64,000 nucleotides of DNA from Apostichopus japonicus (taxonomy: Eukaryota > Echinodermata > Holothuroidea > Aspidochirotida > Stichopodidae): positions 8,653,013 to 8,717,012 of the forward strand of contig NC_092577.1 of the NCBI RefSeq assembly GCF_037975245.1. Reading direction: 5' to 3'. Positions 1 to 64,000 of the stretch are shown in pieces. Within the stretch, counting starts at the first letter, position 1; each line of letters opens with the position of its first letter. Both the position numbers and the translations under genes were made by a program. The notes beneath the pieces are model-generated. The model was given only the letters and a program-made list of their open reading frames with translations, searched no databases and had not been told where the DNA came from.

Positions 1-2160
1 CCCCACTGCCCATTGAAGTCCCCCACCCACCCCCCCCACACTCCTCGGGATTTAAAACTCTTTCGCCGTCCCTGGTAGAACGAGAAAATGCACAGACGAA
101 AACCATTCCCAACAAGGCAGAGATTGTTCAGTTTTATTAGAAAAGAACAAAACAGAATTGAATCAAGTTATATCATTCAAATAAATTCGACAATGCACAA
201 TACTTATGAGATTATGCCACTTTATTAGATTATTCAATATTTATCACAATAATCAATATTTATCAGATAATTCAATACTCTCATAACCAAGTTTGGTGTT
301 TGATCTGATTAGTTTTAATTTTCACTCTTTTTCTGAATGAGATGGTCAAGCGCCCTCGAAAGTAAAAGTTATTCGTCCGCGAGTTGGTGGCCGCTTATAC
401 ACCGAAGATGACATACGCCCTGAATTAGGTTAACAGCAGCACACGGTTATGTTGGTTATGGTAAAGTGATGGTTGTTGTTAGAATAAATATAGCATTTTA
501 AAGGATCAAGTTAATGAAAAATTGTCAGATTAAATAAATATTTTGATTATTATTGTCTCGCAAGGAATGATGAACTGAAATTCTACACGCCATGTAATGA
601 ACTCACAGAATAAAGTCGTTCGATATTTGATCGAGTCATTTTGATTTCAATGGGCCTCTCCAGCGTCCTATCCGAGGGTGCTGTCATGTAGGTCCTAACA
701 GACTTTAGACTATCTGTCCTAACATGCGTTATCTGTACAGTGTACAATACTATGCTTTAAAATAACACGATGTCGTAAATGAACAACACTCACAAGCATA
801 CGAACACGCAGGGTGAACCTGTATGATGACGCAGAGGCGTAGAAAAGAAAGTTAAAGATTTTGATCATTGTCTTCTCCTGTATAACATCATTTTGCAACT
901 AAGCATCGGGAATGAGGTAGAATTTTTAAATGCGAGGGGGTACTTCCTCTACGTAAGGCCCCTTTCCCAAGCCGACACATTCACTTAGATAATTAAAGTG
1001 AAAACTGGTGTCACCAAGCCCAAACCAAAAATGGAAAACCAGGGCCATATACCGTGTTTACTGATCACTTTGAGCCTCGTTGTTGTGTATGCGTGAGCTG
1101 ACTCTCTGGAATCTGAAATCAAATAATGATGATCTGTTCTCTCCTAAAGCTGGGTTGTGTTTATATGCCACTATCAGATTATATTTGCCAATAACAGCAG
1201 TTTTAATGCTCGTAATTGCACTCATTAGTTTAATCTCGGCGGAAGAAAAATTCACCACGAACAACGAAAAGGTAAGATTTAAGAAACCACAGAAGTATTT
1301 CCGAAGAACTTCCGCGAAGAGACTGATCTAGGGATAATGTTGAGCGCCCTCTAAAATAAAGATTTACATTTCGGATTAGTCATAACGTACTTCCAACTTT
1401 AAATTATTATTTGACGTATCATATTCTTTTTATTCCACTTCTATTCGTCCAGAACTTGTGTTCATGCTGTGATAAATTATTTTCTATGTCTATGAAACAC
1501 AGTTTTGTGTAAATTCGTTTATGCTATAGTTTGATATAAACGTAGTTTACAAACTACACGTTGTTACCTATCTTCAATTGAGTAGCTTAGTAACTAGCGT
1601 AAAGGGAAATATTATATTTTAAAAGATAATGGGTGTAATGAATACGGATATCGATATCAGCCCGATATATTTGTAGTTAACACACACACACTATATATTT
1701 TTTTGGACATGAAAGTAAGTTATTTCTAGTACTGCAAAAACGTTGCTGCTACGCAGGAAGATATCGAGTGTAAAAGCGCTATAAGAACTCTATGGTAATA
1801 ATGTAAGTGACGTTGCCCATGTCAATATGTTACAATAATTCACTGTATGAAATTCATAAGGTAGTAATATGATATCAGTAATGATGTGTAACAATGACTC
1901 ATGATGTACACCCTACAATGGGACTATAGAACTGAATATTGAATATTTATATTGAAAATTACAATTGATCAAGCTAGACACACTTCTAGATTTGTGAAGC
2001 AGATCAGTCCAGTTCCAGCCTCCAAAACTATTTGCTCTTTTTTCTTTTATTCTAAACAGGATTTTAATGAACGCAAGCATGTCAATAGTTTAAAGTCAAT
2101 AAATGTTTTCAAAAGTATTAAGATCCTGTCAAGACAGTAATAATCGACTAAATAGACAAT
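1..2160. other. non-genic stretch, no feature seen
   Basis: No frame longer than about 80 codons with protein-like composition is visible on either strand, and I see no convincing exon with splice borders. The sequence is AT-rich with a C-rich opening and a short (CA)n run near 1682. Overlapping short frames near 1058-1331 on both strands look like chance openings. I cannot exclude an unrecognised noncoding transcript. Confidence 0.5.
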
Positions 2161-2164
2161 ATCA

Positions 2165-2420
2165 TGTGTCAAGGGCGTAGGAACCGGGGTGGCTGGAAAA
2201 ATATGAAGGGCGGAAGTATCATTCCGCCCCCCCCCCCCCCCGCTCCGCAAGTCAGAAAACCCCTTTTTCATTTCCAAATGAGAAAAAAATCTCATTTGGA
2301 GCACCAAATTGCATTTAAGGCCAGGTGAAAATGCAAATTTCTTTACAACATGGAGTGAGAGTTGAAGTGTGCTATATTACACCAAATTGCAGCTGAGGCC
2401 ACCTGGAAATGCAAAAAAAT
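2165..2420 (+). repeat. interspersed repeat, copy 1 (G/C-run family)
   Basis: It starts with a GGGCGTAGGAACCGGGG-type end, continues through a run of Cs after ATCATTCCGCC, then a stretch with AAAACCCCTTTTTCATTTCC and two degenerate ACCAAATTGCA..AGGCCA..TG(A)AAATGCAAA motifs. The same series recurs at 3187-3470, so this is a dispersed element and not unique sequence. The GTAGGAAC end resembles inverted-repeat ends of hAT-like elements, but I could not pair it with a matching right end. Family unknown. Confidence 0.65.
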
Positions 2421-2423
2421 TCT

Positions 2424-2671
2424 AGCGACCGAACACAGTAAAGTATATAACTCAAGCGACCTAACACAGTAAAGTATATAACTCAAGCGACCAAACACAG
2501 TAAATTATATAATTCTAGCGACCGAACACAGTAAAGTATATAACTCTAGCGACCGAACACAGTAAAGTATATAACTCAAGCGACCTAACACAGTAAAGTA
2601 TTTAACTCAAGCGACCTAACACAGTAAAGTATATAACTCAAGCGACCTAACACAGTAAAGTATATAACTCA
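2424..2671. repeat. tandem array of eight 31-bp units
   Basis: Eight consecutive units start at 2424, 2455, 2486, 2517, 2548, 2579, 2610 and 2641, spaced by exactly 31 bp. The unit reads AGCGACC(g/t/a)AACACAGTAAAG followed by TATATAACTC(a/t)A. A ninth unit breaks off after AGCG at 2672. Units differ by only one or two bases, which implies recent expansion or homogenisation. The array begins right at the end of the interspersed repeat before it. No coding potential is seen. Confidence 0.93.
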
Positions 2672-3186
2672 AGCGTTCCACCCGAGTACACTTGATTTTA
2701 CAAGACCTGTAACAGTACGTATGGTTCATGTAGTTCACAGTCCTACTATGGATGAAAAGAAACATGTAGGTACTAGTAAGAAAAACTCAAGGTACGGGGG
2801 AGGACATTGCCAATATGTACATCACTTGCGAAAGATCACGTGATGTGCATTATTTTTGTTTCTGCAGACGATGCAGATGATGTAAAACCATCTTTGTATT
2901 CGTTGATCGGAACCGACCAATTCAAAGATGTGAAATTGAAGGCAACATTTAAATAGTAGTAACTCTGAGTTCTTACTTCACCACAATGTAACGATAGTGG
3001 ATATGATAGAAAATAGAAAGATAAAAGGATATCAGAAAGAAACAAAAACAGTATGAAACATGCATTCTTGCACCTTCATCAGACGAATCAGGTGTTTGGA
3101 AAACATCTTTGTTTTATATTATTCACCAATTCAATGACTCATTAAGCACTATACTGCCATGTATAATTATGTTATGTATGTATAGG

Positions 3187-3470
3187 ACCAAGGGCGTAGG
3201 AACCGGGGGGCTGGGGGCGCCAGCTCTCCCCCAGTGAAAAATATGGTGGGGCGGAAGTATCATTCCGCCCCCCCCCCCCCGCTTCGCAAGTCAGAAAACC
3301 CCTTTTTCATTTCCAAATGAGAAAAAAAATCTCATTTGGAGCACCAAATTGCATCTAAGGCCAGGTGAAAATGCAAAATTATTTACAAAATGGAGTGGGT
3401 GTTGAAGTGTGCTATATTGCACCAAATTGCATCTGAGGCCACCTGAAAATGCAAAAAATTTCCAAAGGGG
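3187..3470 (+). repeat. interspersed repeat, copy 2 (G/C-run family)
   Basis: This is the second local copy of the element at 2165-2420. It opens with AAGGGCGTAGGAACCGGGGG, has the same GAAGTATCATTCCGCC plus poly-C run, the same CAGAAAACCCCTTTTTCATT block, and the two ACCAAATTGCATCTRAGGCCA motifs. The two copies lie in the same orientation about 1 kb apart. Small indels and base changes separate them, so they are independent older insertions or an old duplication. No coding potential. Confidence 0.7.
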
Positions 3471-3479
3471 AGGGGGACA

Positions 3480-4980
3480 CTGGAAGTTGTTAATGGTTAA
3501 TATGAAGTCATTATTTTCTCTTAATTTACAAATTAGTTTTTTTTTTATTTAGTTGGCTTTCATCTTGTTTGTTGTTTCTTTGTAAACATGGCGTTTTTCA
3601 GGAGTCTTACGCGGTGTTCTTTAGAAAAAGACGTTCCTTGTGAAATTCAAATATTTGAATTTTCTTCCAAATAACTAAAATAGCATAACGTAAAATAAAT
3701 TGCATTTGAAGACAAAACAATATTAGCCGTAGTTGAACATCCGATATATCAGAGGCGCTTTAGTTTGGTGGACGCGTCATTGCAAAAAAAAAACATTTTT
3801 GATATAATTCTTTTTTAGCAAGAAAATCATAACATGAAATTAACTACTAGAAATATCTTGAAAGTATGTACGTCAATAACAATATATTGAAATACATGAA
3901 ATCGACTAAGAGTGAAATAATTTGATTCTTTCTCCGGTCGTAACCAATTAATGCCTTAAACTTTATAAACGATCTAGTCATACCCCTACAACTCCTCATT
4001 CTCAAATATACTTGAGTTCATTCAGACATATCAAATAAAAGGAGTGGTTGTATATTGATAAATAACGACATTTCCACAATGTAAAATAACTTTTTAGACA
4101 ATTACTGTGAATGTGTAAGTCAATAACAATAGATTGAATCTCTTGAATAAACTGACATGGTCACTTGTCTTTCTTTGGTTGTAACTAATATTGTAATATG
4201 TATTGAGTATATCATTAAATTCTCCATTAACCTCCCCCACTAATCTCCACCCCACCCACGTACACACACACACGTGACAAATCTGACACCTCTGGTCTAT
4301 TATATCTTATTACATTGTTGATTTGCGATCTTCTTAGATGCATTTTAAGATATTACACTGAAATTAACTTGACCATATTATGCCAAATAAGGAAATACAC
4401 AACAATTAACTATTATCTAAAGTTCATTTTAACAAACGGTCAATGCCACTAAAAGAAATGATTATTTTTATACTGTGCATTTTGTAACAATGCATTGAAA
4501 TCTTCTGACGTCATCGCATTGATTTAAAGTTGACCGTAGGGTGACGGAACACTCAAAATCTCAAAACAGGAGTTACGTAGCTGATGTTAGACGTTCATAT
4601 CACGGAAGCTCGAAACCTAGGAATAGAGAAATAAAATAAATTATCGTAGGAGGGTATAGTAGGAGAGTGTTCGCGTCAGGGATTAACGTTGATACTGTCA
4701 TGTAATTCACATTTAAAGAAATTTGTACCAGAATGAGACAAACTTCTTCCAAGCTTTAAACCAACTATTCTTCTGCTATAAAGTCTGCACGCGTAAGTAA
4801 TTATGAAATCTACAGCGTACAAGTATTACCTAGACTTACATGCATTATAACCAACATGTGATCGTTTAAAAAAATATCCAATATAAGCTGCCTGGGGTTC
4901 TTACCCCAGATACTTTTTGTTTACATCAAATGGTCCATCCTGAGGCAAAGTTAGATTTTATACGAGGTCAGATAGTTAAG
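3480..4980. other. non-genic stretch
   Basis: AT-rich DNA without a convincing open frame or exon. It has scattered homopolymers and a short (CA)n run near 4261. I see no gene, RNA or mobile-element structure that I can support. Confidence 0.5.
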
Positions 4981-5029
4981 TCAATTACCGAACGTAAGAC
5001 GGTGACGTTCATTTAGTAAATGTGTAGGT

Positions 5030-6235
5030 GGGGTCAGAGACAAGGTTCTTGAATAGGTATGTGTTGGGTTCAATGACAGGGTAAGTGAATATGTAAGTGA
5101 TGGGGTCAGTGACAGGGTAAGTGAATATGTAAGTGATGGGGTCAGTGATAGGGTTAGTGAATAGGTCAGTGACAGGGTAAGTGAATAGATATGTGATTGG
5201 GTCAGTGACAGGGTTAGTGAATAGGTAAGTGATGGGGTCAGTAACAGGGTAAGTGAATAGGTTAGTGATGGGGTCAGTGACAGGGTAAGTGAATAGATAT
5301 GTGATGGGGTCAGTGACAGGGTTAGTGAATAGATATGTGATGGGGTCAGTGACAGGTTTATTGAATATGTATGTGATGCGGTCAGTGGCCGGGTTAGTGA
5401 ATAGGTAAGTGATGGGGTCAGTGGCAGGGTTAGTGAATATGTAAGTGATGTGGTCAGTGACAGGGTTAGTGAACAGGTAAGTGATGGGGTCAGTGACAGG
5501 GTTAGTGAATAGGTAAGTGATGGGGTCAGTGACAGGGTAAGTAAATAGGTTAGTGATGGGGTCAGTGGCAGGGATAGTGAATAGGTAAGTGATGGGGTCA
5601 GTGGCATGGTTAGTGAATATGTAAGTGATGTGGTCAGTGACAGGGTTAGTGAACAGGTGAGTGATGGGGTGAGTGACAAGCTTAGTGAATATGTAAGTGA
5701 TGGGGTCAGTGACAGGGTTAGTGAATATGTAAGTGATTGGGTCAGTGACAGGGTAAGTGAATAGGTATGTGATGGGGTCAGTGACAGGGTAAGTGAATTG
5801 GTAAGTGATGGGGTCAGTGACAGTGTTAGTGAATATGTAAGTGATGGGGTGAGTGACAGGGTTAGTGAACAGGTAAGTGATGGGGTGAGTGACAGGGTTA
5901 GTGAATATGTAAGTGATGGGGTCAGTGACAGGGCTAGTGAATATGTAAGTGATGGGGTCAGTGACAGGGTAAGTGAATATGTAAGTGATGGGGTCAGTGA
6001 CAGGGTAAGTGAATTGGTAAGTGATGGGGTCAGTGACAGGGTTAGTGAATATATAAGTGAGGGTTCAGTGACAGTGTTAGTGAATATGTAAGTGATGGGT
6101 CAGTGACAGGGTTAGTGAATAAGTGAGTGATGGGGTCAATGGTAGGGTTTATTGGATAGGCAAGTGATATGGTCAGCTACAGGGTAAGTGAACAGGTTAG
6201 TGAATAGGTAAGTGATGGGGTCAGTGACAGGGTTG
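5030..6235. repeat. 1.2-kb minisatellite, 36-bp unit built of three 12-mers
   Basis: The array is made of 12-bp sub-repeats of the form GT(a/c/t)AGTGA followed by TGGG, CAGG or ATAG. Three different 12-mers make a 36-bp higher-order unit that recurs about 30 times. Because the unit is a multiple of three and poor in stops, both strands show long artificial frames: a minus-strand LTPSLTYSLTLS repeat at 4981-5679 and a plus-strand VSDGVSDRVSEY repeat at 5798-6091. I do not regard either as a gene. Many units contain GTAAGT, the consensus 5' splice-site hexamer on the plus strand. Confidence 0.92.
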
Positions 6236-6239
6236 GTAA

Positions 6240-6695
6240 ATGGTGTTACGCCCTGGGTTGTTCGGGATGCGTGTACCCCGTATTTCGAACACGCACAGGG
6301 CTACTAAGAATGTGTTTCCCCGAGTTTTGTTTGAATAATTTACCCTGCGATATGTTATTCATCCACTTACTTTTGTTTTATTATACAGGTCTCTTTTGTT
6401 CTCCCCGTCGTCTGCCATCACCAGCATTCCAGGCATTCGCTCTTTTATTACACGAGTTGTTCTGTTTAGCGTTTACATATTTCACTATCACTTGCCCTCT
6501 ATGCCTTGTTACATTAAGACGGTGTTGTTTTTCTTATGTATTTTGTATAATGAGAACTTAACTTATTTCGTTGAAATTCGGGCAGAGAACTGAAACCTAC
6601 TCATGAATATTGATTAATACTATAAATTAATCGTAACATCAAATCAAACCAGAGGCAAAGACACAAAAACATTAATCTAAGTATTGTAAACTGAA
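6240..6695. other. non-genic stretch, only chance frames
   Basis: Two overlapping plus-strand frames (6271-6561 and 6396-6593) cover the same bases in different phases and have no recognisable domain. Composition is ordinary AT-rich intergenic DNA. The region lies downstream (3') of the minus-strand exons at 6701-7135, so a terminal exon or 3' UTR of that gene could be here, but I could not identify one. Confidence 0.4.
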
Positions 6696-6700
6696 CTTAC

Positions 6701-6748
6701 CACTCTAATGTAGTCTTCTTCAGTGAGATCAGTTTTGCCGATTTTGTG
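6701..6748 (-). CDS. candidate short coding exon (48 bp), minus strand
   Basis: On the minus strand a pyrimidine-rich CAG acceptor (6749-6751) precedes 48 open bases translating to HKIGKTDLTEEDYIRV, followed at once by a consensus GTAAGT donor (6695-6700). The phase is 0 in and 0 out, compatible with the upstream exon at 7077-7135, whose coding-like frame also ends in phase 0. The protein is not recognised. It could be a late exon of the NACHT receptor gene on the same strand or belong to another minus-strand gene. Evidence is splice borders plus amino-acid composition only. Confidence 0.4.
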
Positions 6749-7076
6749 CTGGAAAAATAAAATAAAAAAAATATAAAACAAGATCAAGGCAGCCGTCGTG
6801 AAGCTAATTATCTCTTCATACGAGTACACTTGAACACTAACTAATATCTCTATTTACACTGGTGCGTTGATGTCAACCTAAAGTATTGTTTGAAATCTAG
6901 AAAAATCAACGCATTATGATTCGGAAAGAAATCCACCAAGGAAATTCTGACAGAGAGAAATTTGACACAGTGGAAATAATGATGTAATGTTCTTTTATAA
7001 AATGATGAAAATAATTCATGAATAAAAAATTAAGTCACGTTATTGGTATTTTGTTATTGTGTAAACTGATCCATAC

Positions 7077-7135
7077 CTGCCAAGTACCAGAGTTGAGATT
7101 CAAACGATACCAAACTTCTGATGGATACCATAAAA
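7077..7135 (-). CDS. candidate short coding exon (59 bp), minus strand
   Basis: A TTTCAG acceptor and a GTATGG donor (7071-7076) bracket 59 bp. In one frame they read LWYPSEVWYRLNLNSGTWQ without a stop; this needs one base from the previous exon and ends in phase 0, matching the 48-bp exon at 6701-6748. The Trp/Tyr-rich string looks like protein and not chance sequence, but I do not recognise the family. A second frame is also open (FMVSIRSLVSFES...), so the reading is not certain. Confidence 0.38.
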
Positions 7136-7847
7136 CTGAAATGAGATGAAAATGTCTTACATTTAGTAGAATAACTTATTTTCTAAGGACCATCCTTTAG
7201 ATCTTCAGCACAAAACTTTACTCGCACAATTACAGGTGACGTCATACCAAGTATCTGACGTCATACAAAGCACAATGACGTCACACCTACCTGTCACGAT
7301 TTACTAAACCTCAATAACTAGATACCACAATCATTGCTATATATACATTAATCAATTGTTTTACGTATATCACTCCGTGTAAATTTCTTAAAGGGTGTTA
7401 AATAATTAGAGGGATGCTAGTCATTGTTAATGCAAAGATTACATTACAAATGAAAAACTACACGTTTGTTACCAGTGTCAATGTAACAAGTATTTTAACA
7501 CTAAGTATGTTGTTATTATAAAATGTATATTCAGATAAAGTATTATTTTTCATGATTTTATCAATTACCTTCAACATTATTTTCATTTAGTGACGTCAAT
7601 GTTGCACTATGATGAAATCCGACTGGTAACAACGAATAGTTAAATCTGTGGAGACAAAAGCATCGAAAATAGAACAATGATTTAATTTTGAAATTCCTGT
7701 GATTTAAAATGTTGTTTTTTAAACTTGGGATTACCAACAAATACTGCCATCGAATCCAGGGTCTTCAGTACAGGTTTGTACAAGGGCCTCTGCTTGTACG
7801 AACATTTACATGATGATACATCAGCCCAGTAGAGTAGGTCCTGACCA

Positions 7848-8537
7848 TAGGTGTAGGAACCCAATTGAATGAGGGGAGGGGGTGAGAGTTAAGGTTAAGG
7901 TTAAGGTTAAGGTAGTAAAACTTGGTATAGCGCACATTACTGTAACAAAACACTCAATGGCGCTGAACAAACAAAAGAATTATAAAAACGATTTCTTAAA
8001 TAAATGAGTCTTTAAAGCAGCTTTAAAAGTTCTGATGGTCTTTGAATTTCTTGTGTCGACGGGGAGAGCGTTCCAAAGTCTAGGGCCAGCGACGCTGAAA
8101 GAGCGGCCTGCGAAACAATTGCGGCGTGTGAAAGGAACCTGTTGTAACGATTTACCTGAAAATGTTATCCCCCTGAAGCCCCCTCACTTTTGAACCTCGT
8201 ATTCGTTATAAGGAATGCCACTAGTGGTATTTTTCATAACATCGTCTCGGACAGAGAAGGAAAGCATGGAATTCGAACTGTGTCAAAACTCCACAACAGT
8301 AATGTCAGGTTATAATCAGGCAAGCTTAGTATGTTAGTCTAATTAACAGAAGCTGAGTTTTGTATAGAACCAATGATACTCATCAAAAATATTATTTCAG
8401 TTTAGGTTTGTTTGTTGGCAGTGCTTGAAACAATATCAGCATATTGTCTGAATTCCAGTAAAATGTCTTCTTGTTTTTGTTTTGTGGTGGGGAGGGGGTG
8501 GGCTACAGTCCCCTATCCCCGGCTCCTTCGCCTATGA
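7848..8537. mobile_element. hAT-like inverted-repeat element, with a nested LINE tail
   Basis: The left end CATAGGTGTAGGAACCC and the right end, read inverted, CATAGGCGAAGGAGCC form an imperfect terminal inverted repeat of about 16 bp. The 8-bp flanks GTCCTGAC and ATCCTGGC agree at six of eight positions, as expected for an old 8-bp target-site duplication of the hAT type. Inside it lies the 3' end of a LINE (about 7886-8135), an apparently later nested insertion. No transposase frame remains. The element sits inside an intron of the minus-strand NACHT gene, if the downstream exons belong to that gene. Confidence 0.6.
7886..8135 (-). mobile_element. 5'-truncated LINE tail (CR1/L2-like RT C-terminus)
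   Basis: Translated on the minus strand, 8135 down to about 7980 gives RSFSVAGPRLWNALPVDTR, then a short stretch ending in FKAALKTHLFKKSFL and a stop. This is the characteristic C-terminal end of reverse transcriptases of CR1/L2/Jockey-group non-LTR retrotransposons. The stop is followed by a short 3' UTR and a simple tail, read on the plus strand as (TTAAGG)n at 7889-7912. Everything upstream of the last 50 or so codons is missing, as expected from 5' truncation during target-primed insertion. Non-functional. Confidence 0.82.
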
Positions 8538-8554
8538 TCCTGGCGGTAACTTAC

Positions 8555-8626
8555 CTCTCAAAAGGAGTATGGTAATCTTTTAGAGGACTGGGGTATGACC
8601 TACCGGAAGTGATGTCATCACTACCA
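8555..8626 (-). CDS. candidate coding exon (72 bp), minus strand
   Basis: On the minus strand, a pyrimidine-rich CTCTCGTTAG acceptor leads into 72 bp and then a GTAAGT donor (8549-8554). One frame is open throughout and reads GSDDITSGRSYPSPLKDYH before TPFER; entry and exit are both phase 2. It lies between the LRR-like exon of the NACHT gene and the small exons at 7135 and 6748, but phases do not connect directly to either, so intermediate exons would be needed. Function not recognised; chance splice borders are possible. Confidence 0.3.
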
Positions 8627-8970
8627 CTAACGAGAGAAGAGCGCATATAGGGAAGTGGTAGCATTCGTATACTTTACAAATGCCCCGAAGTCAATAAGTA
8701 TTGTAATCAGCTATTTTGACATAACTACGTCAATGAATCGCAATCTGGCATTGCACATTCTTTTAAAACCTTTTTTTCACACCAACAGACAGGAGTCATA
8801 CAGTGTCATTCTTGAACAAAATGATTTTGGATACAAAGTTTTCTATACTGGTAAACATGACTGCGGTGTTGTCCTGTCGTTGTACTCTTACTACTCACTT
8901 CCACAGGTGCTTTTATTAATCATGAATTAAGAAAGCTTACTCGAATAACCACTTGAAATAAGATAAATGT

Positions 8971-9175
8971 ATCTACGTCATATGTTTATGTACTCCTCCA
9001 TTTTACACCGGCCTACATACATTTATCTGCGGCATTTCTTTATCTACTACTGCATGTTACACCAGTCTACATACATTTATCTACGGCATATGTTTATCTA
9101 CTCCTCCATGTTACACCGGCCTACATACATTTATCTACGGCATTTCTTTATCTACTACTCCATGTTACACTGGTC
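8971..9175. repeat. 54-bp tandem repeat, about 3.8 units
   Basis: Units starting at 8971, 9025, 9079 and 9133 are exactly 54 bp apart and read roughly ATCTACG(g/t)CAT..TTTATCTACT followed by CCATGTTACACCGGCCTAC. Alternate units are more alike (CATATGTTTAT versus CATTTCTTTAT), so the array probably grew by copying a 108-bp dimer. A plus-strand frame at 8967-9401 runs through it because 54 is divisible by three; I regard that frame as a by-product. The array lies just downstream of the LRR-like exon. Confidence 0.88.
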
Positions 9176-9293
9176 CTCTCAGTCTTTATTTAGCCACAAG
9201 AGAAACACTCCAAGAGAGTTCCCTTCGACAGACCGCGACAGACACAATGTACTTGTTATGAATAAGATCTTCAAGATGCATAATTTACCTTAC

Positions 9294-11618
9294 TTTTTTC
9301 AGTTTTTTACACTTTGCTACAAAGCTGAGTATTCCATGCAACTCAATTTCTGTCATTTCGTGTCCGTTTTGCTCAAACCAAAGTTGCTCAACGTTCTCTA
9401 GTATTGGAATACGAAGTTGAGATTTAAGAACAATATGACTGGTTAAGACATCTACTGACTGGAAAGACTCAAAGAGATATAAACTTGAAACTGGTATCTG
9501 TAATGAAAGAATAAGTAGAACGATTATTAATAGTATTTTTATTGACTAATCATCAATCAACAGTTAAGTTTACTGAATATTTATATCTGATATGTGGCAC
9601 AATAATAGCAGTCTTCCATTGTCCAAGTTCCTTTTATAATTGTCGAGCAATTTACATCATCTGATCTTTAACAACGTGGTGTTTTCGAAATTATAATTCG
9701 TTCTGTGAAATCACATGATCAGAATCGATAGACTTGAGTCGTTCATGTGCACATAATAAATGCTCGTGTATATTACAGTAGTATCATGTCACCTCTATAT
9801 GAACAGTTACTGTAGTGTTCATTCTTCTGGTTATATATTAACGATGCATTTCATAATCATTACTATAGGAGATTGGTGGAAAATCTTGAATATTAAAACC
9901 AGTGTGTTTGTTGGTTTCCTTACCTTTTAACATATCATATATTTTCTTTTATAAAAGATAGATATTTTCAAGCATTTACATAGCGTTCACAACATGTGCA
10001 CACCATACATACAGTGGTGTGCCTTATGACACATTGCGCTCTGCCTTGTAACCAGTTCAGAATGGTGAATTTACTCTATACTATACCTTTTCTCTAGCAG
10101 CGATGTTTATCAGTTGTAAAACAGATCTCTGTATCACCCTAGTATCTTGATTCCTCATCTGTAATGTTCTGGGACAGATTTCTCTCAGATTGTCTTTGAT
10201 TCCATCTACCTTTCCACGTTGTTCAAGTAAACACAACATCACAAAGACATCTCCACATTCTATATGGCTCAGATAATCTAATATGTGTTTCGCACATGCT
10301 GGATTTAAGCCACACGCAAATCGGTAAAGGTACTGAAAGGTAAAAGGATCCAAGTCCTCTAGTATTTCGAGTCCTTCGTCTCCATCAGACTTATTATCGG
10401 GATCATCAACTTTAGCGATGACGTCAGCCAAATAATGAGCAGCGTACCAATCACAGTAAAGGTTGTGATAAAATTTGATAATTTTAATGGCTTCAGAATT
10501 TGATAGAGTTTCTTCAGTTTGGTTTGATATTCTGTCCTCCTCTCGTAATATCCCAATGCTTATGAATGTTTCAATGAAAGATTCTCCAATCTCGTTGATA
10601 AGTAAATCTTTCTTCCACTGAGGACTTTCAGATTGTAACTGAAGACCCTGAAACGAAAGTCTATTAAACTCCTGGTTGTGTTTCTCACTTGTTACAAAGC
10701 CACTGTCCATATTAGCACATTCCATCTTATTATCAAAATGACAATAAAAAGAGCTGATCACGTGACTGAAGAAACTGGTGATGGAGGTAAAATGCAGTAG
10801 TTCACTTTCAGTGTCGTGAGAGAGGTGAGCATACGTAACAAAGATTAGAGGGATCTGATAGAATTCATAGAGGATTGAAGTACTTGGAAGCCATTCCTTG
10901 ATAACATTCAGTGTTTCATCATCATTACCTGATGTTAATACTTCACGTACGTACCTTTCCTGTGTTTCAGTACTAAATCCCGTTAATCTTACACGGTTGG
11001 TCCAATCAACACATTCGTGAGGTATTTTACCTGATCGTGTTGTAACGATAAGTTTACATTTTGGTAAGATTATTTTCTTGATGATATTCATGAAATGATT
11101 TGATTGGCTGTGGTGAGGGTACTCGTCAATCCCATCTAGCACAATCACTAAAGAGGTTTCTGCTTCACTAAGTATTTCTTCAATAGCATCAATAGAAAAT
11201 TTAGAGTCTTTGGATAAAACGAAACGTTTAATAGCCTCATAAATAGACGACACACCTGATAATTGTCTCATCTTAACTACAATCAATATGTCTACGTCAC
11301 ACAGACACGATTCCCCGTCATTAGCACACCACTCATACGTGAGTTGTAAGGTTAGGAATGATTTACCGGACCCTGGTTCACCTTCAATAATCCATCGGTT
11401 ATCTTTCATTACATTTTTGTTAAAAATTTCTTTGTAAGAATCTAGTTTCTGCCAGCGATGTTGATGTTTAGTCTGATCTTTAGAGAGATATTCAACTCCT
11501 CCCTCGAGAAACAAACGTTGGACTGGGTATTGTTTCTCTAAGAAAGGGATTGGTCGAATGAACCGATATGAATATTCATACTCCGTTTTCAGCTCTGCTT
11601 TGAATTGCTTCATACGGT
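9294..11618 (-). CDS. NACHT-domain receptor (NLR-like), two exons seen, 5' and 3' incomplete
   Basis: The main exon (10087-11618) begins after a TTTCTCAG acceptor in phase 1 and ends at a GTATAG donor (10081-10086) in phase 0. It encodes about 510 residues. The NACHT NTPase has Walker A GEPGSGKS near residue 80, Walker B LVIVLDGIDEY near 157-167 and a sensor-like LIVTTRSG near 190, followed by an alpha-helical NACHT-associated region. The next exon (9294-9497, phase 0 to 0, GTAAGG donor) encodes 68 residues such as VLTSHIVLKSQL and VEQLWFEQNG, with leucine-rich-repeat-like spacing. In NLRs the NACHT oligomerises on ligand sensing. The N-terminal effector or Ig-like domain must lie in upstream exons that I could not identify; a GTAAGT donor at 13881-13886 in matching phase is one candidate. 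Confidence 0.85.
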
Positions 11619-11639
11619 CTGAGAAATGCAAATTAAAGA

Positions 11640-14600
11640 AAATAAAAACAACATATCATCGAAGAAAATCAAACTATATATTTCATATGAATACCTGGAT
11701 ATGATATTACAGAGGAGGTTCTGTTACATCAACAGGTTTGTTCAGGAAATAAAGAAAAAAAAGCATATGCAAAGGCTAAGTGGTACCCTTTGTACAAACC
11801 AACTAGTTAAAACGTCCCGACCACCTCTCTTCCCCTCCTCATTTGCATGGGGTGCGTTTCAGTGCTTATATATGAACCGGAAACAATTATGACGGCGTGC
11901 GATCTGTTTGAAGTCGCTGTGAACGACAATACCAGTAAAATCGGATTAATATGAAATTTGGTATAGCTTTATATGCGTTCATATTTTCATGTAACAATTC
12001 CAATCGGTTTGGTCAAATTAATAAGGTAGAAACAAAACAATAAAAACAATATATAGACAAAATCACGTTGAACTCTCGATTATACACTGTAAAAGTAAAT
12101 ACAATGCTGAGGCTTAAATCCTTAATAATCTTTATTTTAAACATCAGCTTTCTTATGCTTAATTTACTATTACAAAACTATATAATTACAACAAACCTTG
12201 CACTGTTAGGCGCTCCATCGATTATGACGTCACAACAACTTTCGTGACTGGTTGGTTGGATAAACTTGGGTCTTCACTTTTCTTTTCCGTTGAGTGATAT
12301 TATCCATGAGTTTTTTTCAAAGAGATGATCTGTCGAATCTATATTGATACAGAATGCATAAAACTAACAAAATATTTATAAATCAATGTATAATGCTCTA
12401 AGTCAACAGAACCAGTCACTTTACCAACAGGTCTCTGGCTCGACAAAGATTACATCAAAGTGAATCTCTCTTCATCTCTTATTTATTGTTTATTGTTTAC
12501 ACAAAACATCGACCTTTGAGGTAATCTAATGTTAACCCGCCCTGTTTTGTTATCAATATTCGTGATATGTTTAAGAATCTGTTTAAGAATCTGTTTAAGT
12601 TAGGTTTTATTATTTGATGATGCTAATCGATAGTGACATCAGATAGTTTGGTCTTAAATGTGTGTAATGCAGCAATACAAAGCGCACACGTGACGAAATA
12701 TTTCCGTTGAGGATCAATTCAAATAAAGTAATTATTCCCTCAGTAACCTTTATTTGATGCAATCAGTGAGAAAGATGACACTTTGTTATCAATACACTCT
12801 CTTGTGTATAGAATTAGCCTACCACGTTAACATTAGTTAGCCTAACTGTTGCTTTAAGCGGCACGAATGAGACTCGTGCAGAGGAAAATAGTTTAAAGCT
12901 ATATTATTTAGAATCTCACACGATTTACATTTTTCTAATAATGTTAGTAAAATAACATTTACCATGCATCGTTCTGGTCACCCTGATAAGCAAAAATATT
13001 AGTCACGTGATTGCTATCACACAAAACAAAAAATCTTTCAAATCAGTTAAAATCTTAAACTTAAAATGCTTATTGTATTGTTTCAATATTCTTCCTAGTT
13101 ACCAGGAAGTTTGTAACGTTTAAGAATACTGTTATGTTCCATCTTGGTTTTTAGAGACAAGAACCACATTCCCACCGGATAAGCCTATTTTAGCTTATTC
13201 AATGTTCTCTTTATTTCCTACATATATGCCTAACTTATACCATGTTCCATGAACTTCCCACTAGATTTATATTAGTAAAACTGATTAACCGGTCCATCAT
13301 CTTCCCACATGCTTTACTCCATGTTCCATACAGAGAGAAAGTAAGACATATACATCTCTCATATGCATAAAATTGCAAGATGAAAATAAGCCTATACCTT
13401 GAGGAATCTATTTAATGATTCCCATCCCGATTCATTCATTTAAGTTGGACCTAAGCCTAAAGGCGCAAGGCCTGCTATGAAAATATTACAATTCTACATT
13501 TCTGTTTCGACATGACTCACTGTTAGTTTATTTATGATCTGATCTGACAGCAATTAAGTGAAAGGATAGCACATGTTCTGATTGGAAGAGATATGTTGTA
13601 GCTTCATGAATGAACTATTAAATAACCAGGATTTACATAATAAGAGTTTGACTAACATGATCTTGAAATTCTTCCCTTCAAATGTATGGAATATTTAATT
13701 CGACATTGAAATATGATGATACAGACATGGATCATAATTCTTATACATTGAAATTGCCTTGAAGACGCCATGTAAATATAGTAATATGTTGTCATAAATT
13801 TAACATAGCCTGTGTTATTTATTACGTGTTTAGTATATCAGTACATATATAGCTTCACACCATTACTGTCTCTATACGTTACTTACCAGTACGACCATCG
13901 CTTTTGGGGTTTATCATCCAGAGTGAAATTAGGTCTAGAATCCTTTAATCCTTTAATAACAGATGAAAATCACGAAAGAAGAACATATGGAAACAGGAAT
14001 GAAGAACATAACATTGATAAGATGGCGTCGTGTAGGTCATGTGACGTTCTAATATACGAACCTGGATGCTAAATAGATATCGGTAGGAATCAGTCTATAG
14101 TTGTAACTGGTTTCAAAGTTCATATTTTATAGTTTACATAATCAAAGACTTTATTTGATGATACAATTCATATCTGATATTTATGCCTTGCTGTGTTTAT
14201 TCTGTCATATCAGCCGTTCTAAAGTACCTGCTGTACGTATATGCATTGCTCTCAGTTACGTCTATTGATACGAACCATTGTAAGTTTCCGATGTATTTTG
14301 TCCTATGTGCGTAATATGCCTGTAAAGTATGCAAACTGTGTAGATGCTACAAGCGGTGATGGCCAACTCTAAAATGTGTCTTGACGAGAAATCAACAGAT
14401 TGGTTTACGAAAATGAGAACAACGGAAAAACACTGTTTATTACACAAATATAAAAAAAGGAAAGAAATTATACACATGTTGACAAAAGGGAGTGTAGGTA
14501 TAATGAGCTAGAGCGGGATTCTAACAAGTAAGATTAGGATTGCAAGGGTCTGACATTAGAGCCCCGTTCTAGAAACAAATAATATTTTGCTCTGTTCAAA

Positions 14601-14850
14601 TTGATCGTCCCGGTCAGTTCTCCGTTGTTGATTAACTTCAGTAGGACATGATTTGAATGAACGGTTAACAAAGTTATAGTTTAAGTCATCAACAATGCCT
14701 CTTATATATGAACGGGTTAGATGTTTTCAAACTATAAAAAACTGAGAATATATCAGTTTTCTTGATTTAAAGAACTTTATATGCTTCAATTAGGCGACAA
14801 TATGGTGCAGTAGCGCAATGGCGTGCACAGGATAACAAAGGTGTGTGGGT
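11640..14850. other. intergenic or 5' intron sequence of the NACHT gene
   Basis: No recognisable protein-coding frame. It should contain the missing 5' exons of the minus-strand NACHT gene. The one hint is a minus-strand donor GTAAGT at 13881-13886 preceded by a short open stretch ending INPKSDGRT in phase 1, the phase the NACHT exon needs; this is weak. A 14-bp triplication of GTTTAAGAATCT occurs near 12568-12600. The rest is ordinary AT-rich DNA. Confidence 0.4.
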
Positions 14851-14854
14851 GAGG

Positions 14855-15033
14855 TGTGGGCTGCAAGGACGTAGCGAGGAATTTGCCAAGGAAGGGGCGA
14901 AGCTTGTAAGCAAACTATCTAAGCGTAGCGTCACTTGTTGGCGCGAAAGGTACAAGAAAGGTTTGGCCGCAAACGTCTCACAGATCGCTGGAAATGGCAC
15001 TTCCCAGGCCTTGTAAGTTGCATCTAAGCATTT
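14855..15033 (+). repeat. interspersed repeat, forward copy
   Basis: The segment contains TAGCGAGGAATTTGCCAAGG, GGGCGAAGCTTGTAAGCAAACTAT, then AGATCGCTGGAAATGGCACTTCCCAGGCCTTGTAAGTTGCATCTAAGCA. The same blocks occur in reverse orientation at 16783-16950. A diverged piece of the same family (CAGATCACCGGAAATGACAC) is visible near 16215. It is a dispersed repeat; I see no RNA polymerase III boxes that would make it a clear SINE, and no coding frame. Class not determined. Confidence 0.7.
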
Positions 15034-15289
15034 TCTATTTCGAAATAACTTGCGATATTATAAAGAAAAACATACAAAAAATGAGCTTCATGGGGGTTGG
15101 GGGGTTGGGCGGTCGCCCCCTTCGCCCCCTCCCCTTGGCTACTCGTCTGGGGAGCTGTGTATCGCAAAGATAAATATAAATTTAGACATAAAACTACACT
15201 GTGCATATTTAGACTACAAAGCAGGTCCATATAAGTAACATTCAAAGCAATGTTTACTCATATATGATAACATAATAGTAAGGGTGATG

Positions 15290-15520
15290 ATACAACCGTT
15301 CAAGGGTCCAATTCTCACCAGGATGATTGCAACAATCCACCGAGTGAACCATTTCCCGACGGCTGACGATCCAAGATGTGACCATGACCCACATGCACTC
15401 CCCTACACTCTTGAGCCCCCACTGAATATCCGAGGTGGGGCGATGGCCCACAACCCCTGACTGACGATCCGAGATGGGACTATGGCCCACGTGCCCTTCT
15501 CCACCCCCTTGCGCACTCCA
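15290..15520. repeat. degenerate ~60-bp tandem motif
   Basis: Three diverged copies of a GACGATCCGAGATGGGAC..TGGCCCAC-type motif are visible: GACGATCCAAGATGTGACCA near 15363, ATATCCGAGGTGGGGCGATG near 15425 and GACGATCCGAGATGGGACTA near 15464. Spacing is irregular, roughly 40-60 bp. No coding interpretation is convincing. It is probably an old minisatellite or part of a larger repeat. Confidence 0.5.
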
Positions 15521-16002
15521 CCTTAGGAGCGTCGAATGTCAGGTCCGGTCCCGAGGACAATACCGGGCCCCCTCTTTTCACTGGTCACATATCCCATAAT
15601 ATTTTTATAGCATCACCAAACTTCTCCCGGTCGCGCAATATGATTGCAAGGCCCCAGACTGCAAAATGATGTTATCAATACATCACGTCAACTCCTATGT
15701 GTACGACTATGCTTGCGTGTGTTATAAACTTTCCACATAATTTAGGGGAGGGGAAGGAGAAGAGCGGATGCAGAAGAGGGGGAGGGGAGTGGAAGGGGAG
15801 GGAGAAGCAAAGGAGGGGTAGTGGTTACGGTACTTTATATATTTACTGTACACAATAGGTACGTTGGCAGGCATACGCAGGTATCCATATATCAGTGGCT
15901 AATGATGGAAAACTTGACCAGAGGCAGATCACGTCGTACTATAAACACAAGAAGCATATCTAGTAATAATATAACACAAGAAGCGTACCTAGTAATAATA
16001 TA

Positions 16003-16178
<176 letters not shown>

Positions 16179-16782
16179 AGCGTAGAATAAAAAATTCTGG
16201 TTTTGATAGCCCCCCAGATCACCGGAAATGACACTTCTCGGGCTTGAAAATGACCAACCAAATGTACACTTTTGCATGAGAACCAATTTTTCCAATAGTT
16301 TTTTTCATCCATAACCTTTTTCAAGATTGTCATCAGTCACACATCATGTTCGACCACATTGCATCCTCTGTGGATCATTGCTTTTGTAGGTAATTCTAAT
16401 TTAACGGCCCACAATACCCGTCAGCCCCACTTTTGCAAAGTTGTAAGCCCATTATTTGTTCAGAATTTGAATAATAATCTCACTTCAAAACATACCCAAA
16501 ATGTTGCACAAAATTTCATCTATGGACAACTATAGAGGGAAGTATGATGAAGAATGTTGGTCAGGGAATTTTCGAAAATTCAGACACAGTTAGTTTATTG
16601 GTGTACAAACATGGGCGGCGATCATGGGGGGGGGGACGGGGGGGCATGTTCCCCCAATATTTTAGGTGGGAAGGTATATTATCTAATATCCCCCCCCAAT
16701 GTTTGGTGGCATTGTTTTTTGTGGCTATAAGAGCATATTTTTTTATGATATCGCTAGTAATTTCAAAATAAAAAAAAATGCT

Positions 16783-16950
16783 TAGATGCAACTTACAAGG
16801 CCTGGGAAGGGCCATTTCCAGCGATCTGGGAGGCATTTTCGGCCAAAAGTTTCTTTTACGCTTCGCACCAAAACCTGGTGGCTCCACGCTTAAATAGTTT
16901 GCCTACAAGCTTCGCCCCTCTCTTGGCAAATTCCTCGCTACGAGCATGTC
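16783..16950 (-). repeat. interspersed repeat, reverse copy
   Basis: This is the inverted partner of the repeat at 14855-15033: it reads TGCTTAGATGCAACTTACAA, GGCCTGGGAAGGGCCATTTC, CAGCGATCTGGGAG and finally TTGGCAAATTCCTCGCTACG. The two copies face each other across about 1.75 kb, which includes the AT microsatellite. Ordinary insertions in opposite orientation explain this; they could also pair in a transcript spanning both. Confidence 0.7.
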
Positions 16951-17089
16951 TAACCGTGTCACACGAATTTGTTACTAAATATCACCCCCCCCCCCCCCAA
17001 AAAAAAAAAAAAAAAAAAAAACGACACAGACTCAGTTCACCGAGAGTAGTTTCTATTTATTTTTCGAAATGAATTAGCTAGACGGACCA

Positions 17090-17650
17090 TGGCGCAGATC
17101 CAGGTGGGGACAGCGGGACGCGTCCCCACCAACTTTTCGAGTGATGGGGACATGACATACCGTGTCCCCACCAATTTGTCTTGACCAAACGCTGCATTGA
17201 AAATTTCCCTGTATTGAACTTTGGCGCAGTTTGATCCAGCATTGTGCAAATGACATGCTGCAGTCCTCACTTTATTACATTTATCCACAGTTGTTAAATT
17301 TTAAATTTTGGAAGGAAATCGCATTTGCGGCAGCCTATAATTTATTTCTGGAAGAGGACCCAGACCCATCGTATACAAAAGTCTTCTTGGATGCTCGCTA
17401 TCGGTACGACGTGTGTTCGCAACAGCTATTGATGGAGCCCAATCACACAGCTGTATGGACGTCGGGAAATTCCCCTTTCGTAATGGTCGTCTCGGAAGCC
17501 AGCCAATCACGTAAGAGATACATATTGCGTAGTTAATTCATTGCGCAATGTATTTTGGTCAGAATTTCGTAGCTGAACTGGGCCTACCATAACAGTAGTA
17601 CTGGTATGTAATGTACCGGATAGCATAATCCAATTACACTATTTACTGGT
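17090..17650. other. non-genic stretch upstream of CREBL2
   Basis: A plus-strand frame at 17231-17536 (101 codons) has no domain I recognise and no start context or splice borders that would make it convincing. The region includes a repeated GGGGACA..CGTCCCCACCAA motif (about 17106-17180) typical of the low-complexity ends of dispersed repeats. The CREBL2 promoter and 5' UTR should lie somewhere here, but no TATA box or CpG cluster stands out. Confidence 0.4.
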
Positions 17651-17706
17651 TGTACATTGTAGCTAACCAAAAACAACAATTTCTTTGTCTCAAATATCGA
17701 ACAAAT

Positions 17707-20700
17707 ATGACGAAAACAGACGAAGATGACAAGAAAAGTCCAGTAGATGGCCATGATGATAGCAGAAATGTAAGAAAGCATAACAACGTCATTTCGGCGT
17801 ACGCTTTGAATGGGAAAAGAAGATTTGTTTTTAGGCCTGGCTAGAATGATGTAGCCTAGACTAGACCTAGAATGATGTAGCCTAGACTAGACCTAAGCCC
17901 GAAGCTGTTTTGTGGTAACCCAACGGTAAGGGTAAGGAGTACGTTTAAACTAGGCCTAAGGAAAGTGGCTCACAGAACCTTAAGTGCCAGTATACTAAGG
18001 TACACAGGCAAGGGACAAACATAGTTACCATTGAGTAGGGGCATAGCATAGGTCTAGCCCTACACAATTGTACAGCACTAACACTACAGTAGCCTTGATG
18101 TTTCAATTCAAGTTCTACCTAGCCCATATAGGACATCAAGGAGCCAATGATAAGTAAAATAAGACCAAATACATGCAAAGTATTGCTCTCCTTGAATAAT
18201 TGCAGAATAGACCTACCCCACAACTTTGAAGCAACACCCTCAAAGAGGTTGGCCACCTCATCCGTATAGGGAGTCCAGTAATATGCAAAGAGATGCAAAT
18301 GTCCAATATTTCATGTTGTGTGGCTTCACTGTCAGGATGGTTAATTTTTGCCATTCCTATTAAGAACGACCCATCATTACATTGTTATAATTATTACTAT
18401 GGGACGTGATTGAAACTAAAATTTGTTTGTGATTTTAGCACTAAAATCTCTGATAATAATTGAGCCGTTTTATGAAGGGAAAATTTTTGAAAGGTAATAT
18501 GGCTACCTAGTGTCTGAGTTGTTGCAGCCAGCTACAGTGTAATCAGATTCTCATTCTTATTTTTATTGAGCCATTTTGTGAAAGGTAAATTTCTGAAGGG
18601 TAATTTGGTTACCTAGTTTGTGTGATGGTGTAGCCAGCATCAGCGTGGAGCTTTGTATTGAGGGGTATTATACAATTAAGCTGATCTCATTTCCAGCCGA
18701 GTCAGTGGAAATATCTTACATTTAGTTAGGTTATCCTCAGGAAAAAAATTATAAAAGAGATGTCTGATACTCTTAACTTTGATCACATTCTGGAGAGAGA
18801 GAGAGAAAATAAAAATATAGCTATGTGTAATTCAGATTTTTGGAGAATTCTGTTTATTATATAAGATTTCTAAGTGATGTGAGCATGCCTAATACGCATA
18901 CACACAATTTTGAAAGTTTCTGCCTGACTCCATCTTGTGTTGAAATCTTTTCACTACACTCTACAAGAGGCAGGTGTCTTAATGAAACTCCAGATTACGT
19001 AAGCACTGAAAAGTGTATCCAATCAAGCCTTGTAATGGATTTCAAGTGTAGAAATAAACATTTCTAGAAAATTGTCACAACTAAGTGCCAATCAGAACTT
19101 TCTGCGGTTGGCTGCAAACTCACCACATATCCTGTGATTTACTTTAGCGGATTTTCTTTAAAACAAGAGTTATTCTGTGGTTGTGCCAAAAATATATTTT
19201 TTTTAAATTTCTAGTTGCTTAAGTTATCAAATTACTTCAATGTAATGCTATGTTGTTTAATTGGCTGTTAGAGAGCATTGTGGTTAAGGCAGTGTCTTGT
19301 CCAGCAGTCCAGCAAGTTTTGTCCAGCACAAATTGCTAAAAAAATATTCAAATCTGTAACTTTGCAACATGTTTTACTCTCCAACAAAAGCAAAGTTCAG
19401 AAGATGAGAAAATTCAAACTGCAACTGAAATATTTGTTTACAGTACATAGTACATAGATAGTACCATAGTAACTAGTTTTTCTTACCATAGCCCCCACCA
19501 CTTCACACCTCCCATATTCTGCATTTTCTAGCTACTGTAGTCACATCTCACGTAAGTAAGTACTGTAGAATACATGACCGACTTCTTAATTTGTTTTTCT
19601 CCCAATCGTCTGTAGTCACTCGGCGGCAAAGTGAGGAAACAGGGAGGCCGTAAAGGGAAGAGAGCTTCCAAGGCAATCGATCAAAAAACCAAACTGGAGA
19701 GGAGTCGACAGAGCGCCAGGGAGTGCAGAGCCAGGAAGAAAGAAAAGTACCAACTGCTGGAAGAAATGGTTGAGGGCAAGGAGAAGGATGTTCTTGATTT
19801 AAGGAAACAGCTAGAATCGGTAAGAAGGAATTACCTATACGCTCGAGGGGGGGGGGGTGGGGAGATTGACACAGTGGAGGGGAGGAGGATGTTCTTGATT
19901 TAAGAAAACAGCTAGAATCGGTCAGCGAGAATTACCTAAAGACAGACTAAAAGGGTGGGGTTGCACAGGGGGGGGGAGGTTGGGGAATTAGGAGGAATAC
20001 TGTACATGGATAAATTTTGCTGAACTACAATCATTGGCTCAAATCAAATGATTAAATGCTGTTCCTTTCTCGCATATGTGTGACACCACCATCTAACAGC
20101 ATTCTGGTACCATTTTGAAGCTAGTGGACATTATTAAATCCTAAAGAATAAGCTCTAGCAACAGCACAGTAAAATCAATAAAGTCATCTCTTTGTGTTAC
20201 TACATACTTGGTGACAGAGTGTTTGTATTATACCATTTCTACAGTACCTTCATTTATTGTCACTTGTTTGTTACTGTTGGTGCTATTGTCATTGATTGGC
20301 TAGCCTATTTATCTGTTAGTTGCCCATTTCATGGCTAAACAAAACACTTTGCATTTTCTCTTTGGGACATTGCAGTATATATGCAATTATGTGAATCTTG
20401 AATTATTGCAAGAAGTTTGGTGAAATTTAGGATTTAAGAAGTTTGGTGCATTTCAAGAAACAGATAATTTAAGGCTTGTTAAATCTACAATATCTCCTAC
20501 AATAGATCAGTTAATATGATCGTGGACAGAACACTTCTGGTAGGAACAATTCCTTGTATCTTGTACTGGGTACAGGCACATATCAGAACATTTCTCTCTA
20601 CTTTATACTTTTTACTAGCAAACTATGCTTACTGCCTGATGTATAAACAAAGAGTCATCAGAGCTAAATGTCATTAAAAAAGGTCTTAATCTTGTTCCTC

Positions 20701-20882
20701 AGAATATATAAAAAGGTATGCTTTCGTTAGTTATCTGTATTGAAGCATTTACGAAATTGGCATTTTCTTTCCAGCTCAAAAAGCAACTGTCGAATGGAGT
20801 TTTACCGAAACCTGAAGATATCTTGCCGGTAGTGAAAGAGCAGCCATCTGAGGATCAAGTAGATTCGGAGAAGAACGGTTGA
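17707..20882 (+). CDS. CREBL2: CREBL2, bZIP transcription factor, three coding exons
   Basis: Exons 17707-17769, 19616-19819 and 20775-20882 join in phase 0 to give 124 aa (human CREBL2 is about 120). Exon 1 ends HDDSRN before GTAAGA; exon 2 begins SLGGKVRKQG after CTGTAG, matching the vertebrate N-terminus around DDSK..GGKVKK. The basic region KLERSRQSARECRARKK, residues about 46-62, contains the conserved LERSRQSARECRARKK block, followed by a short leucine-zipper-like helix (YQLLEEMVEGKEKDVLDLRK). Exon 3 encodes a tail with LPKPEDIL and ends EKNG-stop. In vertebrates CREBL2 acts in the nucleus with CREB and has been linked to adipocyte differentiation and metabolism. An in-frame ATG at 17650 would add 19 residues; 17707 fits the family better. 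Confidence 0.95.
19887..19955 (+). repeat. duplicated tail of CREBL2 exon 2 with a broken splice donor
   Basis: Sequence from 19786 (GGATGTTCTTGATTTAAG, then AAACAGCTAGAATCG and the intron start) is repeated 101 bp downstream at 19887. In the copy, the donor CGGTAAGA has become CGGTCAGC, so it should not be used by the spliceosome. A G-run (about 19846-19860) separates the copies. The protein is unaffected if the first donor is used. Confidence 0.88.
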
Positions 20883-21100
20883 AATGATTTCTCGAGATGG
20901 ACCATCGGTGAAGCTAAATTTACTACTTGGGTTTGACATCACCTTAATTTATCATAAATATATGATTATTTATAGTAGATGTTGTTGAAATTATATCCAC
21001 CGCTGCAGATCTAGCATTTTACCGATAGGTTTCAAATGGTCTTGCACCTTAAGGGTAGCATGGAATAGCATGGAGTTTTCTTGCCATTTGGGGAAGTTTT

Positions 21101-21400
21101 GCTCGATTCATTCTTTCAAAGCTTGGACGAAATGGAAGGCGGTCAAACAAAGCCGAAGATCAAGTTTCTCCAAACTATATGATAATAAACATTTGACACG
21201 TCAATCTGATTTACCTACATACAGTTAATGGAGGATTTTTGTTATTTAGTTTTGCTTGATTCATTCTTTCAAAGCTTGGACGAAATGGAAGGCGGTCAAA
21301 CAAAGCAGAAGATCAAGTTTCTCCAAACTATATGAGAATAAACATTTGACAAGTCAATCTGATTTACCTACATACAGTTAATGGAAGATTTTTGTTATCA
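21101..21400 (+). repeat. 153-bp direct duplication in the CREBL2 3' region
   Basis: A block beginning GCTCGATTCATTCTTTCAAA at 21101 recurs at 21254 with few changes (GCTTGATTCATTC...). Each copy includes GACGAAATGGAAGGCGGTCA and an AATAAA hexamer (21184-21189 in the first; about 21337 in the second). The block starts about 220 bp after the CREBL2 stop codon, so both hexamers are plausible poly(A) signals and the duplication would double them. Confidence 0.85.
21184..21189 (+). promoter_or_regulatory. candidate poly(A) signal of CREBL2
   Basis: AATAAA lies 302 bp past the CREBL2 stop codon on the coding strand and is the first canonical hexamer after the stop that I noticed. It is duplicated about 153 bp downstream. 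Use is inferred, not shown. Confidence 0.45.
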
Positions 21401-21579
21401 ACAGAATCCATGAAATTATCAAAATCAATTGAAGGATAAAGTTCTCAATTATCAAATCAAAAACTATTTTGTTTCACCCCAAAATGTGGGACGATTAGAC
21501 AGATTGCAGTTAATTCATAAAAGGCATCATGGATTGATAGAGTAGACAAAATGGATATAGTCTACAAAAAAATGAGGTT

Positions 21580-22440
21580 TTCCTACAGTCTACACTATTT
21601 GAAAGACTAGTAGACTGCTATTCTACAGTGTACAGTACACTGTGTGAAAGACTAGTAAATGGAGTTTCTACAGTCTACACTATTGGAAAGACCAGTCGAC
21701 TGTTGTTCTACACTCTACACTATTTGAAAGACTAGTAGATTGTTTTCTATAGTCTACACTAAATGAAATACCAGTAGACTGCTTTTGTACAGTGTACACT
21801 ATATGAAAGACTAGTAAATGGAGTTTCTACAGTCTACACTATTGGAAAGACCAGTCAAAGACTAGTAGATTGTTTTCTATAGTCTACACTAAATGAAATA
21901 CCAGTAGACTGCTTATGTACAGTGTACACTATATGAAAGACTAGAAAATGGAGTTTCTACAGTCTACACTATTGGAAAGACTAGTAGATTGTTTTCTATA
22001 GTCTACACTAAATGAAATACCAGTAGACTGCTTTTGTACAGTCTACACTATATGAAAGACTAGTAAATGGAGTTTCTACAGTCTACACTAAATTGGAAAG
22101 ACCAGTCGACTGTTGTTCTACAGTTTACACTATTGAAAGACCAGTAGATTGTTTTTCTACAGTCTACACTATTTAAAAGACTAGTAGACTGTTTTTCTAC
22201 AGTCTACACTTTACTAGCAAATGGAGTTTCTACAGTCTACACTATTGGAAAGACCAGTCGACTGTTGTTCTACAGTTTACACTATTGAAAGACCAGTGGA
22301 CTGTTGTTCTACAGTCTACACTATTTAAAAGACTAGTAGACTGTTTTTCTACAGTCTACACTTTACTAGCAAATGGAGTTTCTACAGTCTACACTATTGG
22401 AAAGACCAGTCGACTGTTGTTCTATTTGAAAGTATAGTAG
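21580..22440. repeat. ~43-bp minisatellite with internal inverted repeats
   Basis: About 20 diverged units of the form CTACAGTCTACACTATTGGA-AAGACCAGT-AGACTGTTTTT fill this stretch. Within and between units AGTCTAC is followed by its complement GTAGACT, so each unit can fold as a small hairpin (7-bp stem, loop about 15-20 nt). Higher-order copying is visible: the block containing GTAAATGGAGTTTCTACAGT recurs several times, and ACTTTACTAGCAAATGGAG occurs twice about 155 bp apart. No coding potential. Confidence 0.9.
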
Positions 22441-24735
22441 ACAAAATCTTCTGAATATATAATGACGTCTGCTCTTAGCACAGATTAGTACATGATCGTG
22501 CAAGTCTATCATTTATAATACATATGAAAAATTGAATACTTCAATAAATATATTCTCGGCTGACCTTGGTACTAAGTGCCAGATGCCTGTTGTATAGTCC
22601 AAGGAGTATAGAATGTGGTGCATTATGGGAGTTAACGTTTGACTAGGAACAAAGTATTATGCTAAAGTTGATCTTATTCTAATTAGTTTGTTACCATGGA
22701 AACTTTGCAAGTACAAATAGTCAGGTCGCATTAGGTACCTCAGGATGGGTTGCGCTCATTGAATATTTCCATATGGTGCTCTGCCAAAGTTGGTTAGTGA
22801 CATATATATAGGAAGCCATGGAAGCAACTAATAGTACACAATCTGTGGCACTTACAATCATATATTAGGTGGGTGTTAACAAATTTAAAATTCTAAGCAA
22901 TTGATGTACTATGTAGACTGTAATATTTGATTACTAAAAGGTACCCATACAAGGGAAAAATGTTAATGGTCTAGAGACGGTAGAGACCAAATGTTCAGAC
23001 AACCAAAATCAGCTTTGGAGGTTGTCCGGCGAACGACTAGTTGTTCACATCAAATTTGTATGTATGAATGATTAGATCATCTTGCAAGCAGGAACTCGCC
23101 ACGAAAGCAGGAACTTGCGAAGAATCCTCATTGGCTTATCATAGCTGAGGATCTGAGGAAGGGGGTTAGGGTGTCCTGCTTGTAGCTTTAAGTGTGCTTA
23201 TTTCATCACAGTCAAAATGACGGTTGTCAATTAATACTGTGTGAGAGTCACCAATTGTCATGATAGTATGCAAGCATGTACTGTTATTATTCTTTTCATA
23301 CCTTGTAAATACTTTAAGAGAATTCAGAAATATACTACACTATACATACCTGAGGATTACAGGAGTTGTATGTTTTAACAAAAGTATCTTGTATGGTAAT
23401 TATTAATATTGAAGTAACTACATTGTTGATAGCATAGTGGTGTATAGTCACTTTGCATGTCCCTTTTAACTTCATGTTCTGCTTCATTGATAGACACAGT
23501 CTGTAGTTGCTGTGTTAAAAGTCATATTTGTAATTCATACATCCTCAGGCCCAATAATTCATCAAGCATGGCATCGCTAAATGCTCTTCAAAATTGTCAA
23601 ATTGGCAGACAAGTGCAAACGTGGATAGCAGTTTTGTGCACATGAGCCATGGTTTGTTATCAGAGACATATGTTAGAACTGTTACGATTGTTATATTATT
23701 GTATAGCAACACCATGTATGGTCGCACAGGAGGCTTCACTCTCTTGGTTTTGTGATGGAGTAAAGTGGACAATAAAAGGATCTAGTTTCTTAAAATAACT
23801 CTTTATTGGTTGGTTATTTCATAAGTATCTTATTACCACAAGAACTTTTAAAATTTGCTATGCAGACTTTGAACGATAAATGAATCCCTTACCTAACCAA
23901 AAACAGCTAAAAGTGACAATTATAAGAAGAAACCATTTATTTAATTTCTATACTGATGCACTTTCCTATGGATTTCTTTCACAGAGTTAGTGGAATTATA
24001 CAGTACACCTTAATGCAAGTACAATGTTAGGGAAGTCTTTCATTAGTTTGAGTATGTACACGCTGTAGTGGAATTTATTTCATTCATAAATAGAATTATA
24101 TTTTTAATCGAAATGTTGGCGAAGATATAAGTACAGGTAATTTCACCGATATCAAACATGAATAGAGCGATAGAAGAGACATTACTCTATTCCATGATTT
24201 GTATCGCACTACCCAACTATTTCTATAACTAAAGACTATTAATTGAAAGCGATTCATTAGTGAGATGAATTATATCTTAAATTGTGTGTACAAATAACTT
24301 CTGAATACTGCTGTACCTTCACCATGGCATATCGTGTGCTAGAAACAGATGGCGGTCATTGCTTCTCTCGTTATTGTTTGCGCTTTTTGTCCGCTCTTAA
24401 TGTCCGCTACCTTCAAACAGGTTCGACTCGTTTTCGCGTTACTGTATTATGCAATTGTAAACAATAGTACTTGGTATTAGCAATTAGAGGTACAGGCACT
24501 GATCAAAACAATTGTCGACGGTTGTTGTTCCAAAGATAATACAATAAAGGTAAGGCGTAGTGTAAAACTGTTTTTTACTTTTGGTAACGATGAGTTCACC
24601 TCTTGTAGGCGTATGGATCAATCCCCTAGAAATATTTGTAGTTATCTTGGCCAAGGCTTAGTCTGAGTACGCTAAGGCGTAGCAAGGCGGAACATTCAAA
24701 TGCTTAACTTTAGACCTAGCCTAGGCCTAGCCCTA
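22441..24735. other. non-genic stretch
   Basis: No convincing gene. A short sequence GCAAGCAGGAACTCGCCACG, with nearby CCTCATTGGCTTATCA, at 23090-23150 reappears diverged at 31468-31512 inside the SET gene, so it marks a dispersed repeat. Short frames at 23457-23772 and 24282-24467 look like chance. The rest is AT-rich DNA. Confidence 0.45.
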
Positions 24736-24738
24736 TAT

Positions 24739-25381
24739 GGTCCAGTGCCATTCCGCCATAGGTACAGTACATACCGCCATACCATTCCGCCGTAGGTTTC
24801 CATCCTTTCCGCCATAGCAACATTGGGAAATAGATACACAATCTTTAATGGGTTTACAAACATTTAGAATCCGTACCATTCCTAACTCTATTTCCTAACC
24901 CTAATTCCTAACCCTAATTCCTAACCCTACAGTACTTCATAACCCTACTTCCTAACCCTAATTCCTAGCCCCTCGTAAGCTTTCCCATCCATATGGTATG
25001 GATTCTAAAGTTAGGCCCTTTAATGTACATGTTGATCTTGGTCTTGATACTGCACAAATCGCCCCTGATGTGGCTGTTGACGTGCAGTCCTTCAAGTTTT
25101 GTTGATTGAATAGTTTTAATTGTAAGTTCATAAGAGTCGATACACTGTCTTGAAAACATAAAATATTTGGTTGAAATAATCGAATTGATATGTAGGCTAG
25201 GTTCATTGATTATTAAAAGACCGATTCTGATTGTTGATTTAAATGACCAATTTTTTTATTGTGCTGGCCTAGGTAGTGTGAAGCGAAGCAATACACACTG
25301 TACAGTATATAGGCCTACAGTGTACCCACAATAATTGTGCTCTTTCCGCCACACAAAAGTGCTTTACTGCCATCGGGGTAT
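24739..25381. mobile_element. inverted-repeat element, copy 1 (right end lost), with telomere-like repeats
   Basis: The left end GGTCCAGTGCCATTCCGCCATAGGTAC matches the complete copy at 25956-26563, as do the internal TTTCCGCCATAG motifs and the stretch running to CTTTCCGCC..CCATCGGGGTA near 25381, after which homology stops, so the right inverted repeat is missing. Uniquely, this copy holds several CCTAACCCTA units separated by ATT (24885-24962), resembling a degenerate (TTAGGG)n telomere motif on a 12-13 bp period. No transposase frame. Non-autonomous. Confidence 0.75.
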
Positions 25382-25955
25382 AACCCCAGGCTGGGTTACA
25401 GTTACACTAGGCTAGGTCTTATTTTTTAACATTGCTACAATTTATTATTAACATGGTGGTACAACTCTGTTGACCACTGACTGAAGGAATCCTTTTTCTT
25501 TCATAAACAGATTATATTCTACAGTAGGCTGTAGCAGTAGTAAGTAGTACAATGCTAGCAGAAGGGGGCTATGGGGCTAGTAGGCTATAGGCCTATCCTA
25601 GGAAACTAGTTTTGAATAAGAGATAGTTGGTTTAAATTTAAGCACCTTGTGTCTCTAAACATGTGTTTATGTTAAAACTGATTAGATAGCCGACTTCTTC
25701 CTCTAATGAAAAGATTTAATGTGATGGCAGAAACATTGGTAATCCGTCCATTTTGTTTATATTCATTATGGCTGTTGGACTAAAAGTGGACCTGTGCATG
25801 CAGTGTGAGAACTAATTTTGTAATGACTGTTAGTGAACAAATCAATGGGCAACCCAATGTGTTGGCCGTTATGTTTATCCTGACTTTCCTTTTGATGAAC
25901 AGCCAAACTTTGGGAAAAGAATCAACATGTCATGATTAATGTGATTGCAGTCTAC

Positions 25956-26563
25956 GGTTCCAGTGCCATTCCGCCATAGGTACTACATTCCGCCATAGGT
26001 ACATTCCGCCATACTGTACCTTTCCGCCATAGGTTTCGATCCTTTCCGCTATGTTTGAAAGGTATGTACATTTTAGGAATGGATTTTACACAGGAATGTA
26101 TTGGTGAAACTTTCATTGATTCGGGTGGAAGGATAGGTACACCGTCTTCAAATGTGACGGTTGGCTGGATGACTGAATTGTACATACATTAAGACAATAT
26201 TGGGAATAGATACACAGTATTTAATGTACACTTTGAATAGTTTTAATTGTAAGCAATCTTGAGTTGATACACTGTCTTTAAAAGTTGGTTGAATAAATCA
26301 AATTAATTTAGGTTGAGTGTTTATTAAAATTTCTGATTTTCGATTTGAATGAATGATTTTGTGGATTTTGCTGGCCTACAGGTACAGTAGTGCATACAGG
26401 TAGTGCATATAGGCCTGCAGGGAACCTACAATAAATGTGCTCTTTCCGCTATACACAATAGTGATTTACCACCATCGGGGTAACATGGCAGAATGGCACT
26501 TTTTCTTTCGCGGAAAGAGCAAATTTTCTATGGATGTACCGATGGCGGAATGACACGGCCCCC
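25956..26563. mobile_element. 608-bp non-autonomous inverted-repeat element (MITE), complete copy
   Basis: The left end GGTTCCAGTGCCATTCCGCC (then ATAGGTAC) pairs with the inverted right end GGGGGCCGTGTCATTCCGCC (then ATCGGTAC): 22 of 28 positions agree. It is flanked by AGTCTAC on both sides (25949-25955 and 26565-26571), and with one more base an 8-bp duplication with one mismatch, as for hAT-like elements. The motif ATTCCGCCATAGGTAC is repeated four times near the left end, as transposase-binding sites often are. No long frame is present, so the transposase must come from elsewhere. Confidence 0.82.
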
Positions 26564-26571
26564 TAGTCTAC

Positions 26572-27249
26572 ATATCCTATAGCGAAATACTGAAATCTGT
26601 TTTAATACGTTTTCATGATAGGTACAGTATAGATCTGTTAGTTCATCTTTATGGATTGCCAAATTAGACTTTAAATGCATGTATGTTCAAACTACTACTA
26701 CTGTACAGTATGCCTTGGTCTACATTACTGTAGTTCTTTTTTCAAAAAAAATCTAGGGATTAGTGACCTACTGTATACTCCTAATTACATGGCCTAGCCT
26801 AATTGGTCACGTCTATAGTAGCTTAGTCCAGAATACACCCTTCTCTACTGTATTAGAGACAAGAATGATCACAAAGTTGCTCTGAGGTACCCTATAGCTT
26901 ATTTCAGCTGCAGACATCTAGCAGTCTAGGTTCCCCTTCATTACATATAAAAGTTAGAATGTACAGTAGATCCCAAGTGTATAGTTAACATTTACTTGTC
27001 ATACCTGCTGTAGTACTGTATATACTTACAGAAGAAATGAAGTTAAAGCATTATTATTGGGTTGGAAGTTGTCTAGATTGTCATCCACAGGCTAATAATA
27101 CTGTTGATCAAATTAAACCCTTTTTTAAACGCATGAACTTATTACTCATTCCTGGACCTATTCAGACAGTCACATAAACACTAATGGCATTGCAGAAATG
27201 ACCTAAATATTGCCACTGGTTTTCGTTATTTGCTAAAAATTTTCTTTAG
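26572..27249. other. non-genic stretch upstream of the SET gene
   Basis: No coding frame stands out. A perfect acceptor TTTTCTTTAG ends at 27249, directly before the first recognised SET-gene codon, so this is probably intron sequence with one or more 5' exons further upstream that I could not identify. Confidence 0.4.
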
Positions 27250-30200
27250 ATGAGCCGAAGCAGAAAAACAAAACAATCAGAGGAGCAGAGAGCTGTCGAT
27301 GCCTGTCTTAAAGGGAAAGACACCGAAGGATTTCAAGTGAAATTTATAGATGAGTTCATAGGTACAATTTCTTTTTTATTCATCTTTGTGAAGCTGCATT
27401 AAAAATTATTTGAAAGATTCACAACATAAGTCACATATCATTTATTTTGTTTTACAAACTATGAAATTTCCTAGATACAGTAGTTGAGCATGTGTGGTGA
27501 CAAAATGAATCTAATTCTTTTCATCATTACATTTTGATTCCTTGCCAATGTAATAGAAATGAAACAACTATAACTGCAGTGGCAGAGACAAGTAGTTCTG
27601 CTATAAAGTGGCCCAAGGTTGCTACATCTATTTGACCAGTGCAAGAAACTTAAAAAAATTGTGGCTTGGTAAAGTCATCAGGTAACGAAGTAACATGTTT
27701 GTTTGCTTTAGTGTAGGAATGATCACAATTAGCATCATTTAAAGCCCCCCCCCCCCAATAAAAAAAATAGCAATGATGTACAGTGGTTCTGTCTTGAGGC
27801 TTACTTGTCATATACCAATTAACGATAGCTATATGATTTGCATAACTGGGAAAGTGGATGAAAAATATGGGTTTTCTGTACAGTAATCATCAGAAGTACT
27901 GTAGTACTTAAAAAAACATGAATCAGTTATATCTAGCCCATAAAACCAATGTTTACAGTAGGATGTTTCCTTTGATGTTTTGTTCTATACTTTCAGCCAA
28001 GCACCTACTGTAGCATTCCTGCTGAAATGTACAGTACTGTACAATACTGTACAATACAGTACAGTACAGTAGATATTCATAGCTGTAGATTACAGTGATT
28101 ACACCTCTTATTCTTGCAATGCTTCAAATATTTTACCCGCAACAAGAAACATAAACCCCAAACTGCTATAAAACAATCTTTGAACACTTGACTTCTGAGC
28201 TCTGAATTAAAGAAATATTTTCCATGAAATGTGAAATCTTGTGTCATACTTTAATGAGTGAGACTTACTGTACACCTTGGAACCATTTATGTCAACTTTG
28301 CCTTCAGTTGGTTGCGATGCCAACATGTCCCTGTGCGTAGGAGTAAGAGTTATATAGTCTAGTGTGTTGGTACTCGTACATTGCAAAAATCAAACAACAC
28401 ACTGACTTTGCTAAATGATGCCTTCCAGAAGTACGATATGTGTATGGGTGTCAGCCTTGGATACATACTGCACCACTTAATGTACACCCTATGAATAGGA
28501 TAAACCACAATTACAGATGAAACACAAAACAGAACATTAAGATTTCAGCATGCAACATTTCAGTATTTCTGTAACATGCTACTGTACAGGTATATCTCAT
28601 TCTTCCTAAAACACCTTTCTGCAGGTTCTGAAGTAGGGTCTCCATAGCAACTTCTTCTCTGATATCATATTTGAACAGAACATACAGTATGTCGTACACC
28701 AACTACTGTACATTAGGTTCCAAATTGTCATTCTTCAGAACCTGCTAACATCAGGTGCATTACAGTATGTACGTTTTGTTGACTGTGTTCTTTAAAGGGT
28801 GTGAAGACTTGCGAAAAAAGAAACGTCTAATGCTGGTAATCTGACCTAGTTTCGAATGAGGTGTAACGGAAGTGTTAGACACCACCAGCGATCCCAGAAA
28901 ATACACGCACAGCTTGCTATCGTCGGTAATCAGACACTAGTGTACAGCCAGTACATACAGCTGTGGTCAATACCCACAGCACAGTGCATAAACGATACAG
29001 CAATGGACATCTCAGGTCCAGCTACAGATAACAAGGTATCACGTTTTATTGCTGTCTGCATTTTGTAGCAACACAAACAAAACATCACTTGCAAGCAACA
29101 AAAAGTTAACTTTTTCAGATGTCTGCACACGGTTTGGGGCTAGCCTTTAAATAACAATAGGGTATAGAGGTATTTAATTTTACCCAATTCCCATGTCTCC
29201 CAATTCCCATGTCTTTTCATAGATCCATACTGTATGTCAGAGCATGGAGGTTGACACCATTTTACGGCAAGCAATCACTAACTGGTTTTCTGCTTAGTCT
29301 TGACTTCTGTTGCAACCTTGGTCAACATTGAAGCATAACCCTTTTTTCTCATTTTGTTACCCGGCCAGGCTCTGGTGTTTTTTGTGAGAAATTGTTCCAG
29401 AATGGAGACTTTCATTTTAGAATATAGAGGGGAACAAATTTCTCAACAAGAAGCGGAAGAAAGGGAAGCCCATTATCCAGAAGACAAAGGATTTTTACTT
29501 AAATTCTTTTGTCATAATGGAAAAAAAAATGGTGAGTTGTAAATTGTTAAGTATTTCTTAACTTACAGTTATACCTTTATATTGTACTAGGATTGAAATT
29601 GCAGTCTACTCAATACTCATTGTAGACAGAATTGTAATTGAAAGTTCAATGTTCATCTGCATACTCAGTTAACATGGTCTTCACTAGCATACTGACATAC
29701 TAGTGTTTGCACGGGGTACCCGGGTTCCCACCCGACGCGATACTACCCTGTTCCTAATTTATTACCCGAATCCTACGCAAAGTGTGATTTTTTTTGTTGC
29801 AAACTGATGGTTCGGCAAGATTTTCCCATTGGCTTAGTGTGGTGTTAAGCTACCATATATACGAAGATAACAGCAACACTGAGAGTAATCCATGGATATC
29901 TTATAACTGAATCACATTTTCAGCAAATAAACAGATGGTTAGGCTAGATTTCCCCCATTAACTTTAGTGTGGCATAAGGCTACCATGTAGTCGAAGATAA
30001 CAGCAAAAATGAAAGTTCCATGGATATCCTATAACTGCGTCACAATTTCAGCGAATAAACAGAGGGTAAACAATTTTGTTTCGGGTACCCGGATACCCGA
30101 AGGGTAACAGCTCTCGGGTATCCGGTTGTCGATTTTTGGACCTGTGTAAACACTTTGACTTACAAACAAACTAGAAGGTAACTATCTAAACAGTCTGCAG

Positions 30201-32045
30201 ACCTTGAGCTTTTTGCCTCAGAAAAGTTGTGTTCAACCTACTGTACACTGTTGTGGAACTAAGAAGAGGTTAATGTATGTTACCATCAAAGCAGGGGAAA
30301 TGTCATTACCCATATAACTTGGCAGACTATACACAAAGAAAAACATTGTGGGACCTTCCAATCGATCAATCTACTTATCAAGGTATTATCCTAGATTTGA
30401 TCAAAAAGGATTGTACGCAAACTACTGTCATTTCTACAGGCAAAATGATTCTCTGTTGTAGAGGTTATCACATAAAGCATAGATGTGCTGGTTTTGTAGG
30501 CTACAGTATGTAGCTCTAGGCTTTACCTGCTGCATATTTATCATACAGGATTAGTTTGCCTACCACATCTAGTGTATTTACTGTACAAATAGTCCAGTCT
30601 CATTAATATTCTTAGCAATGCCAAGGACACTATTCCCTAGGGAAAATCTTACCAAAGATTTTGATCTTTGACTTTATATTACACAAACCATCTCAGTCAC
30701 TGCCTTGAGTCAACATGTTAGGTTTATGTCAAGATCACCATAAATACTAATAGCATAATCCTATCAAAAGTGTATTCATTGTTTTGACATCTGATGGATC
30801 TCAGGGCATATATTGATCTGTCATGTTCGTAATATAATTGAGTGATATAACTTGAGAAGCAGTGAGGGAAAGGATTTCATATTTAATAACTCTGTGTGAA
30901 TATAGATCATGTTTAAAGTACTCTCCAATATTGAGATAGGTGTCACACCTTGACAAAGTTACAACAAAATTTGTTCACAATGGCAGAACCTTTCAGTGGA
31001 ATTTGACAGATGTATCCGTCCTACAAAGCTCTTATTTTAGCATCCAGTTCCACCACCTTGTCTCATAATATGCCACATGTGGATTTTCATCGCTGACCAT
31101 AATCATCTTAACGTTCCTTGTTTTTCCCCCATTTTTGAAGTATCGATGCTTCAGATTCGTGCGGAAATGGAAGAATGGTTAATGATGGCAAAAACTTGGC
31201 AAACTGCAAGATGATGGTTTTCACTCTGGAAGGAGTGCCGAAACTGTGCCTCTTTGCATTGAAAGAAAGGGGAAGCGAACTGAGGTTTGACTATGGCTTC
31301 AGTGAACTACCATTGAGGGAGAGGGTATGTTATGGGTACATTTGGTTTTAGATATGAGAGCTATATCAGTACATATAACCTAGAGTACTTACAATATAAT
31401 ATGTGTGAATACAAATTGGCAACTCTATTTATGTATTTGTATTTTGTATGTATTTTAGATTCTCCTGCAAGCAGGAACTCGTGAAGAAGCCTCATTGGCT
31501 TATCAAAGCCGCAAGATGACCAAAACCAGTCTCTTACATTCATATTTAATGTCCATGATAATGAATTGTCAGTTGTCAACAACTCTGTAAATGGACGACA
31601 TACATTAATCTTAGAGTGACTTGGGGACCGGTAAGTGTTAGATGGTGGGTTTACAAATCTTAAGTTAAATTAAATGGCATACATAGTTGAATTTGCTTCA
31701 TTTATGTCCTTCGTATACAAATATAGGTCTATATGTAGCTGCCAGCATGCAAATGAGTTATCACGCAATTAAAGGATACCTGATGCGTCCCACACAAGAT
31801 TATTTCTTCTAGATACAGTACTTCTTTCATTATTTGGAAAGGAAACAAAACTTTCCTTTGTCAGGAAGAGTTTGGCAAGTACAGATGAGAACACTGTAAG
31901 AGTTAGGTTTAAAAGCTACATAATAATGTGAAATCTGTCTCTTTTCCTTATACTTCCACAGATAAAACTGAAATTGCAGCATTTGTCAAAATTGCCAAAG
32001 TGTCAAAGGTGTAACCATGGAATACCGTGCGCAACAAGGTCATGA
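27250..32045 (+). pseudogene. KMT5A-like SET-domain lysine methyltransferase, four exons, exon 2 frame-broken
   Basis: Exons 27250-27361, 29369-29531, 31141-31324 and 31962-32045 have GT/AG borders and consistent phases (1, 2, 0). Exon 1 starts MSRSRKTKQSEEQRAVDACL, exon 2 carries the SET start (GSGVFCEKLFQNGDF..EYRGE), exon 3 the catalytic half (IDASDSCGNGRMVNDG, later LRFDYGF), exon 4 a Cys-rich tail KCQRCNHGIPCATRS. The order matches KMT5A (H4K20 monomethyltransferase): GDFVVEYHG, CVDAT, GRLINHS, YDYG. Two breaks lie in exon 2. One extra base near 29410-29413 leads to TAG at 29425, and one base is missing in the A-run 29521-29529; they cancel. Either the gene is dead or the assembly has two homopolymer errors. 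NHS is replaced by NDG. Confidence 0.8.
29701..30155. mobile_element. 455-bp hAT-like MITE in intron of the SET gene
   Basis: The left end TAGTGTTTGCACGGG and the inverted right end AAGTGTTTACACAGG agree at 12 of 15 positions. Flanks are TGACATAC (29693-29700) and TGACTTAC (30156-30163), an 8-bp target duplication with one mismatch, as for hAT elements. Inside are several GGGTACCCGG-type palindromes near both ends. No open frame. It lies in the intron between SET exons 2 and 3 (29532-31140). Confidence 0.85.
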
Positions 32046-32049
32046 ACGA

Positions 32050-33420
32050 GAGTGAGAAGTGGAAGAAGAGGTCCACAGATATCAGTTTATTCACTTCTTG
32101 AGGACATTGTGAAGAAGTATAAACATAATAATCTCAAGACAAATTCAGATGTATTTTTGTTTGAATAAGTATATTTTCAATTCTCAATGAAGTGTGAGTG
32201 TGCCATTGGAGGAGGAGCAGAGAGATGTTTTTTTTTCATGTTTTTTTTTTCATATATGTTTATCACATTCCTAAAGCTAATCTTGATTTTAACCTTTTAC
32301 TCAACTTTTGTCATCTTCTCTATTGACCAATCACTCAGAGCTCCATTTGTCGTAAGTAACTTTCATATGTATTCATTTTAATATATGCTATAATTCCATA
32401 CCACATGTCATAATTTTCCCATTAGACCATTATTTTATTTTAAATGTTATTCCATTTAGTCGCAAAATGGAGAAAACTGATACATCAGATGAACATAAGA
32501 TGAGGCTTACTCATTATTTGTGGGGATTTTTTTTCCCTATCCATTCTGTCCAACCACTTTTTGCTGAAAGTTACAACTCTAAACGTAATACTGATTGCAT
32601 TTACTATAAGTTTAGTGAGCATGTTTTCTTTTACCTTTATGATTTTATACACAATCTTTTTTTTATATCCAGTTAAAATGTTCAAACCAAACTTACCAAT
32701 GTGAGAGACACAATACCATTAGCTAGTTTAAGTTGCAACGTGTTGTGTGTTGCAACAGGCATTTGTCATTTTAGTTATTATTGAGCAATAACTAATTGAA
32801 TATAAACTGTCTTTGACATTCAAGTCATTATCCTATCAGTGATGTCACAATAAAGAATGTAATCTGATATTCCAACAATAAACAGGCACAATCCATATCC
32901 AATTAGTGTGCATGTGTGTTTTTTTCTACATATTTCTTCCAATCTAAATTGCTTGATCACAATCTGGAAGCTTAGCTAACATGTATTAGATTGCCATTTT
33001 TGATTGTGACTAGTCAATCGGTGAATTATATGCAATGCAAATTCTGATGCTTTCAACTACTACTTTACAGTAACATAACTTTTGTTAGCATAGTGTTATT
33101 CCATAGATCAGTCACATTTGTTCTAATATTGATTTATCAGGAGATTTGAACAAGAACTCAATTGTGAGCGTGTAACCTAACATGCTCAATCATCAGTGTA
33201 CCTCAAGTTTCCTCCGACAAAGTTTAGCGAACGTATTTACTAGCATTTATTTGGCAAGATTGCATGAAGCCCTGTCCCTTATAAATAATGACAATTTGAA
33301 AACTTAGCATGAATTCACTACGTGCGAGACCTCTTCAATGGCTGAAATTTCTGTTTTATTAAGAAACAAAAAAGGTTGCATGGAATGTCTTCTTACTCCA
33401 AGCCTCCCAATCATGTGCAA
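32050..33420. other. 3' flank of the SET gene, otherwise non-genic
   Basis: Short frames at 32187-32381 and 32467-32685 occur on both strands and lack any recognisable domain. AATAAA hexamers on the plus strand at 32849-32854 and near 32877 could serve as distant poly(A) signals of the SET gene. Nothing else is seen. Confidence 0.4.
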
Positions 33421-33429
33421 AGGAGCGGC

Positions 33430-34900
33430 CTCGTCTAAATGTTTCTAAGGCTTCTGGACCTGATGCAATCCATCCGTATTTGTTGAAGACTTTTCCACAC
33501 TAGTTCTGCGTTCCACTCTCATTGGTTTTTAGTAAATTTATGAATGAAGTTTATGTTCCTAAGGACTAGAGATGTGCTAATGTTACCCCAATTTTCAAGA
33601 AGGGTGATAAGTATAAACCCTGTAATTATAGGCCCGTTAGTCTCACTAGTGTTGTTTGGAAGGTCATGGAGTATATTGTTAAAAAGTCTATGGTCAGTCA
33701 CTTCAGCAGTCAGTCTTTGATCAGAGAGTCTCAACATGGCTTTTGTCAAAAAAGGTCTTGTCTCACTGATATTCTTGAGTCTATGGAAGATGTAACAAGC
33801 TCACTAAATAGGCAGAAGTCTGTAGATGTTGTGTTCCTGGATTTCCAGAAGGCCTTTGATAAAGTTCCCCACCAGTTTCTTTTACTTAGGCTGAAGAGTA
33901 TGGTTGTCAATGGGAATTTACTGTCTTGGATCGAGAATTGGCTTGGTAATAAGAAACAGAGAGTGGTAATTAAAGGCTGTGTGTCTTCTTGACAGGACGT
34001 TAGTAGTGGGGTTCCACAAGTGTCTGTTTTGGGTCCCTTGTTGTTTGTTGCCTATGTAAATGAAATTGACGGAGATATTTTGTGTACAGCTAAGAAGTTT
34101 GCTGATGACACCAAATTGTACCCTGATGTCTCTTCCAAAAGCGATTCTGAGAAGTTTCAAACGGATTTGGATAATGTTTTTCTTGGTCTCGTGGATTGTG
34201 AATGCTTTTTAATTGATAAATGCAAGGTGATGCATATTGGTATAGTAGTAACCAAATGTATACCTACAATCTTACTGGTGTGGAGTTACAGGAGGTCTTT
34301 GTTGAAAGAGACCTAGGTATCAACATTGACTCATCTCTGCAACCTTCTAAACATTGTCTTGAAGCTGCTAAAAGAGGTAATATAGTTGTAGGTATAAGAG
34401 GAAGTTAGTTTTCTGAAAGAGGACATAGTAGTTAGGCTTTATAAGCAGTTGGTTAGGCCTCATCTGGAGTATGTTGTGCAGGCTTGGAACCCATACTTTG
34501 CCAAGGATAAGGGAGTACTCGAAAAGTTCCAGAGGAGGGCTGCTAGGTTGATTAGTTCCTTAAAGAGTGTTCCTTATTATAGGCGGTTACAACTGTTGAA
34601 TCTCACCAAACTGGAGGTTACGTGGTGACTTGATTCAGGTTTTCAAGATTGTGTATGGTTTTGACAATTTATCCTTCACCGACTTGTTCATGTTTGCTAA
34701 TAGTAGTTGTACCAGAGGTCATTGTCTCAAACTCCATAAGTCACAAAGTAGGATTAATATTCGGGTTAATTATTTTTTTCTAATAGGGTTGTGAATGAGT
34801 GGAACGGTTTGCCTGAGAAAGTTGTACTTGCAAGTAGTGGAATGTGTTTAAGAATGCTTTGGACAAGCACTTTAAGCATTGTAATCGGGTATGAATGTTT
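33430..34900 (+). mobile_element. decayed LINE reverse transcriptase (Jockey/CR1 group)
   Basis: Across several frames the plus strand reads KASGPDAIHPYLLK, then CNYRPVSLTSVVWKVMEYIV with a QHGFCQKRSCLTDI block, VVFLDFQKAFDKVPH (motif A), SGVPQ.SVLGPLLFVAYVNEI (motif B), KKFADDTKLY (motif C, ADD catalytic pair kept) and YKQLVRPHLEYVVQAWNPY towards the C-terminus. These are the ordered blocks of a non-LTR reverse transcriptase. Frame changes and stops (for example TGA after KGCVSS near 33990) break it, and the endonuclease half is absent. The family differs from the LINE at 55.4-58.3 kb. Dead copy. Confidence 0.9.
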
Positions 34901-34904
34901 GTAT

Positions 34905-35775
34905 CTTCAGTTTTTTCCTCTCCTATAGGGTCCTTGGTGGGGACTTGAGTGTCCCTTCTGATCTTTTTTTTCTACTAAACTAAACTAAACCACTTAGAGA
35001 TACTGTAACCTGTTTTGAATGGGCTTTTGGGGAACAGAAGCATGACCCATCTGTTTAAATTGTGCAATCTTAGATCTGATTAGCTGACGGAAAATGTCGT
35101 ACAATCCCAAGTGACAATTGACGTGCAAGATTATATTGGCACACATTTCTGCCTTTGTTACATGAATACTAATCATAATTAACGTTAAAGAAATCCGCAC
35201 ATTGCTACCGAATTCGCATATGTGAAAACTACACGTTTTATCTCAGCTCAAGGGTTGGGTAGAGGACAGATTTTCGAAAGAGGATGCGAGGGCGCACTCA
35301 TATCAATTGTAACAAGCAAAGTAACAGTATATGTAGTCTTGTATAAGACTACCTATAGGCCTATTGTAAAGCATTAGGAAGAGCGTGTGCATAGGCTGTG
35401 GGTATTCCATCTAAGTGTCCTCTATTTGGGTTGTTATTGTTTTCATTGTAACCTTTCGTAATTGAGCTTGAGATCAACCTTTCCTCGAAAAGAATTAGTG
35501 AAGTGACTCTTAACCCCTCCCTCATAACACATCTTAACCACAACCATATACATTCCAATTTACACCACCCCTGGTTAAAAGATTGGTCCCCTTTTCGAAA
35601 GACTTGTCCCCCCACGCCCTCCTCGAAAATCGAGTACGAGGATACCATATTAGTGTATAAAGTGTTTCGTACCATATGTACAGTACGTAGTCTTCCAAAT
35701 GTTACGTTTCTGACAACTTGGTCTCCAAATTAACAATTATTACATCTTAAGACAGTTATATCTGTAAATCCTAAT
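34905..35775. other. non-genic stretch before the segmental duplication
   Basis: Apart from chance frames (for example 35361-35733 open on both strands) no gene, RNA or element is supported. Homology to the other duplication units begins only near 35780, at the TCTTTGTTCTTTTTTACAG block. Confidence 0.45.
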
Positions 35776-37144
35776 GATTTAGGAAAAGTGGTCTTTGTTC
35801 TTTTTTACAGCGTAAGGGAGTCGTGATGCTAATTTGAAGTAACATGATTGTCATTAGGGGAGTGGGTTCTAGTGGATCATCAAGTTGATTGCTCTCCATG
35901 TCCAGGCTCTATCTTGAGTAACTTTTCTTCAAACGTTCAATTTGACATGTAGCGGTAACCGATCGCTATTCAATGAAATGTGTAGGGCAAGGTGAGTGAC
36001 GAGGGAGAGTAGGGTAGGGTGGGGGGGGGGGGCAGTTGCCAACTAAGAATTAATTGCAATGGTCATGGCAGTTGAAATAAGTAACAGTTACAGTAGTTTA
36101 CTTTGTTAGCAGAGTCGCCCAAGATAGAGCCTCTTGGAAGAAGGATTTATCTGGTGAAAAATTTACTGCAACAAAATTACACAAACAAATGGCATTTTCG
36201 GTCTACTCATATAAAGTTGGAGGATCTATGAAATGATAAACTCTTGCTTGTCCTTTGTGGTATATGAATCTTGGTCAAGTTGTGTAATTGCTAAGAGGTT
36301 AAAATATCAATATTGGGAACCAACTTTAAAAACCACTTAGTAAGTAACTTTATACGTTTCTACTAAACGTATATAGTCTCAAACTATCATGATGAAGCCT
36401 AGAAAATATTTTGTTAACAATTCACGAAGTTAGCCTCCGTATACTTATTTCGACTTCTTTGTAAGACCTGATATACAGTAAGGAACTGTTGGTGTCTAAT
36501 GCCAAGTTGCTGTCTCAACAACGGCATTAAATCACAGCTGACGGAAGTTGTGATTAGCAACAAGAACGGCATGAAAAACAGCGGTATTTTTTAGTGGACA
36601 CCGTGGAGCTAATATTTCAGAAAAAAACATGCTATTTCTTTCGGAGGGGGGAGGACAGATGAAAAAAATTGAACGAAGGCCTTCAACTAATCAACAAAGA
36701 AAAAAGACATAAATCTTAACCGAGGAAACTAACAACTTTAATCAAACAACTGTTTGAATTTAAAGAAACAAATTAATTTCGACGAGGGCATGATTTTCGA
36801 AGGTGTTTATTTTAAACAACAACAACACCCTACTTTTACTTGCTGACGACGTCGTCATTTAAAAAAAAAAACATAATGAGAAAACAAACAACAAAAACAA
36901 TTAAACATTAAAAATAACAAAAATGTTCCCTTTCTCATTCCATAATACTCAGGCACTGTCTTCTCATTTAAACCACTCTGTGTAAATACGCTCAGCTGAC
37001 CGTCTTAAGCTTGCGGCCGGATAATAATTCGACCACTTCAGTACCATAGATTGGTCAGTCCAAAGCGGTTCTGCGCATAAAAAATACCGTTATGTTAGGA
37101 ACAAGATTTTAAGAGGGGATCATTAACTTTATATAATTGAGTAT

Positions 37145-37150
37145 TTTATT
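37145..37150 (-). promoter_or_regulatory. candidate poly(A) signal of Kazal gene A
   Basis: Read on the minus strand the hexamer is AATAAA, about 96 bp past the stop codon of the Kazal gene in unit A. In unit B the equivalent stretch reads TTTGTTT on the plus strand, so the canonical hexamer is not conserved there. Inferred use only. Confidence 0.45.
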
Positions 37151-37245
37151 TTACTCTTCCACAATGCCTGCATTATCATAATTTCCTAATCACCCCTAAT
37201 AACTATAACAATTATTCTTATTCGATTTCAAATTGTCTTAAAGAC

Positions 37246-38542
37246 TTAGTCAAAATAGTCATAATATCCAGTGGTTGTATCAATTGTTGAAGAAAACTTA
37301 TTAGTGGTATCATAGTCGACCAGTGGTACAGTTTGCGAGTCGTGTTCCAGTTTCTCTTCCGTCGTTTGCTCTACCACCTCCCTGACTGTACTCGTCTCCT
37401 CACTCGTCCCGTAATTTGCCTCCTCCTCTTCTTCCTGCATCGTTCCCCCTTCCGTCGTTTGCTCTACCACCTCCCTGACTGTACTCGTCTCCGCACTCGT
37501 CCCGTAATTTGCCTCCTCCTCTTCTTCCTGCATCGTTCCCCCTTCCGTCGTTTGCTCTACCACCTCCCTGACTGTACTCGTCTCCTCACTCGTCCCGTAA
37601 TTTGCCTCCTCCTCTTCTTCCTGCATCGTTCCCCCTTCCGTCGTTTGCTCTACCACCTCCCTGACTGTACTCGTCTCCGCACTCGTCCCGTAATTTGCCT
37701 CCTCCTCTTCTTCCTGCATCGTTCCCCCTTCCGTCGTTTGCTCTACCACCTCCCTGACTGTACTCGTCTCCTCACTCGACTCGTAATTTGCCTCCTCTTC
37801 TTCCTGCATCGTTTCCTCTTCCGTCGTTTGCTCTACCACCTCCCTGACTGTACTCGTCTCCTCACTCGTCTCGTAATTTGCCTCCTCATCCTCTTCTTCC
37901 TCGTTCGTTCCCTCTTCGGTCGTTTGCTCCACCACCTCCCTGACTGTACTCGTCTCCTCACTCGTCTCGTAATTTGCCTCCTCCTCTTCTTCCTCCTTCG
38001 TTCCCCCTTCCGTCGTTTGCTCCACCACCTCCCTGACTGTACTCGTCTCCTCACTCATCTCGTAAGTTGCCTCCTCTTCTTCTTCCTCCTTGGTTTCCTC
38101 CGGGTCACTTACCCCTTTTCCTGTCTCCTTCTTTTTTTCATGACCGTCCTTTCGTTCATTGTCCATTTCAACCTCATCTTTATCATCTAACGGGGGGCAT
38201 TTTACCTCCTTGATAACTGCACCGGTAGCAAAATAAAAGTCACATGACGCCAGCTGAAGGGCACAGGAGTTAACAAACTGCTTGCCGTTGCTTCCGCAAG
38301 TCCTAACTACATTACCAAAGCTTTTACAGTCAATCTTGATCCGGGCGCATTTCTCATCGACAACAGCAGATAGGCTGTATGCTGGAGATCAAAATGATAA
38401 TTTATGATATTAACATATCATAAAGTACTGTATATATATATATATATTTGAAATCGTAGTGATTTGAAAAATCCAGAACAGTGAAAAAACTGGTTGTATG
38501 TTCATAGGTTCGAAACCGGTAAGAAAGGTCGTAAATCCACAG

Positions 38543-38597
<55 letters not shown>

Positions 38598-38929
38598 GTG
38601 TTTGCGTGTTTGTGTGTATTTATATATGTATATAACTGAGAGCATTCGCCATATAAACTCTAGACGTCAAGTGTTGCATTCTGAGGCAATTTTACACTTT
38701 TATAAGGTCTATATTCAGATATAACCATAAGGTCGTGCTAAAGACTATTTTTGGATTTTGTTAGATGTTGGAAGGGGGAGGGTGTCGGGAGGAGGGTGGG
38801 GGGGGGGGTATATCCCCGGACCGGATCCTCGCCTCAATTGATGTGTAGTTACTTACCTTTAACACTCTCAATTGTTACGGAAAGCGTTCCAATGAGTAAC
38901 ACAATAAATAGACCAACTCGTGACTTCAT
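37246..38929 (-). CDS. secreted Kazal-domain protein with acidic coding minisatellite, copy A
   Basis: Exon 1 (38857-38929) encodes a signal peptide, MKSRVGLFIVLLIGTLSVTI, and ends in phase 1 at a GTAAGT donor. Exon 2 (37246-38381) follows a TCTCCAG acceptor; total 402 aa. Residues 36-86 are a Kazal-like domain: cysteines 36, 43, 53, 64, 71, 86, with CGSNGKQFVNSC giving the family's C-x10-C-x6-C spacing and Phe for the usual Tyr. Then comes an acidic region with eight 31-residue repeats (EEEEEANYGTSEETSTVREV then VEQTTEGG-TMQ), and a unique tail ending TTGYYDYFD. Kazal domains are serine-protease inhibitors or extracellular modules; the Glu/Thr-rich repeats suggest an O-glycosylated or ion-binding stalk, which is inference. 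The ATG at 38166 is internal. Confidence 0.9.
37350..38100. repeat. coding minisatellite, 93-bp units, 8 copies
   Basis: Units of about 93 bp (31 codons) encode the acidic repeats of the Kazal protein. In the C-terminal half, units alternate AETSTV and EETSTV, so they arose by copying a 186-bp dimer. The N-terminal units differ more (TKEEEEEE, TNEEEEDEE, ETMQEEEE). Unit length is a multiple of three, so copy-number change keeps the frame. Because stops are rare in all frames, the opposite strand also shows a 285-codon frame (37333-38190) that is an artefact. Confidence 0.93.
38556..38594. repeat. (AT)n microsatellite in intron of Kazal gene A
   Basis: Short AT dinucleotide tract in the single intron (38382-38856). 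The matching tract in unit B (45578-45602) is shorter. Confidence 0.9.
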
Positions 38930-39869
38930 TTTGGTGACTGTGAACAAACAATCAAGAGGTAACCTCGAAAATGTTATTTCGATGATTTGAATCACACAGT
39001 AACCCCATTACATAACAAGTATGTACATATCTACGTAGTACGATGGCGCAATATCCTATAGAGGTATAGGTGTCGTATCACAGTTAATTGCTGCCATTGA
39101 CTTCCACACTAAATTCGTCACTTTCCAGAGCCGTTAGAGTATATGTTTATAGACGTTTTAAACTGACATTATGGCCTGCCCACCATATTATAGCTGATAA
39201 CTTGGGCTTTGTGCCATTCATGACAATTTAGACTTTGAGCTAGAAGAACACAAAAGTTAGCATAGTGCTCACAGGACCCATCTGCCGCTGCGGAAACTTA
39301 TTGTTTCAGCAAAGGTTTTGTAAAATGCCTGTAATCATCTTCAATCCTCTAGATTTTTAGATCATTAGTAGCTTTTTTTCAACCCTCTTCACTATATACC
39401 ATAAACAGAATGATGATGACTGAAAAAAAGGATCGTCAGTTGGTAATTAAGGACTATTTTCCGACAATGGTTTAACTTTTCAGGCGGACGTGCACTACTT
39501 AAATTGTTTTATGATTATTTGCATACGTGACTTGTTCTTTTCATTAATACCGTATTTAACTTTAGCGTAATGATATACCAAAGGTATTCTAGGTATTTCC
39601 CAGACTAGGCTCTAACTGTCGTTGAACCTGTCTTGGTTAAATTTTCCTTTCATTAATTTTTTATCCTGTCACCCTTCCCGACAACGCCCCCCCCCCACCC
39701 ACCTCCTTTGATGTCATCTGCCGTTGGAAGTTATAACATTAAACTATTGTTACTGAACATTACCGAAATGTGTTCGGTTTCCCTTGTGGCAAGATTTACA
39801 GAACTGAATAGAGTGTGCAGGTACATGATAACCCAGCGATCAGTCTAGGCATCCTCCGCCACTTTTTGG

Positions 39870-39965
39870 GGGGAGGGGGGAGGATGGAGGGAGGGAGGGA
39901 GGGGTGAATGGATGGATAGGATGAATAGGATGGATAGGATTGATGGATAGGATGGATGGAAAGCA
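39870..39965. repeat. (GGAT/GGGA)n simple repeat
   Basis: A purine-rich run of GGGAGG passing into GGATGGATAGGATGAATAGG-like repeats. It falls in the portion of unit A that is absent from unit B. Confidence 0.85.
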
Positions 39966-40204
39966 CATTTATACAGCCCAGCTTCACAGATAAGGGAGCG
40001 CATTCAAAAGCTTTGGACCACTTCGAGCGAAAGTTCTAGTACTATATTTTGTGTGGACACTCGAGATGAAAAGGAGTACTTTGTCAGACGAGAAACCACG
40101 ATAAGTTCTTTTAATTAATCAGTTGCATTATTATAAGTAAAAGGCACGGGCCATACGCGGAACACCGGATAACCTGTGAATCAAAATGTCATCTTGATCA
40201 TATC

Positions 40205-40271
40205 TTTATCTATATAGATATCTATCTTATATATATATCTATATCTATATATATATATACATAAACATATA

Positions 40272-40303
<32 letters not shown>

Positions 40304-40362
40304 CATATATATATATAAATAAATACATACATATATAAATATATACATATATAAATATATCA
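40205..40362. repeat. (AT)n-rich microsatellite, unit A
   Basis: AT/ATAC-rich simple repeat just before the TCAGTTACCTGGTCCCGTGG block. The same tract follows the deletion join in unit B (about 46687-46752) and lies near 51003-51088 in unit C. A second AT tract is at 40899-40945. Confidence 0.92.
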
Positions 40363-40905
40363 GTTACCTGGTCCCGTGGACCGGTCAACATGTTTAGAGT
40401 TTCATTCACGAATAGTCACGAGGAATAATAAAATATACAATTTTGTCATTATGGTGCTAATTGTTAATGAACTAACTGAACAATGAGTCATTTTGTTGAA
40501 AATTGCTATAATATATTCTAACAAATTAAAATATCGCATCATTTCGACGGTCGGCCTTAACGTTTTTATATTCTTTAAAACACTTATTCTGCATTGCTTG
40601 CCAAGCTTGACGTGAAAAATCAAGTTGTTTTCGTTTTGAATATCGTTTAGAAAGTTTATGAGATTCCATCAAAATATGATGAATAAGTTATTAATCAAAA
40701 AAAATTGTGTAATACTCACATTAAGATATTAATACCGAAAATATAGCGAACAAACGTATCTCTAGAATCTATAATAGATACCCGTCTTCCACCAAGTTGC
40801 TTTGCAGAGACAAACGGTGACCTAATTTCCAATATCTCACGGTGGCATTCACCTGATCACGCAGCAAGTGGAATGTGAACCTCTGGTAACAAATGAAAGG
40901 ATATA

Positions 40906-40950
<45 letters not shown>

Positions 40951-41889
40951 GCAGTGGTAACAAATAGACTGAATAGTTCCAATTATTGTCACATGGCATT
41001 TAATGATGATTAGTTGCTAAAAAATAGCTGATTTTGCAGGAGAATAAATTTTCACACTTGACCTGGGCAAAAATTCAAGCAACCTTGGGTGAAAAAGTAT
41101 ACAAAACTATTTGCCAGTTGAATAAACAGGAAGCTTGATTTTATCACCCATGAGTCATATATAGGTCAGCTGATGAAATAACTTGATTATATGTTGGCAC
41201 CGATGTTAAATTGATCCCTGTTTGCAGATTTTATTTTATTGGATTGATGATGGAGCACATACCATGCTCCACTGTTTGCTTTCATGTATAGCAGTGCTTC
41301 AAATGTCACAACCTTACTTGTGAGTTCTTAGTTGCAACCATTTGTGCACACATTTACTCTGCGTGACTAAGTCACTTGCAGGTATTATAATGTTACAGGT
41401 ATTCTTTCCCTATGGACTAAACGTTATGCCGTTTGCATTGCATTCTTGTTTATGCCAAAAGCTCCAAAAGCTATATTTGCATGTGGAGTGAGGTTGGTCT
41501 TTCATGGGTAACAACATTCCAATTATTTATATAAACACTAAATGCAATGTATGTGTCTTTGTTGGCTTTGTAGATCATCTAATTTGCTCATTGAAAACTG
41601 TTCAGTTCTATGGGCGGCCATTACCGCGGTTATGGGCATACATTTTTATGTAAATTATGTAAAAAATCAAAAATTGTTAACCAAAACCCTGTCAACACAT
41701 TCATATATTCAATGAAAGCGGGCAGAACCAAAGACTCAATAGGTGCTAGGGTAACAACTGCAACATGTTCAGGATATGCTGTTTTAGCACTTATCTAAGA
41801 ACTTAACGTATTTTATGGCAATTTACATTCGAGATGATCACTGTATTCGTACCGACCCTTTTCTTAGTTCAGTGGCACCGATAACGGTT

Positions 41890-42150
41890 CTAGCAAATCG
41901 TGTTCACCAAGTTCCGATGAACGCACTTCCTTATTGCATAGGAAGATTGCTCTAGAGATGATGTCGTTGAAGCCTCTGCATCGAACTCTTTACGTGGCTG
42001 CCGTTGGAAAAGTAACGTGTCACAAAACCTGACATAATATTGGGAGAGTAGCAAATCCAAAGGGACACTCATTCGGTAGGAATGACAGTAAGCTCCCTCT
42101 TCGGGCTTTATTACGCCTTGTAACCTAGATATCCATTAAGGGGACATATA
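41890..42150 (-). other. conserved-looking small minus-strand frame in unit A (unproven)
   Basis: On the minus strand a frame reads RLQGVIKPEEGAYCHSYRMS and then VPLDLLLS to a stop at 41890, including QRQPRKEFDAEASTTSSLEQ. Unit B keeps the frame (48307-48489 plus the upstream part), which argues against pure noise. However, the differences between the two copies are mostly amino-acid changing (V/I, Q/K, Y/D, I/K, V/M), so there is no sign of purifying selection. It could be a decayed terminal exon captured in the duplication. No family recognised. Confidence 0.25.
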
Positions 42151-44829
42151 CACCTTCATCTAACAAAAATCATAATAGGTATATAACTGACAGTCAGAAA
42201 AGACCATGAAAAGCTATTTCTTTTGTTGAGCAAAAAGAAAGTAACAGTTTCTATCGTTTTGAGGACATACCAAATATCGAGCATTGGGTGATGACAGTCT
42301 ACAGTATTTGTTACGCATAAACCATTATTTTCATATGATGGAATTGTGTTGCAGAAACGTTTACATTTGCTGGTTTTATTGTTCAGTATTATTTAACTTT
42401 ATCAATTAAAGGCTACAGTTCTTCTTTTTTGTAGGAAAATGACCATCCAGGAGGTATTGTATTGTTATATAGAATAAGTTCAGCTCTGTACTGGTTACCT
42501 TGTAAGAGAAAACATGTATACCAAGCTACAATACAATGCTCATAAAGAAAACTGGTGAAACATTTACACACAGGTATGGGATGGACAAAGGTAAACATTG
42601 TCTGGTTATGAACTAGTTATTTGCAGTTGATCTGTCATAACGCATTACAGACTATTATGGTCAGATAGTATTGGGTTAATAAATTTTCACCATTGACTGA
42701 GGCATATATGAACACATATCTTGTTTATGATAGCTTCATTATTTGTTTTACCTACCATGTTCTCATTTTGCGGATATTATGGTAACAGAAATTTTTACAT
42801 GTTATTTAAGCCTGTGGAAGTATTCAACGGAAAGGAGACCGCTCTCTGTTGCACAACAACATTGATATAAATTTTTGTTTTATTAGGGGCTAAGATAAGA
42901 TGCTTGCAAGGGGAGTGGTGTGCCCTCCCTATTACTTTTTTTCATAATGTAGGGTACATATTTATGTCAACATTTTATATGTAAACTTCATCAAGTTTTG
43001 TTTTAACAATTTCAGGCAATAAAATGCGGTTTTCTTAAAACAAAAAGAAGAATTTTTCTTTATTTTGATGTGATACATAAGTTGTGTTTTAAGGGAAAAC
43101 CGCAGTTTTTTTTTGCAAAATAGGGTAAGGTAGAGTTTACCCTTATTTTTAGGATGTAACGTCTGTCGCCGTAAATTTTGAGGTAAATTCAATTTTACCT
43201 CTGAAAGTGGTGAAATGTTTTCTTCTTATTAAGGAGATGTTAAGTTTCCCTTCACGAAACACTCTGTGTGGGAAATCCGAGATTACACCACAAATGGTTG
43301 GCAGCCTGGTAACACTCTTGCGCTGTTTGAGATAAGGTGGTCTTCTTTTTTTTTTTACAGTTTAAGGCAGTCGTGTTACTAACTTTAAGTAACATGATTG
43401 TCATTATCAAACGGTTACAGTCTTGGTGTATAAAGGGAGTGGGCTTGAGTGGATTATCAAGTTGATTGCTGTTCATGTCCAGACTCTATCTTGAGTAAAT
43501 TATCTTCAAACGTTCAATTGGACATGTTGCGGTAACCAATCGCTATTCAAGGAAATGTGTAGGCGAGGTGAGTGAGGGGGAGAGAGGGGAGGGGGGAGTT
43601 GCCGACTAAGAAATTATTGCAATGATCATGACAGTAGACATAACTAACGTTTTCAGTAGTTAACTTTGTAAGCAGAGTCGCCCAAGATAGAGCCTCTTGG
43701 AGTAAGGAAGAAGGATTTATCTGGTGACAAATTTACAACATCAAAATTAAATTTAACAAATGGCATTTTCGGTCTGCTCATATAGAGTTGGAGAATCCAT
43801 GAAATGATAAACCCTTGCTTGTCCTTTGGGGTAAATGAATCTTGGTCAAGTGGTGTAATTGCTGAGAGGTTAGAATATCAATAGTGGGAACCAACTTTAA
43901 AAACACTTAGAAAGGTTGTATAACTTGTGTATACGGTTGCACAACTTTATCTGTGTCTACTATACGTATATCGTCTCAAACTATCATGATTAAGCCTAGA
44001 AAATATTCCGTTAACATTTCACGAAGTTAGCCTCCGCAAAAAAATGTCAACTTCTTTGCAAGACCTGATATACATTAAGGAACTGTTGGTGTCTCATGTC
44101 AAGTTGCTGTATCAACAACGGCATTAAATCACAGCTGAAGTTGTGATTAGCAACAAGAACGGCATGAAAAACAACGGTGTTTGTAGTAGACACCGTGGAG
44201 CTAATATTTCAGAAAAAACATGTTATTTTTTCGCAGGAGGGGGAGGACAGATAATTAATCAACAAAGAAAAAAGACATAAATCTTATCCGAGGAAACTAA
44301 CAACTGTAATCAAACAACTATTTGAATTTAAAGAAACAACTTAATTTTGACGAGGGATTGATTTTCAACGAAGTGTTCATTTCAAACAACAACAACAACA
44401 CCCTACTTCTACTTGCTGACGACGTCGTCATTTAAAAAAAAACTTAATGAGAAAACAAACAACAAAAACAAGTTTACATTAAACAATAACAGAAAGATTC
44501 CCTTTTCTCATTACATAATACTCAGGCACTGTCTTCTCATTTAAACCACTCTGTGTAAATACTTTGTGCGCCCAGCTAGACCGTCTTAAGCAGACGGGAA
44601 AATAATCGACCACTTCAATACCATAGATTGGTCAGTCGAAAGCGGGTTTCTGCGCATAAAAAAATATTGCAATGTTAGGAACAAGAGTTTAAGATGGGGT
44701 TCTTAACTATATATAACTGAGTATATATTTGTTTACTCTTCCGCAATACCAGTATTATCCACATTTCCTAATCACCCCTTAAACAACTATGTCAATTATT
44801 CTTATTTGATTATAAATTATCTTAAAGAC

Positions 44830-45566
44830 TTAGTAATAATAGTCATTATATCCAGTGGCTGTTTCACTTGTTGGGGAGAACTTATTATTGGTATCATAGT
44901 CGACCAATGATACAGTTTGCGAGTCGTCTTCCAGTTTCTCTCCCGTCGTTTGCTCCGAAAAATCCCTGACTGTACTCGTCTCCTCAGTCGTCTCGTAATT
45001 TGCCTCCTCCTCCTCTTCTTCCTCCTTCGTTCCCCCTTCCGTCGTTTGCTCCACCACCTCCCTGACTGTACTCGTCTGCTCACTCGTCTCGTAATTTGCC
45101 TCCTCTTCTTCTTCCTCCTTGGTTTCCTCCGGGTCACTTACCCCTTTTCCTGGCTCCTTCTTTTTTTCATTACCGTCCTTTCGTTCATTGTCCATTTCAA
45201 CCTCATATTTATCATCTAACGGGGGGCATTTTACCTCCTTGATAACTGCACCGGTAGCAAAATAAAAGTCACATGATGCCAGCTGAAGGGCACAGGAGTT
45301 AACAAACTGCTTGCCGTTGCTTCCGCAAGTCCTAACTACATTACCAAAGCTTTTGCAGTCAATCTTGATCCGGGCGCATTTCTCATCGACAACAGCGGAT
45401 AGGCTGTATGCTGGAGATCAAAATGATAATTTATGATATTAACATATCATAAAGTACTGTATATATATATAATTGAAATCGTAGTGATTTGAAAAATCCA
45501 GAACAGTGAAAAACTGGTTGTATGTTCATAGGTTCGAAACCGGTAAGAAAGGTCGTAAATCCACAG

Positions 45567-45607
<41 letters not shown>

Positions 45608-45928
45608 GTGTTTGTGTGTATTTATATATGTATATAACTGAGAGCATTCGCCATATAAACTCTAGACGTCAAGTGTTGCATTCTGAGGCAATTTTACACT
45701 TTTATAAGGTCTATATTCAGATATAACCATAAGGTCGTGCTAAAGACTATTTTTGGATTTTGTTAGATGTTGGAAGGGGGAGGGTGTCGGGAGGAGGGGA
45801 GAGGGGGTATACCCCCGGACCGGATCCTCGCCTCAATTGATGTGTAGTTACTTACCTTTAACACACTCAATTGTTACGGAAAGCGTTCCAATGAGTAACA
45901 CCATAAATAGACCAACTCGTGACTTCAT
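44830..45928 (-). CDS. secreted Kazal-domain protein, copy B (two acidic repeats)
   Basis: Paralogue of the gene in unit A: exon 1 at 45856-45928 (signal peptide; LFMVLL for LFIVLL, and ECVK for ESVK at its end) and exon 2 at 44830-45410, total 217 aa with intact frame and splice sites. The Kazal domain is essentially unchanged, but only two acidic repeats are present, the second diverged (RDFSEQTTGEKLEDDSQTV against REVVEQTTEEKLEHDSQTV in A). The C-terminus ends YNDYYY instead of YYDYFD. The extra Cys near the end of the signal peptide is odd. Either both are functional with different stalk lengths or B is drifting; the open frame favours function. Confidence 0.88.
45578..45602. repeat. (AT)n tract in intron of Kazal gene B
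   Basis: Short AT dinucleotide tract, homologous to the longer one at 38556-38594 in unit A. Another AT tract of unit B is at 47289-47330. Confidence 0.9.
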
Positions 45929-46686
45929 TTTGGTGACTGTGAACAAAACAATCAAGAGGTAACCTCGAAAATGTTATTTCGATGATTTGAATCACACAGT
46001 AACCCCATTACATAACAAGTATGTACATATCTACGTAGTACGATGGCGCAATATCGTATAGAGGTATAGGTGTCGTATCACAGTTTATTGCTGTCATTGA
46101 CTTCCACACTAAATTCGTCACGTCCCAGAGCCGTTAGAGTATATGTTTATAGACGTTTTAAACTGACATTATGGCCTGACCACCATATTATAGCTGATAA
46201 CTTGGGCTTTGTGCCATTCATGACAATTTAGACTTTGAGCTAGAAGAACACAAAGGTTAGCATAGTGCTCACAGGACCCATCTGCCGCTGCGGAAACTTA
46301 TTGTTTCACCAAAGGTTTTGTAAAATGCCTGTAATCATCTTCAATCCTCTAGATTTTTAGATCATTAGTAGCTTTTTTTCAACCCTCTTCACTATATACC
46401 ATAAACAGAATGATGATGACTGAAAAAAAGGATCGTCAGTTGGTAATTAAGGACTATTTTCCGACAATAGTTTAACTTTTCAGGCGGACGTGCACTACTT
46501 AAATTGTTTTATGATTATTTGCATACGTGACTTGTTCTTTTCATTAATACCGTATTTAACTTTAGCGTAATGATATACCAAAGGTATTCTAGGTATTTCC
46601 CAGACTAGGCTCTAACTGTCGTTGAACCTGTCTTGGTTGAGTTTTCCTTTAATTAATTTTTTATCTTGTCACCCTTCCCGACAACG

Positions 46687-46723
<37 letters not shown>

Positions 46724-47287
46724 TACATATATATATACATATATAAATATATCAGTTACCTGGTCCCGTGGACCGGTCAACATGTTTAGAGTTTCTTTCA
46801 CGAATAGTCGCGAGAATAATAAAATATACAATTTTGTCATTATGGTGCTAATTGTTAATGAACTAACTGCACAATGAGTCATTTTGTTGAAAATTGCTAC
46901 AATATATTCTAACAAATTAAAATATCGCATCATTTCGACGGTCGGCCTTAACGTTTTTATATTCTTTAAAACACTTATTCTGCATTGCTTGCCAAGCTTG
47001 ACGTGAAAAATCAAGTTGTCTTTGTTTTGAATATCGTTTAGAAAGTTTATGAGATTCCATCAAAATATGATGAATAAGTTATGAATAAAAAAAATTGTGT
47101 AATACTCACATTAAGATATAAATACCGAAAATATGGCGAACAAACGTATCTCTAGAATCTATAATAGATACCCCTTTTCCACTAAGTTGCTTTGCAGAGA
47201 CAAACGGTGACTAATTTCCAATATCTCACGGTGGCATTCACCTGATCACGCAGCAAGTGGAATGTGAACCTCTGGTAACAAATGAAA

Positions 47288-47333
<46 letters not shown>

Positions 47334-50252
47334 GACTGAATAGTTCCAATTATTGTCACATGGCATTTAATGATGAATAGTTGCTAAAAAATAGCTGATT
47401 TTGCAGGAGAATAAATTTTCACACTTGACCTGGGCAAAAATTCAAGCAACCTTGGGTAAAAAAGTATACAAAACTATTTGCCAGTTGAATAAAGAGGAAG
47501 CTTGATTTTATCACCCATGAGTCATCATATATAGGTCAGCTGATGAAATCATTTGATAATATGTTGGCACCGAGGTTAAATTGATCCCTGTTTGCAGATT
47601 TTAATGGATTGATGATGGAGCACATACCATGCTCCACTGTTTGCTTTCATGTATAGCAGTGCTTCAAATGTCACAACCTTACTTGTGAGTTCTTAGTTGC
47701 AACCATTTGTGCACACATTTACTCTGCGTGACTAAGTCACTTGCAAGTATTATAATGTTACAGGTATTCTTCCCCTATGGACTAAACGTTATGCCGTTTG
47801 CATTGCATTTTTGTTTATGCCAAAAGCTCCAAAAGCTATATTTGCATGGGGAGTGAGGTTGGTCTTTCATGGGTAACAACATTCCACTTATTTATGTAAA
47901 CACTAAATGCAATGTTTGTGTCTCAGTTGGCTTTGTAGATCATCTAATTTGCTCATTGAAAACTGTTCAGTTCTATGGGCGGCCATTACCGCGGTTATGG
48001 GCATACATTTTTATGTAAATTATGTAAAAAATCAAAAATTGTTAACCAAAACCCTGTCAACACATTCATATATTCAATGAAAGCGGGCAGAACCAAAGAC
48101 TCAATAGGTGCTAGGGTAACAACTGCAACATGTTCAGGATATGCTGTTTTAGCACTTATCTATGAACCAATAGAACACATCTCATGATTAGTGATTTGGT
48201 AAACAAGCTATCTAAGAACTTAACGTACTTTATGGCATCTTAGATTCGGGATGATCACTGTACTCGTACCGACCCTTTTCTTAGTTCAGTGGCACCGACA
48301 ACGGTTCTAGCAAATCGTGTTCATCAAGTTCCGATGAACACACTTCCTTTTTGCATAGGAAGATTGCTCTAGAGATGATGTCGTTGAAGCCTCTGCATCG
48401 AACTCTTTACGTGGCTGCCGTTGGAAAAGTAACGTGTCACAAAACCTGATATAATCTTTGGAGAGTAGCAAATCCAAAGGGATACTCATTCGGTAGGAAT
48501 GAGAGTAAGCTCCCTCTTCGGGCTTTATTACGCCGTGTAACCTAGATATCCATTAAGGGGACAGATACACCTCCATCTAACAACAATCATAATAGGTATA
48601 TAGCTGAAAGTCAGAAAAGACCATGAAAAGCTATTTCTGTTGTTGAGCAAAAAGAAAGTAACAGTTTCTATCGTTTTGAGGACATACCAAATATCGAGCA
48701 TTGGGTAATGACAGTCTACAGTATTTGTTACGCATAAACCATTATTTTCATATGATGGTATTGTGTTGGCAGAAACGTTTACATTTGCTGGTGTTATCGT
48801 TCAGTATTATTTAACTTTTTCAATTAAAGGCTACAGTCCTTTTTTTGTAGGACAATGGTCATCCAGGAGGTATTATATTGTTACATGGAATAAGTTCAGC
48901 TCTGGCTTGGTAACCTTGTAAGAGAAAACATGTATTCCAAGCTACAATACAATGCTCAGGTATGGGGTGGACAAAGGTAAACATGGTTATGAAATAGTTA
49001 TTTGCAGTTGATCTGTCATAACGCCTTACAGACTGTAATGGTCAGTTAGTATTGGGTTAAGCAATTTTCACCATTGACTGAGGCAGATATAAACATATAT
49101 GTTGTTTATGATAGCTTACATTATTTGTTTTACCTGCAAAATAGTGTAAGGTAGAGTTTACCCTACTTTTTAGGATGTAACTTCTGTTGCCGCAAATTTT
49201 GAGGTAACTTCAATTTTACCTCTGAGAGTGGTGAAATGTTTTCGTCTGTTTAAGGAGATGTTAATTTTCCTTTCATGGGAGGAAACCCCCTTGATACCCT
49301 GTGTGAGAAATCTGAGATTACACCACAAAGTGATGGCAGCCTGGTTACACTCATGCACTGTTTGAGGAAATTTTTTTTTTTTTTTTTTTTACAGTGTAAG
49401 GGAATCGTGATGCTAACTTGAAGTAACATGATTGTCATTATTATATGGTTACAATCTCGTTGTATAAAGGAAGTGGGTTTAAGTGGATCATCAATTTGAT
49501 TGCTGTTCATGTCCAGACTCTAACTAGTAAATTTTCTTCAAACGCTCAGTTGGACATGTTGCGGTAACCATTCGCTATTCAAGGAAATGTGTAGGGCGAG
49601 GTGAATGAGGGGGAGGGAGGGTGGGGTGGATTTGCCGACTAAGAACTTATTGCAATGGTCATGGCAGTAGACATAAGTAACGTTAACAGTAGTTTACTTT
49701 GTAAGCAGAGTCGCCCAAGATAGAGCCTCTTGGAGTAAGGAAGAAGGATTTATCTGGTGACAAATTTACTGCAACAAAATTACACAAACAAATTACATTT
49801 TTGGTCTACTCATATAAAGTTGGAGGATCCATAAAATGATAAACTCTAGCTTGTCTTTTTTGGTAAATGAATCTTGGTCAAGTGATGTAATTGCTGAGAG
49901 GTTAGAATCTCAATAGTGGACAAATTTTAAAACCACTTAGTAAGGTTGTATTACTTGTGTATATATATATAGTTGCACAATTTTATATGTTTCTACTACA
50001 TGTATATAGTCTCAAACTATCATGATTAAGCCTAGAAAATATTCCGTTAACATTTCACGAAGTTAGCCTCCGTATTATAATTTCAATTTCTTTGCAAGAC
50101 CTGATATACAGTATGGTTCTGAACGAAGGCCTTCAACTAAATAATAAAGAACAAAAGGCATAACATCTTAACTGAGGAAAGTAACAACTGTAATCAAACA
50201 ACTGCTTGAGTTTCATAGGTTCGAAACCGGTAAGGAAGGTCGTAAATCCACA

Positions 50253-50254
<2 letters not shown>

Positions 50255-50329
<75 letters not shown>

Positions 50330-50345
50330 AATATATATATATATA
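50255..50345. repeat. (AT)n microsatellite, unit C
   Basis: Nearly pure AT dinucleotides at the deletion join in unit C. Similar tracts follow at 50795-50840, 51005-51044 and 51622-51650. Confidence 0.92.
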
Positions 50346-50479
50346 AACAATACACTGATAACAATAAGTATTTATTTAATTGTGTGTAAGAGTTGAGTAA
50401 GAGTAAGAGTTTTTAGATCATTAATAGTTTTTTTTTTCAACCCTCTTCACTATCCACCATGAACAGAATAATGATGACT

Positions 50480-50790
50480 TGAAAAAATTGTCGCTATTGA
50501 ACCGAAGCTTGAACTTAGTGCTGGTTTCGCCAATATAGGTGACCTAGGGGCACTTGCAAAAATAAAGAAGGTAGATGACACCGGCTGAGTCGCAACCAAA
50601 TCTACCGGGTCTCAGGGTGGTGCCTGAGGCCCGGTGGAGGAAATCGGGCGGGGGGGGGTGTTCGAGGTGTGTACACACCAAGCATCTCGGTTTGTTACAA
50701 GTGATGTTTCCACTATCAGGCTCATCACTGGGTCGGGCGAGGTTAGTTCGAACCGTCACTGATATGATGTTACGTGGTTGTCTATAGATA
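50480..50790 (-). mobile_element. Penelope-like element fragment (Cys-rich linker plus GIY-YIG start)
   Basis: The minus strand encodes RPSDEPDSGNITCNKPRCLV, then CTHLEHP, LRPGRFGCDSAGVIYLLYFC, KCP and, after a stop, VTYIGETSTKFKLRFN. The C..KPRC..C pattern, then a Cys before VIYLLYC.KC and YIGET, is the ordered signature of the region joining reverse transcriptase to the GIY-YIG endonuclease in Penelope-like retroelements (Y..15 or so residues..YIGET is the GIY-YIG core). The in-frame TAG at about 50541-50543 and the short length show that it is a dead fragment. It replaces part of the unit C sequence after the Kazal gene was lost. Confidence 0.75.
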
Positions 50791-51000
50791 AAGATATATA
50801 TATTTATATATAGATATATATATATATATATATATATAGAGTTGGTTGGTTTGCGTCTATCTTGGCACAGAGTGCTCTATGTCCAGTGGACAGAACGGAA
50901 TATATGTTGATACTAGTTGAGACTAGAGTTGTCTGACGATCGCTAAACGCATGAAACTCCAAGTTACAACTACTAGTGTTCCACTAGTCTCAACTAGTAT

Positions 51001-51051
<51 letters not shown>

Positions 51052-51654
51052 GGTATACATATAGATAAATATATATATATATATATACCAGTTACATGGT
51101 CCCGTGGACCGGTCAACATGTTTGGAGTTTCTTTCACAAATAGTCACAAGGAATAATAAAATATAAAATGTTGTCATTATGGTGTTAAGGTACTTACTGA
51201 ACAATGAATCAATTTGTTGGAAATTGCTACAACATATTCTAACAAATTAAGAGATCGTATCATTTCGACGGTCGGCCTTAACGTTTTGATATTTTTAAAT
51301 ATACTTATTCTGCATTGCTTGCCAAGCTTGAAGTGAAAAATCAAGTTAACTTCGTTTTGAATATCAATGAGGAAGTTTACCAGATTCAATCAAAATATGA
51401 TGAATTAGTTATGAATAGAAAACATTGTGTAATACTCACATTTAGATATTAATACCGAAACTATAGCGAACAAACTTATCTCTGGAATCTCCAATAGATA
51501 CCCCTTTTCCAACAAGTTGCTTTGCAGAGACAAACGTTGACTTAAATTCCAAAATCTCACTGTGGCATTCACCTGTTCACGCAGCGAAGTGGAATGTGAA
51601 CCTATGGTAACAAATGAATGGATATATATATATATATATATATATATTGAATAA

Positions 51655-54640
51655 TTGGTTCCTATATGTATGACCAAGTTAGCATCAATGTTATTATAGG
51701 CACTTAATAAGTTGTCGATCGTTTTAGGGGTTCTCCCTAACCCCTTTCTGTGAGAAAGAAAAATAGCACAAGTCAAAAAGAAAGGGGAAAAAGTAACATA
51801 TTTTAAATTATGAAAATTATTAACCTTTTTGTGTGAGGTTACAATTATGAATTTACTTTATATCGACTTGTATATACTCCGCCGAATGCAGGCTTGATTC
51901 TTGTCGGTGAAGTTCTCACGACCCTATGTTGCGTTCGGCTCCTGTACGATGCTCACTTAAAGTAAAGGGGATAATATATAATGGTGGGATGAGACAAGAA
52001 TATTTTTGATGTAATGGAGAGGTCGGGGGGGGGGGGGAGCCGTGTATGTGCGTGTCGGTTAACTTTCAATTGTAATTTCCGATGAGTACGAATACAAAGG
52101 AAAGACAATCCAGTTATATGCTCCACCATAAGCCTAAGGTAGGACACTCTACAAACAATTCTTAAAATCTGCAGGAACCTTCCGACCAAAGCCTTGCATG
52201 GCGGCACGAATCAATTCTACCAGAATCCATTATTCATTTAACATATTTCATCGAGAAAAAAATCCATTGAAGATACTTTAAAAGACCGATATTTGAAGGA
52301 TACTAGCTAATCAACTCATCACACTGCAAGCAAGTCGATACTGGCACAGCATCGGCCCTTCACCTGCACTAAAATTCAGAGATTTGGCAGATGGCGCTGA
52401 CTGACTGTTAATTGGTGGCTGCGAATACTTAGTGGTTTAAGTGTGGTTTGCCGATACACATATATTAGATAGTATATGCTTACACGTATAGTTATATGGC
52501 CTGTTACATCGCATAATACAAAGATTAGGCATAGTCACTTAACCTTAATAGACTGTGGGGCAAAGGGCAAACATCCCTTCAGCTTTAACAGATTCGTGGT
52601 CCACCACTAGGTGCAACATTTCACTTTGGTAACGTTGCTTTGGTTGCAAGAATTGCAGCTCTGGGTATTTAGCCTGCAGTCTCTGCTTCAAGTTGTGCGT
52701 TTTGTGAGGAATGGAATCCTGATTTTCTTCTTTTTTCAACTCTCTCTAAAAACATCTTCTTGATTGGAGTTAAGTTCAAAATAGCCTTCTTCCTTGAAGA
52801 CCTGATTTTCAACGACCTATTCACAAAACTTATTGAAGAAATTGTTACAGATCCGGTAGTTGGTACCTTGTTGCTTCTCCATATGATTGAAAGGTCTTTT
52901 GTAATCACTTAAACAAGAAGAGAGATTATTGAGTTATATTGCAACACAGTATTTACCCACGACCTGTTTCAGAATCCACACATCGTTTTGTAGTTTTGCC
53001 TGTCTAAGTAGCCACCGTCAGTAAGTTCACATATTGTGAGTGGTTCTTTAACACCCTCGTCCCTTTCGACTTGTTGGAAGGGTACTTTTTTCCTTCGCAA
53101 AGTATACATGTCGGTGTAAGTATGAATCTGTAATGGCCTTCGACCATGAGTATCTTTAGTAGCACTGCTTCAGCGTCCTCTTCGTTTCTTAATCTTGCGG
53201 TGCATTGAATGGTTGTGAAATGAAACCCAATCAGGAAAACTCTATGATGGGTGGAGGGAGACAAGGGACTCAATAGAGGTGCCCGTGACAAAGAGGCATA
53301 GATATATTAAGACAGTTTCGGGAGGAAGAGACCGAAACATCAAGAATCACGGCAGAGGGTATATGAGGGGATATTCATCAGCGTTTTGTGTCTGCAACTT
53401 GCATATTTTTCAATAATACTTGTTTGACACCTACTGGAATATACTGCTCCAAAATATCTATTTGTATTATTGAATGGTTGTATTCTGTCCAAAATGGGAA
53501 TGTGAACCACCCTTCGAACCGAAAGATTTTGGCAATAATAACCCAATTTTTGTTTTGAATACGCGCCAAAGACGGTCCACCCCCTCCCCCCCCCCCCCGC
53601 GGGCCTAACATTCCTGCCCACCCAAATAGAAACTTGAAAGAAAAACCTATACCTTTTTATTATAATGTTTAAATATATCCCATGGCAAAGTCTCTACTTA
53701 AACAAAATCAGAATGGGAATGCTTAAAACTTTGAGGAACAGCCAGATCGAGTTTTTGCAACAATAAACGTAACCAGTTTCTCAGTAACAGTGGGCTTATG
53801 TAATAAACTGACATTCCCTTTCGTGTGGTTAACCTTTAAGCTTTTAACGAAACTTATCAACATTCCTTCGTGTGTCACATGAGTTCATTGAGCTCCCAGT
53901 TTTAATAACATAGTTAGCTAATACCCGTAATACTTCAAAGCCATATGCCACCAATGCTTCATTTCAACATTTCGTGGAGCACATCAGTACACTGCAGGGT
54001 TTTACTGCTGTTTGGAGAAAAACAGAGCCTAGACTATGTTTTTTATAGACTTTGAGCACAGCTAGGTATTGCGGTTTATTTCACTAACATTCATATCCCA
54101 GCCCGCCATATTAAACAAATTGCAGTTCCTGGACAAAATACCCCTGTACTCACACGGTTGCAAACATTACCCTTTTCTGTCGAATTTCACACCGCAATGT
54201 GAAACTGCCTCATTAACCACTCTGCATAATGTCACATATATTTGGCCAGTACTCCGGGGATAAAAAGTGATAAAGGCTAACTCTGGGTTTGGTCAACATA
54301 AAATAGTACATATATAGAGCTTTTACGATAATGTGCATATTTGTGTACATTTTTCTGATACATGAAAACTAACTCGTTCAAGGGTAAGGATAATATAACG
54401 TAGATCTTGAACAATGCTGTGTGCTTATATTATTTCTTCCTTCCCAACAACAGCATTTGAGTTTAGGTTCAGTATTTCTCAAACGAAATTCTTAACAGTT
54501 GCATTGTAGCCTCGGCTGGACTTGTTTACAAAAAAAACATAAGCCCCATATATGCCTTGGTCAACTGAATCTAAGTATAGGCCTATGCTAATGACTAGTA
54601 ATGCATAAAATATGCAACAAACAGTGGTTTCAATATAATT
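51655..54640. other. ~3-kb sequence unique to unit C, decayed coding-like pieces on minus strand
   Basis: Absent from units A and B, where the flanks (51650 and 54650) are joined across an AT tract. On the minus strand three neighbouring frames look protein-like: 53004-53291 (with EGHYRFILTPTCILCEGKKY), 52669-52908 (ITKDLSIIWRSNKV) and 52545-52739 (TKHNLKQRL-type, PELQFLQPKQRYQSEM). The last two overlap in different frames as if split by a one-base shift near 52730. I do not recognise the family. It may be an old transposon or a decayed gene brought in by rearrangement. No inverted repeats or target duplication found by eye. Confidence 0.4.
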
Positions 54641-55418
54641 CATGCGATGCAGTGGTAATTAATAGACTGAATAGTTCCAATTATTGTTATATCGTATTGT
54701 ATATTGATTAGTTGCTAAATATAGCTGATTGTGCAGGAAAATGAATTTTGACACTTGACGTGGGAAAATGTCAAGCAACAATGGTTGAAAAAGTATACAA
54801 AGCTATTGGCCAGTTAAATAAACAGGACGCTTGATTTTATCACCCATGAGTCATCATATATAGGTCAGCTGATGAAATCACTTGATAATATGTTGGCACC
54901 GATGTTAAATTGGTCCCTGTTTGCAGAGGTTTTTTAGTGGAGTGATGATGGAGCACATATTAAGCATTCCGTTGTTTGCTTTCATGTATAGCAGTGCTTC
55001 AAATGTCACAACCTTACTTGTCCGTTCTTAGTTGCAACCATCAGTGCACAAATTTACTTTGCGTGACTAAGTCACTTGCAAGAATTGTTATAGGTATTCT
55101 TTCCATATGGACAAAATTTATGCCGTTTGCAAAGCTTTCTTGCTTATGCCAAAAGCTCCAAAGGCTATATTTGCATGTGGAGTGAGTTTGGTCTTTCATG
55201 GGTAACAATATTCCACTTATTTATGTAAACACTAAATGTATTGTATGTGTCTCAGTTGGCTTTGCAGATCATCTAATTCGCTCTTTCAAAACTGTTCAGT
55301 TCTATGGGCGGACATTACCCCCTAGCTAAATTATGTAAAATATCAGAGAGTGTTTACCAACACCCTGTCAACACATTAATATATTTGATGCAAGTGGGCA
55401 GAACCAATGACTCAATAT

Positions 55419-58258
55419 TTCATTTCATTTCATTTATTTGTTTTTTTCTCAATATACGGTACATTGTATGTCATACAAACGTTTACAGATATGAAATTGA
55501 GTATAAAGAGAAAGGAAGTGATCTAAAAACCTGAAAGGCTTATCGAGTAGAGCCACTCCCTAAAGTAGGAAAATAATTAAGTTATCAGTGTTAACGATAT
55601 AAACAAACTTTGTATATGATCATGATGATTAAGTAGATAATTCCAGCAAGTGTTTGCCCGATAACGTATGCTCTGTTTACCCAGGTGACTATGGGGAAAA
55701 AGTCTATGTATGTGACCAGCCTGTCTTGTATTATAATCATGGATTTCCTTATTAACAGTGAATAAATTTTTACATGTGGGCGGATTATACCTATTAATAG
55801 AGCGATAAGCGAATGTAGCAAGATGAACTTTCACAAGGTCCGGTAATTTCAGTAGCTTAAGTGAGGCAAATAATTTACTAGTATGATCGTTATAGTCGGC
55901 AGAAGATATATGTCGAATAGCCCTTTTTTGAAGTACAAAAAGTTTCTTAATGTTATAAGCAGCCGTGCCAGACCAAACTGTAATGCAATAAGTAAGGTGA
56001 GGATAAATTAAAGTAAAATATAAAGAACGAAGAATATGTTTTGGTAAGTAGTGCTTCAATTTGGAAAGAATCCCAACGCCTCGAGAAATATTTGTTGATA
56101 TTGTATTTATGTGATTACGCCATGTCAGACCAGAATCAATAGTTACCCCTAGAAAAGTGGTAAAACACACTTTTTTTAGACTACTACCATGCATCTTTAT
56201 GTCAGACAGAATATTCCTATTCCTACCTTCATTGAAAACAACATATTTTGTCTTACCTGCATTTAAAGAAAGTTTGTTAGCTGAAAACCAAGCATGAAAT
56301 TCATCAAGCACATGACAAATTCTAGCCCTCATTTCCACAGGATCCAAGCCAGAGAAAAAAATATAAGTATCATCAGCGAATGATATGATAGTACAATTAT
56401 CTGACACATGACAAATATCATTTACATATATTATAAAAAGCAAGGGCCCCAATATAGATCCTTGTGGAACCCCACAAACAACATTCATGCAATCAGAATC
56501 CGTATGAAGACAATTTGTAAATTGTTTTCTGTTTGATAAATAGCTTCTAATCCAGTCTAGTCCTGTGCCTCTTATGCCATAATGTGACAATTTCATAAAC
56601 AAAATACGGTGATCAATTGTATCAAACGCTTTGGACAAGTCCAAGAATACACCGACGGAAATCCTTTTATTATCTATGGCATCATACAATACCTCCAAGG
56701 CCTCAGTCAAAGCAAGTTCGGTTGAGTGTCCTGGCCGATACCCATATTGACTTTTGAACATAATATCATGTTTACTGATAAAATTATAAATACGATTATG
56801 AACTATTCTTTCAAAGATTTTAGAGAAGCCTGTTAGTGCAGAAACTGGGCGATAATTACCTATAACATCGTGATCCCCTTCTTTGTAAACAGGGATAACT
56901 TTCGCAATTTTTATATGATCTGGGACAGTACCAGTTGCTAAGGATAAATTTATATTGTGAGTAAGAGGGTGAACAACGTAATGTAACACCTTTCTTAGTA
57001 TTGAAGGCTTTATGCCATCGAAGCCGGCAGATTTATCTGGTTTCAAACAAGCAAGTGCAACTTTAAATACTTCACTCTCATTTGCAGGAGACATATAAAG
57101 GGTTGAAGGATTTGAATTTCTTAAGTAATGATTTGGATTAGTGTCACTATGAATATCTGACGCTAAGGTGGGGTTTTTCAACATCTTGCGATAGAGTTTA
57201 TTTTTACGTTTGATTGATTTTAAAATACCAGTCGTTATCCAAGGATGACGCTTTTTACGACGCTTTGAGTTACTGATATAAATATATGGAAAGCATTCAT
57301 CATAAATATTCTGAAAAACTGTAATGAAATTGTAATAAGCTACGTTCACGTCCTCAATAGAACATATGAAATTCCAGTCGGTATTATGTATTAAATTATT
57401 AAAATACGTAGTGTTCTTGTCGGAATAGTTCCTAGTGTAGTAGCCAGAATCAGATTTACTCTGCTCTACTGAAGTTTGAATGAAAACAGGGAAGTGGTCA
57501 CTTATATTCGTTAGTAGTATGCCAGGCGTGATATCAGTAATATTGTTGGTGAATATATTGTCAATAAGTGAGGACACGGTTCCACTTACTCGAGTAGGCT
57601 TGGAAATTGTAGGGAAAAAATTGTTTGAAAACACAGTGTTTATGAAGTCAGAAGTTCCATTTTTTAGTAAATCAATATTAAAATCCCCCATGATATAACC
57701 ATGTTTGTTCTCACTAGATATTAAATTGAGTATAATATTTATATATTCATTGAATGTAGATGTCAAACCCTGTGGAGGTCTATAGACTACTCCAACGATT
57801 ATATTATTCTTATTCATTGCTATTTCTATGAAAATGCTTTCTATCGCCTCATTGAAAAAAGATATGTCAGTCTTTTTTACAAACGTATAATTATTCGATA
57901 TAAAAAGACCAACACCACCACCTCTCTTGCTATCCCTGTGATTTTCTATAAAAGTATATTGATCTATTTGTAACAAAGGTGATATTTGGTCACTTAACCA
58001 CGTCTCACTGAAGCCAATTATTGAGAACTCATGATTAAGAAGGGAAAGAAAGTCAATTATTGAGTTGAAGTTTTTGTTTAGGCTACGGCTGTTTGCATGA
58101 AACAGAGAGAATACATGAGGTTTACCAGTAAGTTTATTGAAGGAACCAATGTCAAAGTAGCGACAAAGACCTACAGGAACTTGTGAGTTTAGGTTTTGTG
58201 AGTCATAAAAATCATTATTCATGAACTGCGAACTTGGTCCATGTAGTGCCTCCAATCA
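55419..58258 (-). mobile_element. young LINE insertion, Jockey/CR1 group, ~2.84 kb
   Basis: The insertion interrupts unit C inside a segment that is continuous in units A and B (ACTCAATAGGTGCTAGGGTA there; ACTCAATAT | element | AATATGTGCCAGGG here). A 5-bp AATAT occurs at both edges (55414-55418 and 58259-58263), a plausible target duplication. The 3' end, on the left because the element is on the minus strand, has a short (GAAAT)n-type tail. The 5' edge sits just ahead of the reading frame, so the element is probably 5'-truncated, yet its single frame is unbroken, which implies recent insertion. Confidence 0.9.
55577..58255 (-). CDS. LINE ORF2: AP-type endonuclease and reverse transcriptase
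   Basis: An intact frame of about 890 codons. Residues about 48-270 form an exonuclease-endonuclease-phosphatase type endonuclease: FSLFHANSRSLNKNF, FSETWL, RGGGVGLFI, GVVYRPP, GDFNIDL and SDHFPVF are its ordered motifs, with the terminal SDH intact. RT spans about 440-720: NYRPVSALTGFSKIFERI, FLDLSKAFDTIDH, GVPQGSILGPLLFIIYVNDI and SFADDTYIFF (catalytic ADD), then LYFTLIYPHLTYCITVW. Together they nick the target and copy the element RNA. The first codon of the open stretch is TTG; the first ATG (MNNDFYDS) is residue 12, so the native N-terminus may be cut off. No ORF1 is present. Confidence 0.95.
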   Translation of the reverse strand: MEALHGPSSQFMNNDFYDSQNLNSQVPVGLCRYFDIGSFNKLTGKPHVFSLFHANSRSLNKNFNSIIDFLSLLNHEFSIIGFSETWLSDQISPLLQIDQYTFIENHRDSKRGGGVGLFISNNYTFVKKTDISFFNEAIESIFIEIAMNKNNIIVGVVYRPPQGLTSTFNEYINIILNLISSENKHGYIMGDFNIDLLKNGTSDFINTVFSNNFFPTISKPTRVSGTVSSLIDNIFTNNITDITPGILLTNISDHFPVFIQTSVEQSKSDSGYYTRNYSDKNTTYFNNLIHNTDWNFICSIEDVNVAYYNFITVFQNIYDECFPYIYISNSKRRKKRHPWITTGILKSIKRKNKLYRKMLKNPTLASDIHSDTNPNHYLRNSNPSTLYMSPANESEVFKVALACLKPDKSAGFDGIKPSILRKVLHYVVHPLTHNINLSLATGTVPDHIKIAKVIPVYKEGDHDVIGNYRPVSALTGFSKIFERIVHNRIYNFISKHDIMFKSQYGYRPGHSTELALTEALEVLYDAIDNKRISVGVFLDLSKAFDTIDHRILFMKLSHYGIRGTGLDWIRSYLSNRKQFTNCLHTDSDCMNVVCGVPQGSILGPLLFIIYVNDICHVSDNCTIISFADDTYIFFSGLDPVEMRARICHVLDEFHAWFSANKLSLNAGKTKYVVFNEGRNRNILSDIKMHGSSLKKVCFTTFLGVTIDSGLTWRNHINTISTNISRGVGILSKLKHYLPKHILRSLYFTLIYPHLTYCITVWSGTAAYNIKKLFVLQKRAIRHISSADYNDHTSKLFASLKLLKLPDLVKVHLATFAYRSINRYNPPTCKNLFTVNKEIHDYNTRQAGHIHRLFPHSHLGKQSIRYRANTCWNYLLNHHDHIQSLFISLTLIT

Positions 58259-58436
58259 AATATGTGCCAGGGTAACAGCTGCAACATGTTGAGGATGTGC
58301 AGTTTTAGCATTCAGTTATAAACCAATAGAACACATCTCATGATTAGTGATTTGGTAAACAAGCTATCCAAGAACTTAACATATTTTATGGCATGTTAGA
58401 TTTGGGATGATCACTGTATTCGTACACTGTTAAAAA

Positions 58437-59100
58437 TATCGGTAATTTTACAGGCATATTTTTACAGAAATGTTGTGTTTTCTCTATTTGACATAAATTG
58501 TCTGTTACTTGATGATATAACTGTAATTTGAAGAACGTAAACTGTAATATTACATATAAAAAATGTTTATATTCGGAAACATTAGTTTTTGTTTTTCTAC
58601 CTTTATATCCTGCTTTTATAAGATTTTTTTACAGAAAAGGACTGTAAAACAACAGTTATGTAAAATTGCATCATGTTAAAAAAAAATCGGTAATTTTACA
58701 GGCATATTTTTACAGAAATGTTGTGTTTTCTCTATTTGACATAAATTGTCTGTTACTTGATGATATAACTGTAATTTGAAGAACGTAAACTGTAATATTA
58801 CATATCAAAAATGTTTCAATTAGGAAACATTAGTTTTTGTTTTTCTACCTTTATATCCTGCTGTTATATGATTTTTTTTTTACAGAAAGGGACTGTAAAA
58901 CAATATAGTTATGTAAAATTACATGTCAATTTACATATTCTGTTGATATTAACAGAACACAAATGTATTTGTAATTCTTCAACATAATTTCCTGTTTTTA
59001 AATATTACGTTCTGTTATTTTACGACTTTTTCACAAAGTGTTTGTAAAATAACAATTCCGTAAAAAAATATGTTAAGTTATATTCCCATTTACAAAATGA
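58437..59100. repeat. tandemly doubled ~243-bp AT-rich repeat with TTTACAG motifs
   Basis: A block starting TGTTAAAAATATCGGTAATT near 58430 is repeated from about 58673 with few changes; both include TTTTTACAGAAATGTTGTGT and CTGTTACTTGATGATATAAC. A third, more diverged part continues to about 59070 with AACAGAACACAAATG and TGTAAAATAACAATT. The repeat starts precisely where homology of duplication unit C stops. It has the look of a non-autonomous element, but no target duplication was found. No coding frame. Confidence 0.75.
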
Positions 59101-59104
59101 TCGC

Positions 59105-59626
59105 AGTTTGACAGATAGTTTGTATTTTGACCAAAGGAAACTCTTTTATTTATTTTATAGACATTCTTTAACATATTAGTTGTGCTTTAGGCTTGTAAGA
59201 AATTGCGTACTGCGACTGCTTGCAACTGAGTCAAATTACAAATGTTTGCTACATCTGCACATCGACTCAGTCGAGTTGCGTCAGTGCCGAGCTGCTATAG
59301 TTGCTTCATGTGTTCCGGTGCGCCTTGGAGCACATAAAGGTTTGACCGTGCTGCACACATTTGCCGTCGTTCGCCGATAGTTGCACATTCTGGTTTGCAG
59401 TACAGCGCAGTACAACGCAGACATGTAGCACCATTGTCTGCGTTGTACCCCCGACTTGATTTTAGATGGTTGGTGTTCTTAAATTTTGCGCCTTAGGCCT
59501 ATAGCGCCTCTTTTTTTTTTTTTTTTAGAAATGCGCACCTCAGTATCACCTGCATTTCCTACGTTCTAATATTCTATCCTGTTTTCCCCGATTTTGTATT
59601 TTTTTCAAGCATGTATATGTCTCAAG
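59105..59626. other. non-genic stretch
   Basis: No domain or exon recognised; the frame at 59180-59380 is short and featureless. A poly-T run lies at 59511-59526. Confidence 0.45.
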
Positions 59627-59633
59627 TTTTAAT

Positions 59634-59904
59634 CAGGGGCGGATCCAGGGGGAGGCGCCCTCCCCCCCCCCCTATTGGCCGTCATGACCCCAAGAAATGA
59701 GCACAAAAATGAAAAATCCTGCAAAAGATAGGCTTGAAAATTGGTCACATTAAACATATAGCACCATTTGGCATCTCAGCCCTTCTGCAGAGGCAAAAAT
59801 TTCCCAAAGGGGAGGGGGCCACCCCATCCCCTTAGACTCCCCCCAGGACGGCGATCAGTCATGCTTTGCGCCCACCCTATTGACAATTTCTGGATATGCC
59901 CCTG
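59634..59904. mobile_element. 271-bp hAT-like MITE
   Basis: The left end CAGGGGCGGATCCAG and the inverted right end CAGGGGCATATCCAG agree at 13 of 15 positions, a common hAT-type terminus. Direct flanks TTTTAAT occur at 59627-59633 and 59905-59911. The interior has C-runs and TTTCCCAAAGGGGAGGGGG, similar in style to the repeats at 2.2 and 3.2 kb. No open frame; it depends on a transposase elsewhere. Confidence 0.88.
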
Positions 59905-59911
59905 TTTTAAT

Positions 59912-61000
59912 TAGGTACCTGCAACTGAGTACGAAAAGCGGAGGCATACTTTATTTGTAATCTCAGGCTATTCGTAAACTTTGCTCCGGGCCTCCCCGCT
60001 TTTACGCTTTCTCCCAGACTGGGTGACCACTGTTTTTACATTAGACTACTTATTTCACAATTTTTTGGCCAAGGCTCCCGACGTTTTTCCATTTTTCTCT
60101 CCAACTAGGGGCCACTCCTCTTCGGACGGGGGGAGGCGGGGTCTCCGGGGTGCCCATCGATGGCCGGAACCCCCGTCGCTGACGTCGCCCCTGATAATAA
60201 CTACGACTACGCCACTGATACCTTAAAAATATACCTTAAAATATCAGTGGGACTGTCCACCCGTAACGCAAAATGCTTCGCAGCTCCGAATAGCAGCGCA
60301 CTTTTTTAGGGGAAGTAATTTTTTGTCCCGCGGGCATTGAAGGAAGGGCCAAACGTGGCATCGAAAACTTTAATATCTAATTCCAGTTGCATGTCTGAGT
60401 TAACAAATGGCGTTCATTTGTTGGCGCGCGCGGGAAAAGGGTCGGGCATGAGAGCCAACCACAGCGAACTCTAAATAGAAGTTACCGTTGACTATTTGTT
60501 TATTTCATACAAGAGTACAAGACAAGCAATGTATGCAGAAGTTGACAGAGTTTGGCTCCTCAAAAAAATTATAAGTAAAATCTTAGAGTATTTTATGTGT
60601 CTTCTTTTTCATTTCACTTTAAAAGAAAACCCAGAAATTAGAAGAAAATAAAAAAGGAGAATAAATTACTTTACCAAAACTGTACAGTTTGATTAGTCGT
60701 TATTTAACTACCATGTGAAACGCAAACAAGTTTTTAGATTAGGCTGATTTTTTATTCAAATAAAGATAGGAAAAACTTTTTGTTTTCAGAATATTACAAA
60801 CAAATCCGCAGAGTGAAAGTTTAAAATTCGAGTCAAGGCAATGTATTTTTAGAATAATCTGGGACTGGTAAAACTCTTGCCGATAAAAATTAGGATTGTT
60901 GAGCCAAACATATATATTTAAATATTACATTAACCGATGTGCAGAATTTGATTGGCCCTAGCACTTATCCTTTATGGGGTAATAAAACGTAACGAATCCG
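59912..61000. other. non-genic stretch with GC-richer patches
   Basis: Short frames at 59981-60226 and 60952-61152 have no recognisable domain. GC-richer patches (around 60110-60190 and GTTGGCGCGCGCGGG at 60421) stand out against the AT-rich background and may belong to another dispersed repeat or to the upstream region of the zinc-finger gene. Confidence 0.4.
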
Positions 61001-61011
61001 GCGCGAACCGG

Positions 61012-61017
61012 TATAAA
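61012..61017 (+). promoter_or_regulatory. putative TATA box upstream of the zinc-finger gene
   Basis: TATAAA in the context CCGGTATAAATTGTGTGCCG, followed by a CpG-rich GCCGCGCGCTCGCCCCGCC stretch where transcription could start. It lies about 650 bp ahead of the first in-frame ATG of the zinc-finger gene. A CCTACAG acceptor at 61624-61630 just inside the open frame would allow a spliced 5' UTR. Inferred only. Confidence 0.35.
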
Positions 61018-61659
61018 TTGTGTGCCGCGCGCTCGCCCCGCCTGCAGTATACTGTAGTAATACTGTGCATGTATGTGTGGACGGTACTTGGGGGTCCTGG
61101 GAAAAAAAATTACGCGGCCGGAACAGTTGCAGTACAGTATCTTCATCGCTAGGTTCGGTTGCTGAAGCGGAACTGTTATCGGGCTGTTTTGAGACTACTA
61201 CTTCTAAAAATCTACTATCACCAGTAATTAAGGCGACGAATTATTTTCTGCATCTTTGGTAATTCGACTAAACAATTCCTGATGACCTTAAACCACTATT
61301 TTTTAAGTTTGTAGCCTATGTGTCATGTATGCCACATGTTGTCGCAGTCAGTACACTATTGTAATATAACAAGTTAGGCTAAGCCGACTCTAACCTAACC
61401 TACTGAGTGACTGAAGTGTGTGTAGGCTAGGTTACGCGTAATTTACCTGGGCCGGGCCTCTAGGCTCAAGTCTAGGCCGAAGCGAACGTTTAGCGTTAAG
61501 TAATTGCAGTTGCCTGCTCCTAACAGTAACAAGTAACAAGCTCATTGACTATCGTTAGGCCTACTATGAGTTACGTCCTCATGAATATGCCTAGCTGTAA
61601 TCTACAGTATGCATTAGCCTAGGCCTACAGTCACAAAGACACAGGAAACGTCAGGCCAT

Positions 61660-64000
61660 ATGAATATCCTGACACTACTTGCCTTTTCATGGGGAATAAT
61701 GTTTATTGGTTTATGTACTATATGCAAAACCTCAACTAATAGTGTCGCTAACTACATAGGCCACCTACGAAGCCACCGAAACTTGGCAAATGTTCAATTT
61801 CCATGTTGCTTCCAAAATTGCCAGTATACTTTTAGGACTTTCACTTCATTGAAAGTTCACATCACTCGAAAACATCATAGGTCTAGGGTGCCTAGGGGTA
61901 ACTTAAGTTATGGTGAATCTTCTAGAGCTTCTACTCTGGGCTTAAGCCAGTTTTGCACATTAAACCAATCGCTCAAGTGTGCACTGCCCTTTTGCCAAAA
62001 AGAATGCCCCAATTTGCAGTCATTCTTCTGGCATCTTAAAAAACATATCGATGATGGAAAAATTATAAACTGCCCATTTAGCCAGTGCAAAAGAAAATTT
62101 ACCAAAAAGACGACATTTGCTGTTCATTTGTCTCGTTACCATAGAAAGTGGGGTGTGAAAAGCATCAACAATGTTTACAAAACGCATTTAACAAATGGTG
62201 CCCCATCTTTGAGCAGTCCCATTGATGACCACTCTATGTCCCCTAGCCCCACCCATAGCCCATGTTTGGAAGAAGTTGACTGTCACATAGATCTAGATAA
62301 ATCAAATGATGAAGCTCCACAGGAAAACACTTCTAAAACTGACTTTTTGAAAAGTTTTGCATTATTCTTGCTTAAGCTGCAGGGACAAAAATTGGTTCCA
62401 GAGTCAACAATACAGACTATTGTGGAAGAGCTGCAAAGTATTCATGATATTTGCAAGGCCTCTCTTGAATTGAAACTTACAAGTAAATTGAAGGAGGCAC
62501 AAGTAAGTGAAGATTTCATAGAGCAATTGGTTGCTTATATAAATTCCGAAGATGAGTGGCTTGCCATTGATAGCGTGAAAGGTGAACTACGCACCAAACA
62601 TACAAGAAGAGTATTCTACAAGTCATTGAACTTTGTGTGCCCAGTATCTATTGCCCTTGGCAGCGGCATATCAGGTAAAATACATCATTGCCACTATGTT
62701 CCTCTTTTGGACACCATTAAGCTCCTCCTTGAAAATGAGTCAACGCCGTTAAAATCTGAGGCAAATTGTACAAATCCCTCTGCACTAAATGACATCACTG
62801 ATGGGCAAGTTTTCAGGGAAAACAAACTGTTTAAAAGTGATAGCAATGTAGTCCCTGTTATGTTGTTTCAAGATGCCTTCGAAGTAGTGAACCCTCTAGG
62901 CTCTGCGAAAAAAAAACACAAAATATTGGCCGTGTATTATTCACTTGGCAATATCCCTCCCGAGTATCGATCATCAATTGAGTCATTGCAGCTTGCACTT
63001 CTTTGCAAAGAAAGTGATCTAAAGCAGTTTGGTCAAGAAAAGGTATTCAAAAGACTCATAGAAGATTTAAAATCATTAGAGGAAAGTGGTATACAGTTGA
63101 AAGATGGTCGCAGATTTAAAGGGTCCCTGGCTTGTATCATGGGTGACAACTTAGGGTCACACACCATTGGTGGGTTTGTTGAGAGTTTCACTGCACAACA
63201 TTTTTGTAGGTTTTGCTTGCTGACAAGGCAGGAATTTCTCTCTGGTGCTCCTTATGCTAACGGTAAATGTAGAACTCCTGATGAGTATAATAGGTGTGTG
63301 GAACAACTCCGGCAATCTAATGAAAGTATTTATCAAGGGATCAAGTTTGACTCGCATTTCAATGCTCTCACATATTACCATGTGTGTTCTCCTGGACTAC
63401 CACCTTGCTTGGGGCATGATCTTTTCGAAGGTGTGGTAGATTACGACTTGGCGCTCTTCATAAATTACTGGGTGAAGGAAAAACAGTGGTTTACTTACCT
63501 AAACTTGAATAGGAAGTTGGAGCAGTTTAAGTTTATTGGTCCTGACATCAATAATAAACCTGCAAAAATCAACCAAAATGCTACCAGGCTTGGTGGACAA
63601 GCAGTGGAGAATTGGTGCTTGATGAAGTTGTTTCCAATTTTATTTGGTCAGGAGGTTTGTGACCCAAGTGACATTGTTTGGAAGCTGTTTTTACTGTTAC
63701 GAGAAATTGTTCAGTATGTCTGTGCTCCCCAGATCACGTTCAATGAAATAGGTTACCTCAGAGTATTGATAGAAGAGTATCTCGATGGGAGGAAAAGTGT
63801 CTTTCCTTGTGTAAATCTCAGGCCCAAACATCACTTTCTCAGTCACTATCCTGAATTGATAGTCAAGCTCGGACCATTGATAAGACTGTGGACTCTTCGT
63901 TTTGAAAGCAAGCACTCATATTTCAAAAGATGTAGCCGAAATTGCCATAATTTCCTCAACATAACACATACTCTGTCAGAGAGACACCAAATGCTGCAAG
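61660..64000 (+). CDS. C2H2 zinc-finger protein with large transposase-like domain, 3' end outside window
   Basis: The frame is open from 61618 to the window end (about 780 codons from the ATG at 61660; a second in-frame ATG at 61699). Four C2H2-type fingers come first: CTICKTSTNSVANYIGHLRSH, then CCFQNCQYTF..HITRKHH, CALPFCQKEC..HLKKH and CPFSQCKRKF..HLSRYH. After a Ser/Pro linker follows a large domain with LFQDAFEVVNPLGSAKKKHK, YYSLGNIPPEYRSS, GDNLGSHTIGGF, FCRFCLLTR and PCLGHDLFEGVVDYD. This domain is known to me as a highly repeated 'uncharacterised' family in animal genomes. Its spaced acidic residues (QDAFE, GDN, GHDLFEG) and layout resemble CACTA/EnSpm Tnp2-type transposases. That assignment is inference; it may be a transposon or a domesticated gene. 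Confidence 0.8.
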   Translation, partial: MNILTLLAFSWGIMFIGLCTICKTSTNSVANYIGHLRSHRNLANVQFPCCFQNCQYTFRTFTSLKVHITRKHHRSRVPRGNLSYGESSRASTLGLSQFCTLNQSLKCALPFCQKECPNLQSFFWHLKKHIDDGKIINCPFSQCKRKFTKKTTFAVHLSRYHRKWGVKSINNVYKTHLTNGAPSLSSPIDDHSMSPSPTHSPCLEEVDCHIDLDKSNDEAPQENTSKTDFLKSFALFLLKLQGQKLVPESTIQTIVEELQSIHDICKASLELKLTSKLKEAQVSEDFIEQLVAYINSEDEWLAIDSVKGELRTKHTRRVFYKSLNFVCPVSIALGSGISGKIHHCHYVPLLDTIKLLLENESTPLKSEANCTNPSALNDITDGQVFRENKLFKSDSNVVPVMLFQDAFEVVNPLGSAKKKHKILAVYYSLGNIPPEYRSSIESLQLALLCKESDLKQFGQEKVFKRLIEDLKSLEESGIQLKDGRRFKGSLACIMGDNLGSHTIGGFVESFTAQHFCRFCLLTRQEFLSGAPYANGKCRTPDEYNRCVEQLRQSNESIYQGIKFDSHFNALTYYHVCSPGLPPCLGHDLFEGVVDYDLALFINYWVKEKQWFTYLNLNRKLEQFKFIGPDINNKPAKINQNATRLGGQAVENWCLMKLFPILFGQEVCDPSDIVWKLFLLLREIVQYVCAPQITFNEIGYLRVLIEEYLDGRKSVFPCVNLRPKHHFLSHYPELIVKLGPLIRLWTLRFESKHSYFKRCSRNCHNFLNITHTLSERHQMLQ

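Follow-up and report, generated by a model that had tools for sequence, protein, structure and literature searches.

The window, a 64,000-nucleotide stretch of the sea cucumber Apostichopus japonicus genome (NC_092577.1, positions 8,653,013 to 8,717,012), contains two adjacent genes, A and B, which sit in tandem segmental duplicates of 6–7 kb (Table 1). The range 37246–45928 extends from the stop codon of gene A to the start codon of gene B. Both sequence-predicted models have an open frame from start to stop and intact splice sites, with predicted products of 402 (A) and 217 (B) amino acids. Exon 1 of gene A comprises 24 codons and the first base of codon 25; the first codon of its Kazal-like domain is completed across the splice site. 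Each gene appears to encode a secreted product, in which a signal peptide, called by hydropathy, precedes a Kazal-like head, a linker, Glu/Thr-rich repeats and, 3′ of these, an acidic Tyr-rich tail end. The original prediction of secreted Kazal-like tandem paralogues agrees with this leader, with the six-cysteine head and with the tandem duplicates. An AATAAA motif is present 3′ of gene A and lost in B, and no canonical poly(A) signal was found within 1030 bp after gene B. An Rfam scan of the window gave 0 matches at the gathering score.

Table 1 Features of the A, B and C units in the window
Feature	Position	Strand	Basis or remarks
Gene A exon 1, signal peptide	38857..38929	(-)	ATG, hydrophobic leader, GTAAGT donor
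Gene A intron, phase 1, 475 bp, TA microsatellite inside	38382..38856	(-)	GTAAGT...CTCCAG
Gene A exon 2: Kazal-like head, linker, repeat array, tail, stop	37246..38381	(-)	
Gene A Kazal-like domain and flanks, 68 residues as searched	38179..38382	(-)	tblastn coordinates, Pfam
Gene A coding minisatellite, 7.9 copies of 93 bp, 94% matches	37356..38087	(-)	Tandem Repeats Finder
Gene B exon 1, signal peptide	45856..45928	(-)	ATG, hydrophobic leader, donor
Gene B intron, phase 1, 445 bp	45411..45855	(-)	
Gene B exon 2: Kazal-like head, linker, two units, tail, stop	44830..45410	(-)	
Gene B coding minisatellite, 1.9 copies of 96 bp, 87% matches	44943..45124	(-)	Tandem Repeats Finder
Support interval of the A/B divergence step	37378..37982 (A coordinates)	.	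Inside array
Duplicated unit A	35785..42753	.	Self-BLAST
Duplicated unit B	43334..49135	.	Self-BLAST; match to unit C starts at 43114
Unit C remnants, third unit	49135..51647	.	Self-BLAST, tblastn; without exon 1 or exon 2
Unit C pieces	49135-50116, 50120-50213, 50196-50346, 50410-50487, 51005-51647		

The head has six cysteines in Kazal order (C-x6-C-x9-C-x10-C-x6-C-x14-C, residues 36, 43, 53, 64, 71 and 86), and this domain is identical in protein between A and B. A seventh cysteine of gene B, residue 22, lies inside the leader. Assignment of the head to the Kazal family is borderline. With Kazal_2 (PF07648), the whole proteins score 21.1 (A) and 22.3 bits (B), just below the cut-off of 22.8, and the domain alone, run for gene A as a 70-residue version, scores 23.6 bits, just above it; the check first proposed, a Kazal HMM score below threshold with unpaired cysteines, gives a split answer. 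The Kazal_2 alignment spans only profile positions 15–33 of 48. Scores with Kazal_1 (PF00050) are 13 (A), 14.1 (B) and 16.6 (domain alone) against a cut-off of 21. When the domain was shuffled ten times with the cysteines fixed, none of the ten sequences matched a Kazal model. Single-sequence AlphaFold2 models have a mean pLDDT of 42.3 (193 aa) and 45.6 (68 aa), a confidence too low for cysteine pairing.

The Kazal module of follistatin-like 3 (FSTL3, PDB entry 3b4v) matches the head without gaps over C-x9-C-x10-C-x6-C, with four cysteines in common and an E value of 0.0014 for the whole sequence. In the follistatin/SPARC family, a FOLN hairpin precedes the Kazal module or an EF-hand domain follows it; neither was listed by Pfam for A or B up to an E value of 1. 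Unlike FSTL3, A and B have a single domain and an acidic repeat tail, with no FOLN hairpin in front. Classical Kazal inhibitors have seven residues between Cys2 and Cys3. The stretch here has nine, the same as in FSTL3, which speaks against the protease-inhibitor-like head that had been proposed. A tblastn search of the window for further Kazal copies returned the two genes and one chance-level match (E 5.9). No relative was confirmed among 104 viral-contig and 97 genome-contig pattern matches, from collections without animal genomes and hence uninformative about orthologues.

The repeat units, about 93 bp long in gene A, number eight there and two in gene B, as originally predicted. The array is present as described, but its full units are 30–32 residues long instead of a fixed 31, and the last unit in each gene is a 14-residue stub continuing into the tail. 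The fourfold longer stalk claimed for A holds approximately for repeat number, but not for the stretch after Cys6, which measures 316 residues in A and 131 in B (2.4-fold). Repeat change does preserve the frame, the indels among full units being of 3 or 6 bases. Within gene A, units A4 and A6 are identical in DNA, as are A5 and A7. The predicted net charge is -85 for A versus -25 for B, the predicted pI is 4.05 and 4.32, respectively, and S-x-E sites after residue 91 number nine in A and none in B. Constraint is evident in neither tail nor linker: between the two tails pN is 0.132 and pS 0.138, and the linkers differ by five non-synonymous and no synonymous changes. The 133-bp tail is free of indels, a lack that does not reach significance (P 0.16). 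An opposite-strand open frame over the gene A array (37291-38190) was set aside as a by-product, open because the unit is stop-free and its length a multiple of 3.

The divergence between A and B changes abruptly along the units. It is about 2–3% from the repeats back through the head, the intron and the upstream DNA, whereas beginning with the last repeat it is about 12%, in non-coding DNA as well. For non-coding DNA, with A positions above 41775 left out, 163/1337 sites differ on the 3′ side (12.2%) versus 56/2653 in the intron and upstream DNA (2.1%; Fisher p 3e-37). With the positions above A:41775 included, where windows differ by 2–9%, the change-point rates are 12.4% and 2.9%, and the chi-square is 181, the highest value among 2000 permutations being 29.4. 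Running against a clean step are those windows and one within the otherwise similar part that reaches 7.3%. The support interval of the step lies inside the array, where the placement of a long alignment gap is arbitrary.

The duplicates had been described as keeping the leader, the Kazal domain and the splice sites. The intron, however, differs at 6/445 sites and the Kazal-coding portion of the exon at 3/202, so that the two are equally alike (p 1.0), and recent homogenisation therefore appears to account for the A/B likeness, which taken by itself is no proof of selection. Across the Kazal stretch (codons 25–91) there are three synonymous and no non-synonymous differences, versus none and seven in the remaining pre-array coding sequence (Fisher p 0.008); the head pattern gives a hint of constraint as well.

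Unit C provides an outside reference. In the two long stretches compared it is 10–12% from both other units: 10.5% from A and 10.5% from B upstream, and 11.9% from A and 10.7% from B in the far 3′ flank. All three units are about 10–13% apart in the long stretches compared, save for the 5′ part of A and B (about 2–3%). On either side the distance of unit C from A is thus much the same as from B, and the 5′ side is not simply slow-mutating. Informative sites upstream support the A+B grouping over its alternatives by 51:6:6, and those of the far 3′ flank are distributed 29:40:48. Closer to the genes, about 100 bp depart from a clean star, B being further from C (25.8%) than from A (12.4%; sites 14:9:1). 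At the intron and promoter (71 and 90 columns), unit C is 20–21% divergent, an overestimate because the columns include ragged edges. An origin of all three units in one unequal crossover was rejected; it predicts about 2% between B and C in the 3′ flank, where 10.7% is observed.

We give about an even chance to a reading in which the locus is a small tandem array of two open-frame copies and a gene-less remnant, with the 5′ parts re-homogenised and the product an extracellular polyanion. Gene conversion or unequal crossing-over would have restored the likeness between the 5′ parts of A and B, up to a boundary in the coding minisatellite, and the gene A array would have grown later through copying of a two-unit (186 bp) block. 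The least certain step is the action of the product as an extracellular polyanion. By analogy, the disulphide head may dock to the matrix or to another protein, and the acidic tail, possibly phosphorylated or glycosylated, may bind Ca2+ or mineral, or swell as mucus. The two loci would supply one head with tails differing in length and charge, and our best guess at function is a secreted polyanionic matrix or mucus protein with a tail variable in both respects. The minisatellite may even act as a stop line for gene conversion, such that the head and promoter are renewed, the sequence past the repeats stays private and the array sets tail length, but this we think doubtful. Against the main reading, a single boundary at a single locus is at hand, and with the array taking up 732 bp of unit A (6969 bp), about one in ten boundaries placed at random would lie inside it.

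The step could also be an artefact of assembly, the 5′ halves being alleles of one locus joined via the repeats to different 3′ halves. It sits in a repeat, where assemblers fail; a divergence of 2–3% could be allelic, as in a very heterozygous animal; and the published Sp185/333 locus is an assembly hybrid according to the available sections of its report (PMC5103432). Such a mis-join is nonetheless unlikely: the window contains no N, the distance of unit C from both other units in the long stretches shows real tandem duplication here, and the upstream parts are separated by a 608-column gap and many smaller indels, although alleles can differ likewise. It is quite improbable that one or both copies are non-functional and the array a drifting minisatellite in a decaying duplicate. 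The neutral-looking tail (pN about equal to pS), the lost AATAAA of B and the lost exons of unit C would fit such decay; the open frames, the intact splice sites, the 3- or 6-base indels of the full units and a head without amino-acid change do not.

Selection in place of recent exchange, keeping the heads alike as the tails drift, is highly improbable. The contrast between the head and the other pre-array coding sequence favours it, but the head is no more alike than the non-coding DNA of the intron and upstream, which contradicts selection as the sole cause; constraint on the head in addition to recent exchange is likely, judging from the substitution pattern. As for function, the Kazal-like core with its motif CGSNGKQFVNSC and the second PDB match, the inhibitor infestin (E 0.0039), would suggest a defensive inhibitor of serine proteases whose acidic tail serves as a carrier or an exosite ligand. 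A Kazal-type gene, which may or may not be related to A and B, is listed as up after LPS in a sea cucumber (PMC2702171). Set against the Cys2–Cys3 spacing, the single domain and the restricted profile match, an inhibitory role seems a poor prospect.

Should the boundary prove real, nature would offer here a compact example of a gene pair in which the head is homogenised and the tail is not, and the switch sits in a repeat that also alters protein length and charge. It would then offer a testable model for repeat-tail diversification beside a constant head, in matrix and immune proteins. Before likeness between tandem paralogues is taken for constraint, it should be compared with that of the introns.

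The SpTransformer (Sp185/333) immune genes of sea urchin are not known to encode a Kazal domain, and the comparison with A and B concerns gene layout. As in A and B, there are two exons, the second of which holds the variable mosaic, along with tandem segmental duplications, short tandem repeats surrounding the genes and a gene-less partial unit, as far as the sections available describe them (PMC5103432). Its authors speculate that repeats limit conversion; the proposed exchange-stopping repeats flank the genes there, whereas in A and B the boundary would lie in a coding repeat (PMC5103432). In the SPANX-N genes of primates, too, the unit number of an in-frame coding minisatellite varies, paralogues included (SPANX-N2 has seven units in human and two in chimpanzee), but the unit is of 39 bp, the protein is a sperm protein and, in the accessible text, none of the variants is attributed to gene conversion (PMC1831492), unlike what we infer for A and B.

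Among literature titles and abstract openings, we noticed no case of a coding minisatellite rich in Glu/Thr joined to a Kazal head, which is no claim of absence from print, and no mention of Kazal was found in the available main text of PMC11925454. Phosphodontin of the sea urchin tooth is likewise secreted and acidic with a tandem array of short Glu-rich units (thirty-five Ser-rich 11-12-mers), but no Kazal domain is described in the parts of the report at hand, and mass spectrometry showed phosphorylation (PMC2830187). In A and B phosphorylation would be possible at most (S-x-E sites 9 versus 0). The architecture, originally thought to be without named relatives, has them in sea urchin tooth-matrix proteins (Glean3:17588, 17589, 17590 and 22278), which, in the sections available, combine a signal peptide, one or two Kazal domains and acidic low-complexity blocks at a global pI of 4–5, one of them with 15 DEED-like repeats (PMC2614417). 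A and B share this combination, with a leader called by hydropathy, a borderline Kazal domain and pI values of 4.05 and 4.32. The tooth-matrix group has 17–21% Pro and 14–25% Ala in Ala/Pro-rich blocks (PMC2614417), whereas A and B have 4/402 and 5/217 Pro residues and a tail in which Glu/Thr units of about 93 bp recur regularly.

Two adjacent Kazal-like genes, A and B, are encoded on the minus strand and are built alike. Exon 1 of both encodes a hydrophobic leader (hydropathy of 2.58 and 2.38 for the best 13 residues, from residue 8; no later stretch exceeds 1.19), and exon 2 encodes, in order, a six-cysteine domain (the head), a charged linker, a Glu/Thr array and an acidic, Tyr-rich end (the tail). 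The precursors have a predicted net charge of -85 (A) and -25 (B) and a pI of 4.05 and 4.32. A canonical poly(A) signal motif (AATAAA/ATTAAA) is located 96 bases past the stop codon of gene A; these motifs are absent from the 1030 bp (43800-44829) past the gene B stop.

Features of the locus and of the remaining window (window positions)
Feature	Position or length	Strand	Remarks
Unit A	35785-42753		self-BLAST
Unit B	43334-49135		self-BLAST; in tandem with unit A
Unit C, pieces	between 49135 and 51647		self-BLAST
Gene A exon 1	38929-38857	minus	
Gene A intron	475 bp	minus	phase 1
Gene A exon 2	38381-37246	minus	predicted product 402 aa
Gene B exon 1	45928-45856	minus	
Gene B intron	445 bp	minus	phase 1
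Gene B exon 2	45410-44830	minus	predicted product 217 aa
36-bp repeat	5029-6203		33 copies; more than one frame open
NACHT open frame	10081-11655	minus	524 residues; NACHT 62.5 bits (cut-off 26.7); like NLR-type immune receptor
Open frame	19616-19903	plus	two weak, sub-threshold bZIP hits (20.6 and 18.5 bits); resembles CREBL2
Higher-order array	21583-22424		complex; periods e.g. 40, 119, 130, 152 bp
Second reverse transcriptase	33570-34316	plus	open frames; RVT_1 63.8 bits on the first (33570-33989)
LINE-type open frame	55577-58255	minus	892 residues; endonuclease/phosphatase and reverse transcriptase domains

The array is a coding minisatellite, in which Tandem Repeats Finder detects a 93-bp unit 7.9 times in A and a 96-bp unit 1.9 times in B, and together with the gene models this bears out the coordinates and repeat counts of the original prediction. 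The stalk, which had been put at about four times longer in A, differs less in length, by 2.4-fold past the sixth Kazal cysteine (316 versus 131 residues). Full repeat units comprise 30-32 residues and differ by indels of 3 or 6 bases, and the last unit is a stub in both genes. Within gene A, unit 4 exactly matches unit 6 and unit 5 exactly matches unit 7, with one difference between units 4 and 5, which points to recent copying of a 186-bp two-unit block.

The genes lie in tandem segmental duplicates, units A and B, accompanied by the gene-less remnant unit C, which matches the 3' flank, intron and upstream DNA, and neither exon. Global alignment in windows of 150 aligned bases reveals two regimes of A/B divergence. 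From the array through the head, intron and exon 1 and upstream to A:41775 (window coordinates of unit A), 20 of 21 windows are 0-4.0% different and one 7.3%, with 2.0-9.3% in the last six upstream windows, to A:42712. The last repeat unit, C-terminal coding end and 3' flank (10 windows, A:35854-37402) differ by 5.3-16.7%. At non-coding sites, omitting A positions above 41775, there are 56/2653 differences on the 5' side versus 163/1337 on the 3' side (Fisher p 3e-37); rates of 2.9% and 12.4% result once those positions are counted in. The best change-point is A:37378 with them (chi-square 181, where 2000 permutations gave 29.4 at most) and A:37409 without them (support interval 37378-37982, within the array), the exact site of the long gap within the array being the aligner's choice. 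A simple-repeat-rich stretch of some 600 bp (39687-40294) is present upstream of A and absent upstream of B. Flanks of the LINE-type frame (54646-55417 and 58259-58425) recur, with the frame missing between them, at 40948-41852 and 47329-48269 in the upstream DNA of the two gene units (self-BLAST), probably as an internally deleted element predating the A/B duplication.

Unit C allows the possible origins of this pattern to be compared. Its upstream DNA differs by 10.5% from A and from B alike, and its far 3' flank by 11.9% from A and by 10.7% from B, which contradicts slower mutation on the 5' side. One unequal crossover creating all three units predicts a B-C difference of about 2% in the 3' flank, against the 10.7% observed. 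Site groupings join A with B at 51 upstream sites (6 and 6 for the two alternatives) and at 29 sites in the far 3' flank (40 and 48 for the others). A short stretch nearer the genes fits poorly (groupings 14:9:1; the B-C difference is 25.8% and the A-C difference 17.5%). On the simplest account, the three units would have been of similar age to begin with, and the 5' part of A or B would then have been overwritten with its counterpart from the other copy, as far as the repeats. A mis-assembly, in which two alleles of one 5' half were joined through the repeats to two different 3' halves, is an unlikely source, albeit one with a precedent in the published sea urchin genome, where the Sp185/333 locus is described as such a hybrid (PMC5103432). 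The likeness of the heads is best read, from the sequence comparisons, as recent homogenisation. The array occupies about one tenth of the unit, so chance could have placed the boundary inside it.

The intron is as alike as the Kazal part of the exon (6/445 and 3/202 A/B differences, p 1.0), so that the likeness of the heads is in itself no evidence of selection. Constraint on the head is hinted at by three synonymous and no non-synonymous differences in its 67 codons, versus none and seven in the remaining coding sequence before the array (Fisher p 0.008). The diverged tail appears to evolve as if neutral (pN 0.132, pS 0.138), with zero indels in 133 bp where 1.8 are expected (P 0.16).

The head is, by sequence, Kazal-like with follistatin spacing (C-x6-C-x9-C-x10-C-x6-C-x14-C). 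Whole proteins score slightly below the Pfam Kazal_2 cut-off of 22.8 bits (A 21.1, B 22.3) and the isolated 70-residue domain reaches 23.6 bits, the match spanning profile positions 15-33 of 48; none of ten shuffles of this domain with cysteines fixed gave a Kazal match. The best PDB match is follistatin-like 3 (E 0.0014), with four cysteines aligned gap-free and identical x9, x10 and x6 intervals, followed among other entries by the inhibitor infestin (E 0.0039); a query 14 residues longer reverses the ranking (infestin 0.0047, follistatin-like 3 0.034). In classical Kazal inhibitors Cys2 and Cys3 are generally separated by seven residues, which makes an inhibitory loop doubtful here. AlphaFold2 models from single sequences were of low confidence (mean pLDDT 42.3 and 45.6).

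A leader, a Kazal-like head and a long polyanion that is probably disordered suggest that the product probably belongs to extracellular matrix, mineral or mucus. The same combination of leader, Kazal domain and acidic blocks appears in a described set of five tooth-matrix proteins from sea urchin, four with one or two Kazal domains and acidic low-complexity blocks and all five with a signal sequence and a pI of 4-5 (PMC2614417). The observation of tandem paralogues stands, and its interpretation is supported in part: the head is Kazal-like, and the architecture, which had been thought to lack named relatives, has precedents in these proteins. Skeletal proteomes of brittle star and sea star also include Kazal proteins (PMC4336488, PMC5460417), and phosphodontin is a secreted, phosphorylated acidic repeat protein of tooth (PMC2830187); past residue 91, gene A encodes nine S-x-E candidate sites and gene B none. 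A defence role seems improbable, although a sea cucumber Kazal-type gene, with no known link to genes A and B, is listed as up after LPS (PMC2702171).

The boundary of homogenisation placed in a coding minisatellite, seen once, is the new element here. Unit number is known to change in the coding minisatellite of SPANX-N (PMC1831492), and the SpTransformer loci, for which repeat-limited conversion is put forward as speculation, resemble the A/B locus in gene layout, with a gene-less partial unit in both (PMC5103432).
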